A stretch of 64,000 nt of DNA from Dolomedes plantarius (Eukaryota > Arthropoda > Arachnida > Araneae > Dolomedidae): NCBI GenBank assembly GCA_907164885.2, contig OU015495.1, positions 99,112,832-99,176,831 on the forward strand, in the 5' to 3' direction. Shown piece after piece: positions 1 to 64,000 of this stretch; positions within the stretch are counted from its first letter, which is position 1; each line of letters starts with the position of its first letter. The translations under genes were made by a program, and so were the position numbers. A model generated the notes under the pieces. The model did not search any database. It was not told the DNA's origin and worked only from the letters and a program-made list of their open reading frames with translations.

Positions 1-566
1 TTCATTTTAAATTTTTTATTGTTAATCACAAAAGATTGAAAATTTTGAGTTGTATATCCTAATTCTTTCTGAAAATTGTAAAACTGCAAATCAAATATAT
101 TATTTTTATTGCATTATATATATATTTATGTTATTACAATATATCACTTAAAAATGGAATTTTTCAAACCTTCATTTTAATATGTTTTTCAGTTTTTATT
201 TATACATTCAATCAAAAAAAAATATATTCTGAAATAGAAAGTTGGTTGAAAACATTCTTTCGCAGTTGTTAAACAACATATCCGAAAATATCCACTCCTA
301 TAACACTCCTATTTTTTAAATAGATTGACTTCTTTCTTTTCATTATTTTGAAACTATTATGTACATATTCGATCAAAAATAAAGTTTTAAATAATAACTT
401 TAAAATTGTGGACAAAAAGCAGTCTGAAATACATTACGTATTTCCTAAACAAACACATCCGAAAATATGACGATTTCCCCTATTTTCTAAGTAGACTAGC
501 TTATCTTGCGCATGCGTAACAGCTTCCAGGGACCTAGCTTCCGTGGTCGGACTGTATATATATATA

Positions 567-985
567 CTAGCAATATTGCCCGGGTAGATATATAGATATA
601 AAATTTTTCATGCATTCCATAAAAAAAATACTGGGCTGCTACCCCCGCAAAATAAATACTTCGCCCTCCCTCCCTGTCACCCCCAGACCAACTCTCAAAC
701 CACCCCTCAGAACAAACCTCTTTCCCCCCCGCGTATCGAATTAGACTGGTTGTGGTGAAGGGGCTGTATCCATATTTAAGAGGTGCACTTAGGGACATAA
801 AAATCATTAAAAAATTAATAATAATAATAAAAAAACTAATTGAGCCCCAAATTTCGTTTTTCCTGATTTAAGTTTCTCGGGTCCTAAACATTAACTGTGC
901 TGAATTTGGTCCCGGTGGGTGAAACAGTCTATGATTCTATAGCGGACAAACAAACAGACAAGATCTTTTATATATATATTGCCGA
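567..985 (-). mobile_element. Possible Helitron fragment
   Basis: On the minus strand the segment ends CTACCCGGGCAATATTGCTAG followed by T, like Helitron 3' ends (CTRR with T outside). The opposite end has the TATATATAAAA start seen in arthropod Helitrons, but the TC is not clear. No coding potential. Confidence 0.4.
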
Positions 986-1932
986 CTTTTTTTTTATTTA
1001 ATGTTCACATTAGATAATAATTTTTAACTATGATAGCAAAAATGTAACTATAAGTACACCAAATATTCGATTTTTAGTTTGATTCAATGTATAGTTCCTG
1101 CATAGATTGTACGATAAATTATGGTAATAAAATGCTTTATGTTGAATTTAAGAAAGCTTCACATAATTTATATGTATAAATTATGTTTGCAGCCACTATT
1201 TTTACATAAAAAATAAGTGAGATTTTATAGCAGATTAAAGGCGAAATTTTGGAGTCATTTGAACTTAAAACTATGAAAAATGAAATCTTTCCATATATTT
1301 TGTAGAAATTTTACATAGCTATTTAATAACAAATAAATTTCCTGTTGGACAAATGAACTGCTTGAGATTACCTTTCTATTGATAGATATTGTCCATTCAA
1401 CATTCAGAAACAGATAAATGGGTTCTACAGTTAAATAATCTCAGAATTGCTACAATAAAAATGGATTTTGACTTTCAATCTTAAAAAATTTCACAAAGTC
1501 TAAATGTTTGAATTTAAAAACATCCTATTTGAAAATGTGCTATATTTTAAATTATGAATAAAGGTGTAATATACAAATAAATTTTAATAGCATGTGTTTT
1601 TAATGCTGAAATCCAAAAAGCAATTATAGAAAATTTTATAATTATAATATACTCAATGACTGTCTATTTTATATTGTTGACCATCACTGTTTTTAAAAAT
1701 TGCCATTAAAACTATCAATTCTTTGTTCATTCTAGCTTTTAAAAATTCAAAGATACCACAGGAAATATAACATTTGAAATTTACAAATCAAATAAAACTA
1801 CAGTTGTGTACTGCAAACATGATCTAAAACTGTTTCACAATAACACTGTCTTAGGCATGGTTAAGAAATTTTTATTTATTTTTTAAATTGACACACTGTT
1901 AATCAAATGTCTACAGTCTGCCAAAATCTTAC
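986..1932. other. AT-rich stretch, nothing recognised
   Basis: Bases 1-566 and 986-1932 are very AT-rich with no long open frame or clear repeat. The final ASPM exons would be expected left of this window. Confidence 0.5.
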
Positions 1933-2085
1933 CTCAGCTTTTCTAGGGTCCTGGGAAAATATCCACAACAGAGAGCAGCATTTTGTAAATATCGCAGTTC
2001 CCTTTTCTCGGAATATTTTCATCAACTGGATAACTGTGTCTATAGAACCTTTCTCATTCCAAACATAGTCTACTGTTTTGTTATG
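1933..2085 (-). CDS. ASPM: ASPM C-terminal exon ([11 protein letters not shown])
   Basis: A 153-nt exon, phase 0 in and out, between TTTTCTAG and GTAAGA. It encodes [20 protein letters not shown] and [17 protein letters not shown], matching ASPM [20 protein letters not shown] and SIFTKTCCLLAIL. The gene continues past the left edge, because the final tail exons are not in bases 1-1900. Confidence 0.82.
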
Positions 2086-5000
2086 CTAGAAAACAAAACA
2101 ACACAAGCTTTACAAACAGATTAGACACTATGTATCATTCATAACACATAACAATCTATATATATAAAACAGTTCCACAACTGACTGACAGATAACACAC
2201 AGACCGAACCGCTGCACCTAAAAGTCTGAAATTTTGCATGGCAATTCTTATAGTGTAAGGGTGCACAAAAAAAGATTTTTGAAAATTAAATTTATAAGCT
2301 GCTTTTGTAACTTTTATAAAGTTTGCATTTAGAATAATAATATGGGGGATTATAAAATTTAGATCACGAGAAATATCATAAAAATTCCTTTAAAATGAAA
2401 TTTTTTTCGAATCTTTACTCCCGATTTCTGATTTTTGGTGAATTTTTAAAGATTAATTTTTAGAATTCAATTTATTAAATGGTGATTATGTGGTTTCTTT
2501 TCTTTTTGTGTTACTTTAAATTAATTTTGCGTCACGTGCATAACGAAATAAATTGACCAAAAAATATTAAAATACAGTAAAAGATAAAATTTAACCACTA
2601 GACTAATTGCTATGGAAGTTTTTAAAGAATTTAATTCAAATTAGTATGTTTTATGGATATTAAGCATATAAATTAACATACATTGACCGTTGTATTTATT
2701 ATAAATATATATATTTTTTAGTTTTTGGCATTAATTGCATACATTGACCGTTGTATTTAATTTGAATGTGCTCTATAGCGAAGTACAGCTATTTAGCTAG
2801 TACTTCATAAATCTGAATTCATTTTTATGCATTCAGTTTTTATCATTTTGCAATACTAATTTAATATTAAAAAAAAAAGAAGGGGGGGGGGGGTTAAGTA
2901 TACACTGAAGTCCTAGAAAAACTGGGATATATGTCCAATACATCGTTGAGCATCAGCTAGTAAAACCGATACCATAGCAGTGAACGTTGTACAGTCCTCA
3001 AGCTAATGTTAGTAGAAGCCCTAGCATTGAATTGCGATGCTATTTGTGCCAATGTCGCACTCATTTCACTTGATATGATTGTCAGCAGACGACACCAGTC
3101 ATGATCATTCAGTCTCCAGACAGCCATACTATCACAGCTGCCCAGAGACTTTATGGGGCCTGGGGCAAACTTCTGTTGGACATCAAGAATAAACAAGATA
3201 TGAGTCGCATTAAGAATAAACAAGATATGTCAAGAGTTAGCGGATGCAGGTTCCCCAGTACCAGAAATCGACAAAGTGTACCAATTAACGCAGTTCTTAC
3301 CACAACAGTATGAACTTATTATACAGTCAATATACAAATTATCCGATAAAGAATTCAACTTTCAAACTGCATTAGAAGAACTCCTGTCTGAGCAAGCAAG
3401 ATTACGACAGAGGAGGTTAAACAGACTGACTTTGGATTCTACTCTGGACCCGAACCCGATGTGCATAAAGCATGGACAAATAGCCGACCCAGTTATCCAG
3501 ACTCCCGGACAGCATCCTCGTCTAGAAGAGATTCATCCCTACAAGAGAGAAGACCTTGAAAGAAAGATGTACAGTGCTATGGATGCAAAAAGTTTGCACA
3601 TTTCAAGTCAGAGTGCACAGACGGTAAAATCCGACATATGTTCCAGTCTCATCACCGAGGTCTCGTTCAAGAAATTCTTCTGTGTCAAAGAGAAACGACC
3701 AGTCGCTACTTTTAGAGGCATTATCAGCTGATGAGGTGAATACGTCCTGGATAACTGACTTGGGTGCTACTTCACATTTTTCCAACCAAAAGATGTTGCT
3801 CCACGATTTCGAAGACGTAAAGGACCACTCGCTGTATGGAGCCGGAATCGACATGTCAACCCCAGTTCTCGGTAAAGGTAAGGTGCATATGACTATTAAT
3901 GGTGAACGATATGTTTTAAAAGATGTACTGTATGCCCCCAGTTTGAGAAAGAATCTTATCTCAGCTTCCAGGCTTGACAGTAAAAAATGTGAATTTACAG
4001 GTAGTAACTCTAAAATAAATGTGTATAAAAATAACAAATTTATATTTTCGGCTAAATTAAATAATGGACTGTATTATGTTTATCCTGATAAAATAGATAA
4101 AGTGTCAAACGTAAATAATGTTGAAACTAATAATTGTGTAAAGTCATGTAATTCAAATGTAAGTAACAGCTTTAATGATGAGAAGCCTTTAAAATTTAAA
4201 AGTAATAAGTCAAAAGGTAAAAAGAGCATTACTTTTGCTTTGGTAGATATAAATTCTTTACATAGACGGTTCGCACATATAAATACAGATTACATAAAAA
4301 ATACTTATAAGCATAACTGTGTTCGAGGCATGTTAGAACCAACTGGCACCCCCAGGAATTGTGAAGCTTGTTGTGAAGCAAAACAGAGCCGCGTTAGTTT
4401 TAAAAGTATCGAGGCCAAGCGTAGTAAGAAACCATTGGACATTTTACATATGGATCTCTGTGGTCCTTTACCCAACCAATCTTTTGAAGGTCACCATTAC
4501 TTTTACACTACAATTGATGACTACTCAAGAAAAACCCATGAATTCCCCATTAAGCATAAATCTGATGCATTTGATATTTTTAAGAATTTTGTTAAATGTG
4601 CAGAAAGGTTTCAGGATTGTAAAGTAAAGTGTATCAGGACTGACAATTGTTGTGTTGATATTATTGGAAGAATAATTATTAATTTTATTAACGGTTCCTA
4701 CCGCGATTTTTTAATATAGTAACGCTAAATAAAAGGTTTAAATAAAGAATGTTTAAGTCTCTACTGATTTTAAAATGATTTAACGTATTAAATAAGTTTG
4801 TAAAGTGGCCTGGTTGAAATTATTCTAATTATTCTTTGTGAGCTGGTGAATTGTACTTAAAAGTTTTCTCTTTGTAAGCGTCTATCCTATCCTTATTTCT
4901 TATGGGTTTCGGCCTGGTAATATGAAACCACGGTTTTTGCCATTTTCGTGGGAAATCTCTCGAGAACCCAGACTTGAGGATGGATTTTGCAGGCCGCAGG

Positions 5001-8000
5001 AATGTGAAGGGGGTCAACAGACATCGGCCGATCCCCGGCTCAGAGCAATGCGCAAGGTTACATTTTTGACGTGGACAGCGGTGGTGCAGAGGAATTTTAA
5101 TAGAGTATGAGGGCAAGTTCAAAAGAAGAAATAAAATTGTTATGAAGATCCAAAAGATGAATTTTGCGGCCTTCATCCTTTTTCCTGGAGGTTGATGTTC
5201 GGAATCGACGGTGCGAGATTGTACTTGATGGCGAGACGCGCATGAACACATGGGGTGTGGCGGCAGACCTGAGAGAAAAAAAGTGGAAGCGGGAGATTCT
5301 GAACGTGGACGGCTAAAGACTTCGGTCTTGACGCTCCCAGGAAGATGCAGCCTGATCCAGAGAACCACCTTTATTCGGGTGAAACCCACATTTTTTTCTT
5401 TTCCGTTCTTTAGTTTCTATCCTTAATTTCTCTTTATTTTGAAAGCTATAGCGAATCCCTAAGAATTTTTATTTTATTTTATTTTTATTTTTAACTTAAA
5501 ATGCTAGCAATTAAGATCAAAGTTGAAAAAGGGTTTTTTTTATGATTATTTCACCAGCCACACTCTTATTAATCTTCTATCTTGATTTTGTTCAATTAAT
5601 AGTGTGTAATTAGTATTAGAATTGAGTTTATCGGAATAGTGTTGTGTTAATTAAAATTTGTAACATCGGATTAATATTTAAAAGAATGAATGTATAGGGA
5701 TGATTACTAAAATTGTACAAGTATGTTATGTGTGAATCAACTGTCCAAATAAAATGTTATGTTAAATGTTATCAGTCGTTTGTCGTCTTTACCAGTGTTG
5801 AGTTTAAATTATTTTTATTTCAGCATTATTGAAGATTATTTTTATTTCAGCAGATGTGAGTTAGTTTTTTCTTTTAGGAGAAGTAGATTTTGTTTTAGGT
5901 GTGCTTCTAGAATAGGGAAGTAGTTTTCTTTAATTTTCTAATGATTTTAATTTAATTTAATTTTTTATCCTTGCTCATATCCACCACAGTGGAATAGACA
6001 GTTAAAAGAACCTGGTATAAAGTTAAAATTATATGTTATTGGGTTATTGCGGTTAAAATTAAATTTTTTTTTTTTGAGGTTTTCACAACGCGCCTCAACT
6101 TAATATCATCAAACCTATTTTCTTTAAAATGTACCAACCTTTCCTTTTTTTTCGTTACAACACAATGGTCTTGAATTTATTAATTCAAAGTTTAAATCTT
6201 TTTGTGATGACCTTGGTATTAAGCACGAAGTGATGAATAGCTACTCCCCGGAGATGAATGGGGCGAGCGAGAGATATAACCGCACTGCAATTAATGCCAT
6301 AAATACTTTGTTGTGAGACAGCGGTTTAAGCTCTGGTTTTTGGAGCAAAACTCTACTATATTTTACATACACCTGGAATAGAGAGATTCACAGTGGTAAA
6401 ACATTAACACCATTTGAATTATATGGAGGGCGTCCACCATCAGTAAAGCCCTTAAAACCTTTTGGATGTAAGGCTGATTTAGGTATTCCCAGACAACAGA
6501 GAAGAAAGCTAGATATGAGATCCAAACACGGGATAATGGTAGGATATGCTCGACTGACCAAGGGGTATCGTATTTGGATTCCAGAGATGAGGAAAATAGT
6601 CGAATCGATCAATGTCAGATTCGATGAATCTACTATAGGTCGCCAAAATAGTGAGCAGAGTATTGAAGTGGACAGTGAACTGGACCCATATGATAATTAT
6701 ATAAATATTACAGTTCCCAAGGTAGATCCTGTTGTGAGTGATGACTTTGACCCTATTGAAGGTTTGTATAAAGATGCACCCAGAAGTAGAAAAGTAACCC
6801 TGTTAGAAAGGGATAATGTAGAAAGTTCCGATGAGGAAAGCAAAAGTGAAGGGGATCCCGAGGAAAGTCGTCAATTGGGTACGGAAGCCAGTCCTTTGCC
6901 CAGATGGAAGCAAGGTTGATATTTATTATTTCGAAGAAGGGAAAACACAAAGTCTACGTTCCCTCAACGAAGTTAAGACATACTGTGAACTATATAGTAT
7001 TAGGTATGAACCCAACATATTTTCGTTTTCCGGAAAGGACTTGTACGCAGGCATAGTTAAGGGGACTCCAATAGCAAACCTTGGTGATGATGTTGAATTA
7101 CTTGAAATCCCTAAACATTACGAACAGGCCGTAAATCTAATAATAGAAAAGAATGGATTAATGCAATGAAGGAAGAATTAAGTTGGATGAGGGAATGCGA
7201 CGTATGGGATGTGGTTGAAAGACCTGCCGGTGCTAAGCCACTCAGTTGCAGATGGGTATACACTGTCAAAAAGAATCCCGCAAGAAAAATAGAGCGTTTC
7301 AAAGCAAGACTTGTAGCCCAGGGTTTTCGCCAGGCATACGGTGATTCGTATGAAGAAGTCTTTAGCCCCGTCGTAAATTTTAGTTTGATCCGTCTTTTTT
7401 TTCTATTTTAGTTTGCTTGAATAAATGGTGCCACATACAATGTGATATAAGGAGCTGACTGAAAATCATGACTGTTAAGTGAACTAGGTATTTCGAAATT
7501 CAGTTGGTGCAATTGCGTCTATGGTTTTGAAAACAACATTATAATTCTGTTGTATGTGGACTATATCGTAGTATTTGGGAAAACCGAAAAGTATGCTGCC
7601 AAAGCTATACACCTATTGCAAAGTAACTTTGAATTGAAAGTTCTAGGTAAAACCCAAAAATTATTAGGTGTGGAGTTTACTGAAACCGCGGGCAATTTAT
7701 ATTTACACCAGTATAGTTACATAGACAAGTTTTGTAATGATTTAAAAAATTATAATTTCCCAATCTCATCTTTACCAATAGTGAAAGGTTGTATTTATTC
7801 TAAATCTCAAAGTCCCCAGACTAATGATGAAATTGCTGAAATGAACAAATTGCCATATCGCAGTTTAATAAGTTGCCTAGCATTTTTATCAAGTAGAACC
7901 CGGCCAGACATAGCATACACACTTACTGTGTTTTCTCAATTTCAAAATAATCCTGGAATAGCCCATTGGGAAGGTTTACTTAAATTATTGGGTTATGTTC

Positions 8001-11000
8001 AATGTACTCGAAATCTTAGAATCAATCAATCAAACATTAGTACCCTAGACCTTACTGCATACAGTGATGCAAATTTTGCAAATAACAAAGACGATAGAAC
8101 TTCAATGGGAGGTTATGCAATTTTCATAGGTAATGTACCTGTAGAATCAAGTTAGTAAAACAAAAATGTGTTAATTTAAGTTCGATGGAATCCAAAATTC
8201 GTTTCTGTTACTGATACCAGCTAAAGAACTAATATGGTTCAAAAGAATTCTGGATGAAACTCTTAATTACAATCTAATAAAAGAAAATTACATAAGTTGT
8301 TTATTTGTTGACAATCAAGCAGCTATCAATTTTATTAAATCCCCCATCGAAAACCATCATACTAAACATATAGATACAAAACTTTTCTTTGTAAGAGATC
8401 TAGTTTATAAAGAATTTTTTAATATACAATATATTCCTAGTGAAAATAATCTTGCTGATCAATTCACTAAAGCTGTTACAAAACAAAGTTTAAAAAAGCT
8501 TAATAGTTGCATTTTTAAAGATGTATGATGTTTGTGTTTAAAATTTAAACAAGAACTTTTAATTACAACTTGCATAAGGATTTTTTTCGTCTTTGATTCA
8601 TTATTTTTGAATGAGTTTGTTTTAAGTACTTTTTTTCACTTTCATGTATTTGTATACAATTAAAAATGCGGTTAGTATTAGCTGTTTGAATATCTATACA
8701 TGTTAGTTTTGAATTGTCAGTGTAAATTATACATAATGAATCTACCGGCCTATTTCTTTAATGTTTTTTGAATCTATATTTTTGTACCAACTTCCGTATT
8801 TTTTTTTTTACCTGTTTATGCCAACTGTATTATTTGTAAGAGAATTGAAGAAATTTTCTTGGACGTTAAATTTTGTTCGGGATCGTTTTATTTTAGGTCA
8901 AATAAGTTTTTGTTAGGTATGACGCAGTTTTTGAGTCTTTTTCCAAATTGGCAAGAGGGGGGCACTTGTTGGGATACCCGCCACTCTCTGTCTTCCCAAT
9001 TTGGAAGTTAAACGTTATGTTGCTTTTCCCGTACAGTGAGTGAGGTGCATGCTTTGGGAATGATGTGATGTAACCGTTTCTTTGCGATCGCAAGTTGCGA
9101 TGTTCGGACGTCATTCCCGAATGCTAGTTGCGAGTTTGAATTTAACATTTCTTTTTTTTTTCGGTGTGTGTTTTTGTAATGTTTGTTATTGTAAGTGTAG
9201 TAATTTTGTTATTATAAGTGAAGTATTACATTTTTGTGACAATTATATTGACGTTTATTTGGTGTAAAATTTTTTTTTGCATATGCAAATCAGCCAGATG
9301 CACATGTTGTTTGAATGTATATAACGTGCTGGCTTTTACTTAGCTTTCGTGGGGTCAGTCGGAGCATTGTGTTAGACCAAAAGCTATTGTCGATGCTAAA
9401 TGTTAGCTCGAGTTTACTTTGTGGTGAAAATAAATCTACGTTTTTGTTTTTTAAACGACTGCCTCTTTCTCTTGGTGCGGGTCAACGGAAGAGCACAGTT
9501 CCTGAGGCGTGAAGCATCTTTCTCTCATTAGGGAGGAAAATTTCAGAGAGATGAGCTTTGGCTGAGCTGTTTTTCCACCTTCTTCCTTTGCCCGCCGTTT
9601 CGCCATGAAGAGTTCTTATCATACTCCCCGGCCTACAGGTGGAAGTCCTGATGAGATGATGATGACCTAGTTTGCTGCTCAGTTATTCTTGGACATGTCC
9701 GATATTACCTTTACTACAAATTCCTTTCTTTCTATTTCTCTTCCCTTTTTTTTAAAGCCTCAGACGGAGTGGTAAAGATTTTTTTTAAAATTTTGGTTAA
9801 GTTTAATTAACAGTTAAGTTTAATCTATGAGGAGCTCCATAATTAAATTTTTTTTTAAGGGTTTTGCTAACCACATTTGTGTATTTATTATGTTGAGTGC
9901 ATTTATTTACTAGTAACTCCCTGTATTAACTGCTAGGGAGCCTGTGAGTTATGATAATAATGTTTGAAATATAAAAATGATTTAAGAGTTACTCCCTTCC
10001 TTTTGTATGTGTCAGGGAACAAAGGTATTGTAATGTTAACTTTTGAAATATAAAATAAATGTAGTTGTTGCCTCTAACCTTGTGTTTAGTAAATTTTGAG
10101 TTTTGTTTTAAATTTATTTATTGGTGGGCCAACAAGATAATTTTTTCTATAGGTATCACCACTATATGATCAGAAATAAATAAGTTAGTATTCATACCAG
10201 TTTAAGTTAAAAGAAAGAAAAAAAAATCATAATAAGAAGACTATTTTGAAGTAAGAGAAATCTAAGTAATCGAATAAATTTTTTTATATGTTTTGGGGCC
10301 CCCTTTTTTAGGAGATTATTTTCAATTTTGAAGTACAGTACAAGTTTCAAAATTTTCTTTTGGATGAAATCTAATAAATTAATTTTTAAATTTTTTTGGG
10401 GGCCCCTCCAGCAGTTAGGGGCCTGGGGTAAAGTGTCCTAGTTGCCCCCCTCTCTGGGTGGCCCTGTATCACAGTAGGTTCAGTGTTTTACTAGAATTCT
10501 TCTATTCAAGGTACTTCCTTGAAATAGTCAAAGTTAAAGATCTAAACTTTGTGTGTATCTGCAAAATGCTATGACCCATTGCACAAGCACCAACTATCAT
10601 ACCTCCTTACAATTCACTTAAATCCTGATCACCTGCTATGTTCACTACTCAATCAGATATTTAAGCATCCATAAATATCTGTTGCTTTATATAAGGAGTT
10701 TGCAGATGAAAGCATTAATGCAAAAGTGAGTATTAGTACAAGCTCCGAAAGTGGCTGCCTATCCCAGTTATTCTGGCATACATATTTTTTAAATTAAGGA
10801 GGATAATTTGAACACAAACAAATATAGTTAATAAACCATGATTTAGAAAATCTGAATAAACTTGAAAAGATTTAGAATATTATAGCTTTATATTTAAAAA
10901 AAATGTTTCACTAAGTTCAAAACAATGAGAAAATTAGAATGGACTGTAAATATTTACAGGTATAAAAAGCAGCAAAATATTAGTCATATTTGATGCCATT

Positions 11001-14000
11001 AAAAGCATATTTCTTTGCATGAAGATAGATAGGATTTTAATAAGGAGTAACAAATAGTAAAGTTACATAAAAGTAAAAAGTTGATAAAATAATAATGGAA
11101 TGGAAAGACATAACATACTTCTGAAAGTAATAAATGATATTAAAAAGTATCAAAATAGAAAGTAATCCATTAATGATTGCAAACTACCATCAAATTCCAA
11201 GAGAATCATTTTACCTTATTAATATGTCTATCAAAAATAAGTTTCCTAGAGACTTATTCCAGACAGAGATATTCACTATTTTCTTAGGTTTTATTAAGGA
11301 GATTAATCCTTTACAGGTAAGCTCCTTTTGCATTGTTTGAAAAAGGGCTTTTAAGAATGATCATTTACAGACTTCATACTCAAAGAGATTGATTTCCTCC
11401 TAGATTTTCACTCTTCTGTATTGAGAAACATACCTCAGATTCACTGATAAAAGTTATTGAAAATAATATAAAACTTTAGAGAAACAAAAAATGTGTATCT
11501 AAAATGTTTCAAATGTTACAGTTAAAAAAAGATGAGTACATGCTGTCCAACATAATTAATATAGCACAAACTTTAACAGTAGTAATGCAGTAAAATTTGA
11601 CGGATTTTGATTTTTCTAAATTTGAATGAAAGATAAAAACTGGGAATGAAACTAATTTTTTTTTCCAAATTGTAACATTTTCTAGTAATGATGAGAGATT
11701 CTTATTTTTAGTGATAAATTACTGATAAGGAATAATCAGTCTGAAAAAAAATATATACATATATCAAAGAAATATATACTTACTTTTGAAAGGTTTAATA
11801 AAATGTTAGCAGTAAGCTTAATAAGTTCCATGTGAGGAACGCTCCTATTGCAAAAGCGAACCAGTTGTATTAATATTGTCAAACCACCAGATGCAACAAG
11901 TCTTTCACAGCATTTTGGAGATAATTTGGTGCAGACATCTAAAGAGTTAATGGCAAATACAAAAAATTAATAAATATATGTAACCATTTACACATAAATA
12001 ATTTTATTGAGGAAATTTCAACATTTTTAGGCCAAATATTTCACATACATTGAAATACAGGTAATTCTTAAATTTCTGATTAGTAAAAGAAATTGTGCTG
12101 GGTATAGCTGTGAATGCTTATTACACTGGTGTAAGAAATTAAGAGAATTTGCAGACTTGGTTGATTATCTCTAGAAATACTGTACCGATTTTAATGAAAT
12201 TTGATATGTACATACATTGATACAATACAAAACAAATAACCATTCAATAATTGTAATACACACGCATGATCGTGCATAACACTCGTTGGAGTCGGAAGGT
12301 ATGAAACAGCAGTTGCAGAAAAAAACAAAAAAATGGGTTAATAAATGGGTTAATTGGGGGTATGGCCCCCTCTAACAGATATACAGGTCTCGCAGCGTGA
12401 TTTCATACTTGAAATAAGGCAGTTATCATTTCCTGTGGCAATTGGTCCCACTCGTCAGCAATGCTGTTTTCATTCCCTGGATGGTTCTCGGAGGGGAAGT
12501 TGCGAGTTGCAATTGCCCTCCCCAGAGTGTCCCAGACATGCTCTATAGGGTTAAGGTCTGGAGATCTGGGTGGCCAATCCAATCCAGCGAATATCCTCAC
12601 TCTCTAGAAATTTGTCGACCAGAAGAGCTCTATGTGGCCTCGCGTTATCGTCCATTAAAATGAACTCAGGGCCAACTGCACCCCTGAAAAGGCGAACATA
12701 GGGCTCCAAGACCTTATCCCTATACCTCAACCAGTCACAGTGCCTCTTTCAAAGACATGGAGAGGTGTGCAGCCATCCCAACATGATGCCTGCCCAGACC
12801 ATTAAACCTCCTTTGCCATAATGGTCGATTTCGCGGACATTGGAGGGTAGGTAGTGGGTCCTGGTTCTCTCCATATGAACGTACGGCGAGAATCGGTGTT
12901 TAGGCTGAACCGACCACTCATCATGAAAAGAACGGTCGCCCATGATCCATACTCCAATCTCTATGCTCTCTGCCCATGATAAACGGATTCTCCCTGTTCG
13001 TAGAAGTGAGCGGGACGCAAACAGCAGGTCTTCTTGCAAACAACCCTCCTCTATGAAAGTCTTTTGGAAGCAATCACCCTTGATACACGGGTTCCTGTGG
13101 CTGCATACAAGTCACGAGAGAGAGCTGAGAAGCTGTAGCACTCCTGTTACGCCTCGCTATAATCAACAAATGGCGATCTTCTCTGGCTGTCGTGGCTCTT
13201 GGACGACCTTAGCCCAGGCTTTCTCTCGAAGGATACGGTACCATGGAACTGTTTCCGTCAGTTACACACGACGCTGGGCGTTAAATTGAACTCTCTACAA
13301 ATTTGGACTTGAGATTGGCCTGCTTCTAGCCTCCCCACAATTCGCCACCTCATTCCATCATTTAAAACGTTGGTGGTTACTCATTTTACTGTTACAATTT
13401 GAAATTAACCGATTGCTGCAAAATAACACCATCTATTAACCCATTTTTTTTGTTTATCCTGCAACTGCTGTTTCATACCTTCCGACTCCAACGAGTGTTA
13501 TGCACGATCATGCGTGTATATTACAATTATTGAATGGTTATTTGTTTTGTATTGTATCAATGTATGTACATATCAAATTTCATTAAAATCGGTACAGTAG
13601 TTCTAGAGATAATTGACCAAGTCTGCAAATTCTCTTAATTTCTTACACCAGTATAGTAAAAAATATGTAAATATGTATCTATAAAATTTCAACATAAGAT
13701 TTCAAAACATAAATTTATACAACTAAAAATAAATAGCTCAAATATATTTGAATTTTGATGAATACTATACTGAAAATGTTTAGTAAAATATAACAAATAC
13801 TTAATGGATATTTTTTAAATAATAATTATTATTGCAGGTTTACATAGATTCCTATAAATACAACAGGCTAATAACAAAAATAAATTTTTAAAGATTTTTA
13901 AACCAGTGATTCTCAACCTTTTTATGTCTAGGTCCCACTTTGGAAGTTGTTCAGAACCCTATGCACTTCCCCTTCCATCCTAAAACACCTAATAAAATAG

Positions 14001-14344
14001 TAAAATATATTCTACACATTTTTTTGCTAACTCTATGCCTGCCCCATCCCCCCCCCCCCCTGTATACACTCATGCCTCCCAGGTTGAGAATCACCGATTT
14101 AAACAGATGCGTTATTAAATACATTTTAATGCATTAATATAAATCATTGTAAACACAATTTTTTTCTTTTGCTAAACTTTGAAATGTTTTTAAAAAAAAG
14201 TTACCCTGTTAACTGGCATTTCTGAAAATTTGAATGAAGTACACCTAATTTTGCACGATTTCTTTTTTTATATAAGAATTTGATTTAACACAAGTGGTCC
14301 AATCCAATTCTCTCACCTTTTTTTGCTGTTGTTTGTTTAAATTC

Positions 14345-14396
<52 letters not shown>

Positions 14397-17300
14397 ATTT
14401 GTGGCGTATTATTTTGAAGACACTGTATCCAGTTCCGTTTTGATTCAAGAATTCAGTCCACAAAAACATTTTCTTCTTTATTCTATCAAAAATGGAGAAA
14501 ATGATCCTGTTCTAAATGCAGAATTTAATAAAAGAAAGTCTGGAACTGGCCAAAAAATAGGGTAATTATTTTGTCAAACATGACCCTAATGAGGAACATG
14601 CTGGGAAGTTCAACATGAACTGAAGTTGTTGACAGCCCGTACAGAGAACGCCCTAACCAAAACACGTACACAATGGTTAATAACTGAATTCTTCGTAAAA
14701 CCAGTGAATCATCAGTACTAGAGGAGCCTCGTACTGATTTGGCTCAAGAGATCACAGGAAGAATGTCATTAATAGGGAAGAAGATGATGTCCACAACATT
14801 TCTAGTGATATCAGTGATATTCCAGTCGTACGCAAACGTATGCACCGTTTATTGTCAGAAAGTGAAAATGAATAAAAAATTTTTATGTGTAAAAACCGAA
14901 TTATTATTATTTTTTGATCATGACGAATTTTTTTCATTTCAATTGCATATTATTACATGTGTATTTTGTTGAAATATGGTTTTTTAAAATTATTTTTACT
15001 GATTTTTTAGACCCGGAACCAATTTTTTTCCTTCCATAGATACAATGTCTTTTTTTTACACGTATTCTTCTGGAATGTATCTATCGCGTAAAAACAGAAT
15101 TAGGTGTACTGCAAATAAAAATTATTATCACAGAAAAGAAGTAAAAGATTGGGGGGAGGGGAAATAAAACCAAAAAACTGCCACTGAGTAGGTTTTGTAA
15201 TCGAAAACACAAATTTGTTTCTGATATATTTTCATGAAATTTTTATAAAATACTCAATGTCTATGAATAAAGAAATTAACACTGATTGTTAAAGAATAAG
15301 TCAAACATATGCAACAATGCAGATCAATATCGCATAGTTTTCCAAATTAACGGAAATAATTTTATGTAAATTATAGAAAGAGTCAGTTTTATGAATATTA
15401 AACTGAAATTATTGCATTTAAGTGACAGTAAAAAGTGAAAGCACTAACTACATCATATAGAACAAAATTAATCAAATTCTTAAAAGGTAGGATTTTGCTG
15501 ATGACCATGAAAATTTTCTTTCAAATCCAATTAATATGATGATGGATAAAAGTACTTCATTTACTGATTTGACTATAATATTTGGAATAGCAAAAATATG
15601 ATTTGGAATAATGAACAAGCAAAAATAAAATGATGCACTCTCAATATTGCAAGAAATAATTTGGAACAATACATCTACTCTTTTAAACCCTGATGGAAGT
15701 AAATTGTACTTTAACCAGGTTCGCTGCCATTGACGGCTAGCACGTAAGTTTGGTGCTACCTCGTATGCTGGCGGAGCTCTGGGACGACGGTCGACTAAGA
15801 TAAGTTATATGCTTTATTTTTAGTGGGGCTTTGGAGGTTGAACGAAGAGGTTTTTGAGGCATGTTAGTGAAGCATTATTTTTATATTTTACGTGCGTGGT
15901 TTTCAAATTGTGTTTTTAATTTATTATGTGCATTTCTAAAAATGGCGGACAGTACAAGTATGGCAGGACCTTTACAGCCCAAGAAAGGAAAGTAAATAAA
16001 AAATTGACTGAAGCCGAAATATTAAAATTATTAGAAAAGAGTGATCTTTCTGATTATGACAGCACAGATGATAAGATTATGATTGGGATTCTATGAGCGA
16101 TCGAAGGAGATGTGATGTTTGCGATGGACACCATAGAATCGTTGGCATCTGAGGATGGATATCAATTTTTACTGGCAGCAAACGTGTTAATGCATTTGAG
16201 ACAGAAAAGAAACTCATTTTTGCAAAATGTTGTTGTACTAAGATAATACATACATTTTGGCCACTTAACTCACCATAAGCTGTTTTGCATACTGAAAATT
16301 ACAAGCCACCTTCTTTATAATAATAATAATAATAATAATTTAAAAAAAAAAAAAAAGGGGGGGGGGGGGAATAGAATGTATAAAAAGAAAAATCCCATGA
16401 AAAGCATTTAAGAGAAATAAATATACCCTATACCTTCTATACCTGCTGCTTTTTATACGCATTTGCTATAACAGCCTTTTTCAATGTATGGCACTTTTTT
16501 GACCACAAGGTTTCATTATACGGCCGCATCAGCGGAAAGTGATGATAGCAACATATTATAGCTTAGTGATCCTTCATGTTAATGTCATCATCACATTAAA
16601 CAGTTTTTAAACATTTTATTTTATGTTTTTATTATATGTATGCATATGTCATACGATTTTTTTGGGTTAATTTTTTGAATTTCTGTTTATTGTTTACATT
16701 TTTGTACTTTTATTTTTATGCAAGCATTTTTAAGGAATAGAAAGAATGAAATGCTTTATGAATTAAAAACTATGTTATTTATAAAAAATTGGAACAGATC
16801 CAATTAAATTTGTATGGGTTTGTATCAAAATAATTCATTCGTTGTACGGCCAACTTTCCGGAATGTATCTAGGCCGTAAAGCGAGGTATGGGTGTTTATA
16901 TGTTTTTTATATATAAATATTAATTTATTAGAGGAAAATTCACAGCTATTTCCTATGGGAGTCTATTTTTTTCAGGACCAGCTCGCTAATTTTTGGATTC
17001 TATTTTTGAATTTTGTTACTTCTTCAAGTACTTTTGTGACCAGTAAACAACCTGATTTAATTGTTACAATACTAAAGTTAACAAATCTCACCAAGTTCTT
17101 GAAGAGCTGACAGCATGTGATGTAAAAGTGAATCCTTAAATAATAATTTCTATCGATCGTGTTGTACGATTCTTTAGTTTCTTTGAGTCAGTAGAGTCAG
17201 CAGCCTTAATCTTCCTCCTTACATTCAAAAACTTTATCATCAGTAATTGAGCGCGTACTATATAGGCCCGCAACATGCCTGAAATAATGGATCATAGTCA

Positions 17301-20300
17301 AACTTTGAATTAAATGTAATGAGAAAAATTATCTTAGATTATCAAAAACCTCTATTTTCAATGGGTCTCCCAAGTTTTCAAGCTCAATTATGTATACTAA
17401 GAGATATTTATTTTTTACATTATAAAACAGTATAAAAAAAAAGTGAGAAAAAATACTTAATTTATAACCACAATGGCAGAAAACAAATCTTAAGCCCAAG
17501 GTAAACAACCGAAAATAAGAAGTTTCTAAGGACTTTTAAGGACTATACAAATCCTGTTTAAGCATAGTTTAGAATTGTTCTAATCTTACTGATGTTTTTA
17601 AAAATAAACATGAATATATAAGATGGCTCTTAAAGACAATAAAATCTATTTTGTAAAATTGTATGCCTCCAAGCGAATTAAATATTCGCTGTGCAAAAAA
17701 TTTGTATCTGAAGTTTATTCACAAGACTTCATTCACAAGTTCTGAATTGCATAAAATGTTGTCAATTATCATTAAACGTTGTTATTATCAATTAAATGTT
17801 GTTAATTATCATTAAACAAAGAGGTTTGAATTGTTTAAAATAAGTTGAGATTTCTGTTCTATTCTCAATATTTTAAAACATTTTTAATTTTACAGTATTG
17901 CTGTTGGTATGGATGCAGTTCAACTCTGCTTTCAATATTTTAAAATTTTTAATTTAAAAATATTTTCTATATTTGTAAAAATCCATTGACAATATGAGAA
18001 ACTAATAAGAATAGTTACAAAGTGACAAAATGTATGGCTGAAGCTCCAGTGAGAGGAACCACAACTGCAATTTTTTTGCTTGGGTTTAATGGTGCACAGT
18101 CTAACACAGGACATAAAAGCACCGAGACATAAGACTACAGCCGAAAAATAGAATATATAAAAGTACTAGACTCAAACCAACTACGGAAATTAAAGATATT
18201 TAAAACACCAACTTTTTTGGATACTAAAAAGAGTTTCAAATGTGATAAATTGGTATAAAGTGGTGATAAAAATGATGTGTAAATGTTATAAAATATGATA
18301 TATAAAAAGTAATTATATGTAAATTGATAAAAACTATATGTGTAAGGTAATAAAAATGAAGATATATAAAATTGATAAAATATTCAATGATATGAATGGT
18401 AAAAGCACTAAAAGTTAAAAAGTAAAATCAAAGACAAAAACAATACTATGTATAAAACCAATAGAAAATAAAAAGGGGAAAAAGTCAAGAGTGAAAGCTG
18501 ATAAAAGCCAAACCTTCTGGATGGGAAAACCCCATCCAGATTAAAGTCAAGTACTAGAATACAAAAGAAACGAAAGTACAACAGAAATTAAGAGCGAAAA
18601 GCCCTACATTTTTTTAAAAAAACAGGAGTTAAAGACTCCTCTAAAACAACATCATTGCCCGAGTCCTCGGACACAAAAAATTTAATTCGTCTCAGAGGCA
18701 AGCCAACAGATGTACTGATGATTTTTAAAAATATAATTTGGAACCTTCATTTTCATAGAGTGGCTAATGTACTTTCATACATAAGAAATTTTACAAAAAG
18801 AAGGCATACAAAAGAAATTTTAAGACAATAATATAAAAAAAGATCTTTTCAATCAACATTTTTAGATGAAATACTATTCAATGGGCAACGATTGCTTACT
18901 GGCTCAGGGGTAAAATGGTGCTTAAACCATTCAGAGATAAGACTTTTGTATGACACCATCTTTCCAAACAAGGCACATTAATTTTTACTGGCCCTGAAAA
19001 TCACTAGATGAATGTTAACTAAACAGTTCTTAGTTGCCCAACTTTATACCAAGAAATTTAATATGAAACCTATTAGTAAAATATCCAAAGAAATACTTAG
19101 ATTACTAACCAATAGATGGATTACCAATCCATTGAAAAAAATTTTGTATTCTTATATACAAAATGGCATTAAAGAACTAGAAATATGAACATATTTCTAG
19201 TTTTATACCGGAAAAGCAGATTTCTTTTAATAAGACTCATCACAAGCAAGATAAAATGATGGTAAATAATTCAGAAGTGACATACCTGTTTTTTATTGCA
19301 GCCCTCAATTTTTTATATTGTTTTTGTATGCATCTCATTCGAAAATATGACTGAATGACGGTTGCTGCTTTGTGCCTCTTCAGTAAATAAGCACGAGCAG
19401 CTCGCTGAAAGTCCAATTGTGCTTTGTCTCAAGTAAACCATACCAAAGATGCTGCCTTAATGCATTTGGCAAATTCTGAAATTAACACATATAACATTAA
19501 TAACATTTATTCATTCTAAAGTTAATAGTATTCAATGTTCAAACAAAACATTGAATGTATGTACATACCATAGTACTTACAATTAAAGTGAGTACTGTTA
19601 GTATTTTACTACATATGTAAAAAGGGAGAAACTGAGGGACATTTTTAATGGGTGGCAAAAAGCATTTCTCAGGCTTCTTATTTAAAAAGTTCTTTAGCAA
19701 ACATTATGAAATTTACCATGATATACTAAAGCAGTGATTCTGAATACTAAATCTTGATATTAACTTTCTTCATGAATAATTTTTTAATTCACTGCGTAAA
19801 TAAACAAATTAAATTCAGAAAGTAATAAAAAACTTTGATAAACTTTTTTTTGGTTAAGAGTTGGGAGATTTTATTTCTTCATACTACTTTTGATGACCAC
19901 TAGAAACAAATGGAAGTACCTTTTGAGTCACTCAGATGAAGTTTTAAATGAGATAATTAACTTTTTTTCCCCCAGGAGCTATTGTAATCTTTTTCTAAGC
20001 TTACCAAGGAAATATACCTTTCTTAAAATATTGTTCAATAATTTTTAAAATTGCCTTTCTCTTGAGGTCACAAATTAAGTGCCACCCTTATTTATACTTT
20101 AAAAATTACTGTTGAATATCTTCTTTACGAACTCAGAAAATTTCAGGATCTGTATTTAAGAAAAACAAGACATCAACATTTTTTTAAGAAGAGGGGGTGG
20201 GGTGGGGGGCTATACTTTATTGCAATCTGTAGGATAATACAGAAGCAGTATATACTCAGCACTCAATAAATTTTTTTGTTTGCAAGACAATATATAATGT

Positions 20301-23300
20301 TTATAACTTAGAAAGGAACAGTTTTATTTAATTTCCTTTCAGAGTTATATAAAAACAGAAAGCTTCCTATTTTCAGCAGAAGCAATAATAGATTTATCAA
20401 CATTTATTTTGTTGATTTAGCACCTACTCTCAGCAGATTAACAAATGCTAAAATTTTTATGTACCTAAAGAAACATATTGACTGAAACTAAAATTCTCAT
20501 TACATTGAGCTAGGTATAAATTATTAATATCAGTTCGAAACAAAGTGACTTCAGTTATGCATGTCATCAATTCCAGAATCGAAGATTCTTTAAAAATAAA
20601 GTATTTAAAATGATAGAGTAACTGCCTGATTATGTTTTACTATAAATGTACAATTAGGCTGTTTGCTATTCTATACATTAAGCACAATTCAAATAAGGAA
20701 GATACATAGACATAAGAACAAATGTACTTACTGTTTGATTTGAAATAAGAGATCTCATGTTGTTGCAGATCTTTCTTTCTTTCCAAGACCTGAAAGCTCT
20801 TTGTATCCTTATTGCAGCTGTTACAACAGTTCTTAATTTTTATGTACAGCATAACCCGCCATAAGCTTGGATCTTAATACAGCTCTCTTTCTTCTTTTGA
20901 TAACACTGATATTCTTTCTCACCAATTTTTATAAGCCAAATAATGGCGTTCAATGACACAAACACTTTTTTAAACTTATTAAACTACTCTGTACAACAAA
21001 CTTGCGAACATGAGCTTGTAATACAGTTACAGCCTTTTTTTCTTCAAAACTCTCTTCTCTCTTTGTACATTTTGAAAGTTGATTGAATAATGATAGCTGA
21101 AGTTCGCAAATTACATATTGTTGTTGAGTCTTTCCTCAGAAGCACAGATCGAAAATATCTCTGAATAATTATAGTAGATTCCTTTTGTGTAATATAATGC
21201 TGTCTCATAATATGAGTTCTATAGACAGCTTGTATTTTTGTAGCTGAATAATGAAGTTTCTTTAGATAACACCTAGTAGAAATCCTCGCACTAAAGCTTG
21301 AGCTGTAACATACATTTTTTTGTGTGAACAAAGTCTTCTCTACTTTCTTGGACAGTATATAAGCCCTGCATGTTTTTGTAATATTAAAGTGGCATCGCGT
21401 TTCTCTAAGTATGTTTTACGACAAAATATATTTCTGACAAATGCTTGTATTTTAATGCAAGCTTTTTTCTGTAGCTCAAATATTTTTTAACAAGATCACC
21501 ACGGATGACAGATTGAATAGTTATTATTGAAGATTGAGTAAAAGAAATTTGAAACGAACTCTTTTTGCAGTTTGCCAAGCTACAAATACTTTTGTAAGGT
21601 TATAACAGAATTTCTAAGTTGAACATACTTTTTTCTGGCAATATCACTACGATATTTAGATTGAATGTAACAGATGCATTTCGGAATTTTGAGAACTTTT
21701 TCATAGCTAGAACCATACGAACAAATGATTGTACTTTAATACAAGAAGTTTTTTGTCTCAAGAAATTTTGTTTAACTTGTGGGCTTCAAGTGTAGCCCTG
21801 TATTTCCTTTGAATGAAAATAGTCGATGAAACGAATGGAAATGAATTCTTTACGACATTTATGCATACGAAAATAAGACTGTATAATGATACATGCTGTG
21901 CGAAAAAGACAATAAGTTTGTTCGGACTGCAATGGATATTTGATAGTGTCTGAAGTATTTTGAATAACTAAAGTTGCATTACATACTTTATTATACCTAG
22001 TCTTATGATAAACATTCGAACAAAAGATTGGATAAGAATACAGGATTTTTTCTGCTTTAAGAAATTTCTCTTAGCTATTAAACATCGAAATTTGGACTGC
22101 AATAAATAACAGAATGTCTTTTTTCAATAAATTCCGTCCGATACAATTCCGTCAACTGTTTGTGACGATACCATTTTTGTAAGACAATAGCTGCTTCATG
22201 AACCTTGTTGTACTTTTTCCTCATTACATACATCCTAAAGTTGCTTGATTAAAACACAGGACTTTTTCTGCCATTATAAAATTCTTTTAGCCAAAAATGA
22301 TCTCATTCTAGACGCAAATATTATAGCTTTTCCTCTTTTCATAATAGGAATTCTGTTGCATCTTCATCAGCCTCCAATTGCGAAAATATGTCCTGAATGC
22401 ATATAACAGCATTCTTAATTCTCGTGAATTTGTTTCTAGAGCTGAGCATGCGAAAGAAAGTTTGTATTATTATGCAAGAATGTTTCTGTTTCAAAGTATT
22501 GTTTTCCTGCTAGTACTGACGAAATGTAGATTGTAAAAAAATTGCAGCCTGCCTTTTAAGCAAATAATCTGAACGTTGAATTTCATTAACTTCCAGCAAC
22601 GATAATATGTTTGTAGTGAAATTGTAGCCTGACAAATTTCCTTGTATTTTTTTGTTGATGATACATGCGCACAAAAGACTGTATCAAATACAAGCAGTCT
22701 TTTGCTCCAGAAACCTTTTCTGTGCCATTGCTGATCGAACTTTAGACTGCAAGAGGATTACAGCTCTTCTCTGTTGAATATAAATGTTTCTTTGAGCTTT
22801 CATAACTAGTTTGATTACGAAAATGCCTCTGTACAAAAATTAACAGCATTACGGGTTTCAACATATTTCTTATGTTGAATATGCATTCGTACAAGCAGAC
22901 TGTATAAAATACATGCCTTTTTCTGATGCATAACCTTTTACGTGCGATAAATGAACGAACTCTTGACTGCAGCAAAACCACAGCTTTTCTTTTATGCATA
23001 TTTTTTCCTCTGAACTTTCATAACTTGTTGATTACGGATATACTGCTGCAAAGAAATTACAGCATACGAATTCTGGTATATTCCTTATGTTGAGATGCAT
23101 ACGAACATATGACTGGATTAAAATACATGCTCTCTTTTGTTCTAAAAATTTTCTTCTGGAAACTATGGATCGATAATGGGACTGTGTAAAATGACAGCTT
23201 TTCTAAGTGAATATACTTGGCTCTCTGAATTTTCATTAGACACTGACTCGATAATACTTTTGTACAGCAATAATAGCATTACGAGTTTTTATATATTTCT

Positions 23301-26300
23301 TTGCTGAATGTACATGCGAATCAAAAGAACTGAATCAATATACAAGCTTTCTTTCTCTGAAGGAATTTCCTTCTAGTGATCATTGAACGTATTTTAGACT
23401 GCAGTAAAATGACATATAATTTTTTCTGAATGAAATCATTTTGAATCTTTCTCTAAGTTATAAGAACGGTAGAACGGTTGTATGCGTGCTGCAGCTTCTT
23501 GCATATTGTGGTACTTTCTCTTACATGTTATCATGACGAACATATGACTGTATTTTTATTACGAAGCCTTAAAATGGTGAAACTGGGTACGAGCTCTATG
23601 ACAGCGAGTAAGAGCTTGAATCTTGATAGTAGCCTTTTTAATTTAGTATAATCATGATATTGCTTTTTCATCTCAAGTTTAGCTCTATACCGTTCTTGAA
23701 CAATGAGGCAAGATTTCTTAGCTTTTTATAATCTGATTGTGCTTTCCATCTCTATATGTGCTCTGATAAGTGCAGCTTTCTATTGAGAATTTTCATAGAC
23801 TTTCTGACACACCACCACGAATAAAAGCCTGAAATTTTGTATTCCTTCTTAGGTAGCCATATAATTTTGTCTACTCAATGCACATAAGTTTATAGCACGA
23901 TAGTAACTTGAATTTAATAACAGATGCTCTAATTTTCAAATATTTTTTCTTGAACAAATTTCCTGGAGCAGCTTGTACCAATATTATGTTATTTACAGAT
24001 TTTAAATAATTTTTTCTGAAATTAAACATCTGAATATTGACTGCAATTTAATGGCACTTAGTCTCATGTCTATAAATTTCTTCCTTTGCATTTTTCCTAC
24101 TCTGTAGGTGCTCAATTACAGCCACTGATTTTTCAACTGAAGAATCGTCTTGCAACAGTGACATTCTATACACAGAATTGAATTTTATGGCAGATTTTCG
24201 AGAAGTTATAAAGTTGTTTCTCACTCGACGTCCAAGCAGTGTGTTACGCCATCTATTCTGCATAACTATAGCAGATTTCTTCAATTTTAAGAATTTCCTC
24301 CTGGTAATCAACATTCGGGTATATTTTTGAATTACAATAGCAGATTGTTTCTTCCTCTTGAATGTATTAAGAGCAATTTGCATGCGAATTACAGACTGAA
24401 TGACTACTACATGTTGTCGATACAGTAAGAAGTTGCATGAACTTGTCGACCTAAAAGAATTGCACGCCATTTTCTCTGAATCGAAATAATGCTTGATTTT
24501 ACAAGGCAGAAGCGTTTGCGCAGTTGGAAGGCACGGAAATTCTTCTGTATTGTGACAGCTGCACATCTTTTTCTTCTAAAGCTTTGAATAGCAATAAAAC
24601 GACGAATAACTGACTGAGCAAGAATTACACTATTACGATATGATAAATAATCTAAACGAGTCTTTTTATGCAAGACATTTTAAATGCCATAACTTTTGAA
24701 TCTTTATAGCACTTTCTCTCACTTTCTTAAATTTCTTTTAATAATAAATGTTCGAACATACTTCTGGATAATAACTGATGACCTTTTTAGTCTGATCATA
24801 CTGTCCTTCGTGCAATATACTTTCGTATGACAGACTGTAGAGATACTATGCTCTTGAGACATTGAATATAGACTGGCGTGTTTTCTTTCCAACAGAAACT
24901 GCTCGCCACCAAGTTTGAATTTTAACAGCATTTTGAAGCATAGTTAAATATTGCTTTTAGCTATGTACCATCCTTACACAAGCCTGAATCTTCACAATAG
25001 ATTTATTTCTAAGAGCTGAATTTTCACAGAACGATACCAGTCTTTGAATACTGATGGCTGCAATTACGATGATTTTGATACTCTTGACTATAAAGATTCA
25101 GTAGAGCAGTAACCTCTGAATTTTTGCTGAATAATAATGCATGCATTTCTAATTTTATTGTATTTCATTTTCTTCAACCACATTCTGACATAAGCTTGTA
25201 TTTTAACAGCAGAAAGTTGTTGCTTCTTATAATATCTTCTAATAAGCAGCATACCTCTGGCATAAGCTTGTAATTTTATAACACGTTGTCGAGTATTGTC
25301 ATATATAAGTTTCTGAATTTTACCTTTTACTCTTGCACGATAATTTTGTTGAATTTTAAGTGTAATGTGTTGCTTATGGTAATAATTGAGATCCTGAGCA
25401 TACCACTGACCGAAAGTTATGCCTGAATTACAGTGGCAGCTTGCTGACATTTTGATATGTAATTTTCTCAAAGAGAATCCACGAAAGCAGCCTAAAAATG
25501 AAATAAAAAATAGTTATGATTTAGCGAAGAAAATAGACAGAGAAAATGGGATGAACTTTATAACATTAAGTGCAAGTTACTTACCTGAATGATAAGAGCA
25601 ATTCTTAGGTTCGGCCATTCAAAACTTGTCTTTGTCTTAATTCAGCAAGTTGCTTCTTTGCAACAATGCAGTCTCCAATAACGTTGAATTATAATTGCAG
25701 CAGGTGTTTGCAGTGTCTAACCTTCTTTTAGAGCTAAAACCTACGCAACAACCAAATAAAACCCCTGAGATGTTCTAACAGCGCATAAAATTTCAAATGC
25801 TGAAAACATGAATGATGTTATGCAGTTTTAAGCACCTATACATTATCTTTAATTCAATGTAAAATAATTTTTTTTCTAGTATCCCTATTTATTTTAGAAG
25901 TAGTACTGAAAAAAAAATCTAATGAAAACTAAGGAAACTAATGTAATGTATAAGTGCATCATACGTATACAGATGTTTATTTCTCCCATAAGAAAAAAAT
26001 AAAAGAAAAATTAGCATATAACACAGCAAAAATTTTCCATAAGTCACAGCATAAGTCTGAAGTGATACAAAACAGATATAAACATAGCAACTACAAGACA
26101 TCCATACTATTAATGAGTAGCAAAATAGATATAGACTAAAATTTTTTCTAATTATTCCCAACTACAATCATATTTAAGAATTCATTTATTTAAGTTGCAT
26201 ATTAAGTGTAAATGAAAAATAATTTCTTCTTAATATTTATTCACTGAAGGGGTAGAATTTGCAATAACTTATGAACTAAAGACTGATGAAATAATTTTTG

Positions 26301-29300
26301 AGTTCAATTTCTTTGAAAAATGAAATGATGCTGGTTTAATAATGTTAAAGAATGAATAAAAATTCAAAATTTGTTATGTTATCCATTTTCTCTGATTGTC
26401 TTTATGAATCAATTTACAACTAACTTGTGTGTCCCCTTACACAAATTTTGTTACCATGTTTATTCATACAAAAATAAAAGCTCTTTATTAAATCTTTTAC
26501 AATGATTGAAATATCCTTTATAGTACTCTTACATCTTAAGTTTTGAGTAAACATTAAAATGTATCCCACATGTTCACGACTGTAATCAACACACAGAGGA
26601 TAAACTAAAGAATGTTTCTTAAAAAAACAAAAAAGTATAATTCTAAAAATAAAATATGATTTATACATAATTTTTAAATAGCATATTAAATACATCAAGC
26701 CTTTGATGTTGTTCTTCTTCAACATATAAGTACGCCAAGCATGTAATATATTTTTCGTGCTGCTCGTATTTTCAATACTGAGTTCCATTAAATGGATATT
26801 AATGTAAGAAACTAAAGTGATCAATCACTTTCTCATCCGGCATTGTTATTGGGACATGGCAGAAGGAGTGGACATAAAACTGGAATATTACCACTTCTTG
26901 GGAACTGTGAAATAGATATATATATATATACATTGAAACACACTTTAAATTTCTCCTAAGCAAAATACAATAATTTCAAAACTATTTATTAATATTATAC
27001 ATTAAACTTTAGGCACAAATCAGAGTATTTTGCACAACATTAATCAGCCAACACCATTTAACATCAATTCCGGTTACATATTAAGCAGAGATTAAGACAA
27101 AATACTAGTTGTAGTATTGTACCAAATAGAAAAATACTTACAAAGTCTGTAGGTTATGTGCGATGACAGAATTTTTTTCAAAGTTATTAAGAATTAAAGA
27201 AATGAATACAATAAATAGCGATAATAACACAAAAAATGAATAAAATCCCCTTACTTTTTGAAACACCAGAGTTAAATTATCTTTTTCATTTTTCAGCAAC
27301 TTTTCCATAAGAGAATTTTGTTGGCCTGAAGGAATAAAAATATGAGCTATAACCGACAAAGAGTAAAAAGTACTTCAAACTTTTACAAACAATAATTAAA
27401 CTCATGACTGGCATGACAGCCCAGTGTGGGTCATGGCATTATTTCAAGCATTTCCCCATTCTAACCCCTCTTGGCCAGGCTTCTCCAATTTTTTATTCAA
27501 ATAATTTTAAGAACCTCTTCAATGCTATCCACTGATCTCAACCTTGGTTTTCATTAAAAATTCTGCATAATTCATTTTGAACATTTCCCACCATTTTTCA
27601 GCTATTTTAATGCTGCCAAACAATTTTCTCAGGAGCATCTTTCAAGTAAAACTAACAACATTTTTTTTTTTTTTTTTTTTTGGGGGGGGGGGGGGGGGTG
27701 TTAAGATCTAAACTTCGGAAGCCCCAACTGGTTACATTATAATTTTGTAAAGAAAGATTTTGGTTTCCCTGTTTAATACCAAACAGTTCAAACTACACAT
27801 AACTGTAACTCGATAACACCTCAGTTACATTTCTGTTTTTATTTAACAACTGCGGCCCGTCCCGACTTAGTCCGGGTTGAACAAAGATATTATGCCAATA
27901 AATTTCAGTTGATAGCCAATAAATTGTAAATCTTTTTTTACCTTAAGAAATACCCTAAATAATACCTTAAATTATTTTATGTTAGTTAATATTAAAATAA
28001 ATTTTTTAAAGAAAAAGCGTGCCGGAGAACGGCCAGGTTCGACAGCTAGCGTCAGAACAGAAGACCACCGCGATAGCACCACGATAAGGATCGTTGAGAA
28101 TCTCGGAACAAAAAGCGGTAGAAGACAGTAGCGGAAACAATGGAGACTGTTAGGGATTAAGCCCCTAACTTTATTTCTACTGATCAGATATAAATAATAT
28201 ATAGCCTATGTCCATCTGGAATAATGTTCCTTTCAAACAGTGAAAGAATTTCCTCAAATAGGTACAGTGGTTCTGAAGGTTTCCCTCCACGTACAAAATC
28301 GCTCTCCTCTTTATTATAAGTATAGATAGAACCACGCTAAGGATCGTTGAAGACCTTGGCACAAAAAGCGGTAGAGGACAGTAGCGGTAACAATGGAGAG
28401 TGTTTAGGATTAAGCCCCTAACTTTATTTCTACTGATAGAATATACATAATATATGCCTATGTCCATCTGGAATACTGTACCTTTTAAACAGTGAAAGAA
28501 TTTGTCAATAGGTACAGTGGTTCTGAAGATTACCCTCCACGTACAAAATCGCTCTCCGTCTTATAATATAAGTATAGATAGCACCACGTTAAGGATCGTT
28601 GAAGACCTCGGCACAAAAAGCGGTAGAGGACATAGCGGTAACAATGGAGATTGTTAGGATTTAATCCCCTAACTTTATTTCTACTGATTAGATAGACATA
28701 ATATATAGCCTATGTCCATCTGGAATACTGTACCTTTTAAACAGTGAAATATTTTCAAATAGGTGCAGTGGTTCTGAAAATTACCCTCCACGTACAAAAA
28801 TCGCTCATCATCCTTTAGATATAAGTATAGATAATTTTGTTCTGAGAATTAAAATCTGCCCCCACTCCAAAGTATCAACTCTAATTAATATAGATTTATT
28901 GTTAGTCAAAAGAAAATGTCAATGATATTAGTTAAGTGGCTAAACTGTTGGGCATTTAACTTCAAATTAAGATAGTCATTTCAGTAACAGCATTTAAGAA
29001 ATAACATACTGAGTAACTACAGATTTAGACTAAAGAAGTATTACATTAATTTAAAAATCTCAACTATAACTTCATACCAACTTCTGCTTTACAACACATA
29101 GATGCATACTTCCTCTGCTAAATAATTAAAGTAGTCCTCTGGCGACAAGACGTAGAAAAAAAGGGGTGTGTGTAAAAGCCTTTAAGACAATAATGAAATT
29201 GCAGCCTAATGTGCAAAGAAATCCATAAAGGGACAATCAAAACATACCAGTCTTCATTAGAATGGACAGCTGTCATTACTTCGGCAATTTCCAACTGTCG

Positions 29301-32300
29301 TTCAAAATAACTGCAACTTGTTTCTGTCTTTATGGATTCATAGGAAGAACATTTGATGATAATGGTGAAGTAAAAGGCATAAAGCTCTACCATCAAAAAA
29401 GATGATGTGAAATTGTGAACCTAAAAAGGAATTTTTTTAATCAGAATAGAAAATATGAGATAATAAACAATAAGATTAAATACATAGACTTCACAATATA
29501 AAACTTTTCTCTGATTCTCTCCAATTCCTTATATTAAACAGTATTATTACAAAAGTTATAACCCAATCATTTGCAGAAAGTTGGTGTTTTTTGCCAGTAA
29601 AAAAAAATTATACTGTCATAACAAGGAAGCATTTGTTAGTAGTAATGACTTTTAGATTATCTTAACTTCAACTCAAATACAGCACAAGTACATATGAACA
29701 GTTAATATCTAATTTTACAAGAACTAGATTGCTCCCTTTGTTTAAGTATTAATGAGAAATTAAAAAAAAAAAATAGTTGACTAAAAAAATATACAGCGTA
29801 GGTTTATACAGTGCTTTTCATGGTGCAAACTTTTCATTCTGTCTAAACTTTTCCTCCATTTTAACTATTGATTTACATGGAGTGCATTTACTTAGTCTGA
29901 AACTTTTTCATTGTAAAGGGGAAACAATTACTAAAGTTAAAAAACATAAAAATAGATCGTTATAGGACTCATTTAACAATTGGAAATAAATTAAGCAATA
30001 ATTTTCACAGAATATAAAGCTGTTAGAACACACAATATAAATGAAAAATGAAAAAGTATTATCTAAATATTTACGGATAGAGTAATGTGGTGTTATTTTA
30101 GTTTCCTTGGTGGAATTATTAATATAATGGTGGTGTTAACAATTCATAAATAAAAGCTTATGTAATGTGGACTGCAACAACCACTTACGTATCTTGTAGG
30201 TACACTCGGAGTGAGTGAGCTGGTATAAAATAAAACTAATAATAATGAGGGATCACTCACCTTCATATGTGAATAAGCTGGAACGATGAATAAAACATAT
30301 AGATCAGCTTCCTCTATCCAAAAATCAACATTTGGACAATCAAAACAATCAAGATGTTTTTACAGGGATATCTACTATAAACTTTATATGAGGAATAACA
30401 TGGTCTGTATGACCCAGAGATTTTAAAAGAGTGAAGAGAAGACAGTGTTAAAATTGTTAAGAATTTCTTGTAACCTTTGTTTTTCAGTAGGACTAAATGG
30501 TTGAGTGAGAAGGTTTTTCAAATCAAAACTCAGCTTGCCTGAGTGCAATTAGATCAGGGGATGCCTGTATAAGATTGTTTTATGTTCTCTACTGATGCAT
30601 TATTTGCTTCCTTATTTGCCATTAATTTCTGCAATTTCGAATATATGACCAACAGTTGTATGTCTTATTGATATGTAAAGGGCTTATCTGTATGAGTTAT
30701 GCAAGGAATAAGTAATTGCACATGAGGATTTTTCGAGTTAGTGGCCACAGACTTCTATTACTGCCTGGTATGAAGAGCAAGGGGCAGTCACTCAGTGGCT
30801 GGTACAAGAGACGATATGTTGTTCTGAGGAAGGTATGAAGACATCACCGAACATAAACAGTATCCGGAGGTGAAATGAGAACCTTCCTGATAAGCAACAT
30901 CTACCAGTAACAGTCTGTTCACAAGAATTGTTCGGTATATAAGAATTACCATTATTTACCTCATTCCAGTCATTAAGGTCAGTTTGATGTGCAATAGGAT
31001 TTAGATTTTCCTCAACAGTCTCTTCGACATCACATGCAGTGTATAGAATCCAGAATATCACACTACTGTTGTTAATTTGTAGTCACGTATTATGCAGATC
31101 AATAACTACTCTATTGGATTTCAGAAAGGTCAAAACCATGATACCAATGAACTTTGATTCTTATCAATTCAATTAAGAAAAAGGTATGTTTATAAAACCT
31201 TTACCAATTTTGAAAAGACAGACAAATGCATCCATCACAATGCACAGATGAGTTTACAGTAGTAATTTTAAACATTCGAAGCAATTCTTTTATAATTTAG
31301 CTTATCCCTATACCTTAGAAAATATGACTTGGGATAGTAAAGAGAGTGAAGCACCTGAATCAAGCAGAAAATTTTCAGGGGCCCCTGTTCAGAGAAAATT
31401 GAATAATAGGCAGATCAGCAAACCCAATCAGTATGCAACAAAAATTTAAGAGATTGTATGAAAACTGCATCACTATCCTGATGTACAGGATCAACAATTG
31501 GAATAGGAATTAGGAATTCTGCACAGCAATAACCTAACATTTCTGATAGATGAGAGAGGATATCTATCACGAGTCGCTGGAGATCTCATGATAAACTCAC
31601 TTCCATCAACATAAAAATTATCTTGTGCATCAGAGTTCTTCCTTCTGGTTTATGAGACAGCTGAATAGGAGTATGCAGTTGCTTGGAAATATGATGGAAC
31701 TCATATTATTTGAGTGTTGTGGTTTTGAACAGACACACTGTTGACCTGAGCTATGACTGTGTGATGCATAATGACAGGAGCCCTGACCATTAAACATTGG
31801 ACCCTTTTGTACATCTAGTCATGCTTGATTATTATCCTTAGACTGTGACCTTCTAGCCAAACCTCTTGAGTTCCACCTATTATGAGAGGCAGGTCTATGT
31901 GATCTGTTTTTTCCTTGAATGAAAATCATTTACCCTATTGACTTGAACCTTTCCTGATTGTGCCACCTTTCAATGCAAAGCACCTTGCAGCAGTAGCCCT
32001 GATCGAGAACACCATTGGCACCAACTGAGTTCTCTTGTCTTCCACGATTAAAATTTTTAGCACCTGGTTAGTACTAGAGTGATAACAAGCTTCACTGAAC
32101 CCATCGTTTACTTCGTCCTCACAGCCTGGTTATTAACATGATTATTTTTATGAGCAACTTGATTAAGGTGTGGCATAAGAGGGTACTAGGTAATTGTCGA
32201 TGGCAAGACTTAAATTTCCTGAATTTATCTAACCAATCTCCATCTCAGCAAAAGAGTTGGCGTTTTGGGTTAGTAGATGCAATTTAAAATTTGTAGGAAT

Positions 32301-35300
32301 CAGGGTCATTAAGCTTTGCCACCAAAATCTGCTGAATTGCATCCTCACTCAGTAAGGAGAACCTCTTCCTAACAATATTTTCAAAGACGATTAGCAAATA
32401 GATTTATTCTTTCACTCTTCTCAAACTTACATCAGCATATTGCTGTGCAATAGCTGTGTCCGATTCAGTGCGAAAAAATTTTCTGAAAATATTGAGAGTT
32501 CAGCTACATCTTTAGCACTTTTACATACATGTGAGGAAACATAAAACTGCAGTGCAGCCTCTGTCAATTTGGATTTTACAAAAGCAAGAGCATGTGAATC
32601 AGGACCAATTAGTATTGTTCAACTAGAATTGTACCTGTTCAATAAAAAATTCCAACAGTTTCTGGGATCACCCTGAAAGGTGCTATCATAACTTTGAAGG
32701 ACTGGATTTTTACTAGCCATCTTGTGAAGAACTTATTTTGACCTCTCTCAATTTGTTAGAATTCCAAAAGTAGACTAATTTTGTAAGCAACAGTTCTTTT
32801 TTACCTTAACATATGTAGAAATGCGATGCACAACAACCTATCAAAAACTTGACTTAAAATTTTTCATATTTGAACCCATAAAGATAGTCAACACAATAAA
32901 TATACACATAATGCAGTCATTCATTCACTTAATTGATGATCTTGACTCAAAAATTGTAGATTTCCCAGATTGAATATTTATAAAAAAAACAATGATAGTA
33001 TTCAGTTTCTGCATCAATATATATATTAACACATGTTCAACATCTTCTTAAAAAAAAATTCATTACTAATTTCATTGTATATTATATCACTATTAAATCT
33101 TTTTCCTTCTCATTACAACATAACTCATGGCTATTTACACAACTTAAAAATTCATATTTCACATCCTTCATTTCTTCCTCTTATTCTTTAAAATCATCAA
33201 TTACTTCAATACAAGATGAACCACTCAACACAAACAAATAATATCAGGCCACCATATTGTGGTTTAGTTTTAGGTTCCTTGTGGAATTATTAATATAATG
33301 GTGGTGTTAACAATTCATAAATAAAAACGTTATGTATATGTGGACCGCAACAACCACTTACAGTACTCTGGTAGGTCAACTCGGAGTGATTGAGCTGTAT
33401 AAAATAAAACTAATAAGAATGATGGATCACTCCCTTCATATGTGAATAAGCTGACGATGATAAAAGATATATCAACTTCCTCTATCCAAAAAATCAACTT
33501 TATTTTACCTGGAGTTGTCTAAAACACAGGCACATACTATATATATAGATATGTCGACACCGTTGGACCCATTTGGAACAAAACTAATAACAGCATCTGA
33601 TAGTATCCAGCAATAGCAGTCTTATATCGATTATTATACATTTATAATGAACATTAACTCAGATGGTTGAGGATTGGGCACATTGCCTGAGAAGACTGCT
33701 ATGTAGCTATCTCTAAAACCATAAAAAAAGGAAACGTACGATCACAACCTGCGGATACCACCGTACTGCTAAAAAAAAGACCACCTTTTCTCATGCAAGC
33801 ACGTTGTTTCTTCCCGCTCAAAAACCCTGCACTCGTCACTCCACTTCACTTCCTCCACCAAAACCAAGGGGAAAGGAGTGATCGCTAATCGCTGTTGCGA
33901 ATAGCGATGGAGTGATGTGATAACAACATCACAGTAAATATAGTCCATAGTTTAATAATTTAGGGTTGGGATAGCCTAGTAGATGTGAAATGGGCTTTGG
34001 ACGGTGCCCAGTTTGAATCCTGACACTATTAATACCCTTGCACCTGGTCTGTAAAGTCTTACCATAAGGTCAGCAGGTGGGGCAAGGTACAAACTTTCCA
34101 GATGTCACCCCCGGGGGTGCTTGGTTGAAATTTGGTGGTACCAGGGGATGGTGTTAGTTCACATATAAGCCCCCATTGTAAGTAACCAACATCTCTCATG
34201 GATGCTTCTTCTTGGGGGAATGTTGAAGCCCATGTGCCAATTGTGTTATTAAAAAATAAAAATAAAAAAGAGGCTAATTTAAACGTCGAGTTAGCAAAAT
34301 AAAATGCTACCCTGGTAATAGTAGTTCACACACACACACACACACACACACTCATACAAAGTCAATATATCATAATAGACATGAGTTTAATTGAACAGAA
34401 GTAATTATGTTCCACCTGCACACTTACTATTAAAAAATTTAAAAGCAACTTACTTTGACACCATAATGAGCACAAACATTTTGACACCATGAAACAAAAG
34501 TTGAAGGATTTCATTTTCTTTATACAACTTTGAATTAAGAAAGCTGAATTCTGTTCACTGGATGCACACCCAGGTTTTCTTAAAGCATTATAAGCGGCAA
34601 AATCTGCTTTCCATTTTAAGCTACTGCACAAAAACACATTCTCCTTTTAGCAAATTTTTATCAATAAGCTTGATATCTGAAAATGTAATACCTCTATTAT
34701 AATTCTTAATATAAAATTGAAACATAAGCAATTAAAATGCAAAGATTCAGACACTCAAATCTTCAAAATATCTAATAATTTTTACCTGAGTTTTGAAAAT
34801 AATTTGCCACACATAAATCTAAAGTTTTTTCCCTGTCGCCATCAGTTATGTGTTTGCTTCTATATTATCTAAATAAGGGAAGACGCACAAAGAAAAGGAT
34901 TGATATATAAGACATATTGAAATTAAAGGCAAACATATCAAAATGCTTTACTAAGAGCTATATTGCAACAATTTTGTTACAAAAAAAGGGCAGACAATAG
35001 ATGATAGTAAAAGAAGAAGAGTTTTGACACCGCCCTTTTCCTATCATTGCTTTTTTGATAAGAGCACACTATCATACGAATACAATTAAAAAGTAGAAGA
35101 TAAAATCAAAAGAGGTACATATTGTAAGAAATTTACTAGATAAATTTAAAAATAGGATTCCACACATACTTCTAAAACCATATATTATATGATTTATCTT
35201 TTGTGATTGTATAAAAAATAAGATAATATATGTTAAATAATCCTTAAAAAGGCTTTCAAGATTTCTAACTGCAAACTCCATTAAAAATATTCTAAACTAT

Positions 35301-38300
35301 AAGCAATATGATATATAGTGAATTAATACAAGTTGCATATCCCAAATTCAGTAAGGTTCAATTGGACTTATCAGTGTTTTGGGTAAACAAGCTGATTAAC
35401 AGAAAAGTGGAATTCAATCACTGATTTATTAAAGAAGGATTAGAAAACAAAACTTACTTTCAATTTCTATTGAAGCTTTTTTAGTGCCTTCAATATAACA
35501 TCATTATTATGGATTTTGGTCAGTCTATTCAAAGTATTTATCCTAAGCATTTGAGAAATGGGTCCAGTCTTGAAGAAGAATCTCTACGACACGCCTGATA
35601 TGATAAAAGAAATTAATTAGTGAGAACTACCCTCTTTGGATCAATGATCCAAACATTGCTTAGTGAAATATTATCTTTGTTTCTTTTATCAATACACAAA
35701 TCAGTTAAAATTTTATATCTTCACAAATACACACACACACACACGTTATTCCTCTGAACTTAATACAATATCAGTAACATGAAAGATTAATTTTGTTCAA
35801 TAGTACTTGGCAGTCGTATTGTAGTCAACATAGTTAAAAATTTCATTCCAAATTAAATACAACTCAGTGTAGAAAATTTGAGGTAACAAAACACAAGTAG
35901 AAACCTTGATTATGCTTGTTACTGTCCATCTTGACTATCAAGTCAGTGTCAAATAAAATACCTTTGAAATTCTGAAATCCTGTAAATTGATTCCTCCATA
36001 GACGGCAATCTCATTGTTTGAAATGTATAAACAGTCCTATGGTCTTTTACCATAGGGCTGTTTATATGCCTTCTGTAATGTGGTCCTCATTAGACTTTTA
36101 ATAAAATATTTTAAACATTATAATTTCAGAATCTATGTTATAACAACCCATTCAGATGTAAATTCTGTAAAGACACAAGATATTGTTTAAAATTCAAGTC
36201 TGCTTACAGATGAATTTTAAGCACCAATATTTCCTCTGATGTGCAGAAAGTAATTAAATACTGTTTAAAATATATTAAAATGCAGGCATGTGAAGAATGT
36301 GAAAAAGAATTATGATGTAAAAATATCAGAGATTCTATCACATGTACATTAAATTTATTAGATAACTGAATTTTCACCCAAAGCCTGGAAAAGCTAAAAT
36401 AAGACTAGATTTTAAATGTTTTACCATTGCAACACAAAACATTTATAAAAAAGAATTTGTAACTGCCTTAGACAAAACCTTAAGAGTCTATAGGTGCATG
36501 TAATATATATAGTGTATGTGTTATTGGTCTTTATACAGTGCTTAGGATAAGATCCGTTGAAATATTCTCAGCTGTTTATAGAGTAAAAAAGCTTTACGAA
36601 CAACAAAGGAAAAAAAAAAAATCTAAAATACATAACTAAAGCTTACCCCAGGCGCAACCCACAGCGTAAATCTGTTGAGAGATTTCTCACAGAGTAATCA
36701 AATTCCTCAAGAGCAGTTGTTGATATGATACCTTATATCCTAAATAACGTAGATGTTTTGTAATATCTCCCTCACCACTAAGGTATTCTCTGGAAAAAGC
36801 AAGCAATAGTTCTCGACTGGACTGAAAAAAAAAAAAAATAAATATATATATATATGTATACACATATATAAACATAGAGAAACAAATATTGTTGAGAAAA
36901 CATTTAAGAAATTTACTACTGATAGTTACAAGTAAAAAAAGAAAATTACCTGTCAAAAGTATGATTGTACTTTTTGATCATTACAAAAAAATATTATTAT
37001 ATACAACAATGCCTTTCATACTTTTAAAATTCAATAGAAGAAAGATTCAGCTCTGAACTTTAAAAAGCACTTTATTTATAAAAACTACATAGAGAAAATT
37101 ATGAACAATTATGATTTCTAGAATACTCCTAAATGAGAAAAAAAAGTAAAATTGAAGCCTAAATTAATAAGTTTATATAATTATATATGCATATACAAAG
37201 CCAATTTATTGAAACTCATGTAAATAAGCTATAAGTCTGCATAATGAAGTGCTTAATAACTTGCAATGGCCAGAAACAAGCAAATACAATCCTAGAAAAC
37301 ATTCAGTTATTTATTTAATAACATACATTTGTACTCTACTCATTACAAAAAAGGCAAACAAAGAAGTAACTTTTCAAGAAATATGATTCTGCATTACACG
37401 ATCACAATTTATTTGAATGATGGGTCTAATATATATGTATGTGTAAATCTATCTATATATATATATATATATATAGATACACACACACACACAGTGGACG
37501 CTCGTTAATTCGAACTCGGTTAAATCGAACTTTCAGTTAATTCGAACTAATCCAAAGGCCCTCAAAAACTTGTATTGGGATAAATGTTAAAAATATCTCA
37601 TTAATTCGAACTAAATTTTTATCACTTCAGTTAATTCGAACTAAATATTTGACAAATTAATTTTTTTCTTCGTTTAAGGAGAAAATACATGCTGTATTTA
37701 TTATTTTGTGTGTCAAAATCATCTGTATTATTTTCTGTGTAAGAGGCACATGCCTGCATTCCTAGACTATTGCATTTCCACTAAACGTTAGTGGCTATTG
37801 TATTTTTGTTTAGATTGTGGTGAAAATTACAACATTACTATGCTGAGAGCTATAAATGATCTATACGCCGCATGCGATGACGTTAAAGAAAGCACAATTA
37901 GTAATTGCTTTCGTCATGATAAATTCATGCACACCGAAGAGAACAATCATATCGAAGAATGTGACGATATTGATACAGATTTGAAAAAGATCTGAATTCA
38001 AAATATTTAACGGTGATAACGTTACTTTTTCTGAATATGTAAGGGCAGATGAAGATGTGGAAAACTGAGCGATGACGACATAATTAAAACTATCCGAGAA
38101 GATGAATAGAAGAGACCTTATTGAAATCAGACAAGAATGCAGAGACTGTTAAGCGTCCTACTGATCAAGTCATAATGGACTCTATTAAAACTCTGAAAGA
38201 ATTTATTCAGATGGAACCGTCCTCTGAAAATGAATTGAAATGTTTGCTTCAAATCAAGAAGCTGGCTGAACAATGTAAACATCATAAACAAAACCAAACA

Positions 38301-41044
38301 TCCATTTTACAGTTTTTCCCAAAAGTGTAATTCATATTTTTAATTAAAGTTTACTTTACATATCTTTTGCTTCATTTTATGATTAAGGTAAATCTGTATT
38401 GCTTTTTAATATGTTAATTTTAGATAACATAGTATAATATGTTTTCTGGGGTTATACATACTAGGAGATTTTCTTCTTCAGTGATAATTTTAAAGTTATA
38501 TATTTTCTCTTAACATTGGATAATTTGAACTTTTTTCTGAGAACCTTTGAGTTCGAATTAACAAGCGTCCACTGTATATATAAAAATGTCAGCACTTTCA
38601 AATTTTAGATTCAGTTAAATATGCTGGCTTGTATAAAGTAAATGATGAAAACAAAGCTTACTGAATTTGCAAGAATTGCAAGCTCATTGAATCTGTAATT
38701 TTTTGGGACATGAAAAGCTAGATAATTAAAATTCTGTTTGTTTATCACAAGCTTTGCTGCTCTGAGTAAATCGCATAAAGTAAACTTTAAAAAAGTGGCT
38801 AAAATGGCAAGAGCTAATAATAAATATCAAATTGAAATGATTAGATTTATTATGTTTTACTAATTTATTCCATTTAAATTGAAAACAAAAATTTATACAT
38901 GTGTATAACAAATGCATCAATTTTACATTTATTTGCCATTTCCTTTTAATTAAGAATAATTGATGCATTTTTAAAGATAGATTGTTTCATAGGTTTTGAA
39001 ATGCTATGATTACTTTAAGCTACACACAGACTAACCAATTTTAAACAGCTACAAATATCCATGTCTATTAAAGGATTCAAACCCACAGACTCAGGTACCA
39101 AATGAAGCCTGGCATTTTAAATAAATGGCTTTCATGAAATTTGGTTTTTAAAGGGAAGGTGAGAATATGTGCCTAACATTATATATAGTATACTTGAAAA
39201 AAATTTATAATGCATCTTTCAACTTTATAAAACAGTTTCAAAGACACACAACTGATATATCAAGTTTTTCAACTGGTATGCTAATAATAAGAATTACACT
39301 CTAAAATTAAAGGAATAAAAACAAATTTCATAAAATTTTTTAAACATACCTTATATTTAGAATTTTTATTGAATAGACAAGGGTTATGTTTTATGAGATG
39401 ACTATTTTTTGCTGTGTCAAGAAAAAAGACCAAAAGCAAGAACTTTTTCAGAGTAAAACGCTGTATTTCATCCTCATAACCTATATATGGTCAAAAAATA
39501 TAACGTAAGTAAGAAAACAAAGAAAAGGTTGAAACAACAAAAATCATATTATAAAGACTATAAATTAATAAAGTCATCAATAAATAAAATCTACAAAGAG
39601 TATCATGGACGAAACTTGCCCCAATGCAAATTATGTTTTATAAAATGATTGCCTAAGAGTAAGTCCTGTAATCTCCTATAAACCTAAGTTCAAAATTACA
39701 TCAGGTTGTTGCAAAAAGATTTTTTCTATAGTTATTTAAGTCAAGTATAAGGGTGGTCCAAATGAAAGTGAGACCTTTTGTTTTTACTGGTTTATTAGTT
39801 GGAATACGTGAACATACAGGAAGTAATAGGGATACATGAGCTATATATCCACTCTGTGTCGGTTCAAGCAAGTATCCCAACACTTACTAGATGTTGGATA
39901 CCCTGAGGAAAGAATTTTCATGGTTGTCCACAGAAGCAATCTTTAACGATGTTGTGGACCTCTGCATCGTTAGCAAACAAGTGGCCCTTGAAAGTCTTTA
40001 TGAATGGGCCGAAGATATGGTAGTCACAGGGCAAAAGGTTGGGGGCATAGGGGAATGGCCATGGACCTCTAAGCAGAAGTGCTGCAGCAAAACTTGTTCA
40101 TGGCAGACAATTCCACAGTGATGACCAAGTGTGCTTGAGCAGGTCTTGGCATGTCTCATGCTCACAAGTTCATTATGAAATTCCCTAAATCACCTGAATT
40201 TTGTACTCTGTGAAAGATACTCCCACGTATACACACTGTTCGCACAACAAAAAATTTCATCTTCACTAGGACTTTCTGTCAAAAATTTAATAACTGCTCA
40301 CTGGGCATGTGGATGAATCCATGTGATGGCCGTATATAGTCACCTTACTTAAATAGGCTCAAACAGCACACTGACAATTTCTGATGATAGCAGCTTTGTT
40401 TTGTAACATACAACTTCATCTACTGGTGCAAACTCCCAGCTCTTGGTATTTAACCACTGCAGCTAAAACAAAAGTCTTACTTGCATTTGGGCCACCCTTA
40501 TATTTAAATATAAAATTTTGGTTCTTTACATTGGCAAGTCTCACATCAGTCAAACCATGCTGCCTTTGATAAAGTACACTGCATAAATAATTAAAAAAAA
40601 TTTTTAGTTAGTGAATCAGTCTTAAGTAAGTGCTCTTTTAAAATGCAGTATAAGAGATTATAAATAACTGTAGTAGCCTTTGTTAATGATTATCACATAA
40701 TTTAGAGTCTAAAAAATTTAAAGGATGCTGCAATACTTTGAAAGCACTGATAGGAAAAGATTTTACAAAATTATGCAAAAATTGGCCCCCTGAAATTTTT
40801 AAATTATAAAATACTAAACAAAATTAAATAAGTTTACATTCATATTTACCTTTCTTGAAATAATTTATGACTGATGGGTGAGAGAATTTAGATGAAATTT
40901 CTGGATTATGCAAAAATCTATGCACAATAAAACGAGATAAACCAAGAACATCTGAGTTGTTATGCAGAGTTATGACCTCTCCATACACAGTCTAAAAGAA
41001 AAACAAACAAAAACATTACCAATATCATAAGTTTTTTTTTTTTG

Positions 41045-41081
<37 letters not shown>

Positions 41082-44000
41082 GGTGGGGTAAAGAAAAGGT
41101 CAAGCATTACTAGGTGTAAATTAAAAATTAAGTACTTGGGCTGGATAACATTAATGATTTCTTAAAGAAATGATTTAAAGCTATACAGTGTCTGGTGTAT
41201 CAGTAAAAAAAAAAAAAAACTTACCATTATGGGAAAAGAGCAAAACTAGCCTAAAACCCTATATTCTCTCTTGATAAAAATGTAACAGACTACAGATAAA
41301 TTTTTTTTTTTTAATGATAAAGGAAATTTGTTAATAAAAGATGCATGAATTTCATGCTGACATCATAGAAGTTGGCAGATTTGCTATTAGAAATAAATAA
41401 ATGTGTGGCTGTTTTAATGAGGAATTTGCACATGTGGGGAAAATGCTCATTTCTATTTTTTATTAACAGATTGGTTATTAAATTGTTCAAAAACATCAAT
41501 TAAAACGTACATATAGATCTAAATAATAAAAATTTTAAATTTAAAATAAGCGAAAAGTGTTGAAAAATCATGTGACCTCAAATGGCTACGTGATTGGTTC
41601 TGACGTCACTATGCCCCATGCTTCAATGTTTACATTTTTCTAGCGTGAGATTCTACGTTTCCTCCTTTTAAACTAACATTTTAAAATCATATTTTTTTTT
41701 CTAATTTGGTTTAATTTTTCTAATTTTAGTTTGTGGCTATTGTTTATTCCCCCCTTTTTTTAAATTATATTCTATCGTCGTCTTTATTATTAGTTTTATT
41801 TCTGTTTTGTTTACCATGGCGTTATTACCCGGTTTTACAAAAGGGCAATCTGACAACCTGCCTAAAATGGATTCATTTGCAGTTTTTTCCTTTTTGGGAA
41901 ATAATCCAAGTTTTATGGGAGCAGAAATACGAGGATTTAAAGCTCAGAGGTATGTATATATTTGTTTGCATTTATTATTCTAGTTATGTAATGTAGATTG
42001 TAGAACGCTGACGTGCGTTGTACTTTACACAAACTTTAGAGTTAGACATTGTTTATGCATATTATTAAATTAATCTCGTACTCTAAAAGTTTAATATACA
42101 GCTTCTATTATTATTCATTCATAGTACATGTTTAATTTTGTAGAATTAATTAGCACTGCAACATTACAAGTAGTGTCTGTTATAGGATATTTAGCAATTT
42201 TAATTGTCTATTAAAAAGTTGACAGAAATAAAAAACACTACCAAATTTACGAATGTGTTCAGTGTTCTGCATTCATATCATAGAAATATGTGTATTTTAA
42301 ATGGTAAAGGAATTATAATAAATCTGAACTATGCATGATAGTTAAACTTTTGACTAATCACATATTAAGTGGTGCAAAGAAACAAATGTTTACTACTCAT
42401 ACTAATTTTAAACAATCCTCTAACTCCATAATTTTGTGTTTTAAAAGCACATTTTTAAATTAATGCTTTAGTACTTAGAAAGTTACTTAGATCTGGACGA
42501 GAAGGCTATGGAGATAATACTGTAAGATATGTTCAGATAAAAAGGGATGCAGACATCTGTACAGTCAATGCAAGGGTGACACCAGAACATTATCTCCCAA
42601 AAAAGACTTACAGTGTGGAACTCAAGTTGAATGAAACAGAAGAAAATGTCCTTTCCGTCAAATGCAATGATTGTGCAGCATCTTTGGGTGAGTTCCTTTA
42701 TGTATTATATTTAATTTTATCTAAAAGTTTTAATGATAGTGTGTTTGGGGTAAATACAATAGACCATTCATGGTTAGCTTTCCCCGCTTTAAGTCATTTA
42801 TAAATAATTAGTAATACTTCAGCAGTTATAAAAAAATCTTTTTAATACAATACTTTATACATTTTATGTAAAAAACTAGCACCCAAAACTAGTGTAAAAA
42901 GATTAATTAAAAATAAACTTACAAAATAATTAACATATCTTATGCTTTTGTCACATTTTGCACACAAATTGTATTTATTTTAAAATTTCATCACCTACCC
43001 CCAACCCAGCATCTGGTGAATTCCATTGTTACGGACGTTACATTCACACACAAAATAAATTATAAAAAGATTATGAGATGCATATTAATGCTTCAAAATA
43101 GGAGTATGTTATTTTTTCCTGATAAAACCAATACTAAAGATAAACTTGACAGGTTTCAAAATTTATTTCTGGTGTATTTAAGCTGCAAAAAAAAAAAAAA
43201 AATTCTTTAGTGTAACGGATGTTACATAAAATGGAACATCATTTGTACTATAGCGTCATAAGATAAAAAAATCTGTGAATCTATTATGCAAATTTGCTAA
43301 AAAATTTAAAAAATAACATCACAAGACATGCCTGTAATTTATCAGAACCTTGACATAAAAATTAGTCATTTTTTTCTGTAATAAAAAATTTAAAAACTAT
43401 TTGTAACAGACGTTACATATAATACATGATGTTGCAACTGTACCCTTAACTAGGCTATTTATATTCAAAACAGTCACAAACATGCATTTATTTTACTTTT
43501 ATAGTTTTTACATAAATATTAAATTTACTCCAATTAAATTCAGTGGCATAATTTACGTATGTAATAAGGTATAAAAATGATAATTTTACTTGCTAAAAAA
43601 ACTTACAAATAGATATTTTCCCATTACTTCCCCTACAAAACAAACTTAATGTAAGGAAAAAGCAATAATAGGTTCTAGTACTAGAGGCCATAAGCTTTCT
43701 AATGATATATAACACTTAAGAATTCGTTTAAAATGATTTTCTTTCGTAATGGTTTCATGTTAGGTGGAATTCACCATCTGGAGAATATAAATTTGGCAAA
43801 TCATCTGTATCACATTAAAACCCACAATTACAGCTAAATTAAAAAATTATTGAATGAAGATCCACTTACTGAGCATTTACAACTGTTTCAGCATCAAAGC
43901 TATTATCAAGTAACTGTATGTAATATACTTTAAGAGTTGTATATTGCATATCTCTGCTGTGAACAAACATTTTATAGACTGCTATCCAGAATGCTAGTTT

Positions 44001-47000
44001 TTCTGAAGTTATTCAGGTATATTCAAAATAATTTAATCTGATAGAGATAATATGGTAATTTAACGATTTTCAATTATGGATGAAAGTTTATTCATTTAAT
44101 GAACACAGAAAAAAATTAAAGTCAGAAATAACAGCATTTTATTTGAAACATTTTTCATAAAATCAAAATTTTAATGCAAATAAACATTTTACAATGATTA
44201 TTCAAGTGAATAAAATATGATATTCTCTGAATATAGTTTTCATTTTTGCATTAAATGCTAGTTTAAATTTAACCGACAATAGTTTGGTTTTTATTAACTA
44301 AATTGTATATTAATATTTCTGAGGGTTTCTATAAATATATTTTTTACAGGTGGATGTAAACATGCTGTAGCTTTGCTTATGTGGCTTCATAGACGGAGTG
44401 AAGAACCAGCAGTGATGTCAGTTTCGAGTTACTGGAAGAAGTCAAAACTTTCTTGTGTAGGCAATTCAATAAAATTCATTAAAGGGAAAGATTTAGTAAA
44501 AAATAATTTGGAGCCTTTAATACAAGATGGCTCATTTCGAACAAAAGTTGTTGAAAAACGCAGACTTTTAGAGAGACAGGACACTGTTCTCACTAAATAT
44601 TATAAAATGAAAGACCGGTTCATTACCGGTATTTACCGTCGTGCTTGTGCAGCAAGATACTATACAATATTTAAAATTTGCTTTAACACACTTTGACATC
44701 TTAAAAATAAAGAAAAAACACTAGATGTCAAACTCAAACTACGCAACACAATCCAAACACCGAAGTAAACAAATTCGCTATGGAGCATTGTGATGTCACA
44801 TGTATCCGCGTAGGAAAAGTAGCGTTTTTGAGATGAAGTAAATAGCGCGCGTTTAAAAACAAATTATGTTAACTTTCAGAGTTCTAAAACTAAAAAAAAA
44901 AAGATGCTTTCGATCATATTTTTCTATTTTATTTATCATAAATGCAAAATAAAAGAACGTGCAAATTCCTCATTACTACAGAGAACATGGGCTTCTGCTA
45001 AAGAAATTACAAGGCTGAGTTTCCCTTACAATTTAAAGACGCTATATATGTATATATACACACACAGAGAAAAAGACAAAGAGAGAAAATGAGATTTTAA
45101 AAACACTCTAAGGTGTTATTGATTGAATTTTTTATTTTTGCCTCCCTTGTTAATTGTTGCCAAGGCATCATAATATTACTTGTTTCATTGAAGATTTTGG
45201 CAAACTTGAAAAATGCAAAAACACAATTACAATAAAATGTTATGGCTAATAATTTTAGATTAGAATAAAAATGATAATAATAATAAAGGAGTGTATTATC
45301 ACAGTAAAAAAGATTTTCTTGTTAACTCCCTATGTGGGGTGGGGGGTGTTCCAGGTCACATTAATCTCTTCGTAAAATTGAAAATGGAACACAGAGAGAA
45401 GGGTATATGAAAACCTTCTCAGTTTTCGAAGCACATGTGAAACATGTAATAATTGTTTTGTATTCATTTTAATGCACAAATCCAAATTTTTATTGTTTTT
45501 ATTTTTTGGACCAGTTCTACAAAATTTTGATTGTATTTTGTTTTCACTTTTTCTAATAATATGCTTAACCAGCTACTTTTGAATATCTTGCAAGACATTT
45601 AAATTATTTTGAAAACTAGTATAAGGGTAAAATACTAACTTACATTTTGTAACTCTAAATGGTTTAAAAGAAGAAAAAGATATTACAATATGAATTTTTC
45701 ATTTTACTCCTTAAAATTCTCTGGTATTTGATTAGGGGGAAAAAATATCAATGTTACTAAAAACTGTGATAGGTCTGAAAGAGTTTAAACTAACATGAAT
45801 TTAGACAAATTGTAAAGGAGATAAGAATAGATAGATAAGTAGTTTAGATAAGAGTAAATTAAAATATGTTCATCTACTGATCTTAAAGTTTTTAGTTGGG
45901 AGGAGAGTTTAATACTTTTATGTTATTAAATTCTAAAATACAGTTTAACAGCAAATGCTCTACAGTATTTATTCCATTAATAGAGATTTAAATAAAATGC
46001 ACAGCAATATTTCCTCTACTTAAAATTTAAGTTTAACACATGCATGCACGCACACACAGAAGATCCAATTCCATCGTAAAGACTGGGAAAAAAAAAAAAT
46101 ACTGCTTTGCCTATTTTGTGAAAGCTCCACACTAAAAAAACTATTTTTTCTATAAAAGAGAAAATCCCCCTAATAGTGTTACTGCAGTTTCCTAACGAAT
46201 ACACACAATGTCTAAAATCTGTAACACATTTAAAAAAATCATAAAAACTGCATGGGATAGGAGGAAATAATATCAGATTGTGTTAACCCTCTAAAAATAG
46301 ATTTTCTTCCTCAAAGTAGTTAAAATACTTCAATATATGGATCTTCAATTTCATGGAGTACATAGAATAAACATTCAATCTTATTCCTTGTATATTCTAA
46401 AAGAAATACAGATTCAGTTGCAGCCATTTGAGCAAACTAGCCACTGTGCGACCAGCATGGTCGCTTTTGGTTTTATATTTTCTTTTGCAAAACAACTCAA
46501 CTGAAAACAACATATGTAAGGAATGTTACCATTACCTGTCATCATAAATATACGTTGTTAAGGGGTAGTGGGAGCTCAGCCAAAAAATTTATAATCCTTG
46601 CTAAATTCACTATTACTATAACGCTGATTCTAAAACATCGTGATTAAAAAATGTGAAATTCCATTACTTCAGAACAGAGTTAAAGATAAGACTGAGAAAC
46701 GCAACACCAATGATTTTAAAAATTACATCCCTCTCTAAGTACAATTTTTCAAAATTAAGATAACTACACTTTAACATTAGATCAAATAAGAAATTGTTGG
46801 GGAAAAATTTTTTCCACTAAAAAAATTGAGTAAAAATTCAGCAAGTACTAAAATATAGTGTGGATTACATCATACTCTCTGTATGTACTATTGTTCACAA
46901 TTGAGATATCTCCACTTAATCATATAAAATAATAAATTGTTGGGAAAATATCTTCACTATTCATAAAACTTCTTGATATACACAGTTGAGTATTTCAGAA

Positions 47001-47497
47001 GTAGAAGATACTACAGTGACAGAATCAAAAGAACGGACTCTAGATAAACCTACCTACAATTGTCCATGACTAAACATTGGATTTGATAGGTCTGAGCATA
47101 TTTTGTCTAAAGATCAGCGGTTGTAATAAATATCGCCATTATACACACGCGGTTTTAAATTGCGGACGGCCGCTAATGTTTACATCCGGTAGTTGCAGCC
47201 GTTGCCATTCGGAGTGTAGAAATATCGTTGATTTTTGTGCCGCATACCTACGCGTTTTATATATATAGATTTCAGTTCTCTTTTATATACATATGGTGCA
47301 AAGTGTCTAGGAACTGAAAACATGTGCAACTGCAGCTAATGGATCTGTTACAGAATCTACCTCTGGATGTAAATGGACTGAAATTTAAATATTGGATAGA
47401 TATATATACATATATGGAATATTAACTATGAAAAAGACACAAAATCCTTTTGATATGAGTAAACAAATCTGTAAGCTTTGTTTCAACTCCCTCCCCC

Positions 47498-47591
<94 letters not shown>

Positions 47592-49047
47592 TGGTACCTC
47601 CCTTAACGGACACCTCTAATTAACGGACATTTTTACGAGTCCCAGTCCTTTTATATAGGACAATCCATGTTATTCACTCAGGATAGCAGACAGGTATTTT
47701 TGAAAAACTTTCAATTATTTTGGTAAACATTTCAAAATTATTCTAACAAGCAAGCTAAAAATATATGCTTATGCGTCTTTGCAACGAACACCTTATGTTT
47801 TAAGGGTGAAAAAGAGTGTGTAGTGGCGGGAAAATTTCAAAAGAGCAACTCACTATTTTGCAGTGTTGCAACATGCTGGGAGACTTTGAAACTCCATTTG
47901 TTACTGAAAAAATTAAGAAGCCTAGATGTTTCAAGAACATTGATGTACGAAAATTTAGTATTTTGTTGAAGTCAAATAAGAAAGCGTGGATGACCACTGA
48001 GATAATGAGCGATTGGTAGGTGGAGTTAGACAATAAAATGAAAAAACAAAAGGAAAAAATTATGTTCATGGACAATGCTACTTCCCATCCTGATAATTTA
48101 AAGCTCAAAACTGTTAATTTAGTTTTCTTGCCTCCTAACACCACTTCGATGCTAGAGCCACTTGATCAGAGAATTATCCGCAGCTTCAAAGTACGATACA
48201 GAAAGCTGCTTCTGAGACACGTGCTTTCAAAGATTATCTCCTGCTAATCCAGAGAAGAGTTGGTAAAATCTGTATCTGTTTTGGGTTTCCTGATCTACGT
48301 CAGCCCTTCAAAAAGTGGAACCTGGGTGCATTCTAAAATTTTTTATGAAGGCGGGAATTTTGAATACAAGCGAAGTGGCAATTGACAGTACTACTGAAAA
48401 AAGTGAAAAAGAACTTGCAGATCTAGCAGCCAATTTGAATTCAAATGTCAGCATTGAAGAGTATGTCAAGATCGACAACGGTTTAGCCATTGAGGAAGAA
48501 AACCTGCATGTTTCCAATTTCATTCATAGGGACACCACTGAAATACTGGCCCTTTCTGAGGATGAAGATGAGGAATCGCCAATGGAAGACTGCAAAATCA
48601 AAGTTTATTCGGAAGCACTGAAATACAGCGAACAATTGAAACAGTTCTTTCTGAACAATGAAGATTCGGAGGGACTAGCAAAGCTAAATCTTATGAAGAT
48701 TCACCTTGAAAAACATATTTGCTGTGTAAGAAAGAGAAATCAAATTTTGTTAACCGATATTTTCAGTAGTAATTAAAATAATTTAGCTCCTATACATTGT
48801 ATTTTGGAATTATCTAATGCAAAATAAAAGGATTAACCCAAAATTAAAAGGTAAAGTAGTAAATAGTTATAATTTTATACCTAATTAATTTTTCCTTTCT
48901 AATTAAAATTGCATCCGTAATTTTCAATCAAATGTCAAACAGAAGTGCAAAAACTTTTTATAAAAAGGTTGTCCTCCTCAATAGCAGACACCTCCTAATA
49001 ACGGACAAAACTTTTGGTCCCGTGACCGTCCGCTTTTCGGAGGTACC

Positions 49048-49123
<76 letters not shown>

Positions 49124-51041
49124 GAGAGAGGGGAGGATTTTAAATATTTCAGTGACTTTAAGGGCATTCTGAACTTTTTGGCTCTCCCTTAGTCTTTTCA
49201 CTTTTAGCAGTAAATATTTAACAATTCTATGAACAAAAAATAAATAAATAAAATTGCCTTTATGAAGATTTTAACATTTTGTCACATAATAAAGAGGGTT
49301 CACAAGAGTTAAAAACTCAAATAAATCACTACTTTTGTACAATAGAAGTTTGAGCTTAAAATAGTAGGGTATAATTTTAATTAAAAACATTAAATACAAT
49401 GGCAAACTAAATATATAAACCAATTACATGCAGACTTACCTCTAAGCCTATACGTAACCACAGGGTATTATAGGATAGCAGCATTTCTAAGATAGTTTTC
49501 TTTATACCTGGGAATAATAAATGTAGATTTTAGAGAAAAAGTACTTTGCTCCAAATAATATACAATCATTCTCTGTCATGAAATCACCTAATCTGATCCA
49601 AGTATTCTAGTAATGAATTCTATTTTCAACGTACAAATATATATGTTTACATAACATATAACTGCACACACATAAATACTCAAATATTTATGTGTTCAAT
49701 TTTCAACACACAAATATATAATATTTGTGTAAAGGTAAATTTTATTTTACTATGTCTTTAGCTGACCAAGATCCGCATGAATGGCATGATCTTTTCTAAC
49801 ATTTAATCATTTTAAGTCAACTTCCTTCTCAATTTTTTTAATTACTATAACCACTTCAGACTGATATAAGCTGAAAGGCTATTACAAAAATTTCATATTT
49901 TACCCTCCTTATTGTAAATAGAACCCACTTCTTTAGAATCAGCAGGTGTTCAGATTTCTTTTTTCCTTCTCTGAACTATTCTGCTTTTCTTGTATGTATT
50001 GACTCACTAGGCAATGCGACTGTCTACTCATTTATTAAAGAGACATATGCATCAGCAGAAATGTTACTGCTAACTCATTTATCCTCGCAACTTTAGTCAG
50101 CTTTAAAGAACTGATGTTTGACAAAGAACCCAAATATATCACATAGATCAGAAATTTTGCAGTTTTTCATGTCAAAAGTTACAATAGTAATAATTAAAAA
50201 TATGAAAAAAGTTATAACAATTAAAAGTTAAGGATATACGATGCATATCTTGCTGAAGAAAAATTAAACCGATATAACAAAAATACAAAATCTGAAACTG
50301 ATTTACCACAGTGAAATTTTAAAAATGTAGCATGTTACTTCAGAAATTTAGGAAATCTATGCATGCGCATTTGGTATTTCAATGCGTAAATATGAGGGGA
50401 AACCACATACTATCAGTATTTTCTAAAAAGTTCTAGAACTCCTAAGATAAAGTAACTTGACCCCTAAAGGTGCATGTCAGAGGTTGGGATCTTTCTTATG
50501 TATAAAGCTTGGAGTAAAGGTGAAAAATTTTTTGTACATGTACTTTTATAATTAAAATGTACTATTATGGTTTGTGGGGGTGTTGGCTAGGCAAATAATT
50601 AAAACACAAATATCTAGTTAATTTCTTTTAACATGCCGCTTGGCCAGTGATTGTATAGAATTAAAACAACACAATATTTACTACACACAGGGTTAGAGGC
50701 AAAAACTAAATTTATTTTATATTTCACAAATTTAACATATCAATACATTAGCTCCCTGACACATACAAAAGGAAGGGAGTAACCCTTAAAGCATTCTTTC
50801 ATTTACAACTCCATATCTATAACATACAGGCTCCCTGGTACTTAAATCAAAAGGGAGTTACTCGTAACTAAATGCACTACACAGAATAACTAAACACATT
50901 AGGTGATTGACGAAAGCCCCCCCCCCAAAAAAAAAAAAAAACTTTTAATTATGGAGCTCCTCTTAGCTATTACTTTTATTTAATTAAACCAACATAAAAA
51001 TAAAAAAATTTTTAAAAACTTACCTTGCCATCTAAGGCTAC

Positions 51042-51109
<68 letters not shown>

Positions 51110-54100
51110 CAAAGACATGATAGAAAAAGGGGTGGACATGTCTAGGGATCACGGGAGTAGCACATAGATCATCTTCATCTCCTCAAGACATCTCCATCTC
51201 ATCCAGGGAAACAGCAAGGGATTCATCATAGCGGCATAGAGAGCGACGGAAAGAGGCGGTGAAACTGCGTCTCGTTCTCACGGCTGCTAGCATTCAACTA
51301 CCCGACTCGGAAAATCCCTCTCCCCCAAGGAGAGAACACCGCTTCACACCATCAGGAGCTGTGTGCTTCCGCCGTGTCGCACCCAGAGAGAAATAGTCCG
51401 GGGGCACTCCTCGCATCTCAGTCTTGTAATTGATTAAAATTTCTGGAAAAGTTATTCGGAGGTTTCCTCGTCTCTCGTTTGAAATTTTTTTTACTGCTGG
51501 CCGCAACAAAACAAGAGTCTTTTTGGTGGAGAAAACTTTTCGCCTCTCTCGCCACAACTTTTGGTGTTAATGTAGCACTCCGCCAGCCCTTCTATCCCAG
51601 GTGGATGTCTGGCAAATCGATCAAGAAATTCCTGTGTGCTCTTCGAATTCAGCTTGGATACAGCTGCAGTTTCCCGCATGAAAATGGCTAACAAGAAGGG
51701 ATTGGGTTACATAGGCTAGAACTAAGGGGAGAGAAAGATATTCAAGGGGAAATACACAATCCCTGTTGCTATGCATGGTAAAATTTTAGACTACCAAAAC
51801 CTAACAGTATTTCACCAACCAAAATCATTTCGCCACCACCTTACAAAGATTTTAACACCTATCAAGGGATTAATTACTTATTTTTATACACACTCTTTTT
51901 ATAACTGTAGATTAATTACTTTTTTTTTTTACACACTCTTTTTATAACTGTAATTATTTACAACACTACTGAATTAAATAAAGGTTAATAGTGAAGTTAT
52001 ATTAGATTCTTTAATCTTAAAAAATTGGAGCATGATACCACATATATTTCATATAAGGATTCCTTGGCACCCATCAATTTAAAAAGTCAGTACAATCTCT
52101 GATTTAGTGATAAATATACATGACATAGAAAAAGCAACAAACTCTGCAGTAATAATATAAGAGAAACCACTTCCTATATACATAAACCTTATACCCAAAT
52201 GTAAAATAAAATATATCTTTAGCTTACCAAGATCCGCATGAATGGCACGATCTTTTCTAACATTTAATCTTTTTAAGTCAACTTCCTTCTCAATTTTTGT
52301 AATTACTACAACCACTTCTTCAGACTGATATAAGCTGAAAGATGATTTTCGCAAAGAATTTAAATTTCTAGTTGCAGTATAAGCCTTTAGTGATAACTCC
52401 TCTTTGGTTGGAGCAGGTACTGATGAAGTATCCTTGATGCTCTCAATCCATAATTTAGCAGAGTCAACTGAAAATATAACATCAACATTTTCAAACTGAA
52501 AAAATACATTTTGTTTTAAAACTAAAATTATTTGGAATTAATAGAAAATTAAGATAGTTTCCAATAAACTTATAAAACATAATAGAAATTTTTTTGATTA
52601 ATGAATGTGATTCTTAATTCTTTCACACTTATATAAATCCATGTATATGTACAAACCTTTCACATTTTCAGATCCAAAATCATCATTAGGGGTTAAAATA
52701 AAATTTAACCATGCAGTGAATGCTGCTTCCTGTTTCTCAATCCAGTGCTCATCATAATAAACATTCATGGATGCAAATGGATTTCTGTGATAAACTACAG
52801 ATTCTAAAAGAAATAAAGAAAATACATTAAAAAAAAATTTAGTTTATGAAAAGTAGACAATGGATATTACAGAGTTAACAATGTAAATGACAATAGAATC
52901 TCAAATTCTGCAAATAGCTCAAGCCAGATTTAAATATAGCAAATGCTTGGTACACTTAAAATAACGTTATCAGTACATTAATTTATGCTCAGAAGAATAG
53001 TAAGATGATTTTATTCTTTATTTGCTTTCTTTCTGTTAACATATAAAAAGAGAAAATCTAAAGTTATATGTATATATATATAATCTTGAGAATTTCAACA
53101 TTACGTTGACAATATATGCCTGGTAAAATATGACAGAGAAAATAATTGGTAGGAATAATAACGAGACAACTTTTATGAAGTAGGATTTTTTCAATAACCT
53201 TGTTTTCTAAAAATGTGTATTGCTATGAATATTGATCTTAGTTTTCAAAATTTGATGGCTGACAGTTGTGATACCTAAGCATATATGCACTTATATAACA
53301 TTGCTTTAGGAATAGCCAAAGAGGAATTCAAATTTGTCTTATTTATGTATGGCAAACTTACTTCCAGAACAGTATCTAAGTTATTTAACACTTTGAGGTC
53401 AAGCCCAAGTGTCACTTGGGATCCCGTTTTCTTTGAACTAAGCTAAGCCCGAGAGTCTCTCGGGGTCCACTTTTAACTGCCTGAACTACAAAATTGCCAA
53501 TTATATACGTTCACCGTCTGTTCAGATATTATCTATGAACCTTCTACTCTTAAAAAAGGGCAGCACCTAACAGATGTAAATTTATGAAACGATCTAAAAT
53601 CAAAATTCAAATGAGTTATTTTGAATGTTTGGTTGCTATATTTGTTGTGTTTAATTATGTCTCAGAAACGATTTTTAGATTTATCTAATGCAGATGTTTT
53701 GGCAGCAGTAAGAGATATACTAGCATGTGATTCTTTGTCAGAGCTATATGAATCAGAATTAGATGGTGAAAAAATACAGCTGAACAAATAAATAAAAGAA
53801 ACCGCAATGCAATTGGTTGAAAAAGGTAGAAAAGTAATGAAGGAATGCCAACACACAACAATAGTTGACAGACATTTTTCGAGACATTTCCCAAAACCAA
53901 TACCACCAACAGAAAAAAAAAGAGAAACCTACAAAAATTTGTAAGGTTTGCAGCAACAAATCAAAGGCAGAAATGGTAAAAAGATTCAGGAAAGAAACTT
54001 GAACTTACCGTGAATCTTGTGGTCTTGCTCTTTGTGCAAATCCATGCTTTGAAATGTATCACATCAAAGCATATTTTATTACATGATGCTATTACCAATA

Positions 54101-55319
54101 AAAGCTATTTTTAGATCTTTTTAAACCATTTGGGTAAGTTTTTATTCAATTTTATTTAAAATTTTATGTTAAAAAATGTTTCCTCATGTGGAACTTTTTT
54201 TTTACTTTAAAACTTGCTTTTTAAAATAATTTCTCATTAAATATTACTTCTAAGTAAATTTAAATAGTTTCTACATTATGAATAAAATCAGTTTAAAATT
54301 TCTAATAAAAAATTTGTTAAGATTATATCTTTAAAGTATTTAAAAAAAAAATAATAATGAAAAGTACCAAAACCCTCAGTCCAGAGAGAGACATATGGCC
54401 GAAATAGCTCAGACCTGAAAGTGTTAGTTATACTAAAAGACATAAGTTTTGATGCATATACTGCTACATGAAACGAATAAAATTAAATTCTAGACAATTT
54501 TGATGTGATGTCATTAACATAAATTAAAGTATTTTAAAGGATCTGGAAAGCAAATTAAAACTGACTTGTATAGGAGCATGGAAACCAATTGTGTACTTCA
54601 GAAAATTAAGCTGAAGGCATACAGAAGTCAAGACATATGTACATATTTATTTAAATATACCTGTCATTCCTGGTATGTTTAAACAAAGCTTTCTTGGTAC
54701 AAATCTCTGTGGTTTTCCCTTGTTTTTAATACCAGAAGATTTAGATGCAACAGATAAACCTAATGAATAAAATAAAATATAAATATATAACAAAGATATA
54801 TGCATAGGAAAAAAAGCAAAAAGATTAGATGATTCTCATTATCTTTGACAAGATTCAGAATCCAAATATTTAAGCTATATGAATGATTAAACTTCTTGCT
54901 TAAGACAAAAACATTTTAGTGATAAACTATTCATGAAAAACATTTAATGGTAAATTTCCCTTCAACAGACTATAATTATAGCTAAAACTCTTAAATAGAT
55001 AAGGATCTCTAGATAAGGGTGCCCTGCACACAAATTTAGTAGGTAATAATAATTTCAGGGTTAAACTGAATAAACATTTAAATTGTTCAAATATAAAGCA
55101 AGGGGTACATAGGAAGTAAAAAGGTGTAGGAGATACCTAATCAAAGCCAAAACTTACCCTAAAGTGGCTACAAGATTTTAAATCCTGTTATATTTTTTAT
55201 TTATAATTTCAGAACAATTTCATTTCCCTTATTTCACAGTAAAAAGCTGTCTTATTTTTGTCAGATATACCATGATCATAATAACACAAATATCATTGCT
55301 TGGATCAAAGTATACAATT

Positions 55320-55360
<41 letters not shown>

Positions 55361-58300
55361 CTAACACAATAACACTAGAGAAAATGTTTTTATAGCCTAA
55401 CAAAAACAAGAACAATCAAACCTGGAAATACAAAATTAGAAAAAAGGAAACAGAACTAATTTCTTTTAAGGAATCTTACTTTTTACAGCTGACTCTTTAT
55501 TAGTTGAAAAAGATCTGGATTTCATGACTTTTGCTTTAAAAGGAGACAACTTTTGTGGTTTTTTTAAAGAATGCTTGGTTAAAACATTAAATGTAGAATG
55601 TTTCCCAGACTTTTTTACAAAATCTGATGAAATACTTGGAGTATCATTAGGAATTTCAATTAATATTGCCTTCTTGGTCTCTTTGAGAATGTTTCCTTGG
55701 AGATTATTGTGCTCAACTGAACCTTCAACATTTTGAAATTGTTTGCATTTTTTGTCATTTCCACTATATTGTTCACATGAAAGTATTCTAGAATTTTCAA
55801 ATGACTCATTAAAAGATATAACATTGAAATCTTGGGCAATAGCCCAATTCTCACCAGATTCTTTGAAATCTGGTAGATCGAAACAACCAAATTCACCACT
55901 GCCTGAAACTGCATCAGAAGTAATCTTTTCATTTGAAGCAACCGATGATTCAAGAGAAATGAATGGATTTTGCTTGTTAAGTGATCTATTATTTTTATTT
56001 TTTTGACTAATATATCCAACTGGTTCAACACTTTTTACGGAATGTGGTGTGAATCCAAAATAAAAATGTTTACTATCCACATCATAAGTTTTCACAGAGT
56101 CCTTTATGGATGTAGTATCAAAAGATGGAAAGTTAGCACTTGCATCTATGTCAGTGAAACAGTCTTTCAAATCAACACAAAAATCTTTCTCGGTATTCAA
56201 TTTAATATTTTCCAAACTGTCATTTAAATTATCTTCATTATGAATTCCAACTACAGATAGATTAGGTATTTCTGTTTTATAAGAATTTTGATGACGGAAT
56301 GGTTTCTTACCAAAATTCATTTCTGACTGATTTCTTTTCCTTTCACTTTCCAGTCTTTCATTACCAAATGATTCAACAGGACGAAAAGGTAAAACTTCTG
56401 ATTCTCTGCCCTTTAAAAGCATTGAATTAATAGTATATGTTTGCCTTCGAATGGGCGAATCGGGAAATTCAATACCAGTATTCAAACAAAAAGAAGCCCG
56501 GGGTTCAAAAATAGAAGGGAATTTAAAACTTGAGTTTTCAGGCATGTGTATATATGACAAATCTTTTGAGTTCAAAAAGTCTAAATTTTCTTTCTTCTCT
56601 TCATAGATTTTTAAATCTGTAGAACAGGGTACAGTTTTCTCAATATTGGATTTCATACTAGTTTTAGGTGAATTTTTCTTCTTAGAAGTCTTACTTTTAA
56701 AAGTAGAAATTCTCTGAGGTGCCTGTAAAAAAGATGCATTAATGTTTAGAACATTGATATTAAGAATATATATATATTTGGATAAAGAACATTATAAAAT
56801 TGTAAAAGCATAGTTTAAAGATAAAAATTAAGAGGAAATTTAGTTTATGGACTAAAATCTCCACGGTGAAACATGACACAAGGAAAGTTTAAAGCTACAT
56901 AATTGCTCTCAAGTGCAAACGAACAAGAGCACATAGCTCTTATTTTAGTGAAAACCTTTGATATATAGATATTAACTCTAAAACTGAAAAATAATAATTC
57001 ATAAGTAATTTTGTATATCTATTCAGTTAAAAATTAATATTTATTTTAATGAGATAATGAATAGATAATTGTGAATTCTGCCCTTAGACTTACGTTCCAT
57101 CAATAAATATACAAAATAATTATGAAAATTGTGAGTAACAGAGTGGAGTAATTGTTAAAATTAACTAGTATGTGACAAGACCACAGGCATTAAATACTAT
57201 TAAAACAAAACAAGCACACATAATAAAAATCGTTATCTAAATATTCATCTTTTAGACAATTGATTATAATCCATCTCCTTGTGGTTCACCTTTAACCCTT
57301 AGGTCATTGAGGTTTCACCTTTCAGTTCTTCCACCAGAATTTTTTTTTTTTTTTGAAAGCGCGCTTTGAAGGAACGTTTGAAAACACAAATTCAATATAG
57401 TTAAGTTATTTAAATCAAAATAAATGGAACATAATTCTATTAAAAATACATAAATATGATTTACATAACGTACAGATTATTTTATTTTGATATTTCTTAC
57501 AGTATGACATATTTTAAAACAAGGTGATATGCATAAACCCACTTTACAGTCTTTATACATTAATCTTGTTTCTTTACATACTTTTGCTTTTTCTACTAAC
57601 TGATTTCCTGCTGCATACGGCTCATCTTCTCCTTGGTCTTTTATGATTTTCAGTTGCAAGTATGTACTCTGCAAAATGTATTTCTGTGAGTCTAATAGGA
57701 TCATCTTGTTTAGAGGGGCATCCACCCAAATTCAAAATCCCAAAACTACCACCCTTTTATACTGTATGTATTCTCAAAATAATCACCTAAAAATCTACTT
57801 ATTGGGAGGAATTGTATTTGAATGCCATTTAGTGCTGTCATCTATTGATAAAAGAAGCAATCACTTTAGAACGTGGAAAATGCATTTGTAATGTTCAAAA
57901 CATTGAAAAATCCATATAGACATGTCCGCAACATTGGGGGAGACTCAGATGGACGTACTGAGCACGTTCATAATGGTCTAAGGCAGGGGTGGGCATTAAG
58001 TCGATTGCGATCGACCGGTGGACCACCAAGACGTTTTGGGGTGACCACCTTTACTAAGACCTAAGCCACGCATACTAAAAGAAACATATTTGTGGAACAC
58101 CTACGTGATTTGCTTTAAATGCGGTTTTAAAAGAGTAAGTTTTATTTCTTGTAGTTATGTAGGTAAGTACATATTCCATATTTGTTATTAGATTATAATA
58201 AATATTGTAGACCGTCTTTTTTTAAAGCTCACCACACCTACGTCACTGGGTGGACCGCAGCACCTTGACAAAATTAGAAGTAGCCCATACCCTGAAAAAG

Positions 58301-58914
58301 TCTGCCAACCCCTGGTCTAAGGGTTAATAGATTTTGACAGCAAACTATCTACAGTAAAAATTATACACTCTAGCAAGATGCCAGATGGGTGAATACTCTC
58401 TCTCAGTTAGTGTTTTATTGCTTCTTATTTCAGATTTCTTAGCCACCAGAAACTATATATTGATATTTTGAAATTTGTACTTTAAATATCCCGGATTGGC
58501 AGTTCCTTTAAATTAAGAAAATAAGCGTACATTAAGATTTATCCTTTTATTTAAACACATTTTAAATTATATGTTTTCTTTGTCTCTTTAACTATATATA
58601 TATTAATTTATTTAAGCGGTGTAAAAAAATTCGTTAAAAAACCAAGTAATCAAGTTAAATTTCATATAAGCATTTAACTAAGTCTCTTAAAACTCAAATA
58701 CATAAATGTAAAATAAAACCAAGTATAACTATGTCATACCCATAACTAACACACATAAAAAATCATTCTAATGTTTATGGATTTTTTACAAACTGTTGAG
58801 ATTAATTTTACAACATAATTTTGCTGATGCTTTTAATACAAATATTTTTCTCCTAAGAGGGATAAAAGTAACGTATATTTTTTTCATGTACACTAGAAAA
58901 TTTATAATACACAC

Positions 58915-58967
<53 letters not shown>

Positions 58968-59149
58968 CACACACACAGACAGTGGAATCTCGATCGATCG
59001 TTTTCAGATCTATCGTTTTTCCGTATGTACCGTTCCTTTTATTCAGTCCCAACGATCATATTGCTTTGTTATGTTTCCGCATCTATCGTTTTCCCACATT
59101 TATCATTCATTTCAATCGGTCCCTTGAAAATCGATAGATCGAGATTCCA

Positions 59150-59215
<66 letters not shown>

Positions 59216-59778
59216 ATCAAACAAAACAGAATGAAATTCAATATTTAGGACTTTGAAATATATCACTATCAATATTAACACGTACATACATACATTATAG
59301 ATGAATACACATAAAATAAAAGGGTTTATCAAATTACTTTTTTCGGTGGAGAATAAGCAGTTCCAAGTAAATAAGCATGACTTTTACATCCAGTAGAGGA
59401 TTTGAATGCTACAGTTTCTCTGCAACTTAATGCTTTTACTGGTGCCCATACAATTTTCACAATCTTTTCTTCTCCAGCTTGGATAGAAAATTCTTCATTT
59501 TCAATAGAAAATCCTTTATCTGTAGGAAATTTCTCAATTTGAACAACTTGGTCCACATCAAGTGGATTATTTATATATAAGTCACATGATTTAGCACAAC
59601 CAAGTTTAACTTTATTGAAAGAAATATGAGGAACTGCAGAAAATGGCTTTAAAATTAGCACTGCTTTCTCCTCTACAACATTATTTTCTGGTGACAATGA
59701 AGTCTTCACCATAAACCACTTTGATCTTTCCTGTGGCCTTTTGGGAATACGTTTTGGAGGACTAAACTCCATGGTTTC
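1933..59778 (-). CDS. ASPM: ASPM / abnormal spindle orthologue, partial gene with many introns
   Basis: ASPM proteins bind spindle-pole microtubule minus ends and carry an N-terminal ASH domain, calponin-homology domains, a long array of calmodulin-binding IQ motifs and an armadillo-like C-terminus. All these parts are visible here in this order on the minus strand. Intact exons (low..high): 59338..59778, 55480..56722, 54661..54759, 52657..52803, 52228..52467, 49440..49507, 40850..40991, 39350..39480, 27255..27325, 11784..11938, 1933..2085. Frame-broken exons: 36647..36821, 35458..35594, 34454..34623, about 26700..26904, 25585..25716, 20732..25491, 19286..19475. The intact exons have GT/AG borders and compatible phases. 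One exon expected between 19286 and 11938 was not found, and the last exons lie beyond the left edge. The introns are packed with mobile elements. Identity rests on family motifs recognised by eye. Confidence 0.92.
2155..2800 (+). mobile_element. Putative non-autonomous Helitron
   Basis: Starts TCTATATATATAAAAC after an A and ends TACAGCTATTTAGCTAG before a T. This is the expected A^T insertion with 5' TC and 3' CTAG, plus a short AGCTATTTAGCT fold near the end. Internally, ACATTGACCGTTGTATTTA occurs twice (about 2680 and 2743). No protein coding. Confidence 0.5.
2957..3137 (-). pseudogene. Tc1-like transposase N-terminal fragment
   Basis: The translation contains [20 protein letters not shown] followed by [11 protein letters not shown], the second helix-turn-helix of Tc1-like transposases. 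The fragment is truncated and has no visible inverted repeats. It abuts the 5' break of the copia element. Confidence 0.55.
3230..3731 (+). pseudogene. copia gag remnant
   Basis: A gag-like helical region includes [20 protein letters not shown] and [19 protein letters not shown], as in UBN2-type copia gag proteins. Further on, near 3567, a different frame gives a zinc knuckle, [14 protein letters not shown]. Gag and knuckle are therefore in different frames, which means a frameshift. The N-terminus is missing. Confidence 0.75.
3682..4647 (+). pseudogene. copia protease and integrase N-terminal half
   Basis: Protease shows [11 protein letters not shown], where the usual motif is DSGAT; the Ser to Leu change would probably harm catalysis. 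The GAG-pre-integrase zinc region follows ([13 protein letters not shown]...[11 protein letters not shown]), then the integrase core start [13 protein letters not shown] with its first Asp. The open frame runs into an inserted LTR right after the second catalytic Asp region (RTDN). The same frame resumes at 6167. Confidence 0.85.
4648..6162. mobile_element. Solo LTR inserted in copia integrase, 4-bp duplication
   Basis: A 1515-bp unit starts TGTTGT and ends ACAACA, as LTRs do, and is flanked by CAAT at 4644..4647 and 6163..6166. The copia frame is continuous across the insertion once one CAAT is discounted. No coding domains were recognised; the 186-codon minus-strand frame at 4829..5389 resembles nothing. 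Length, ends and duplication size suit a Ty3/gypsy-type solo LTR. Confidence 0.82.
6163..6860 (+). pseudogene. copia integrase C-terminal half
   Basis: Resumes with [19 protein letters not shown] and [16 protein letters not shown], which includes the third catalytic residue (the Glu in NGASER). [12 protein letters not shown] and FGCKADLG follow, typical of copia integrases. A TGA at about 6313 interrupts the frame. An acidic linker ([11 protein letters not shown]) leads to the next domain after a frameshift near 6845. Confidence 0.85.
6861..7041 (+). CDS. MBD-like (TAM/MBD) domain in copia polyprotein
   Basis: About 60 residues between integrase and reverse transcriptase read [20 protein letters not shown], then a [18 protein letters not shown] segment, then [12 protein letters not shown]. 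The aromatic/Arg opening, a Gly-Ser-Lys loop, D-[IV]-YY, GK..LRS..E...Y and a closing F-S-F-S-G-K are the layout of methyl-CpG-binding domains. The open frame spans 6831..7169, in a different frame from integrase and reverse transcriptase here. By analogy with chromodomains in chromoviruses it may steer integration or binding to methylated DNA; that is inference. Confidence 0.65.
7130..7411 (+). pseudogene. copia reverse transcriptase N-terminal part
   Basis: [20 protein letters not shown] and [20 protein letters not shown] followed by [20 protein letters not shown] are hallmark copia reverse transcriptase sequences. The frame ends after [11 protein letters not shown]. The middle of the domain, up to the active site, appears deleted or scrambled at 7390..7545. 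Confidence 0.85.
7535..8155 (+). pseudogene. copia reverse transcriptase C-terminal part
   Basis: Begins at the active site [13 protein letters not shown], where copia elements have YVDD; the second Asp is Tyr, which should abolish polymerase activity. It continues with [35 protein letters not shown] and [20 protein letters not shown], the usual linker and start of RNase H (S/DADWA motif). Open to 8155. Confidence 0.88.
8160..8527 (+). pseudogene. copia RNase H C-terminal part
   Basis: After a frame change the sequence reads [41 protein letters not shown] and [13 protein letters not shown], the standard copia RNase H end. A stop follows at 8526. It is out of frame with the previous part because of damage near 8150-8200. 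Confidence 0.85.
8967..10134 (+). repeat. copia 3' LTR
   Basis: Starts TGTTGGGATACCC just after a purine tract (GGCAAGAGGGGGGCACT) and ends GGTGGGCCAACA; TGTTGG and CCAACA are inverted ends. It is 1168 bp long. An antisense diverged relative lies at 50581..51705. The stretch 8528..8966 is untranslated, AT-rich copia sequence. Confidence 0.82.
10135..11783. other. Intron, no gene; possible transposon end near 10470
   Basis: AT-rich intron. At 10384..10475 a G/C-rich patch ends GGTGGCCCTG, resembling one terminus of a hAT-like element, but no matching left end was found. The rest holds nothing recognisable. Confidence 0.4.
11784..11938 (-). CDS. ASPM: ASPM C-terminal exon (LSPKCCERL)
   Basis: A 155-nt exon with acceptor CTCTTTAG and donor GTAAGT, phase 0 out. 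It encodes [17 protein letters not shown] and [17 protein letters not shown]. This matches the ASPM C-terminal segment with RLSPLCCENM and RSCNRSIPCMEVI. No frame break over 51 codons, unlike the IQ block upstream. Confidence 0.85.
12124..13653 (-). mobile_element. Tc1-like transposon with about 220-bp inverted repeats
   Basis: Flanked by TA at 12122..12123 and 13654..13655. Left TIR 12124..12345 and right TIR 13434..13653 are nearly identical, differing mainly by a handful of substitutions and one small gap near the inner end. They start CACTGGTGTAAGAAATTAAG. Long TIRs of about 200 bp are known in IR/DR-type Tc1 elements. The transposase lies on the minus strand. Confidence 0.92.
12403..13375 (-). 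pseudogene. Tc1 transposase, frame-broken
   Basis: Near 13370 the N-terminal helix-turn-helix reads [20 protein letters not shown]. The middle (13039..12749) includes [12 protein letters not shown] of the DDE core, and the end (12600..12403) has [20 protein letters not shown], the region of the last catalytic Glu. Several frameshifts and stops separate the parts, so it is inactive although the TIRs are well kept. Confidence 0.88.
13904..14096. mobile_element. Short non-autonomous hAT-type element
   Basis: A 193-bp unit with inverted ends CAGTGATTCTCAACCT and AGGTTGAGAATCACCG. It is flanked by TTTTAAAC (13896..13903) and ATTTAAAC (14097..14104), a 7-of-8 match as expected for hAT 8-bp duplications. 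It contains a C-run but no coding. Confidence 0.78.
14105..15700. other. Intron with poly-A tract and possible transposon debris
   Basis: A run of about 42 A at 14349..14390. At 14580..14870 the plus strand includes a stretch reading [20 protein letters not shown] followed by SESENE, reminiscent of the acidic N-terminus of piggyBac transposases, but too short to be certain. The rest is AT-rich. Confidence 0.3.
15926..16096 (+). pseudogene. piggyBac-like transposase N-terminal fragment
   Basis: A 56-codon frame contains [20 protein letters not shown] and [15 protein letters not shown], the helical and acidic start typical of piggyBac (PGBD) transposases. It then stops. Upstream, TTAACCAGGTTCGCTGCC at 15713 resembles a piggyBac TTAA-flanked end. 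No catalytic core follows and no right end was found. Confidence 0.5.
16100..19285. other. Intron, AT-rich, no gene
   Basis: Contains an A/G homopolymer patch near 16340, simple ATTAATTATC-type repeats near 17760 and a purine-rich segment at 18180..18720 with several small hairpins and a short minus-strand open end (about 18712..18594). No ASPM exon was found although one is expected between 19286 and 11938. Confidence 0.4.
18509..18720 (-). other. Hairpin-rich segment with short open end, unknown element
   Basis: The plus strand has TCTGGATGGG/CCCATCCAGA separated by AAAAC, AGGAGT/ACTCCT and CCGAG/CTCGG folds within 160 bp. On the minus strand 18712..18594 reads [20 protein letters not shown] and ends [14 protein letters not shown] before a stop. 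This could be the 3' end of an unrecognised retroelement ORF and its UTR. Confidence 0.25.
19286..19475 (-). CDS. ASPM: ASPM last IQ exon with in-frame TGA
   Basis: Acceptor AATTTCAG, donor GTATGT. One frame reads [14 protein letters not shown], then TGA, then [20 protein letters not shown] and [19 protein letters not shown], a good IQ motif. The stop lies in the same frame as both flanks, so this is a nonsense codon and not an indel. The exon leaves in phase 2; the next exon found (11938) needs phase 1, so a linking exon is missing. Confidence 0.7.
19476..20731. other. Intron, nothing recognised
   Basis: AT-rich with a G-rich patch near 20190. No coding segment or paired repeat seen. Confidence 0.4.
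20732..25491 (-). CDS. ASPM: ASPM IQ-repeat array, heavily frame-broken
   Basis: About 4.8 kb in which IQ motifs (pattern xxIQxxxRxxxxRxxF) recur every 23 to 30 codons, but the reading frame changes repeatedly. Open pieces are 25471..25088, 24931..24719, 24673..24407, 24566..24048, 22999..22742 and 21331..21044. Typical motifs are [35 protein letters not shown] and [17 protein letters not shown]. In human ASPM one giant exon encodes most IQ repeats, and this block looks equivalent. Breaks are some hundreds of bases apart near 24.5 kb but only about 50 bases apart near 23.3 kb. It ends at a plausible GTAAGT donor. Either local sequence error or genuine decay could explain this. Confidence 0.75.
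25585..25716 (-). CDS. ASPM: ASPM IQ-motif exon, broken
   Basis: Contains [14 protein letters not shown], a clear IQ motif start, followed in another frame by [16 protein letters not shown], then a third frame ending RIALIIQ before donor GTAAGT. The upstream border (GGTTAG) is a guess. IQ motifs bind calmodulin or myosin light chains. Confidence 0.55.
26700..26904 (-). CDS. ASPM: ASPM exon: end of second CH domain and first IQ, broken
   Basis: Acceptor TTTCACAG at 26905-26906; the downstream border is uncertain. Frame fragments include MPDEKVI (ASPM IPDEKVVITYLSFL), [18 protein letters not shown] and an alternative-frame IRAAR that would match KEIRAARLIQ. Several frame changes within about 120 nt. 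Confidence 0.55.
27255..27325 (-). CDS. ASPM: ASPM short exon after CH domains
   Basis: A 71-nt exon between CCTTCAG and GTAAGG, open in one frame. It encodes [20 protein letters not shown], matching the ASPM segment ELYKELLENEKKNFHLV. It is the only intact exon inside the frame-broken block, perhaps only because it is short. Confidence 0.75.
27850..28831 (-). mobile_element. Helitron-like element with tandem 5' units
   Basis: On the minus strand it begins TCTATACTTATA after an A (28831). It ends near 27850 in CCCGGACTAAGTCGGGACGG plus CCGCAG, a GC-rich hairpin near the end as in Helitrons; the last bases are CAG instead of CTAG. The 5' part is present three times (28075..28831). Non-coding, so non-autonomous. 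Confidence 0.6.
28075..28831. repeat. Tandem array, three units of about 252 bp
   Basis: Units start at 28075, 28328 and 28580 with ACCACG..AAGGATCGTTGA and end with ATAAGTATAGATA. Each holds AGCCCCTAACTTTATTTCTA (with changes) and CCTATGTCCATCTGGAATA. The units differ by substitutions and many one-to-three-base gaps. Each unit carries a Helitron-like 5' terminus in minus orientation. Confidence 0.9.
28832..30085. other. Intron, nothing recognised
   Basis: AT-rich intron between the Helitron and the LTR element. At 27420..27500 and 27660..27700, on the other side of the Helitron, are a possible LINE 3' scrap and a T/G homopolymer. Confidence 0.35.
30086..33498 (-). mobile_element. LTR retrotransposon remnant, internally deleted
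   Basis: Direct repeats 30086..30329 and 33258..33498 share GGAATTATTAATATAATGGT and GGTGTTAACAATTCATAAAT and start TGTGG. Inside, the minus strand has a gag-like start (32720) and other broken fragments, but no recognisable reverse transcriptase. The right LTR may extend to about 33934. The two LTRs differ by many small gaps. Probably Ty3/gypsy or BEL-like; the class is not certain. Confidence 0.75.
32100..32720 (-). pseudogene. Gag-like fragment of the LTR element
   Basis: Starts at an ATG (32720) and reads [20 protein letters not shown], then [20 protein letters not shown] before frame breaks. This is the helical capsid-type layout of retrotransposon Gag. A Cys-rich stretch (CQWCSRSG) near 32010 may be a zinc knuckle. 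Non-functional. Confidence 0.5.
33963..34272 (+). mobile_element. tRNA-derived SINE
   Basis: The 5' end GGTTGGGATAGCCTAGTAGA resembles a Pol III A box. CAGTTTGAATCCTGAC about 40 bases on resembles a B box (GGTTCGAATCC). A non-tRNA body follows and the 3' end is AAAAATAAAAATAAAAAAG. Size and layout suit a SINE. Flanking duplications are unclear. Confidence 0.6.
34454..34623 (-). CDS. ASPM: ASPM CH-region exon, broken
   Basis: Acceptor TTGTGCAG, donor GTAAGT. Pieces include [17 protein letters not shown] and, in a different frame, [16 protein letters not shown] followed by [12 protein letters not shown]. The last piece corresponds to ASPM LLMDWVNAVCAFYNKKV at the start of the second CH domain. 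At least two frame changes are needed. The exon borders are reasonable but not proven. Confidence 0.6.
35458..35594 (-). CDS. ASPM: ASPM CH-region exon, two frame breaks
   Basis: Between acceptor TATCAG and donor GTAAGT. Frame pieces read [14 protein letters not shown], then [20 protein letters not shown], then ASIEIE. These match the first calponin-homology domain of ASPM, which has RLQKMHNVDIVL at this point. One break is near TCTCAAATG and one is in a run of six A, where seven would keep the frame. Confidence 0.75.
36026..36066. other. Perfect 18-bp hairpin
   Basis: TATAAACAGTCCTATGGT and ACCATAGGGCTGTTTATA are complementary except for one T/G wobble, with a five-base loop CTTTT. It lies in an ASPM intron. 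Confidence 0.8.
36647..36821 (-). CDS. ASPM: ASPM CH-region exon, one frame break
   Basis: The acceptor follows a T-rich tract and CAG; the donor is GTAAGC. It encodes [20 protein letters not shown] (ASPM: ILLAFSRDFLSGEGD) and then, in another frame, [20 protein letters not shown] (ASPM: [20 protein letters not shown]). The switch lies near 36715, in CAACAACTG. A single missing base would reconcile both halves, and the exon's end phase then fits the next exon. Confidence 0.8.
37492..38574 (+). mobile_element. pogo/Tigger transposon, internally deleted
   Basis: Ends CAGTGGACGCTCGTTAATTC and its inverted copy (one mismatch in this part) bound 1083 bp. Internal GTTAATTCGAACT repeats occur near the left end. 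Inside are pieces of a Tigger transposase C-terminus. The element sits in TA/CA microsatellite on the left and TATATA on the right, consistent with TA target choice. Confidence 0.88.
37798..38330 (+). pseudogene. Tigger transposase C-terminal remnant
   Basis: 37798..37995 reads [20 protein letters not shown] and [13 protein letters not shown], matching the region after the DDE core in TIGD-type proteins. 38121..38330 reads [20 protein letters not shown] and LQFFPKV, the C-terminal tail. The DNA-binding and catalytic parts are absent. Confidence 0.8.
39350..39480 (-). CDS. ASPM: ASPM core exon ([10 protein letters not shown])
   Basis: A 131-nt exon, phase 1 in and phase 0 out, donor GTATGT. 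It encodes [20 protein letters not shown] and then [10 protein letters not shown], matching ASPM FTLKKLLLLVCFLDYAK and DHDPCLF. This is the last exon of the uninterrupted N-terminal series. Confidence 0.9.
39748..40500 (-). mobile_element. mariner-type element remnant
   Basis: Inverted ends TAAGGGTGGTCCAAATGAAA and its complement, with TA on both sides. The minus strand keeps fragments of the mariner C-terminus: [19 protein letters not shown] and [20 protein letters not shown], corresponding to the usual PYSPDLAP.D.HLFGPLK block, though the catalytic Asp context is damaged. The rest is too degraded to read. Confidence 0.75.
40850..40991 (-). CDS. ASPM: ASPM core exon (TVYGEVI...SHPSV)
   Basis: A 142-nt exon, phase 0 in and phase 1 out, with acceptor TTCTTTTAG and donor GTAAAT. 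It encodes [20 protein letters not shown] and then [16 protein letters not shown], aligning with the ASPM stretch TTYGELISLEDNSDVTGLA. Open and in frame. Confidence 0.9.
41592..41608 (+). promoter_or_regulatory. CCAAT-box/CRE-like pair upstream of SWIM gene
   Basis: GATTGG (an inverted CCAAT core) and the full CRE octamer TGACGTCA (41601..41608) lie about 210 bases before the start codon. This pair is common in animal TATA-less promoters. The same bases form part of the left inverted repeat; the right copy has TGACATCA. Confidence 0.35.
41816..44696 (+). CDS. SWIM-type zinc-motif protein, three exons
   Basis: Exons 41816..41949, 42479..42687 and 44350..44696 join to 229 codons with phases 2 and 1 and good AG/GT borders (donors GTATGT and GTGAGT). 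The protein starts [20 protein letters not shown], has [20 protein letters not shown], then [16 protein letters not shown]. The metal-binding core is [20 protein letters not shown], followed by [10 protein letters not shown] and [10 protein letters not shown]-x2-C...C-x-H is a SWIM-like zinc site. This layout is known to me from arthropod proteins that continue into a YqaJ exonuclease domain, which is absent here. Its ORF is intact, unlike most elements nearby. It is nested in an ASPM intron on the opposite strand. Exon structure is my reading; no transcript seen. Confidence 0.75.
43011..43781. mobile_element. Short inverted-repeat element inside SWIM gene intron 2
   Basis: TGGTGAATTCCA occurs at 43014 and as its complement at 43764..43775, bounding about 770 bp. 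Inside are three near-identical palindromes of the form GTAACRGAYGTTAC. Looks like a MITE of unknown family; target duplication not determined. Confidence 0.55.
43028..43416. repeat. Three copies of palindrome GTAACNGAYGTTAC
   Basis: Copies at 43028..43041, 43212..43225 and 43403..43416, spaced 184 and 191 bases apart. The arms GTAAC and GTTAC are inverted around a four-base centre. They may be binding sites for a transposase. Confidence 0.75.
44813..46436. other. Intron, nothing recognised
   Basis: AT-rich with a small GT/AC run and no coding or paired repeats found. The same holds for 40992..41586, apart from a (GT)n run at 41048..41080. Confidence 0.4.
46437..47269 (-). mobile_element. 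Non-autonomous Helitron with classic termini
   Basis: Minus strand: starts TCTATATATATAAAACGCG after A (47269) and ends CTAG (46437) before T. The hairpin GCGACC-ATGCT-GGTCGC lies about ten bases before CTAG. 5' TC, 3' hairpin plus CTAG and A^T insertion are all Helitron hallmarks. 833 bp, no coding seen. Confidence 0.75.
47500..47586. repeat. (TA)n microsatellite
   Basis: About 43 TA units directly before the left end of a Tigger element, joined by CACA. The frames through it are meaningless YIYIYI stretches. Confidence 0.95.
47589..49051 (+). mobile_element. pogo/Tigger transposon, 1463 bp
   Basis: Ends CAGTGGTACCTCC and GGAGGTACCACTG. Subterminal AACGGACA repeats occur at both ends. Flanked by (TA)n plus CACA on the left and (TG)n(TA)n on the right. 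It carries a damaged transposase. Confidence 0.92.
47816..48776 (+). pseudogene. Tigger transposase remnant
   Basis: Reads [20 protein letters not shown], then after a stop [20 protein letters not shown] (the second catalytic Asp region, FMDNATSHP) and [20 protein letters not shown] (the third catalytic Asp in PLDQ). A second frame from 48315 gives the acidic C-terminal part. The DNA-binding N-terminus and first Asp are missing. Confidence 0.88.
49052..49120. repeat. (TG)n(TA)n microsatellite
   Basis: Begins directly with the last G of the Tigger end (CACTGTGTG...), then switches to TA units and a short AGAGAG tail. Confidence 0.95.
49440..49507 (-). CDS. ASPM: ASPM core exon ([14 protein letters not shown])
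   Basis: A 68-nt exon between TATTCCCAG and GTAAGT, phase 1 in and phase 0 out. It encodes [21 protein letters not shown], matching the invariant ASPM motif [15 protein letters not shown]. Short but unmistakable. Confidence 0.9.
49755..49879 (-). pseudogene. Damaged partial copy of an ASPM exon
   Basis: About 125 bases closely match 52220..52345: the 3' half of the 240-nt ASPM exon, its donor and a few intron bases. Shared stretches include ACCAAGATCCGCATGAATGG and TTTTAAGTCAACTTCCTTCT (plus strand). The copy has lost three bases in CTTCTTCAG, and its donor reads GGTCAGCT instead of GGTAAGCT. No acceptor half is present, so it cannot serve as an exon. It lies between its parent and the next true exon. 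Confidence 0.85.
49880..50580. other. Intron, nothing recognised
   Basis: AT-rich sequence between the exon copy and the antisense LTR; no gene seen. Confidence 0.4.
50581..51705 (-). mobile_element. Diverged solo LTR of the copia family, antisense
   Basis: Starts TGTTGGCTAGG, like the reverse complement of the LTR end at 10134. It shares CTCCCTGACACATACAAAAG, GAAGGGAGTAAC and, near 51330, blocks such as CGCTTCACACCATCAGGAGC with the LTR at 8967..10134. A poly-A of about 58 bases lies at 51047..51105. The right border is approximate. No internal copia coding sequence adjoins it. Confidence 0.75.
51706..52227. other. Intron, nothing recognised
   Basis: AT-rich; TACACACTCTTTTTATAACTG is repeated at about 51887 and 51930, a small local duplication. 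Confidence 0.4.
52228..52467 (-). CDS. ASPM: ASPM core exon (helical, VRKDR motif)
   Basis: A 240-nt exon, phase 1 in and out, with acceptor ATTTTCAG and donor GTAAGC. It encodes a helical region ending [19 protein letters not shown], matching the ASPM segment with VRKDR before the LLSYNPLWL motif. A damaged copy of its 3' part lies 2.4 kb downstream at 49755..49879. Confidence 0.9.
52657..52803 (-). CDS. ASPM: ASPM conserved core exon (YYDE.WIEKQE motif)
   Basis: A 147-nt exon, phase 1 in and out, with acceptor CTTTTAG and donor GTTTGT. It contains [20 protein letters not shown], one of the most conserved signatures of ASPM (human has YYDERWIEKQE at the matching place). This motif is the main basis for naming the gene. 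No frame break. Confidence 0.92.
53389..54423 (+). mobile_element. piggyBac element, internally deleted
   Basis: TTAA precedes CACTTTGAGGTC at the left end; the right end GACCTGAAAGTG is followed by TTAG, a one-base variant of TTAA. 1035 bp. It keeps the N-terminal and C-terminal ends of a transposase but lacks the catalytic middle. Confidence 0.8.
53657..54075 (+). pseudogene. piggyBac transposase remnant (N-terminus and Cys-rich end)
   Basis: 53657..53791 encodes [20 protein letters not shown] and an acidic [11 protein letters not shown], a piggyBac-type start, then stops. From about 53945 the frame gives [20 protein letters not shown] and [19 protein letters not shown]. This is the C-terminal cysteine-rich domain (C-x2-C ... 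C-x4-C-x3-C-x4-H like) that binds the transposon ends. The DDD core is deleted. Confidence 0.75.
54661..54759 (-). CDS. ASPM: ASPM short exon
   Basis: A 99-nt exon, phase 1 in and phase 1 out, with acceptor TTCATTAG and donor GTATAT. It encodes a basic segment ([19 protein letters not shown]) leading into the conserved core. Frame and phase fit both neighbours. Confidence 0.8.
54760..55479. repeat. Intron with (AT)n run
   Basis: A run of TA units at 55325..55358, otherwise AT-rich with nothing recognised. Confidence 0.6.
55480..56722 (-). CDS. ASPM: ASPM large N-terminal linker exon
   Basis: A 1243-nt exon, fully open, entered in phase 0 after TTTTTTACAG and left in phase 1 at GTAAGA. It encodes about 414 residues rich in Ser, Lys, Asn and Glu with no predicted fold, as expected for the disordered linker of ASPM between the ASH domain and the conserved core. 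[11 protein letters not shown] stretch (around 56450) resembles a basophilic or CDK-type phosphosite; this is inference. The absence of any stop over 1.2 kb in such AT-rich DNA is strong evidence that the N-terminal half is under selection. Confidence 0.88.
56723..57983. other. Intron, nothing recognised
   Basis: AT-rich, with a T homopolymer near 57340. Short open frames here have no recognisable motif. Confidence 0.4.
57984..58314. mobile_element. Non-autonomous hAT element with perfect 8-bp duplication
   Basis: 331 bp from CAGGGGTGGGCA to TGCCAACCCCTG, flanked by GTCTAAGG at 57976..57983 and 58315..58322. CAGGGGT-type ends and an 8-bp duplication define hAT. Non-coding. Confidence 0.9.
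58980..59152. mobile_element. pogo/Tigger MITE, 173 bp
   Basis: Ends CAGTGGAATCTCGATCGATC and GATAGATCGAGATTCCACTG are inverted. Subterminal ATCTATCGTTTT repeats. It lies between (TA)n(CA)n at 58920 and (TA)n up to 59210. No coding. Confidence 0.9.
59153..59210. repeat. (TA)n microsatellite
   Basis: Starts immediately after the CACTG end of the 173-bp element. A matching run precedes its left end at 58920..58962. Confidence 0.95.
59338..59778 (-). CDS. ASPM: ASPM exon with start codon and ASH domain
   Basis: The ATG is at 59772..59770 (minus). The exon begins at 59778 after a pyrimidine-rich stretch ending in CAG, so only six untranslated bases precede the ATG and a 5' UTR intron is implied. 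The 145 codons end in phase 0 at a GTAATT donor. The protein begins [13 protein letters not shown] and continues with a beta-rich segment ([19 protein letters not shown], then [15 protein letters not shown]) typical of ASH (ASPM-SPD-2-Hydin) domains, which are immunoglobulin-like folds used at centrosomes and cilia. No frame breaks. Confidence 0.9.
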
Positions 59779-60628
59779 CTGAAAAGAAATGAATAGCTGT
59801 ATATAAAGGAAATATTAAAAATATTTCAAGTAAATTAAAAGTTAGATTACTATAATTTATACTAATATACTAGAATAACTATGATGTATACTAATAAAAA
59901 GAAAAAATTTAAAAAGGAAGCACTTATATTCAAAGTTATAAAACAATTTGAAACGGGAAATCTCCTTTATCCAAATGCATATACATGCTTGCTTATCGAT
60001 AATCACAAAATACATTTGAGAATTAATAATCACTTTAGCAAGATTATTTATAGCGATTGCATTCTGATAAATCTGTAACTTTAAACAATAAAGTTGGGTA
60101 ATTATGATTTAAGCTTATCAATTTTCTCTTAAAGATTACTTAGTTGAAAAACAATTTCAAGAACTTAAATTTGTGGAAAAAAGTTTTTTTTGCTTTTCAT
60201 AAATTTTAGTAATATAATTCATTAATATAATATAATGTAACAAATTTTAAAACAGTTTATTGTTTTAAAATAGCCATCATATATACAATTGATAAAAACT
60301 TCCTGGAAAATATAAAAAATACTTATTTAGATAAACTATAAGGCAGTTCACTATTTTTTCCCTCACTTCTTTAGACCCACATTCTTCTAAGCTCTTTAAG
60401 TGAATAAAAATGTGCCTTTGTGTGGCTGATAACACTTTAAAAGCATTTAAGATTTGCACAACTGATGCAAATAATGGAGCAAAAATAAAAAAAAATTTCA
60501 TTATATAGTATCATTTTGAATCAAAAAAGAAAAGACTGGAATTTAATGGACTTTGGATAAATTTAAGATACAGACTGAAGGTGCAACTCTTGGGTCATAA
60601 AAAATCAAATGAGTACTTTTCCTTACAA

Positions 60629-61206
60629 TAGGGGTCTTTAACCTTTCATGTTCGCGGGCCACACCAATAAATTCACAAAGTTCCACAGGCCATGGATCTG
60701 TGAAATAAGTAGTATAGGCAAAAGAAAAAAATGTAGTATTTACAAATGAGTTTCAGCCTTTGAGATGATTGCTTGATTTGCTTTTTATAGCATGATGATG
60801 AAGGATTAATTCCTTCAAAACATGTCACTGAAGTTTTGTGTGTTTTAAAAATAATTTTGTACCTTCATAACCATTATTAATTAAAAAAGTTTTTATTCCT
60901 TATTTTCTACAAACAACAAAAGATGGGAGTTGAATCAATGTATTTTGTACTTTATATTGCAAGAAACAGAATGAGTGCAGGAAGACAAGACACATGTGAG
61001 GTTCTGTAAAGAGCCTTGGCATTCTGTTTTTTGTGCTGATTTCGTCTTAAGATTCTTAATACTATTACTTATGTGCCATGGGCTACTTTTCCTTGATCTT
61101 TTATATGTCAGAGAATTTGCCGTTCTAAAGTTTTTTTCAAATTTATATCAAACTATTGTTTTGCATGATCGAAATGTTTTGGTGGGCCACAGGTTGAAGA
61201 CCCTTA
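60629..61206. mobile_element. hAT-type element, non-autonomous
   Basis: Ends TAGGGGTCTTTAACC and GGTTGAAGACCCTTA are imperfect inverted repeats that continue into a GGGCCACA motif on both sides. The flanking 8 bases (CCTTACAA and TCTTATTA) match at 5 positions. Lies upstream of the ASPM start codon, perhaps in its 5' UTR intron. Confidence 0.65.
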
Positions 61207-63024
61207 TCTTATTACCTACGTAATGAAGAGGTTGGTTTGGAGCTCTATGGTAATTTTTTTGCTGCATGAGGGCTAATTAGACAGGGACCTACAGCTTAAA
61301 GCCGATTCCAAATGGCTATAAACATCAATGCCAAGAGACTCTGGACCCACGGACTCTGGTACCAAATGCTAGCACCCTAGCTATTTGGCAATCATCCAGC
61401 ACATACTAAAGAGAAAATTGCTAACTTTAGTATGAAACAGGCTTATCTTTTATGTCTTTACATGGCTGCCATCAAGGATTTACTTTGGCCTCATTTAATA
61501 CTTCCAAAAATGAAAACTTTTGTAATAAGCTTGCTTTAGCTTAAAACTGAACAAGTAGTAAGAGCAACCCTCTTCCTTGATATAAATTTTGGTGAACTAT
61601 AAAACATGAAATCCTCTTTGAATGAAAGAGAAAACTATCTCCTTTGACCGGAATTTATCAAAGTACCAAAAAAAGAAAAATAGTATGTGGTAGTCATTTC
61701 AGTATCATTTTTTAAAATATTTTTCTTTATATCCCTAAGATAATTTTATCAAACTTTTGATTAGTACAGTAGGTACTTGCCTATCACCCTCTGGTATGAA
61801 CCTCTGATATTAGCCTTCTGAAAGCATACCCCTACAAAACAACTCTAATCTTATATACAGAGAAAATCCATATCTCTGCTTTAAAAAAAAAAGTTATAAT
61901 TAGTGTATAATCTAATATCTTCTCACATCTAATAGGGAGGTATCAAATGAAATTTTGTATATTACATCTAAAAATACACAAGAAACAACTTTTCCTATAC
62001 TCAGCAGTGCATTAAACAAAATACCTCCCCCCCCCCCCCCCCAATTTAATTTGTATTATGTACTTTGGTAAAACACTTCGAATATCGTAACTTTTAAATG
62101 TACATAAATATAAACCCTGATAATTTTTGTATTAGGGATAGTCATGGGATAGTGTCTGCAATCTGAATTCCTTGTAACATAAATAAGGAGGTTCACTATC
62201 ATCTAAAAGTATTAAAAGAGCAAATTCATAAACAATCCAAAACCTTCAAGCATCGGTTACAACAATGTCACTGCAAAGAAAAATCTTAATACTATTGTTA
62301 ATAAAAATAATTAGCAATAAATTTAATGGGGATACTCTAGATAATTTAATCTTTGATAAAATAACGAGCATAACGGAACATTTTTCTTCAAAACTGAAAT
62401 ATTATATATATATATATATTTATATGTGTGTGTAATTAATTCTATATTACTCACAAGCCAAGCATAAAAATGTCAACAGCATCTAAAGAAACTTTCTGAA
62501 CTACATATTTCCTGGACTTTACAACACAAACATGATTAAAATTAAATATTTGAATATGGTGCTTTTAGTTTTAAAGGTGATGCCATTTCACAGAATAAAT
62601 AACAATACTATCCAGCTTTTATTTTATTTAAATAAAGATTTGCAAAATAATATATAATAGTTCAGAAATTCTTTTATGGAGAACATAAAATTAATATAAA
62701 TATTGGACTTTTATTATTAATTTAAATTTGTAATGCAGACAGGTAGCTCAGTATGGTTTGTGAACATCTCAACTTCATTCCTCGCGACTTCTGTTTATTT
62801 GCGCCAAAAATCAAATGAAGTAATAGTGTACGCCTGAAATTTTGAACGAATTGTTTTGCACATATTTCAGAGGTTTCACTTAAATACTTTTTTTTATCAT
62901 ATTATTTTTATTATAGTGTTTATTTAATAAAACAGTTGTTCCCCAAATCTTGTGACAGCAATTATTTATGACATTATTTTAAATTTAATTTTTCTTTTTA
63001 GTCGTTTGCAAGTTTGCTTCTGCG

Positions 63025-63114
<90 letters not shown>

Positions 63115-64000
63115 CATCTTTCACTGCTATAACATAAGCACAAAAATATTAAATAACTGTTATAAACAATTGTAATTATTTTCTACTTTTTATTATAACT
63201 GATTTAATGCTCTTTTATTAAATCATTTCAAGCTTAGAATGTTAAATAGACCATGCAGTAAATATCAGTCAATGCAACAGTCATAAAATGTGCCGGATGT
63301 TTTTACAGTGCCAACTTTGGGGATTATATTTTAAAAGTGGTTTCTTCCTTATGTTATGTTGCCCTTTTTATCTATTTATTCAATTTTTTTTTAATAAGAT
63401 GACTGTATTTTTTAATACATTATTTTGCAAATATTTAAGCTGTTTTACTAATTAATTTTTATGAATATTTTATTCATTTTCTATATTAAAATAATGTTTA
63501 TTTGCTAATTACCTTGTAAATGGTACTTGAATTTTGATATAAATAGTTAACTTCAGGCGAAAAGTTTTAAAACCGTGTGAAATGATGTTTTCGCCATATA
63601 GCACCAAATGCACAGGATATGGAATTCTCTCCTGTAACTGAAATGAATGCACTTAAAATTATATGTAACTGATTACTTACTTGAATTTCTTGCTATGCAC
63701 ATGTTTATGATAGTCAGAAATGGGATTATTAATTTTATATTTAATGGATTATGTGTTATAAGTTATAAAAGTATGATATACTTTGAGTGTTGGGACTTTT
63801 AAGGATTTTTAGTTATGTTAATATGGTAAAGAATTCAATTTGCATTTTAAATTTTTTGCATGAAAACTTATAACCGTTTTAATTAAATTAAAGCATTTGT
63901 GCATTTTATATCATCTATGACATTGCTTTCTAATTTCCTGTATAATTTTATAGTATGCACAAGCATTTCAGGTTAAAATTTTTTAGCAAATCTAAGTATC
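61207..64000. other. Region upstream of ASPM coding start
   Basis: Contains a SINE-like B-box scrap near 61340 (a related one is at 39060..39110), a C-run at 62030, a (TA)n run at 63029..63100 followed by TGTGTG, and a small GC-richer patch at 62780..62830. No second gene was found. Confidence 0.45.
62801..62808 (-). promoter_or_regulatory. Candidate E2F-type site upstream of ASPM
   Basis: TTTGGCGC on the minus strand fits the E2F consensus TTTSSCGC. It lies about 3 kb upstream of the ASPM start codon, beside a small CpG-containing patch (CTCGCGAC). ASPM is a cell-cycle gene in other animals and the first coding exon implies an upstream 5' UTR exon. One 8-base match could be chance. Confidence 0.25.

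What the first reader, a model, noticed from the sequence alone, without database searches (positions are those of the whole stretch)
6831..7169. MBD-like reader domain inside a Ty1/copia polyprotein, between integrase and reverse transcriptase
Seen: a compact block with W-[VI]-R, a Gly-Ser-Lys loop, D-I-YY, GKTQSLRSLNEVKTYCE and FSFSGKD sits where copia elements normally have only a linker. Known: this spacing is that of methyl-CpG-binding domains; chromoviruses carry chromodomains after integrase that guide insertion. Inference: this copia lineage acquired a methyl-DNA or DNA-binding module that could target methylated gene bodies, which would fit its presence inside an ASPM intron.
Basis: partly seen in the sequence, partly recalled or inferred. 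Interest (0 to 1): 0.75.

Follow-up and report, generated by a model that had tools for sequence, protein, structure and literature searches.

The report
Spider copia with methyl-DNA reader domain
A decayed jumping gene in this window belongs to a family of spider-related retrotransposons whose integration and copying machinery contains a domain of the kind that recognises methylated DNA, which suggests, without proof, that these elements read DNA methylation when choosing where to insert.

Summary
Frame 6831-7166 (+) lies between the integrase SH3-like domain and the reverse transcriptase of a broken Ty1/copia element. Its core, 6867-7052, is a methyl-CpG-binding domain (MBD). The window copy alone scores below the Pfam cut-off (11.9-12.9 bits, cut-off 21), but three lines agree. 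(1) A homology search with the integrase C-terminus, SH3 and linker, and without the MBD, found 12 proteins. Ten carry the domain by profile and an eleventh breaks off inside it. One passes the Pfam MBD cut-off (28.9 bits). (2) The family profile compared with five solved vertebrate MBDs gives 95.5% probability. (3) AlphaFold2 gives pLDDT 93, and the 30 best VIA-aligned rows are MBD/TAM structures. Named carriers are Araneus ventricosus, Trichonephila clavipes and T. clavata; other carriers are unnamed. Five residues that read methyl-CpG in MeCP2 are kept together in 20 of 28 distinct relatives. The window copy lacks one, and a Trichonephila clavipes subfamily differs at three. The most likely role is guiding integration to methylated CpG chromatin, as chromodomains and the Ty5 targeting domain guide theirs; this is inferred, not tested. 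'Inside an ASPM intron' was not established. My paper searches showed no retrotransposon with an MBD.

The parts
3204..3728 (+). remnant of copia gag (Retrotran_gag_2, just under its cut-off)
   Evidence: Pfam PF14223 E 6e-6, 26.3 bits, cut-off 27
3682..4719 (+). pol part 1: Pol_BBD, gag_pre-integrase and the first part of the integrase core
   Evidence: Pfam PF22936 5.7e-19, PF13976 7.9e-7, PF00665 5.1e-6 (below its cut-off)
4690..6160 (.). foreign stretch that interrupts the integrase core (limits approximate and by eye, origin not determined)
   Evidence: resemblance to copia stops and resumes across it, by eye; CpG o/e 1.03 against 0.69 and 0.67 on either side
6317..6919 (+). integrase C-terminal part, SH3-like domain and acidic linker
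   Evidence: Pfam PF25597 E 1.8e-13 on the 6515-6919 part; open piece used as query
6867..7052 (+). methyl-CpG-binding domain (in the 6831-7166 frame). MeCP2-equivalent sites: W104 at 6876-6878, R111 at 6897-6899 (Cys here), D121 at 6918-6920, Y123 at 6924-6926, R133 at 6957-6959, E137 at 6969-6971
7053..7165 (+). short spacer between MBD and RT, with the 'IPKHYEQA' stretch that precedes RT
   Evidence: same layout in relatives P0022, P0023, P0037, P0033
7115..7411 (+). reverse transcriptase, N-terminal part
   Evidence: Pfam RVT_2 2e-20 on 7166-7411
7472..8155 (+). reverse transcriptase, C-terminal part, and following region
   Evidence: Pfam RVT_2 1.3e-7 on 7550-8155
8175..8528 (+). RNase H-like end of pol, recognised by eye only
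   Evidence: open frame; not scanned against Pfam

Best explanation
The block is a methyl-CpG-binding domain built into the pol polyprotein of a Ty1/copia lineage, on the carboxyl side of the integrase SH3-like domain and just before RT (shown). It was probably taken up once by an ancestor of this lineage and has been kept while the linker beside it changed freely (supported). It most likely stays attached to integrase and binds symmetrically methylated CpG, so that the pre-integration complex is held on methylated DNA (inferred). In spiders that would be mainly exons of expressed genes and some methylated transposons. The window copy is a dead, mutated example.
Confidence: 0.55

Rival explanations
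1. True MBD, but it binds DNA or protein without reading methylation, as TAM or SETDB-type MBDs can (recalled), and gives the integrase a general hold on DNA or a chromatin partner.
For: SETDB2 MBD is VIA rank 1 (tied with MBD4 and MeCP2) and BAZ2 TAM domains are among the best matches; one subfamily has changed three recognition sites.
Against: Five recognition residues kept in 20 of 28 distinct relatives.
Confidence: 0.25
2. The MBD acts against silencing: it covers methylated copies of the element or competes with host MBD proteins, and does not choose insertion sites.
For: TE methylation exists in spiders, at moderate level (PMC7343188 passages).
Against: It is fused into pol beside integrase, where little free protein is expected (inference); 3.2% of Parasteatoda TEs are in the highly methylated group.
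Confidence: 0.1
3. The domain stays with RT after processing and helps reverse transcription or binding of the cDNA.
For: It lies closer to RT (about 35 residues in four relatives) than to SH3 (median 73 residues in 76 relatives).
Against: cDNA made by RT is unmethylated (established knowledge), so the methyl-CpG residues would have no use.
Confidence: 0.08
4. Chance resemblance in an ordinary copia linker.
For: Window copy alone is below the Pfam cut-off; a vertebrate-only profile ranks it 57th among itself and 20,000 shuffles, and second among the window's frames.
Against: Family conservation, a Pfam match over the cut-off, profile and fold matches.
Confidence: 0.02

Closest known systems
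MBD family (Pfam PF01429: MeCP2, MBD1-4, plant MBD5/6)
   Same: W-x-R start, arginine-finger positions, D-x-Y strand, R-S before the helix, F-x-F end; predicted fold within 2.2 A of MeCP2 over 57 residues
   Different: Part of a retrotransposon polyprotein; loop between the first two strands three residues shorter; Cys in the helix in all 29 distinct rows (C52)
Chromoviruses (Ty3/gypsy with a chromodomain after integrase)
   Same: Chromatin-mark reader fused behind integrase in an LTR retrotransposon
   Different: Type I chromodomains read histone H3K9 methylation, not DNA methylation; gypsy, not copia. In the plant survey PMC6317226 (passages) chromodomains were found in no other group of the LTR elements included
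Ty5 integrase targeting domain
   Same: Yeast element whose integrase carries a targeting module (PMC4700185 passages); that Ty5 is copia-type and the module C-terminal is recalled
   Different: Binds the protein Sir4; not a DNA-reading domain
DNMT-bearing retrotransposons
   Same: Retrotransposons that took up DNA-methylation machinery (PMC5890265, start of abstract and one passage)

Membership tests
Methyl-CpG-binding domain (PF01429) | Sequence match to the Pfam profile over its cut-off | tested here: inconclusive
   Window copy 11.9-12.9 bits, under the cut-off of 21; relative P0004 28.9 bits, over it, four of ten relatives under it and five without a hit; 26 of 33 trimmed family rows hit MBD at E up to 10
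Methyl-CpG-binding domain (PF01429) | Profile-level homology to solved MBDs | tested here: met
   hhalign probability 95.5, E 1.4e-8; the five reference MBDs checked letter for letter
Methyl-CpG-binding domain (PF01429) | MBD fold | tested here: met
Methyl-CpG-binding domain (PF01429) | Recognition residues R111, D121, Y123, R133, E137 (MeCP2) | tested here: inconclusive
   All five in 20 of 28 distinct relatives and 30 of 60 in all; window copy has four of five
Methyl-CpG-binding domain (PF01429) | Binds methylated CpG in preference to unmethylated | not testable with these tools
   Needs a binding assay
Ty1/copia element | Integrase before RT, with SH3_retrovirus and RVT_2 domains | tested here: met
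   PF22936, PF13976, PF25597, PF07727 over their cut-offs, in that order on one strand; integrase core PF00665 under its cut-off in this broken copy
Ty1/copia element | Flanking LTRs | tested here: inconclusive
   No direct repeat pair of 40 bases or more in 1-12000, none by self-BLAST of 1-14000; the copy is decayed, and LTRs may be lost or too divergent to see
Chromovirus | Ty3/gypsy with chromodomain | tested here: not met
   Copia domain order; Pfam finds no chromodomain in the frame

The most novel reading that the evidence does not exclude
A whole lineage of spider copia elements carries a DNA-methylation reader in pol and uses it to guide insertion to methylated CpG, in spiders chiefly exons of steadily expressed genes: methylation as an integration signal, with one subfamily now drifting away from methyl-CpG reading.
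Probability: 0.4. Interest if true: 0.85.

Novelty: new variant of a known kind. Interest (0 to 1): 0.7.

Why it matters
The chromatin readers in LTR retrotransposons that I know of (chromodomains, the Ty5 targeting domain) read histones or chromatin proteins. A reader of DNA methylation in the same place would give a direct link between a host methylome and the choice of insertion sites. It could be tested by computation in spider genomes that have many copies and a methylation map.

Tried and rejected
Single-sequence AlphaFold2 of the whole frame was poor (pLDDT 40), and its Foldseek list, which holds no MBD among the 50 rows shown, was discarded. Homology search with the frame alone found nothing. 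Scans of IMG/VR for the frame, for RT, and for relatives P0012, P0022 and P0034 gave no confirmed locus. PDB sequence search with the single window sequence gave no MBD among 11 matches. In the PDB profile search 16 of 26 matches are MBD/TAM; the other ten are unrelated chains from E 0.47.

Hits without the domain: 40 of 122. 17 of the 40 end within 77 residues after SH3; 23 run further. Of these 23, 19 are Trichonephila clavipes and 4 Araneus by name. By eye most of the 23 are gene models in which the stretch is cut out, with remnants of its edges left in the sequence; I had proteins only, not their DNA, so true deletions are not excluded. P0012, the one distant hit, has 40 residues after SH3 and cannot decide. 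One search listed 120 of 260 hits; the other 140 were not seen. From 34 distinct domain rows I left out one truncated row (P0006) for alignment A2. The profile was built in two rounds from six seeds picked by eye (P0001, P0004, P0009, P0010, P0011, P0013), so five of the ten carriers among the hits were seeds; the test leaves the window row out.

Origin from a particular host MBD gene was not resolved. No Rfam match in the window. The species of the window was not determined.

Literature: ten searches counted. Seven looked for an MBD or methyl reader in a retrotransposon: 15 of 104 papers listed; 15 of 73; 16 of 16; 3 of 3; no paper. No listed title or abstract start showed one. The library lacks most subscription journals and holds no preprints. 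Papers seen as passages: PMC6338049, PMC8616336, PMC8811898, PMC7343188, PMC6317226, PMC4700185, PMC5890265; abstract and outline only: PMC6409797; all others only in listings.

Full report
What is there. The window holds a decayed Ty1/copia element on the plus strand at about 3.2-8.5 kb. Pfam finds Pol_BBD, gag_pre-integrase, part of the integrase core (under its cut-off), SH3_retrovirus and two parts of RVT_2 in order, and a gag remnant just under its cut-off. By eye the integrase core is interrupted by about 1.5 kb of other sequence and the centre of RT is missing. The domain lies in another frame than the SH3-linker piece and the RT piece. No LTR pair was found. The frame of the finding, 6831-7166, runs on towards RT as in the relatives ('IPKHYEQAV' before the RT start; compare), so it is part of the polyprotein and not a stray frame.

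Is the domain an MBD? The window sequence alone leaves it open. The full frame has no Pfam hit at E up to 1. Trimmed to the domain, MBD is the only hit, at E 0.085-0.18 (11.9-12.9 bits) and under the cut-off of 21. A profile of five vertebrate MBDs puts the sequence 57th among itself and 20,000 shuffles, about p 0.003, and second among the window's own frames. So I looked for relatives with a query that does not contain the domain: the open piece 6317-6916 (integrase C-terminus, SH3, acidic linker). It gave 12 proteins. Ten carry the domain by profile (five of these were seeds of that profile, picked by eye). P0007 ends within the first residues of it (by eye). P0012 ends 40 residues after SH3 and cannot tell. 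P0004, from Araneus ventricosus, passes the Pfam MBD cut-off with 28.9 bits; of the ten proteins scanned four more hit MBD under the cut-off and five do not hit it.

A second search with the alignment of 11 of these gave 260 proteins, 120 listed. Over both searches there are 122 distinct proteins, and 82 carry the domain. Four of the 122 have MBD among their precomputed Pfam domains (P0004, P0042, P0100, P0120). Named organisms among the carriers are Araneus ventricosus, Trichonephila clavipes and T. clavata; the others have no name. Of the 40 without the domain, 17 end within 77 residues after SH3 and 23 run further. By eye most of the 23 look like predicted gene models from which the stretch was cut, since pieces of its edges remain; without their DNA this is not proved.

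Is it kept? In 22 proteins with SH3, linker and domain complete, mean pairwise identity is 63% in SH3 and 45% in the domain. In the linker it is 26%, hardly above its shuffled control of 22%; the shuffled control for the domain is 19%. The linker is acidic (median charge -11) and the domain basic (+4). A domain conserved beside a free linker points to selection. Distances in SH3 and MBD are weakly correlated (r 0.27; 60 of 5,000 permutations reach it), which fits shared descent but is not strong.

Can it read methyl-CpG? In MeCP2 two arginines (R111, R133) contact the guanines, D121 and Y123 take part in contacts with the methyl groups, and D121 and E137 hold the arginines in place (PMC8811898, passages). 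The equivalent sites are R in 24, D in 23, Y in 26, R in 22 and E or D in 27 of 28 distinct relatives; 20 of 28 have all five. Counting all 60 near-full domains the figure is 30 of 60. Of the 30 that fail, 18 are one Trichonephila clavipes subfamily with K, N and K at R111, D121 and R133; the other 12 show scattered changes. The window copy has Cys at R111. So most of the lineage looks able to read methyl-CpG, one branch looks altered, and this copy is damaged.

How it most likely works. The domain lies behind the integrase, where the yeast element Ty5 has a targeting domain (PMC4700185, passages; copia type and exact position recalled) and gypsy chromoviruses have chromodomains assumed to give targeting preferences (PMC6317226, passages). 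By analogy it would tether integrase to methylated CpG. [quoted passage not shown] In chelicerates including the spider Parasteatoda TE methylation is called moderate, with 3.2% of Parasteatoda TEs in the highly methylated group (PMC7343188, passages). The expected targets are therefore exons of active genes, and to a smaller extent methylated transposons. None of this targeting is tested here. The IN/RT cut is unknown, so the domain could also stay with RT, which begins about 35 residues further on in four relatives.

The ASPM point. Exons with an ASH domain (59332-59814) and IQ motifs (19.2-25.5 kb; the 19.2-kb one just under its cut-off) on the minus strand fit ASPM. The element lies beyond the last of these in the direction of transcription. 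Only one frame beyond the element was scanned (499-867, no hit). Whether it is in an intron or downstream of the gene is open.

Novelty. Seven searches aimed at an MBD in a retrotransposon listed none by title or abstract start (two of these listed only 15 of 104 and 15 of 73 papers), and the passages seen of a paper on accessory domains (PMC6338049) and of a survey of plant LTR elements (PMC6317226) do not name one. The library is open-access only. The match is already visible as an automatic Pfam label on single deposited proteins. I rate it a new variant of a known kind: an LTR element with a chromatin reader, but a reader of DNA methylation and in copia.

Noticed in passing
12118-13659: Inverted repeat of 239 bases, 94.6% identical, around frames that look by eye like a broken Tc1/mariner transposase
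   Followed up: no
28072-28833: About three tandem copies of a unit of roughly 250 bases, 87-89% identical
   Followed up: no
19243-59814 (-): ASPM-like gene on the minus strand: ASH domain exon at 59332-59814 and IQ exons at 19.2-25.5 kb
   Followed up: partly
4690-6160: Stretch inside the integrase core with CpG observed/expected 1.03, against 0.69 and 0.67 in the flanking element and 0.54 in the window; possibly a younger insertion
   Followed up: no
P0054, P0022 and 16 others: A Trichonephila clavipes subfamily keeps the MBD but has K, N and K at three of the five methyl-CpG recognition sites; a natural test of changed specificity
   Followed up: partly
2957-3223 (-): Short frame that resembles by eye the N-terminus of a Tc1-like transposase, beside the gag remnant
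   Followed up: no
P0003, and several of P0068-P0104: Deposited Trichonephila gene models seem by eye to cut out part or all of the MBD as an intron, so protein databases may undercount it
   Followed up: partly
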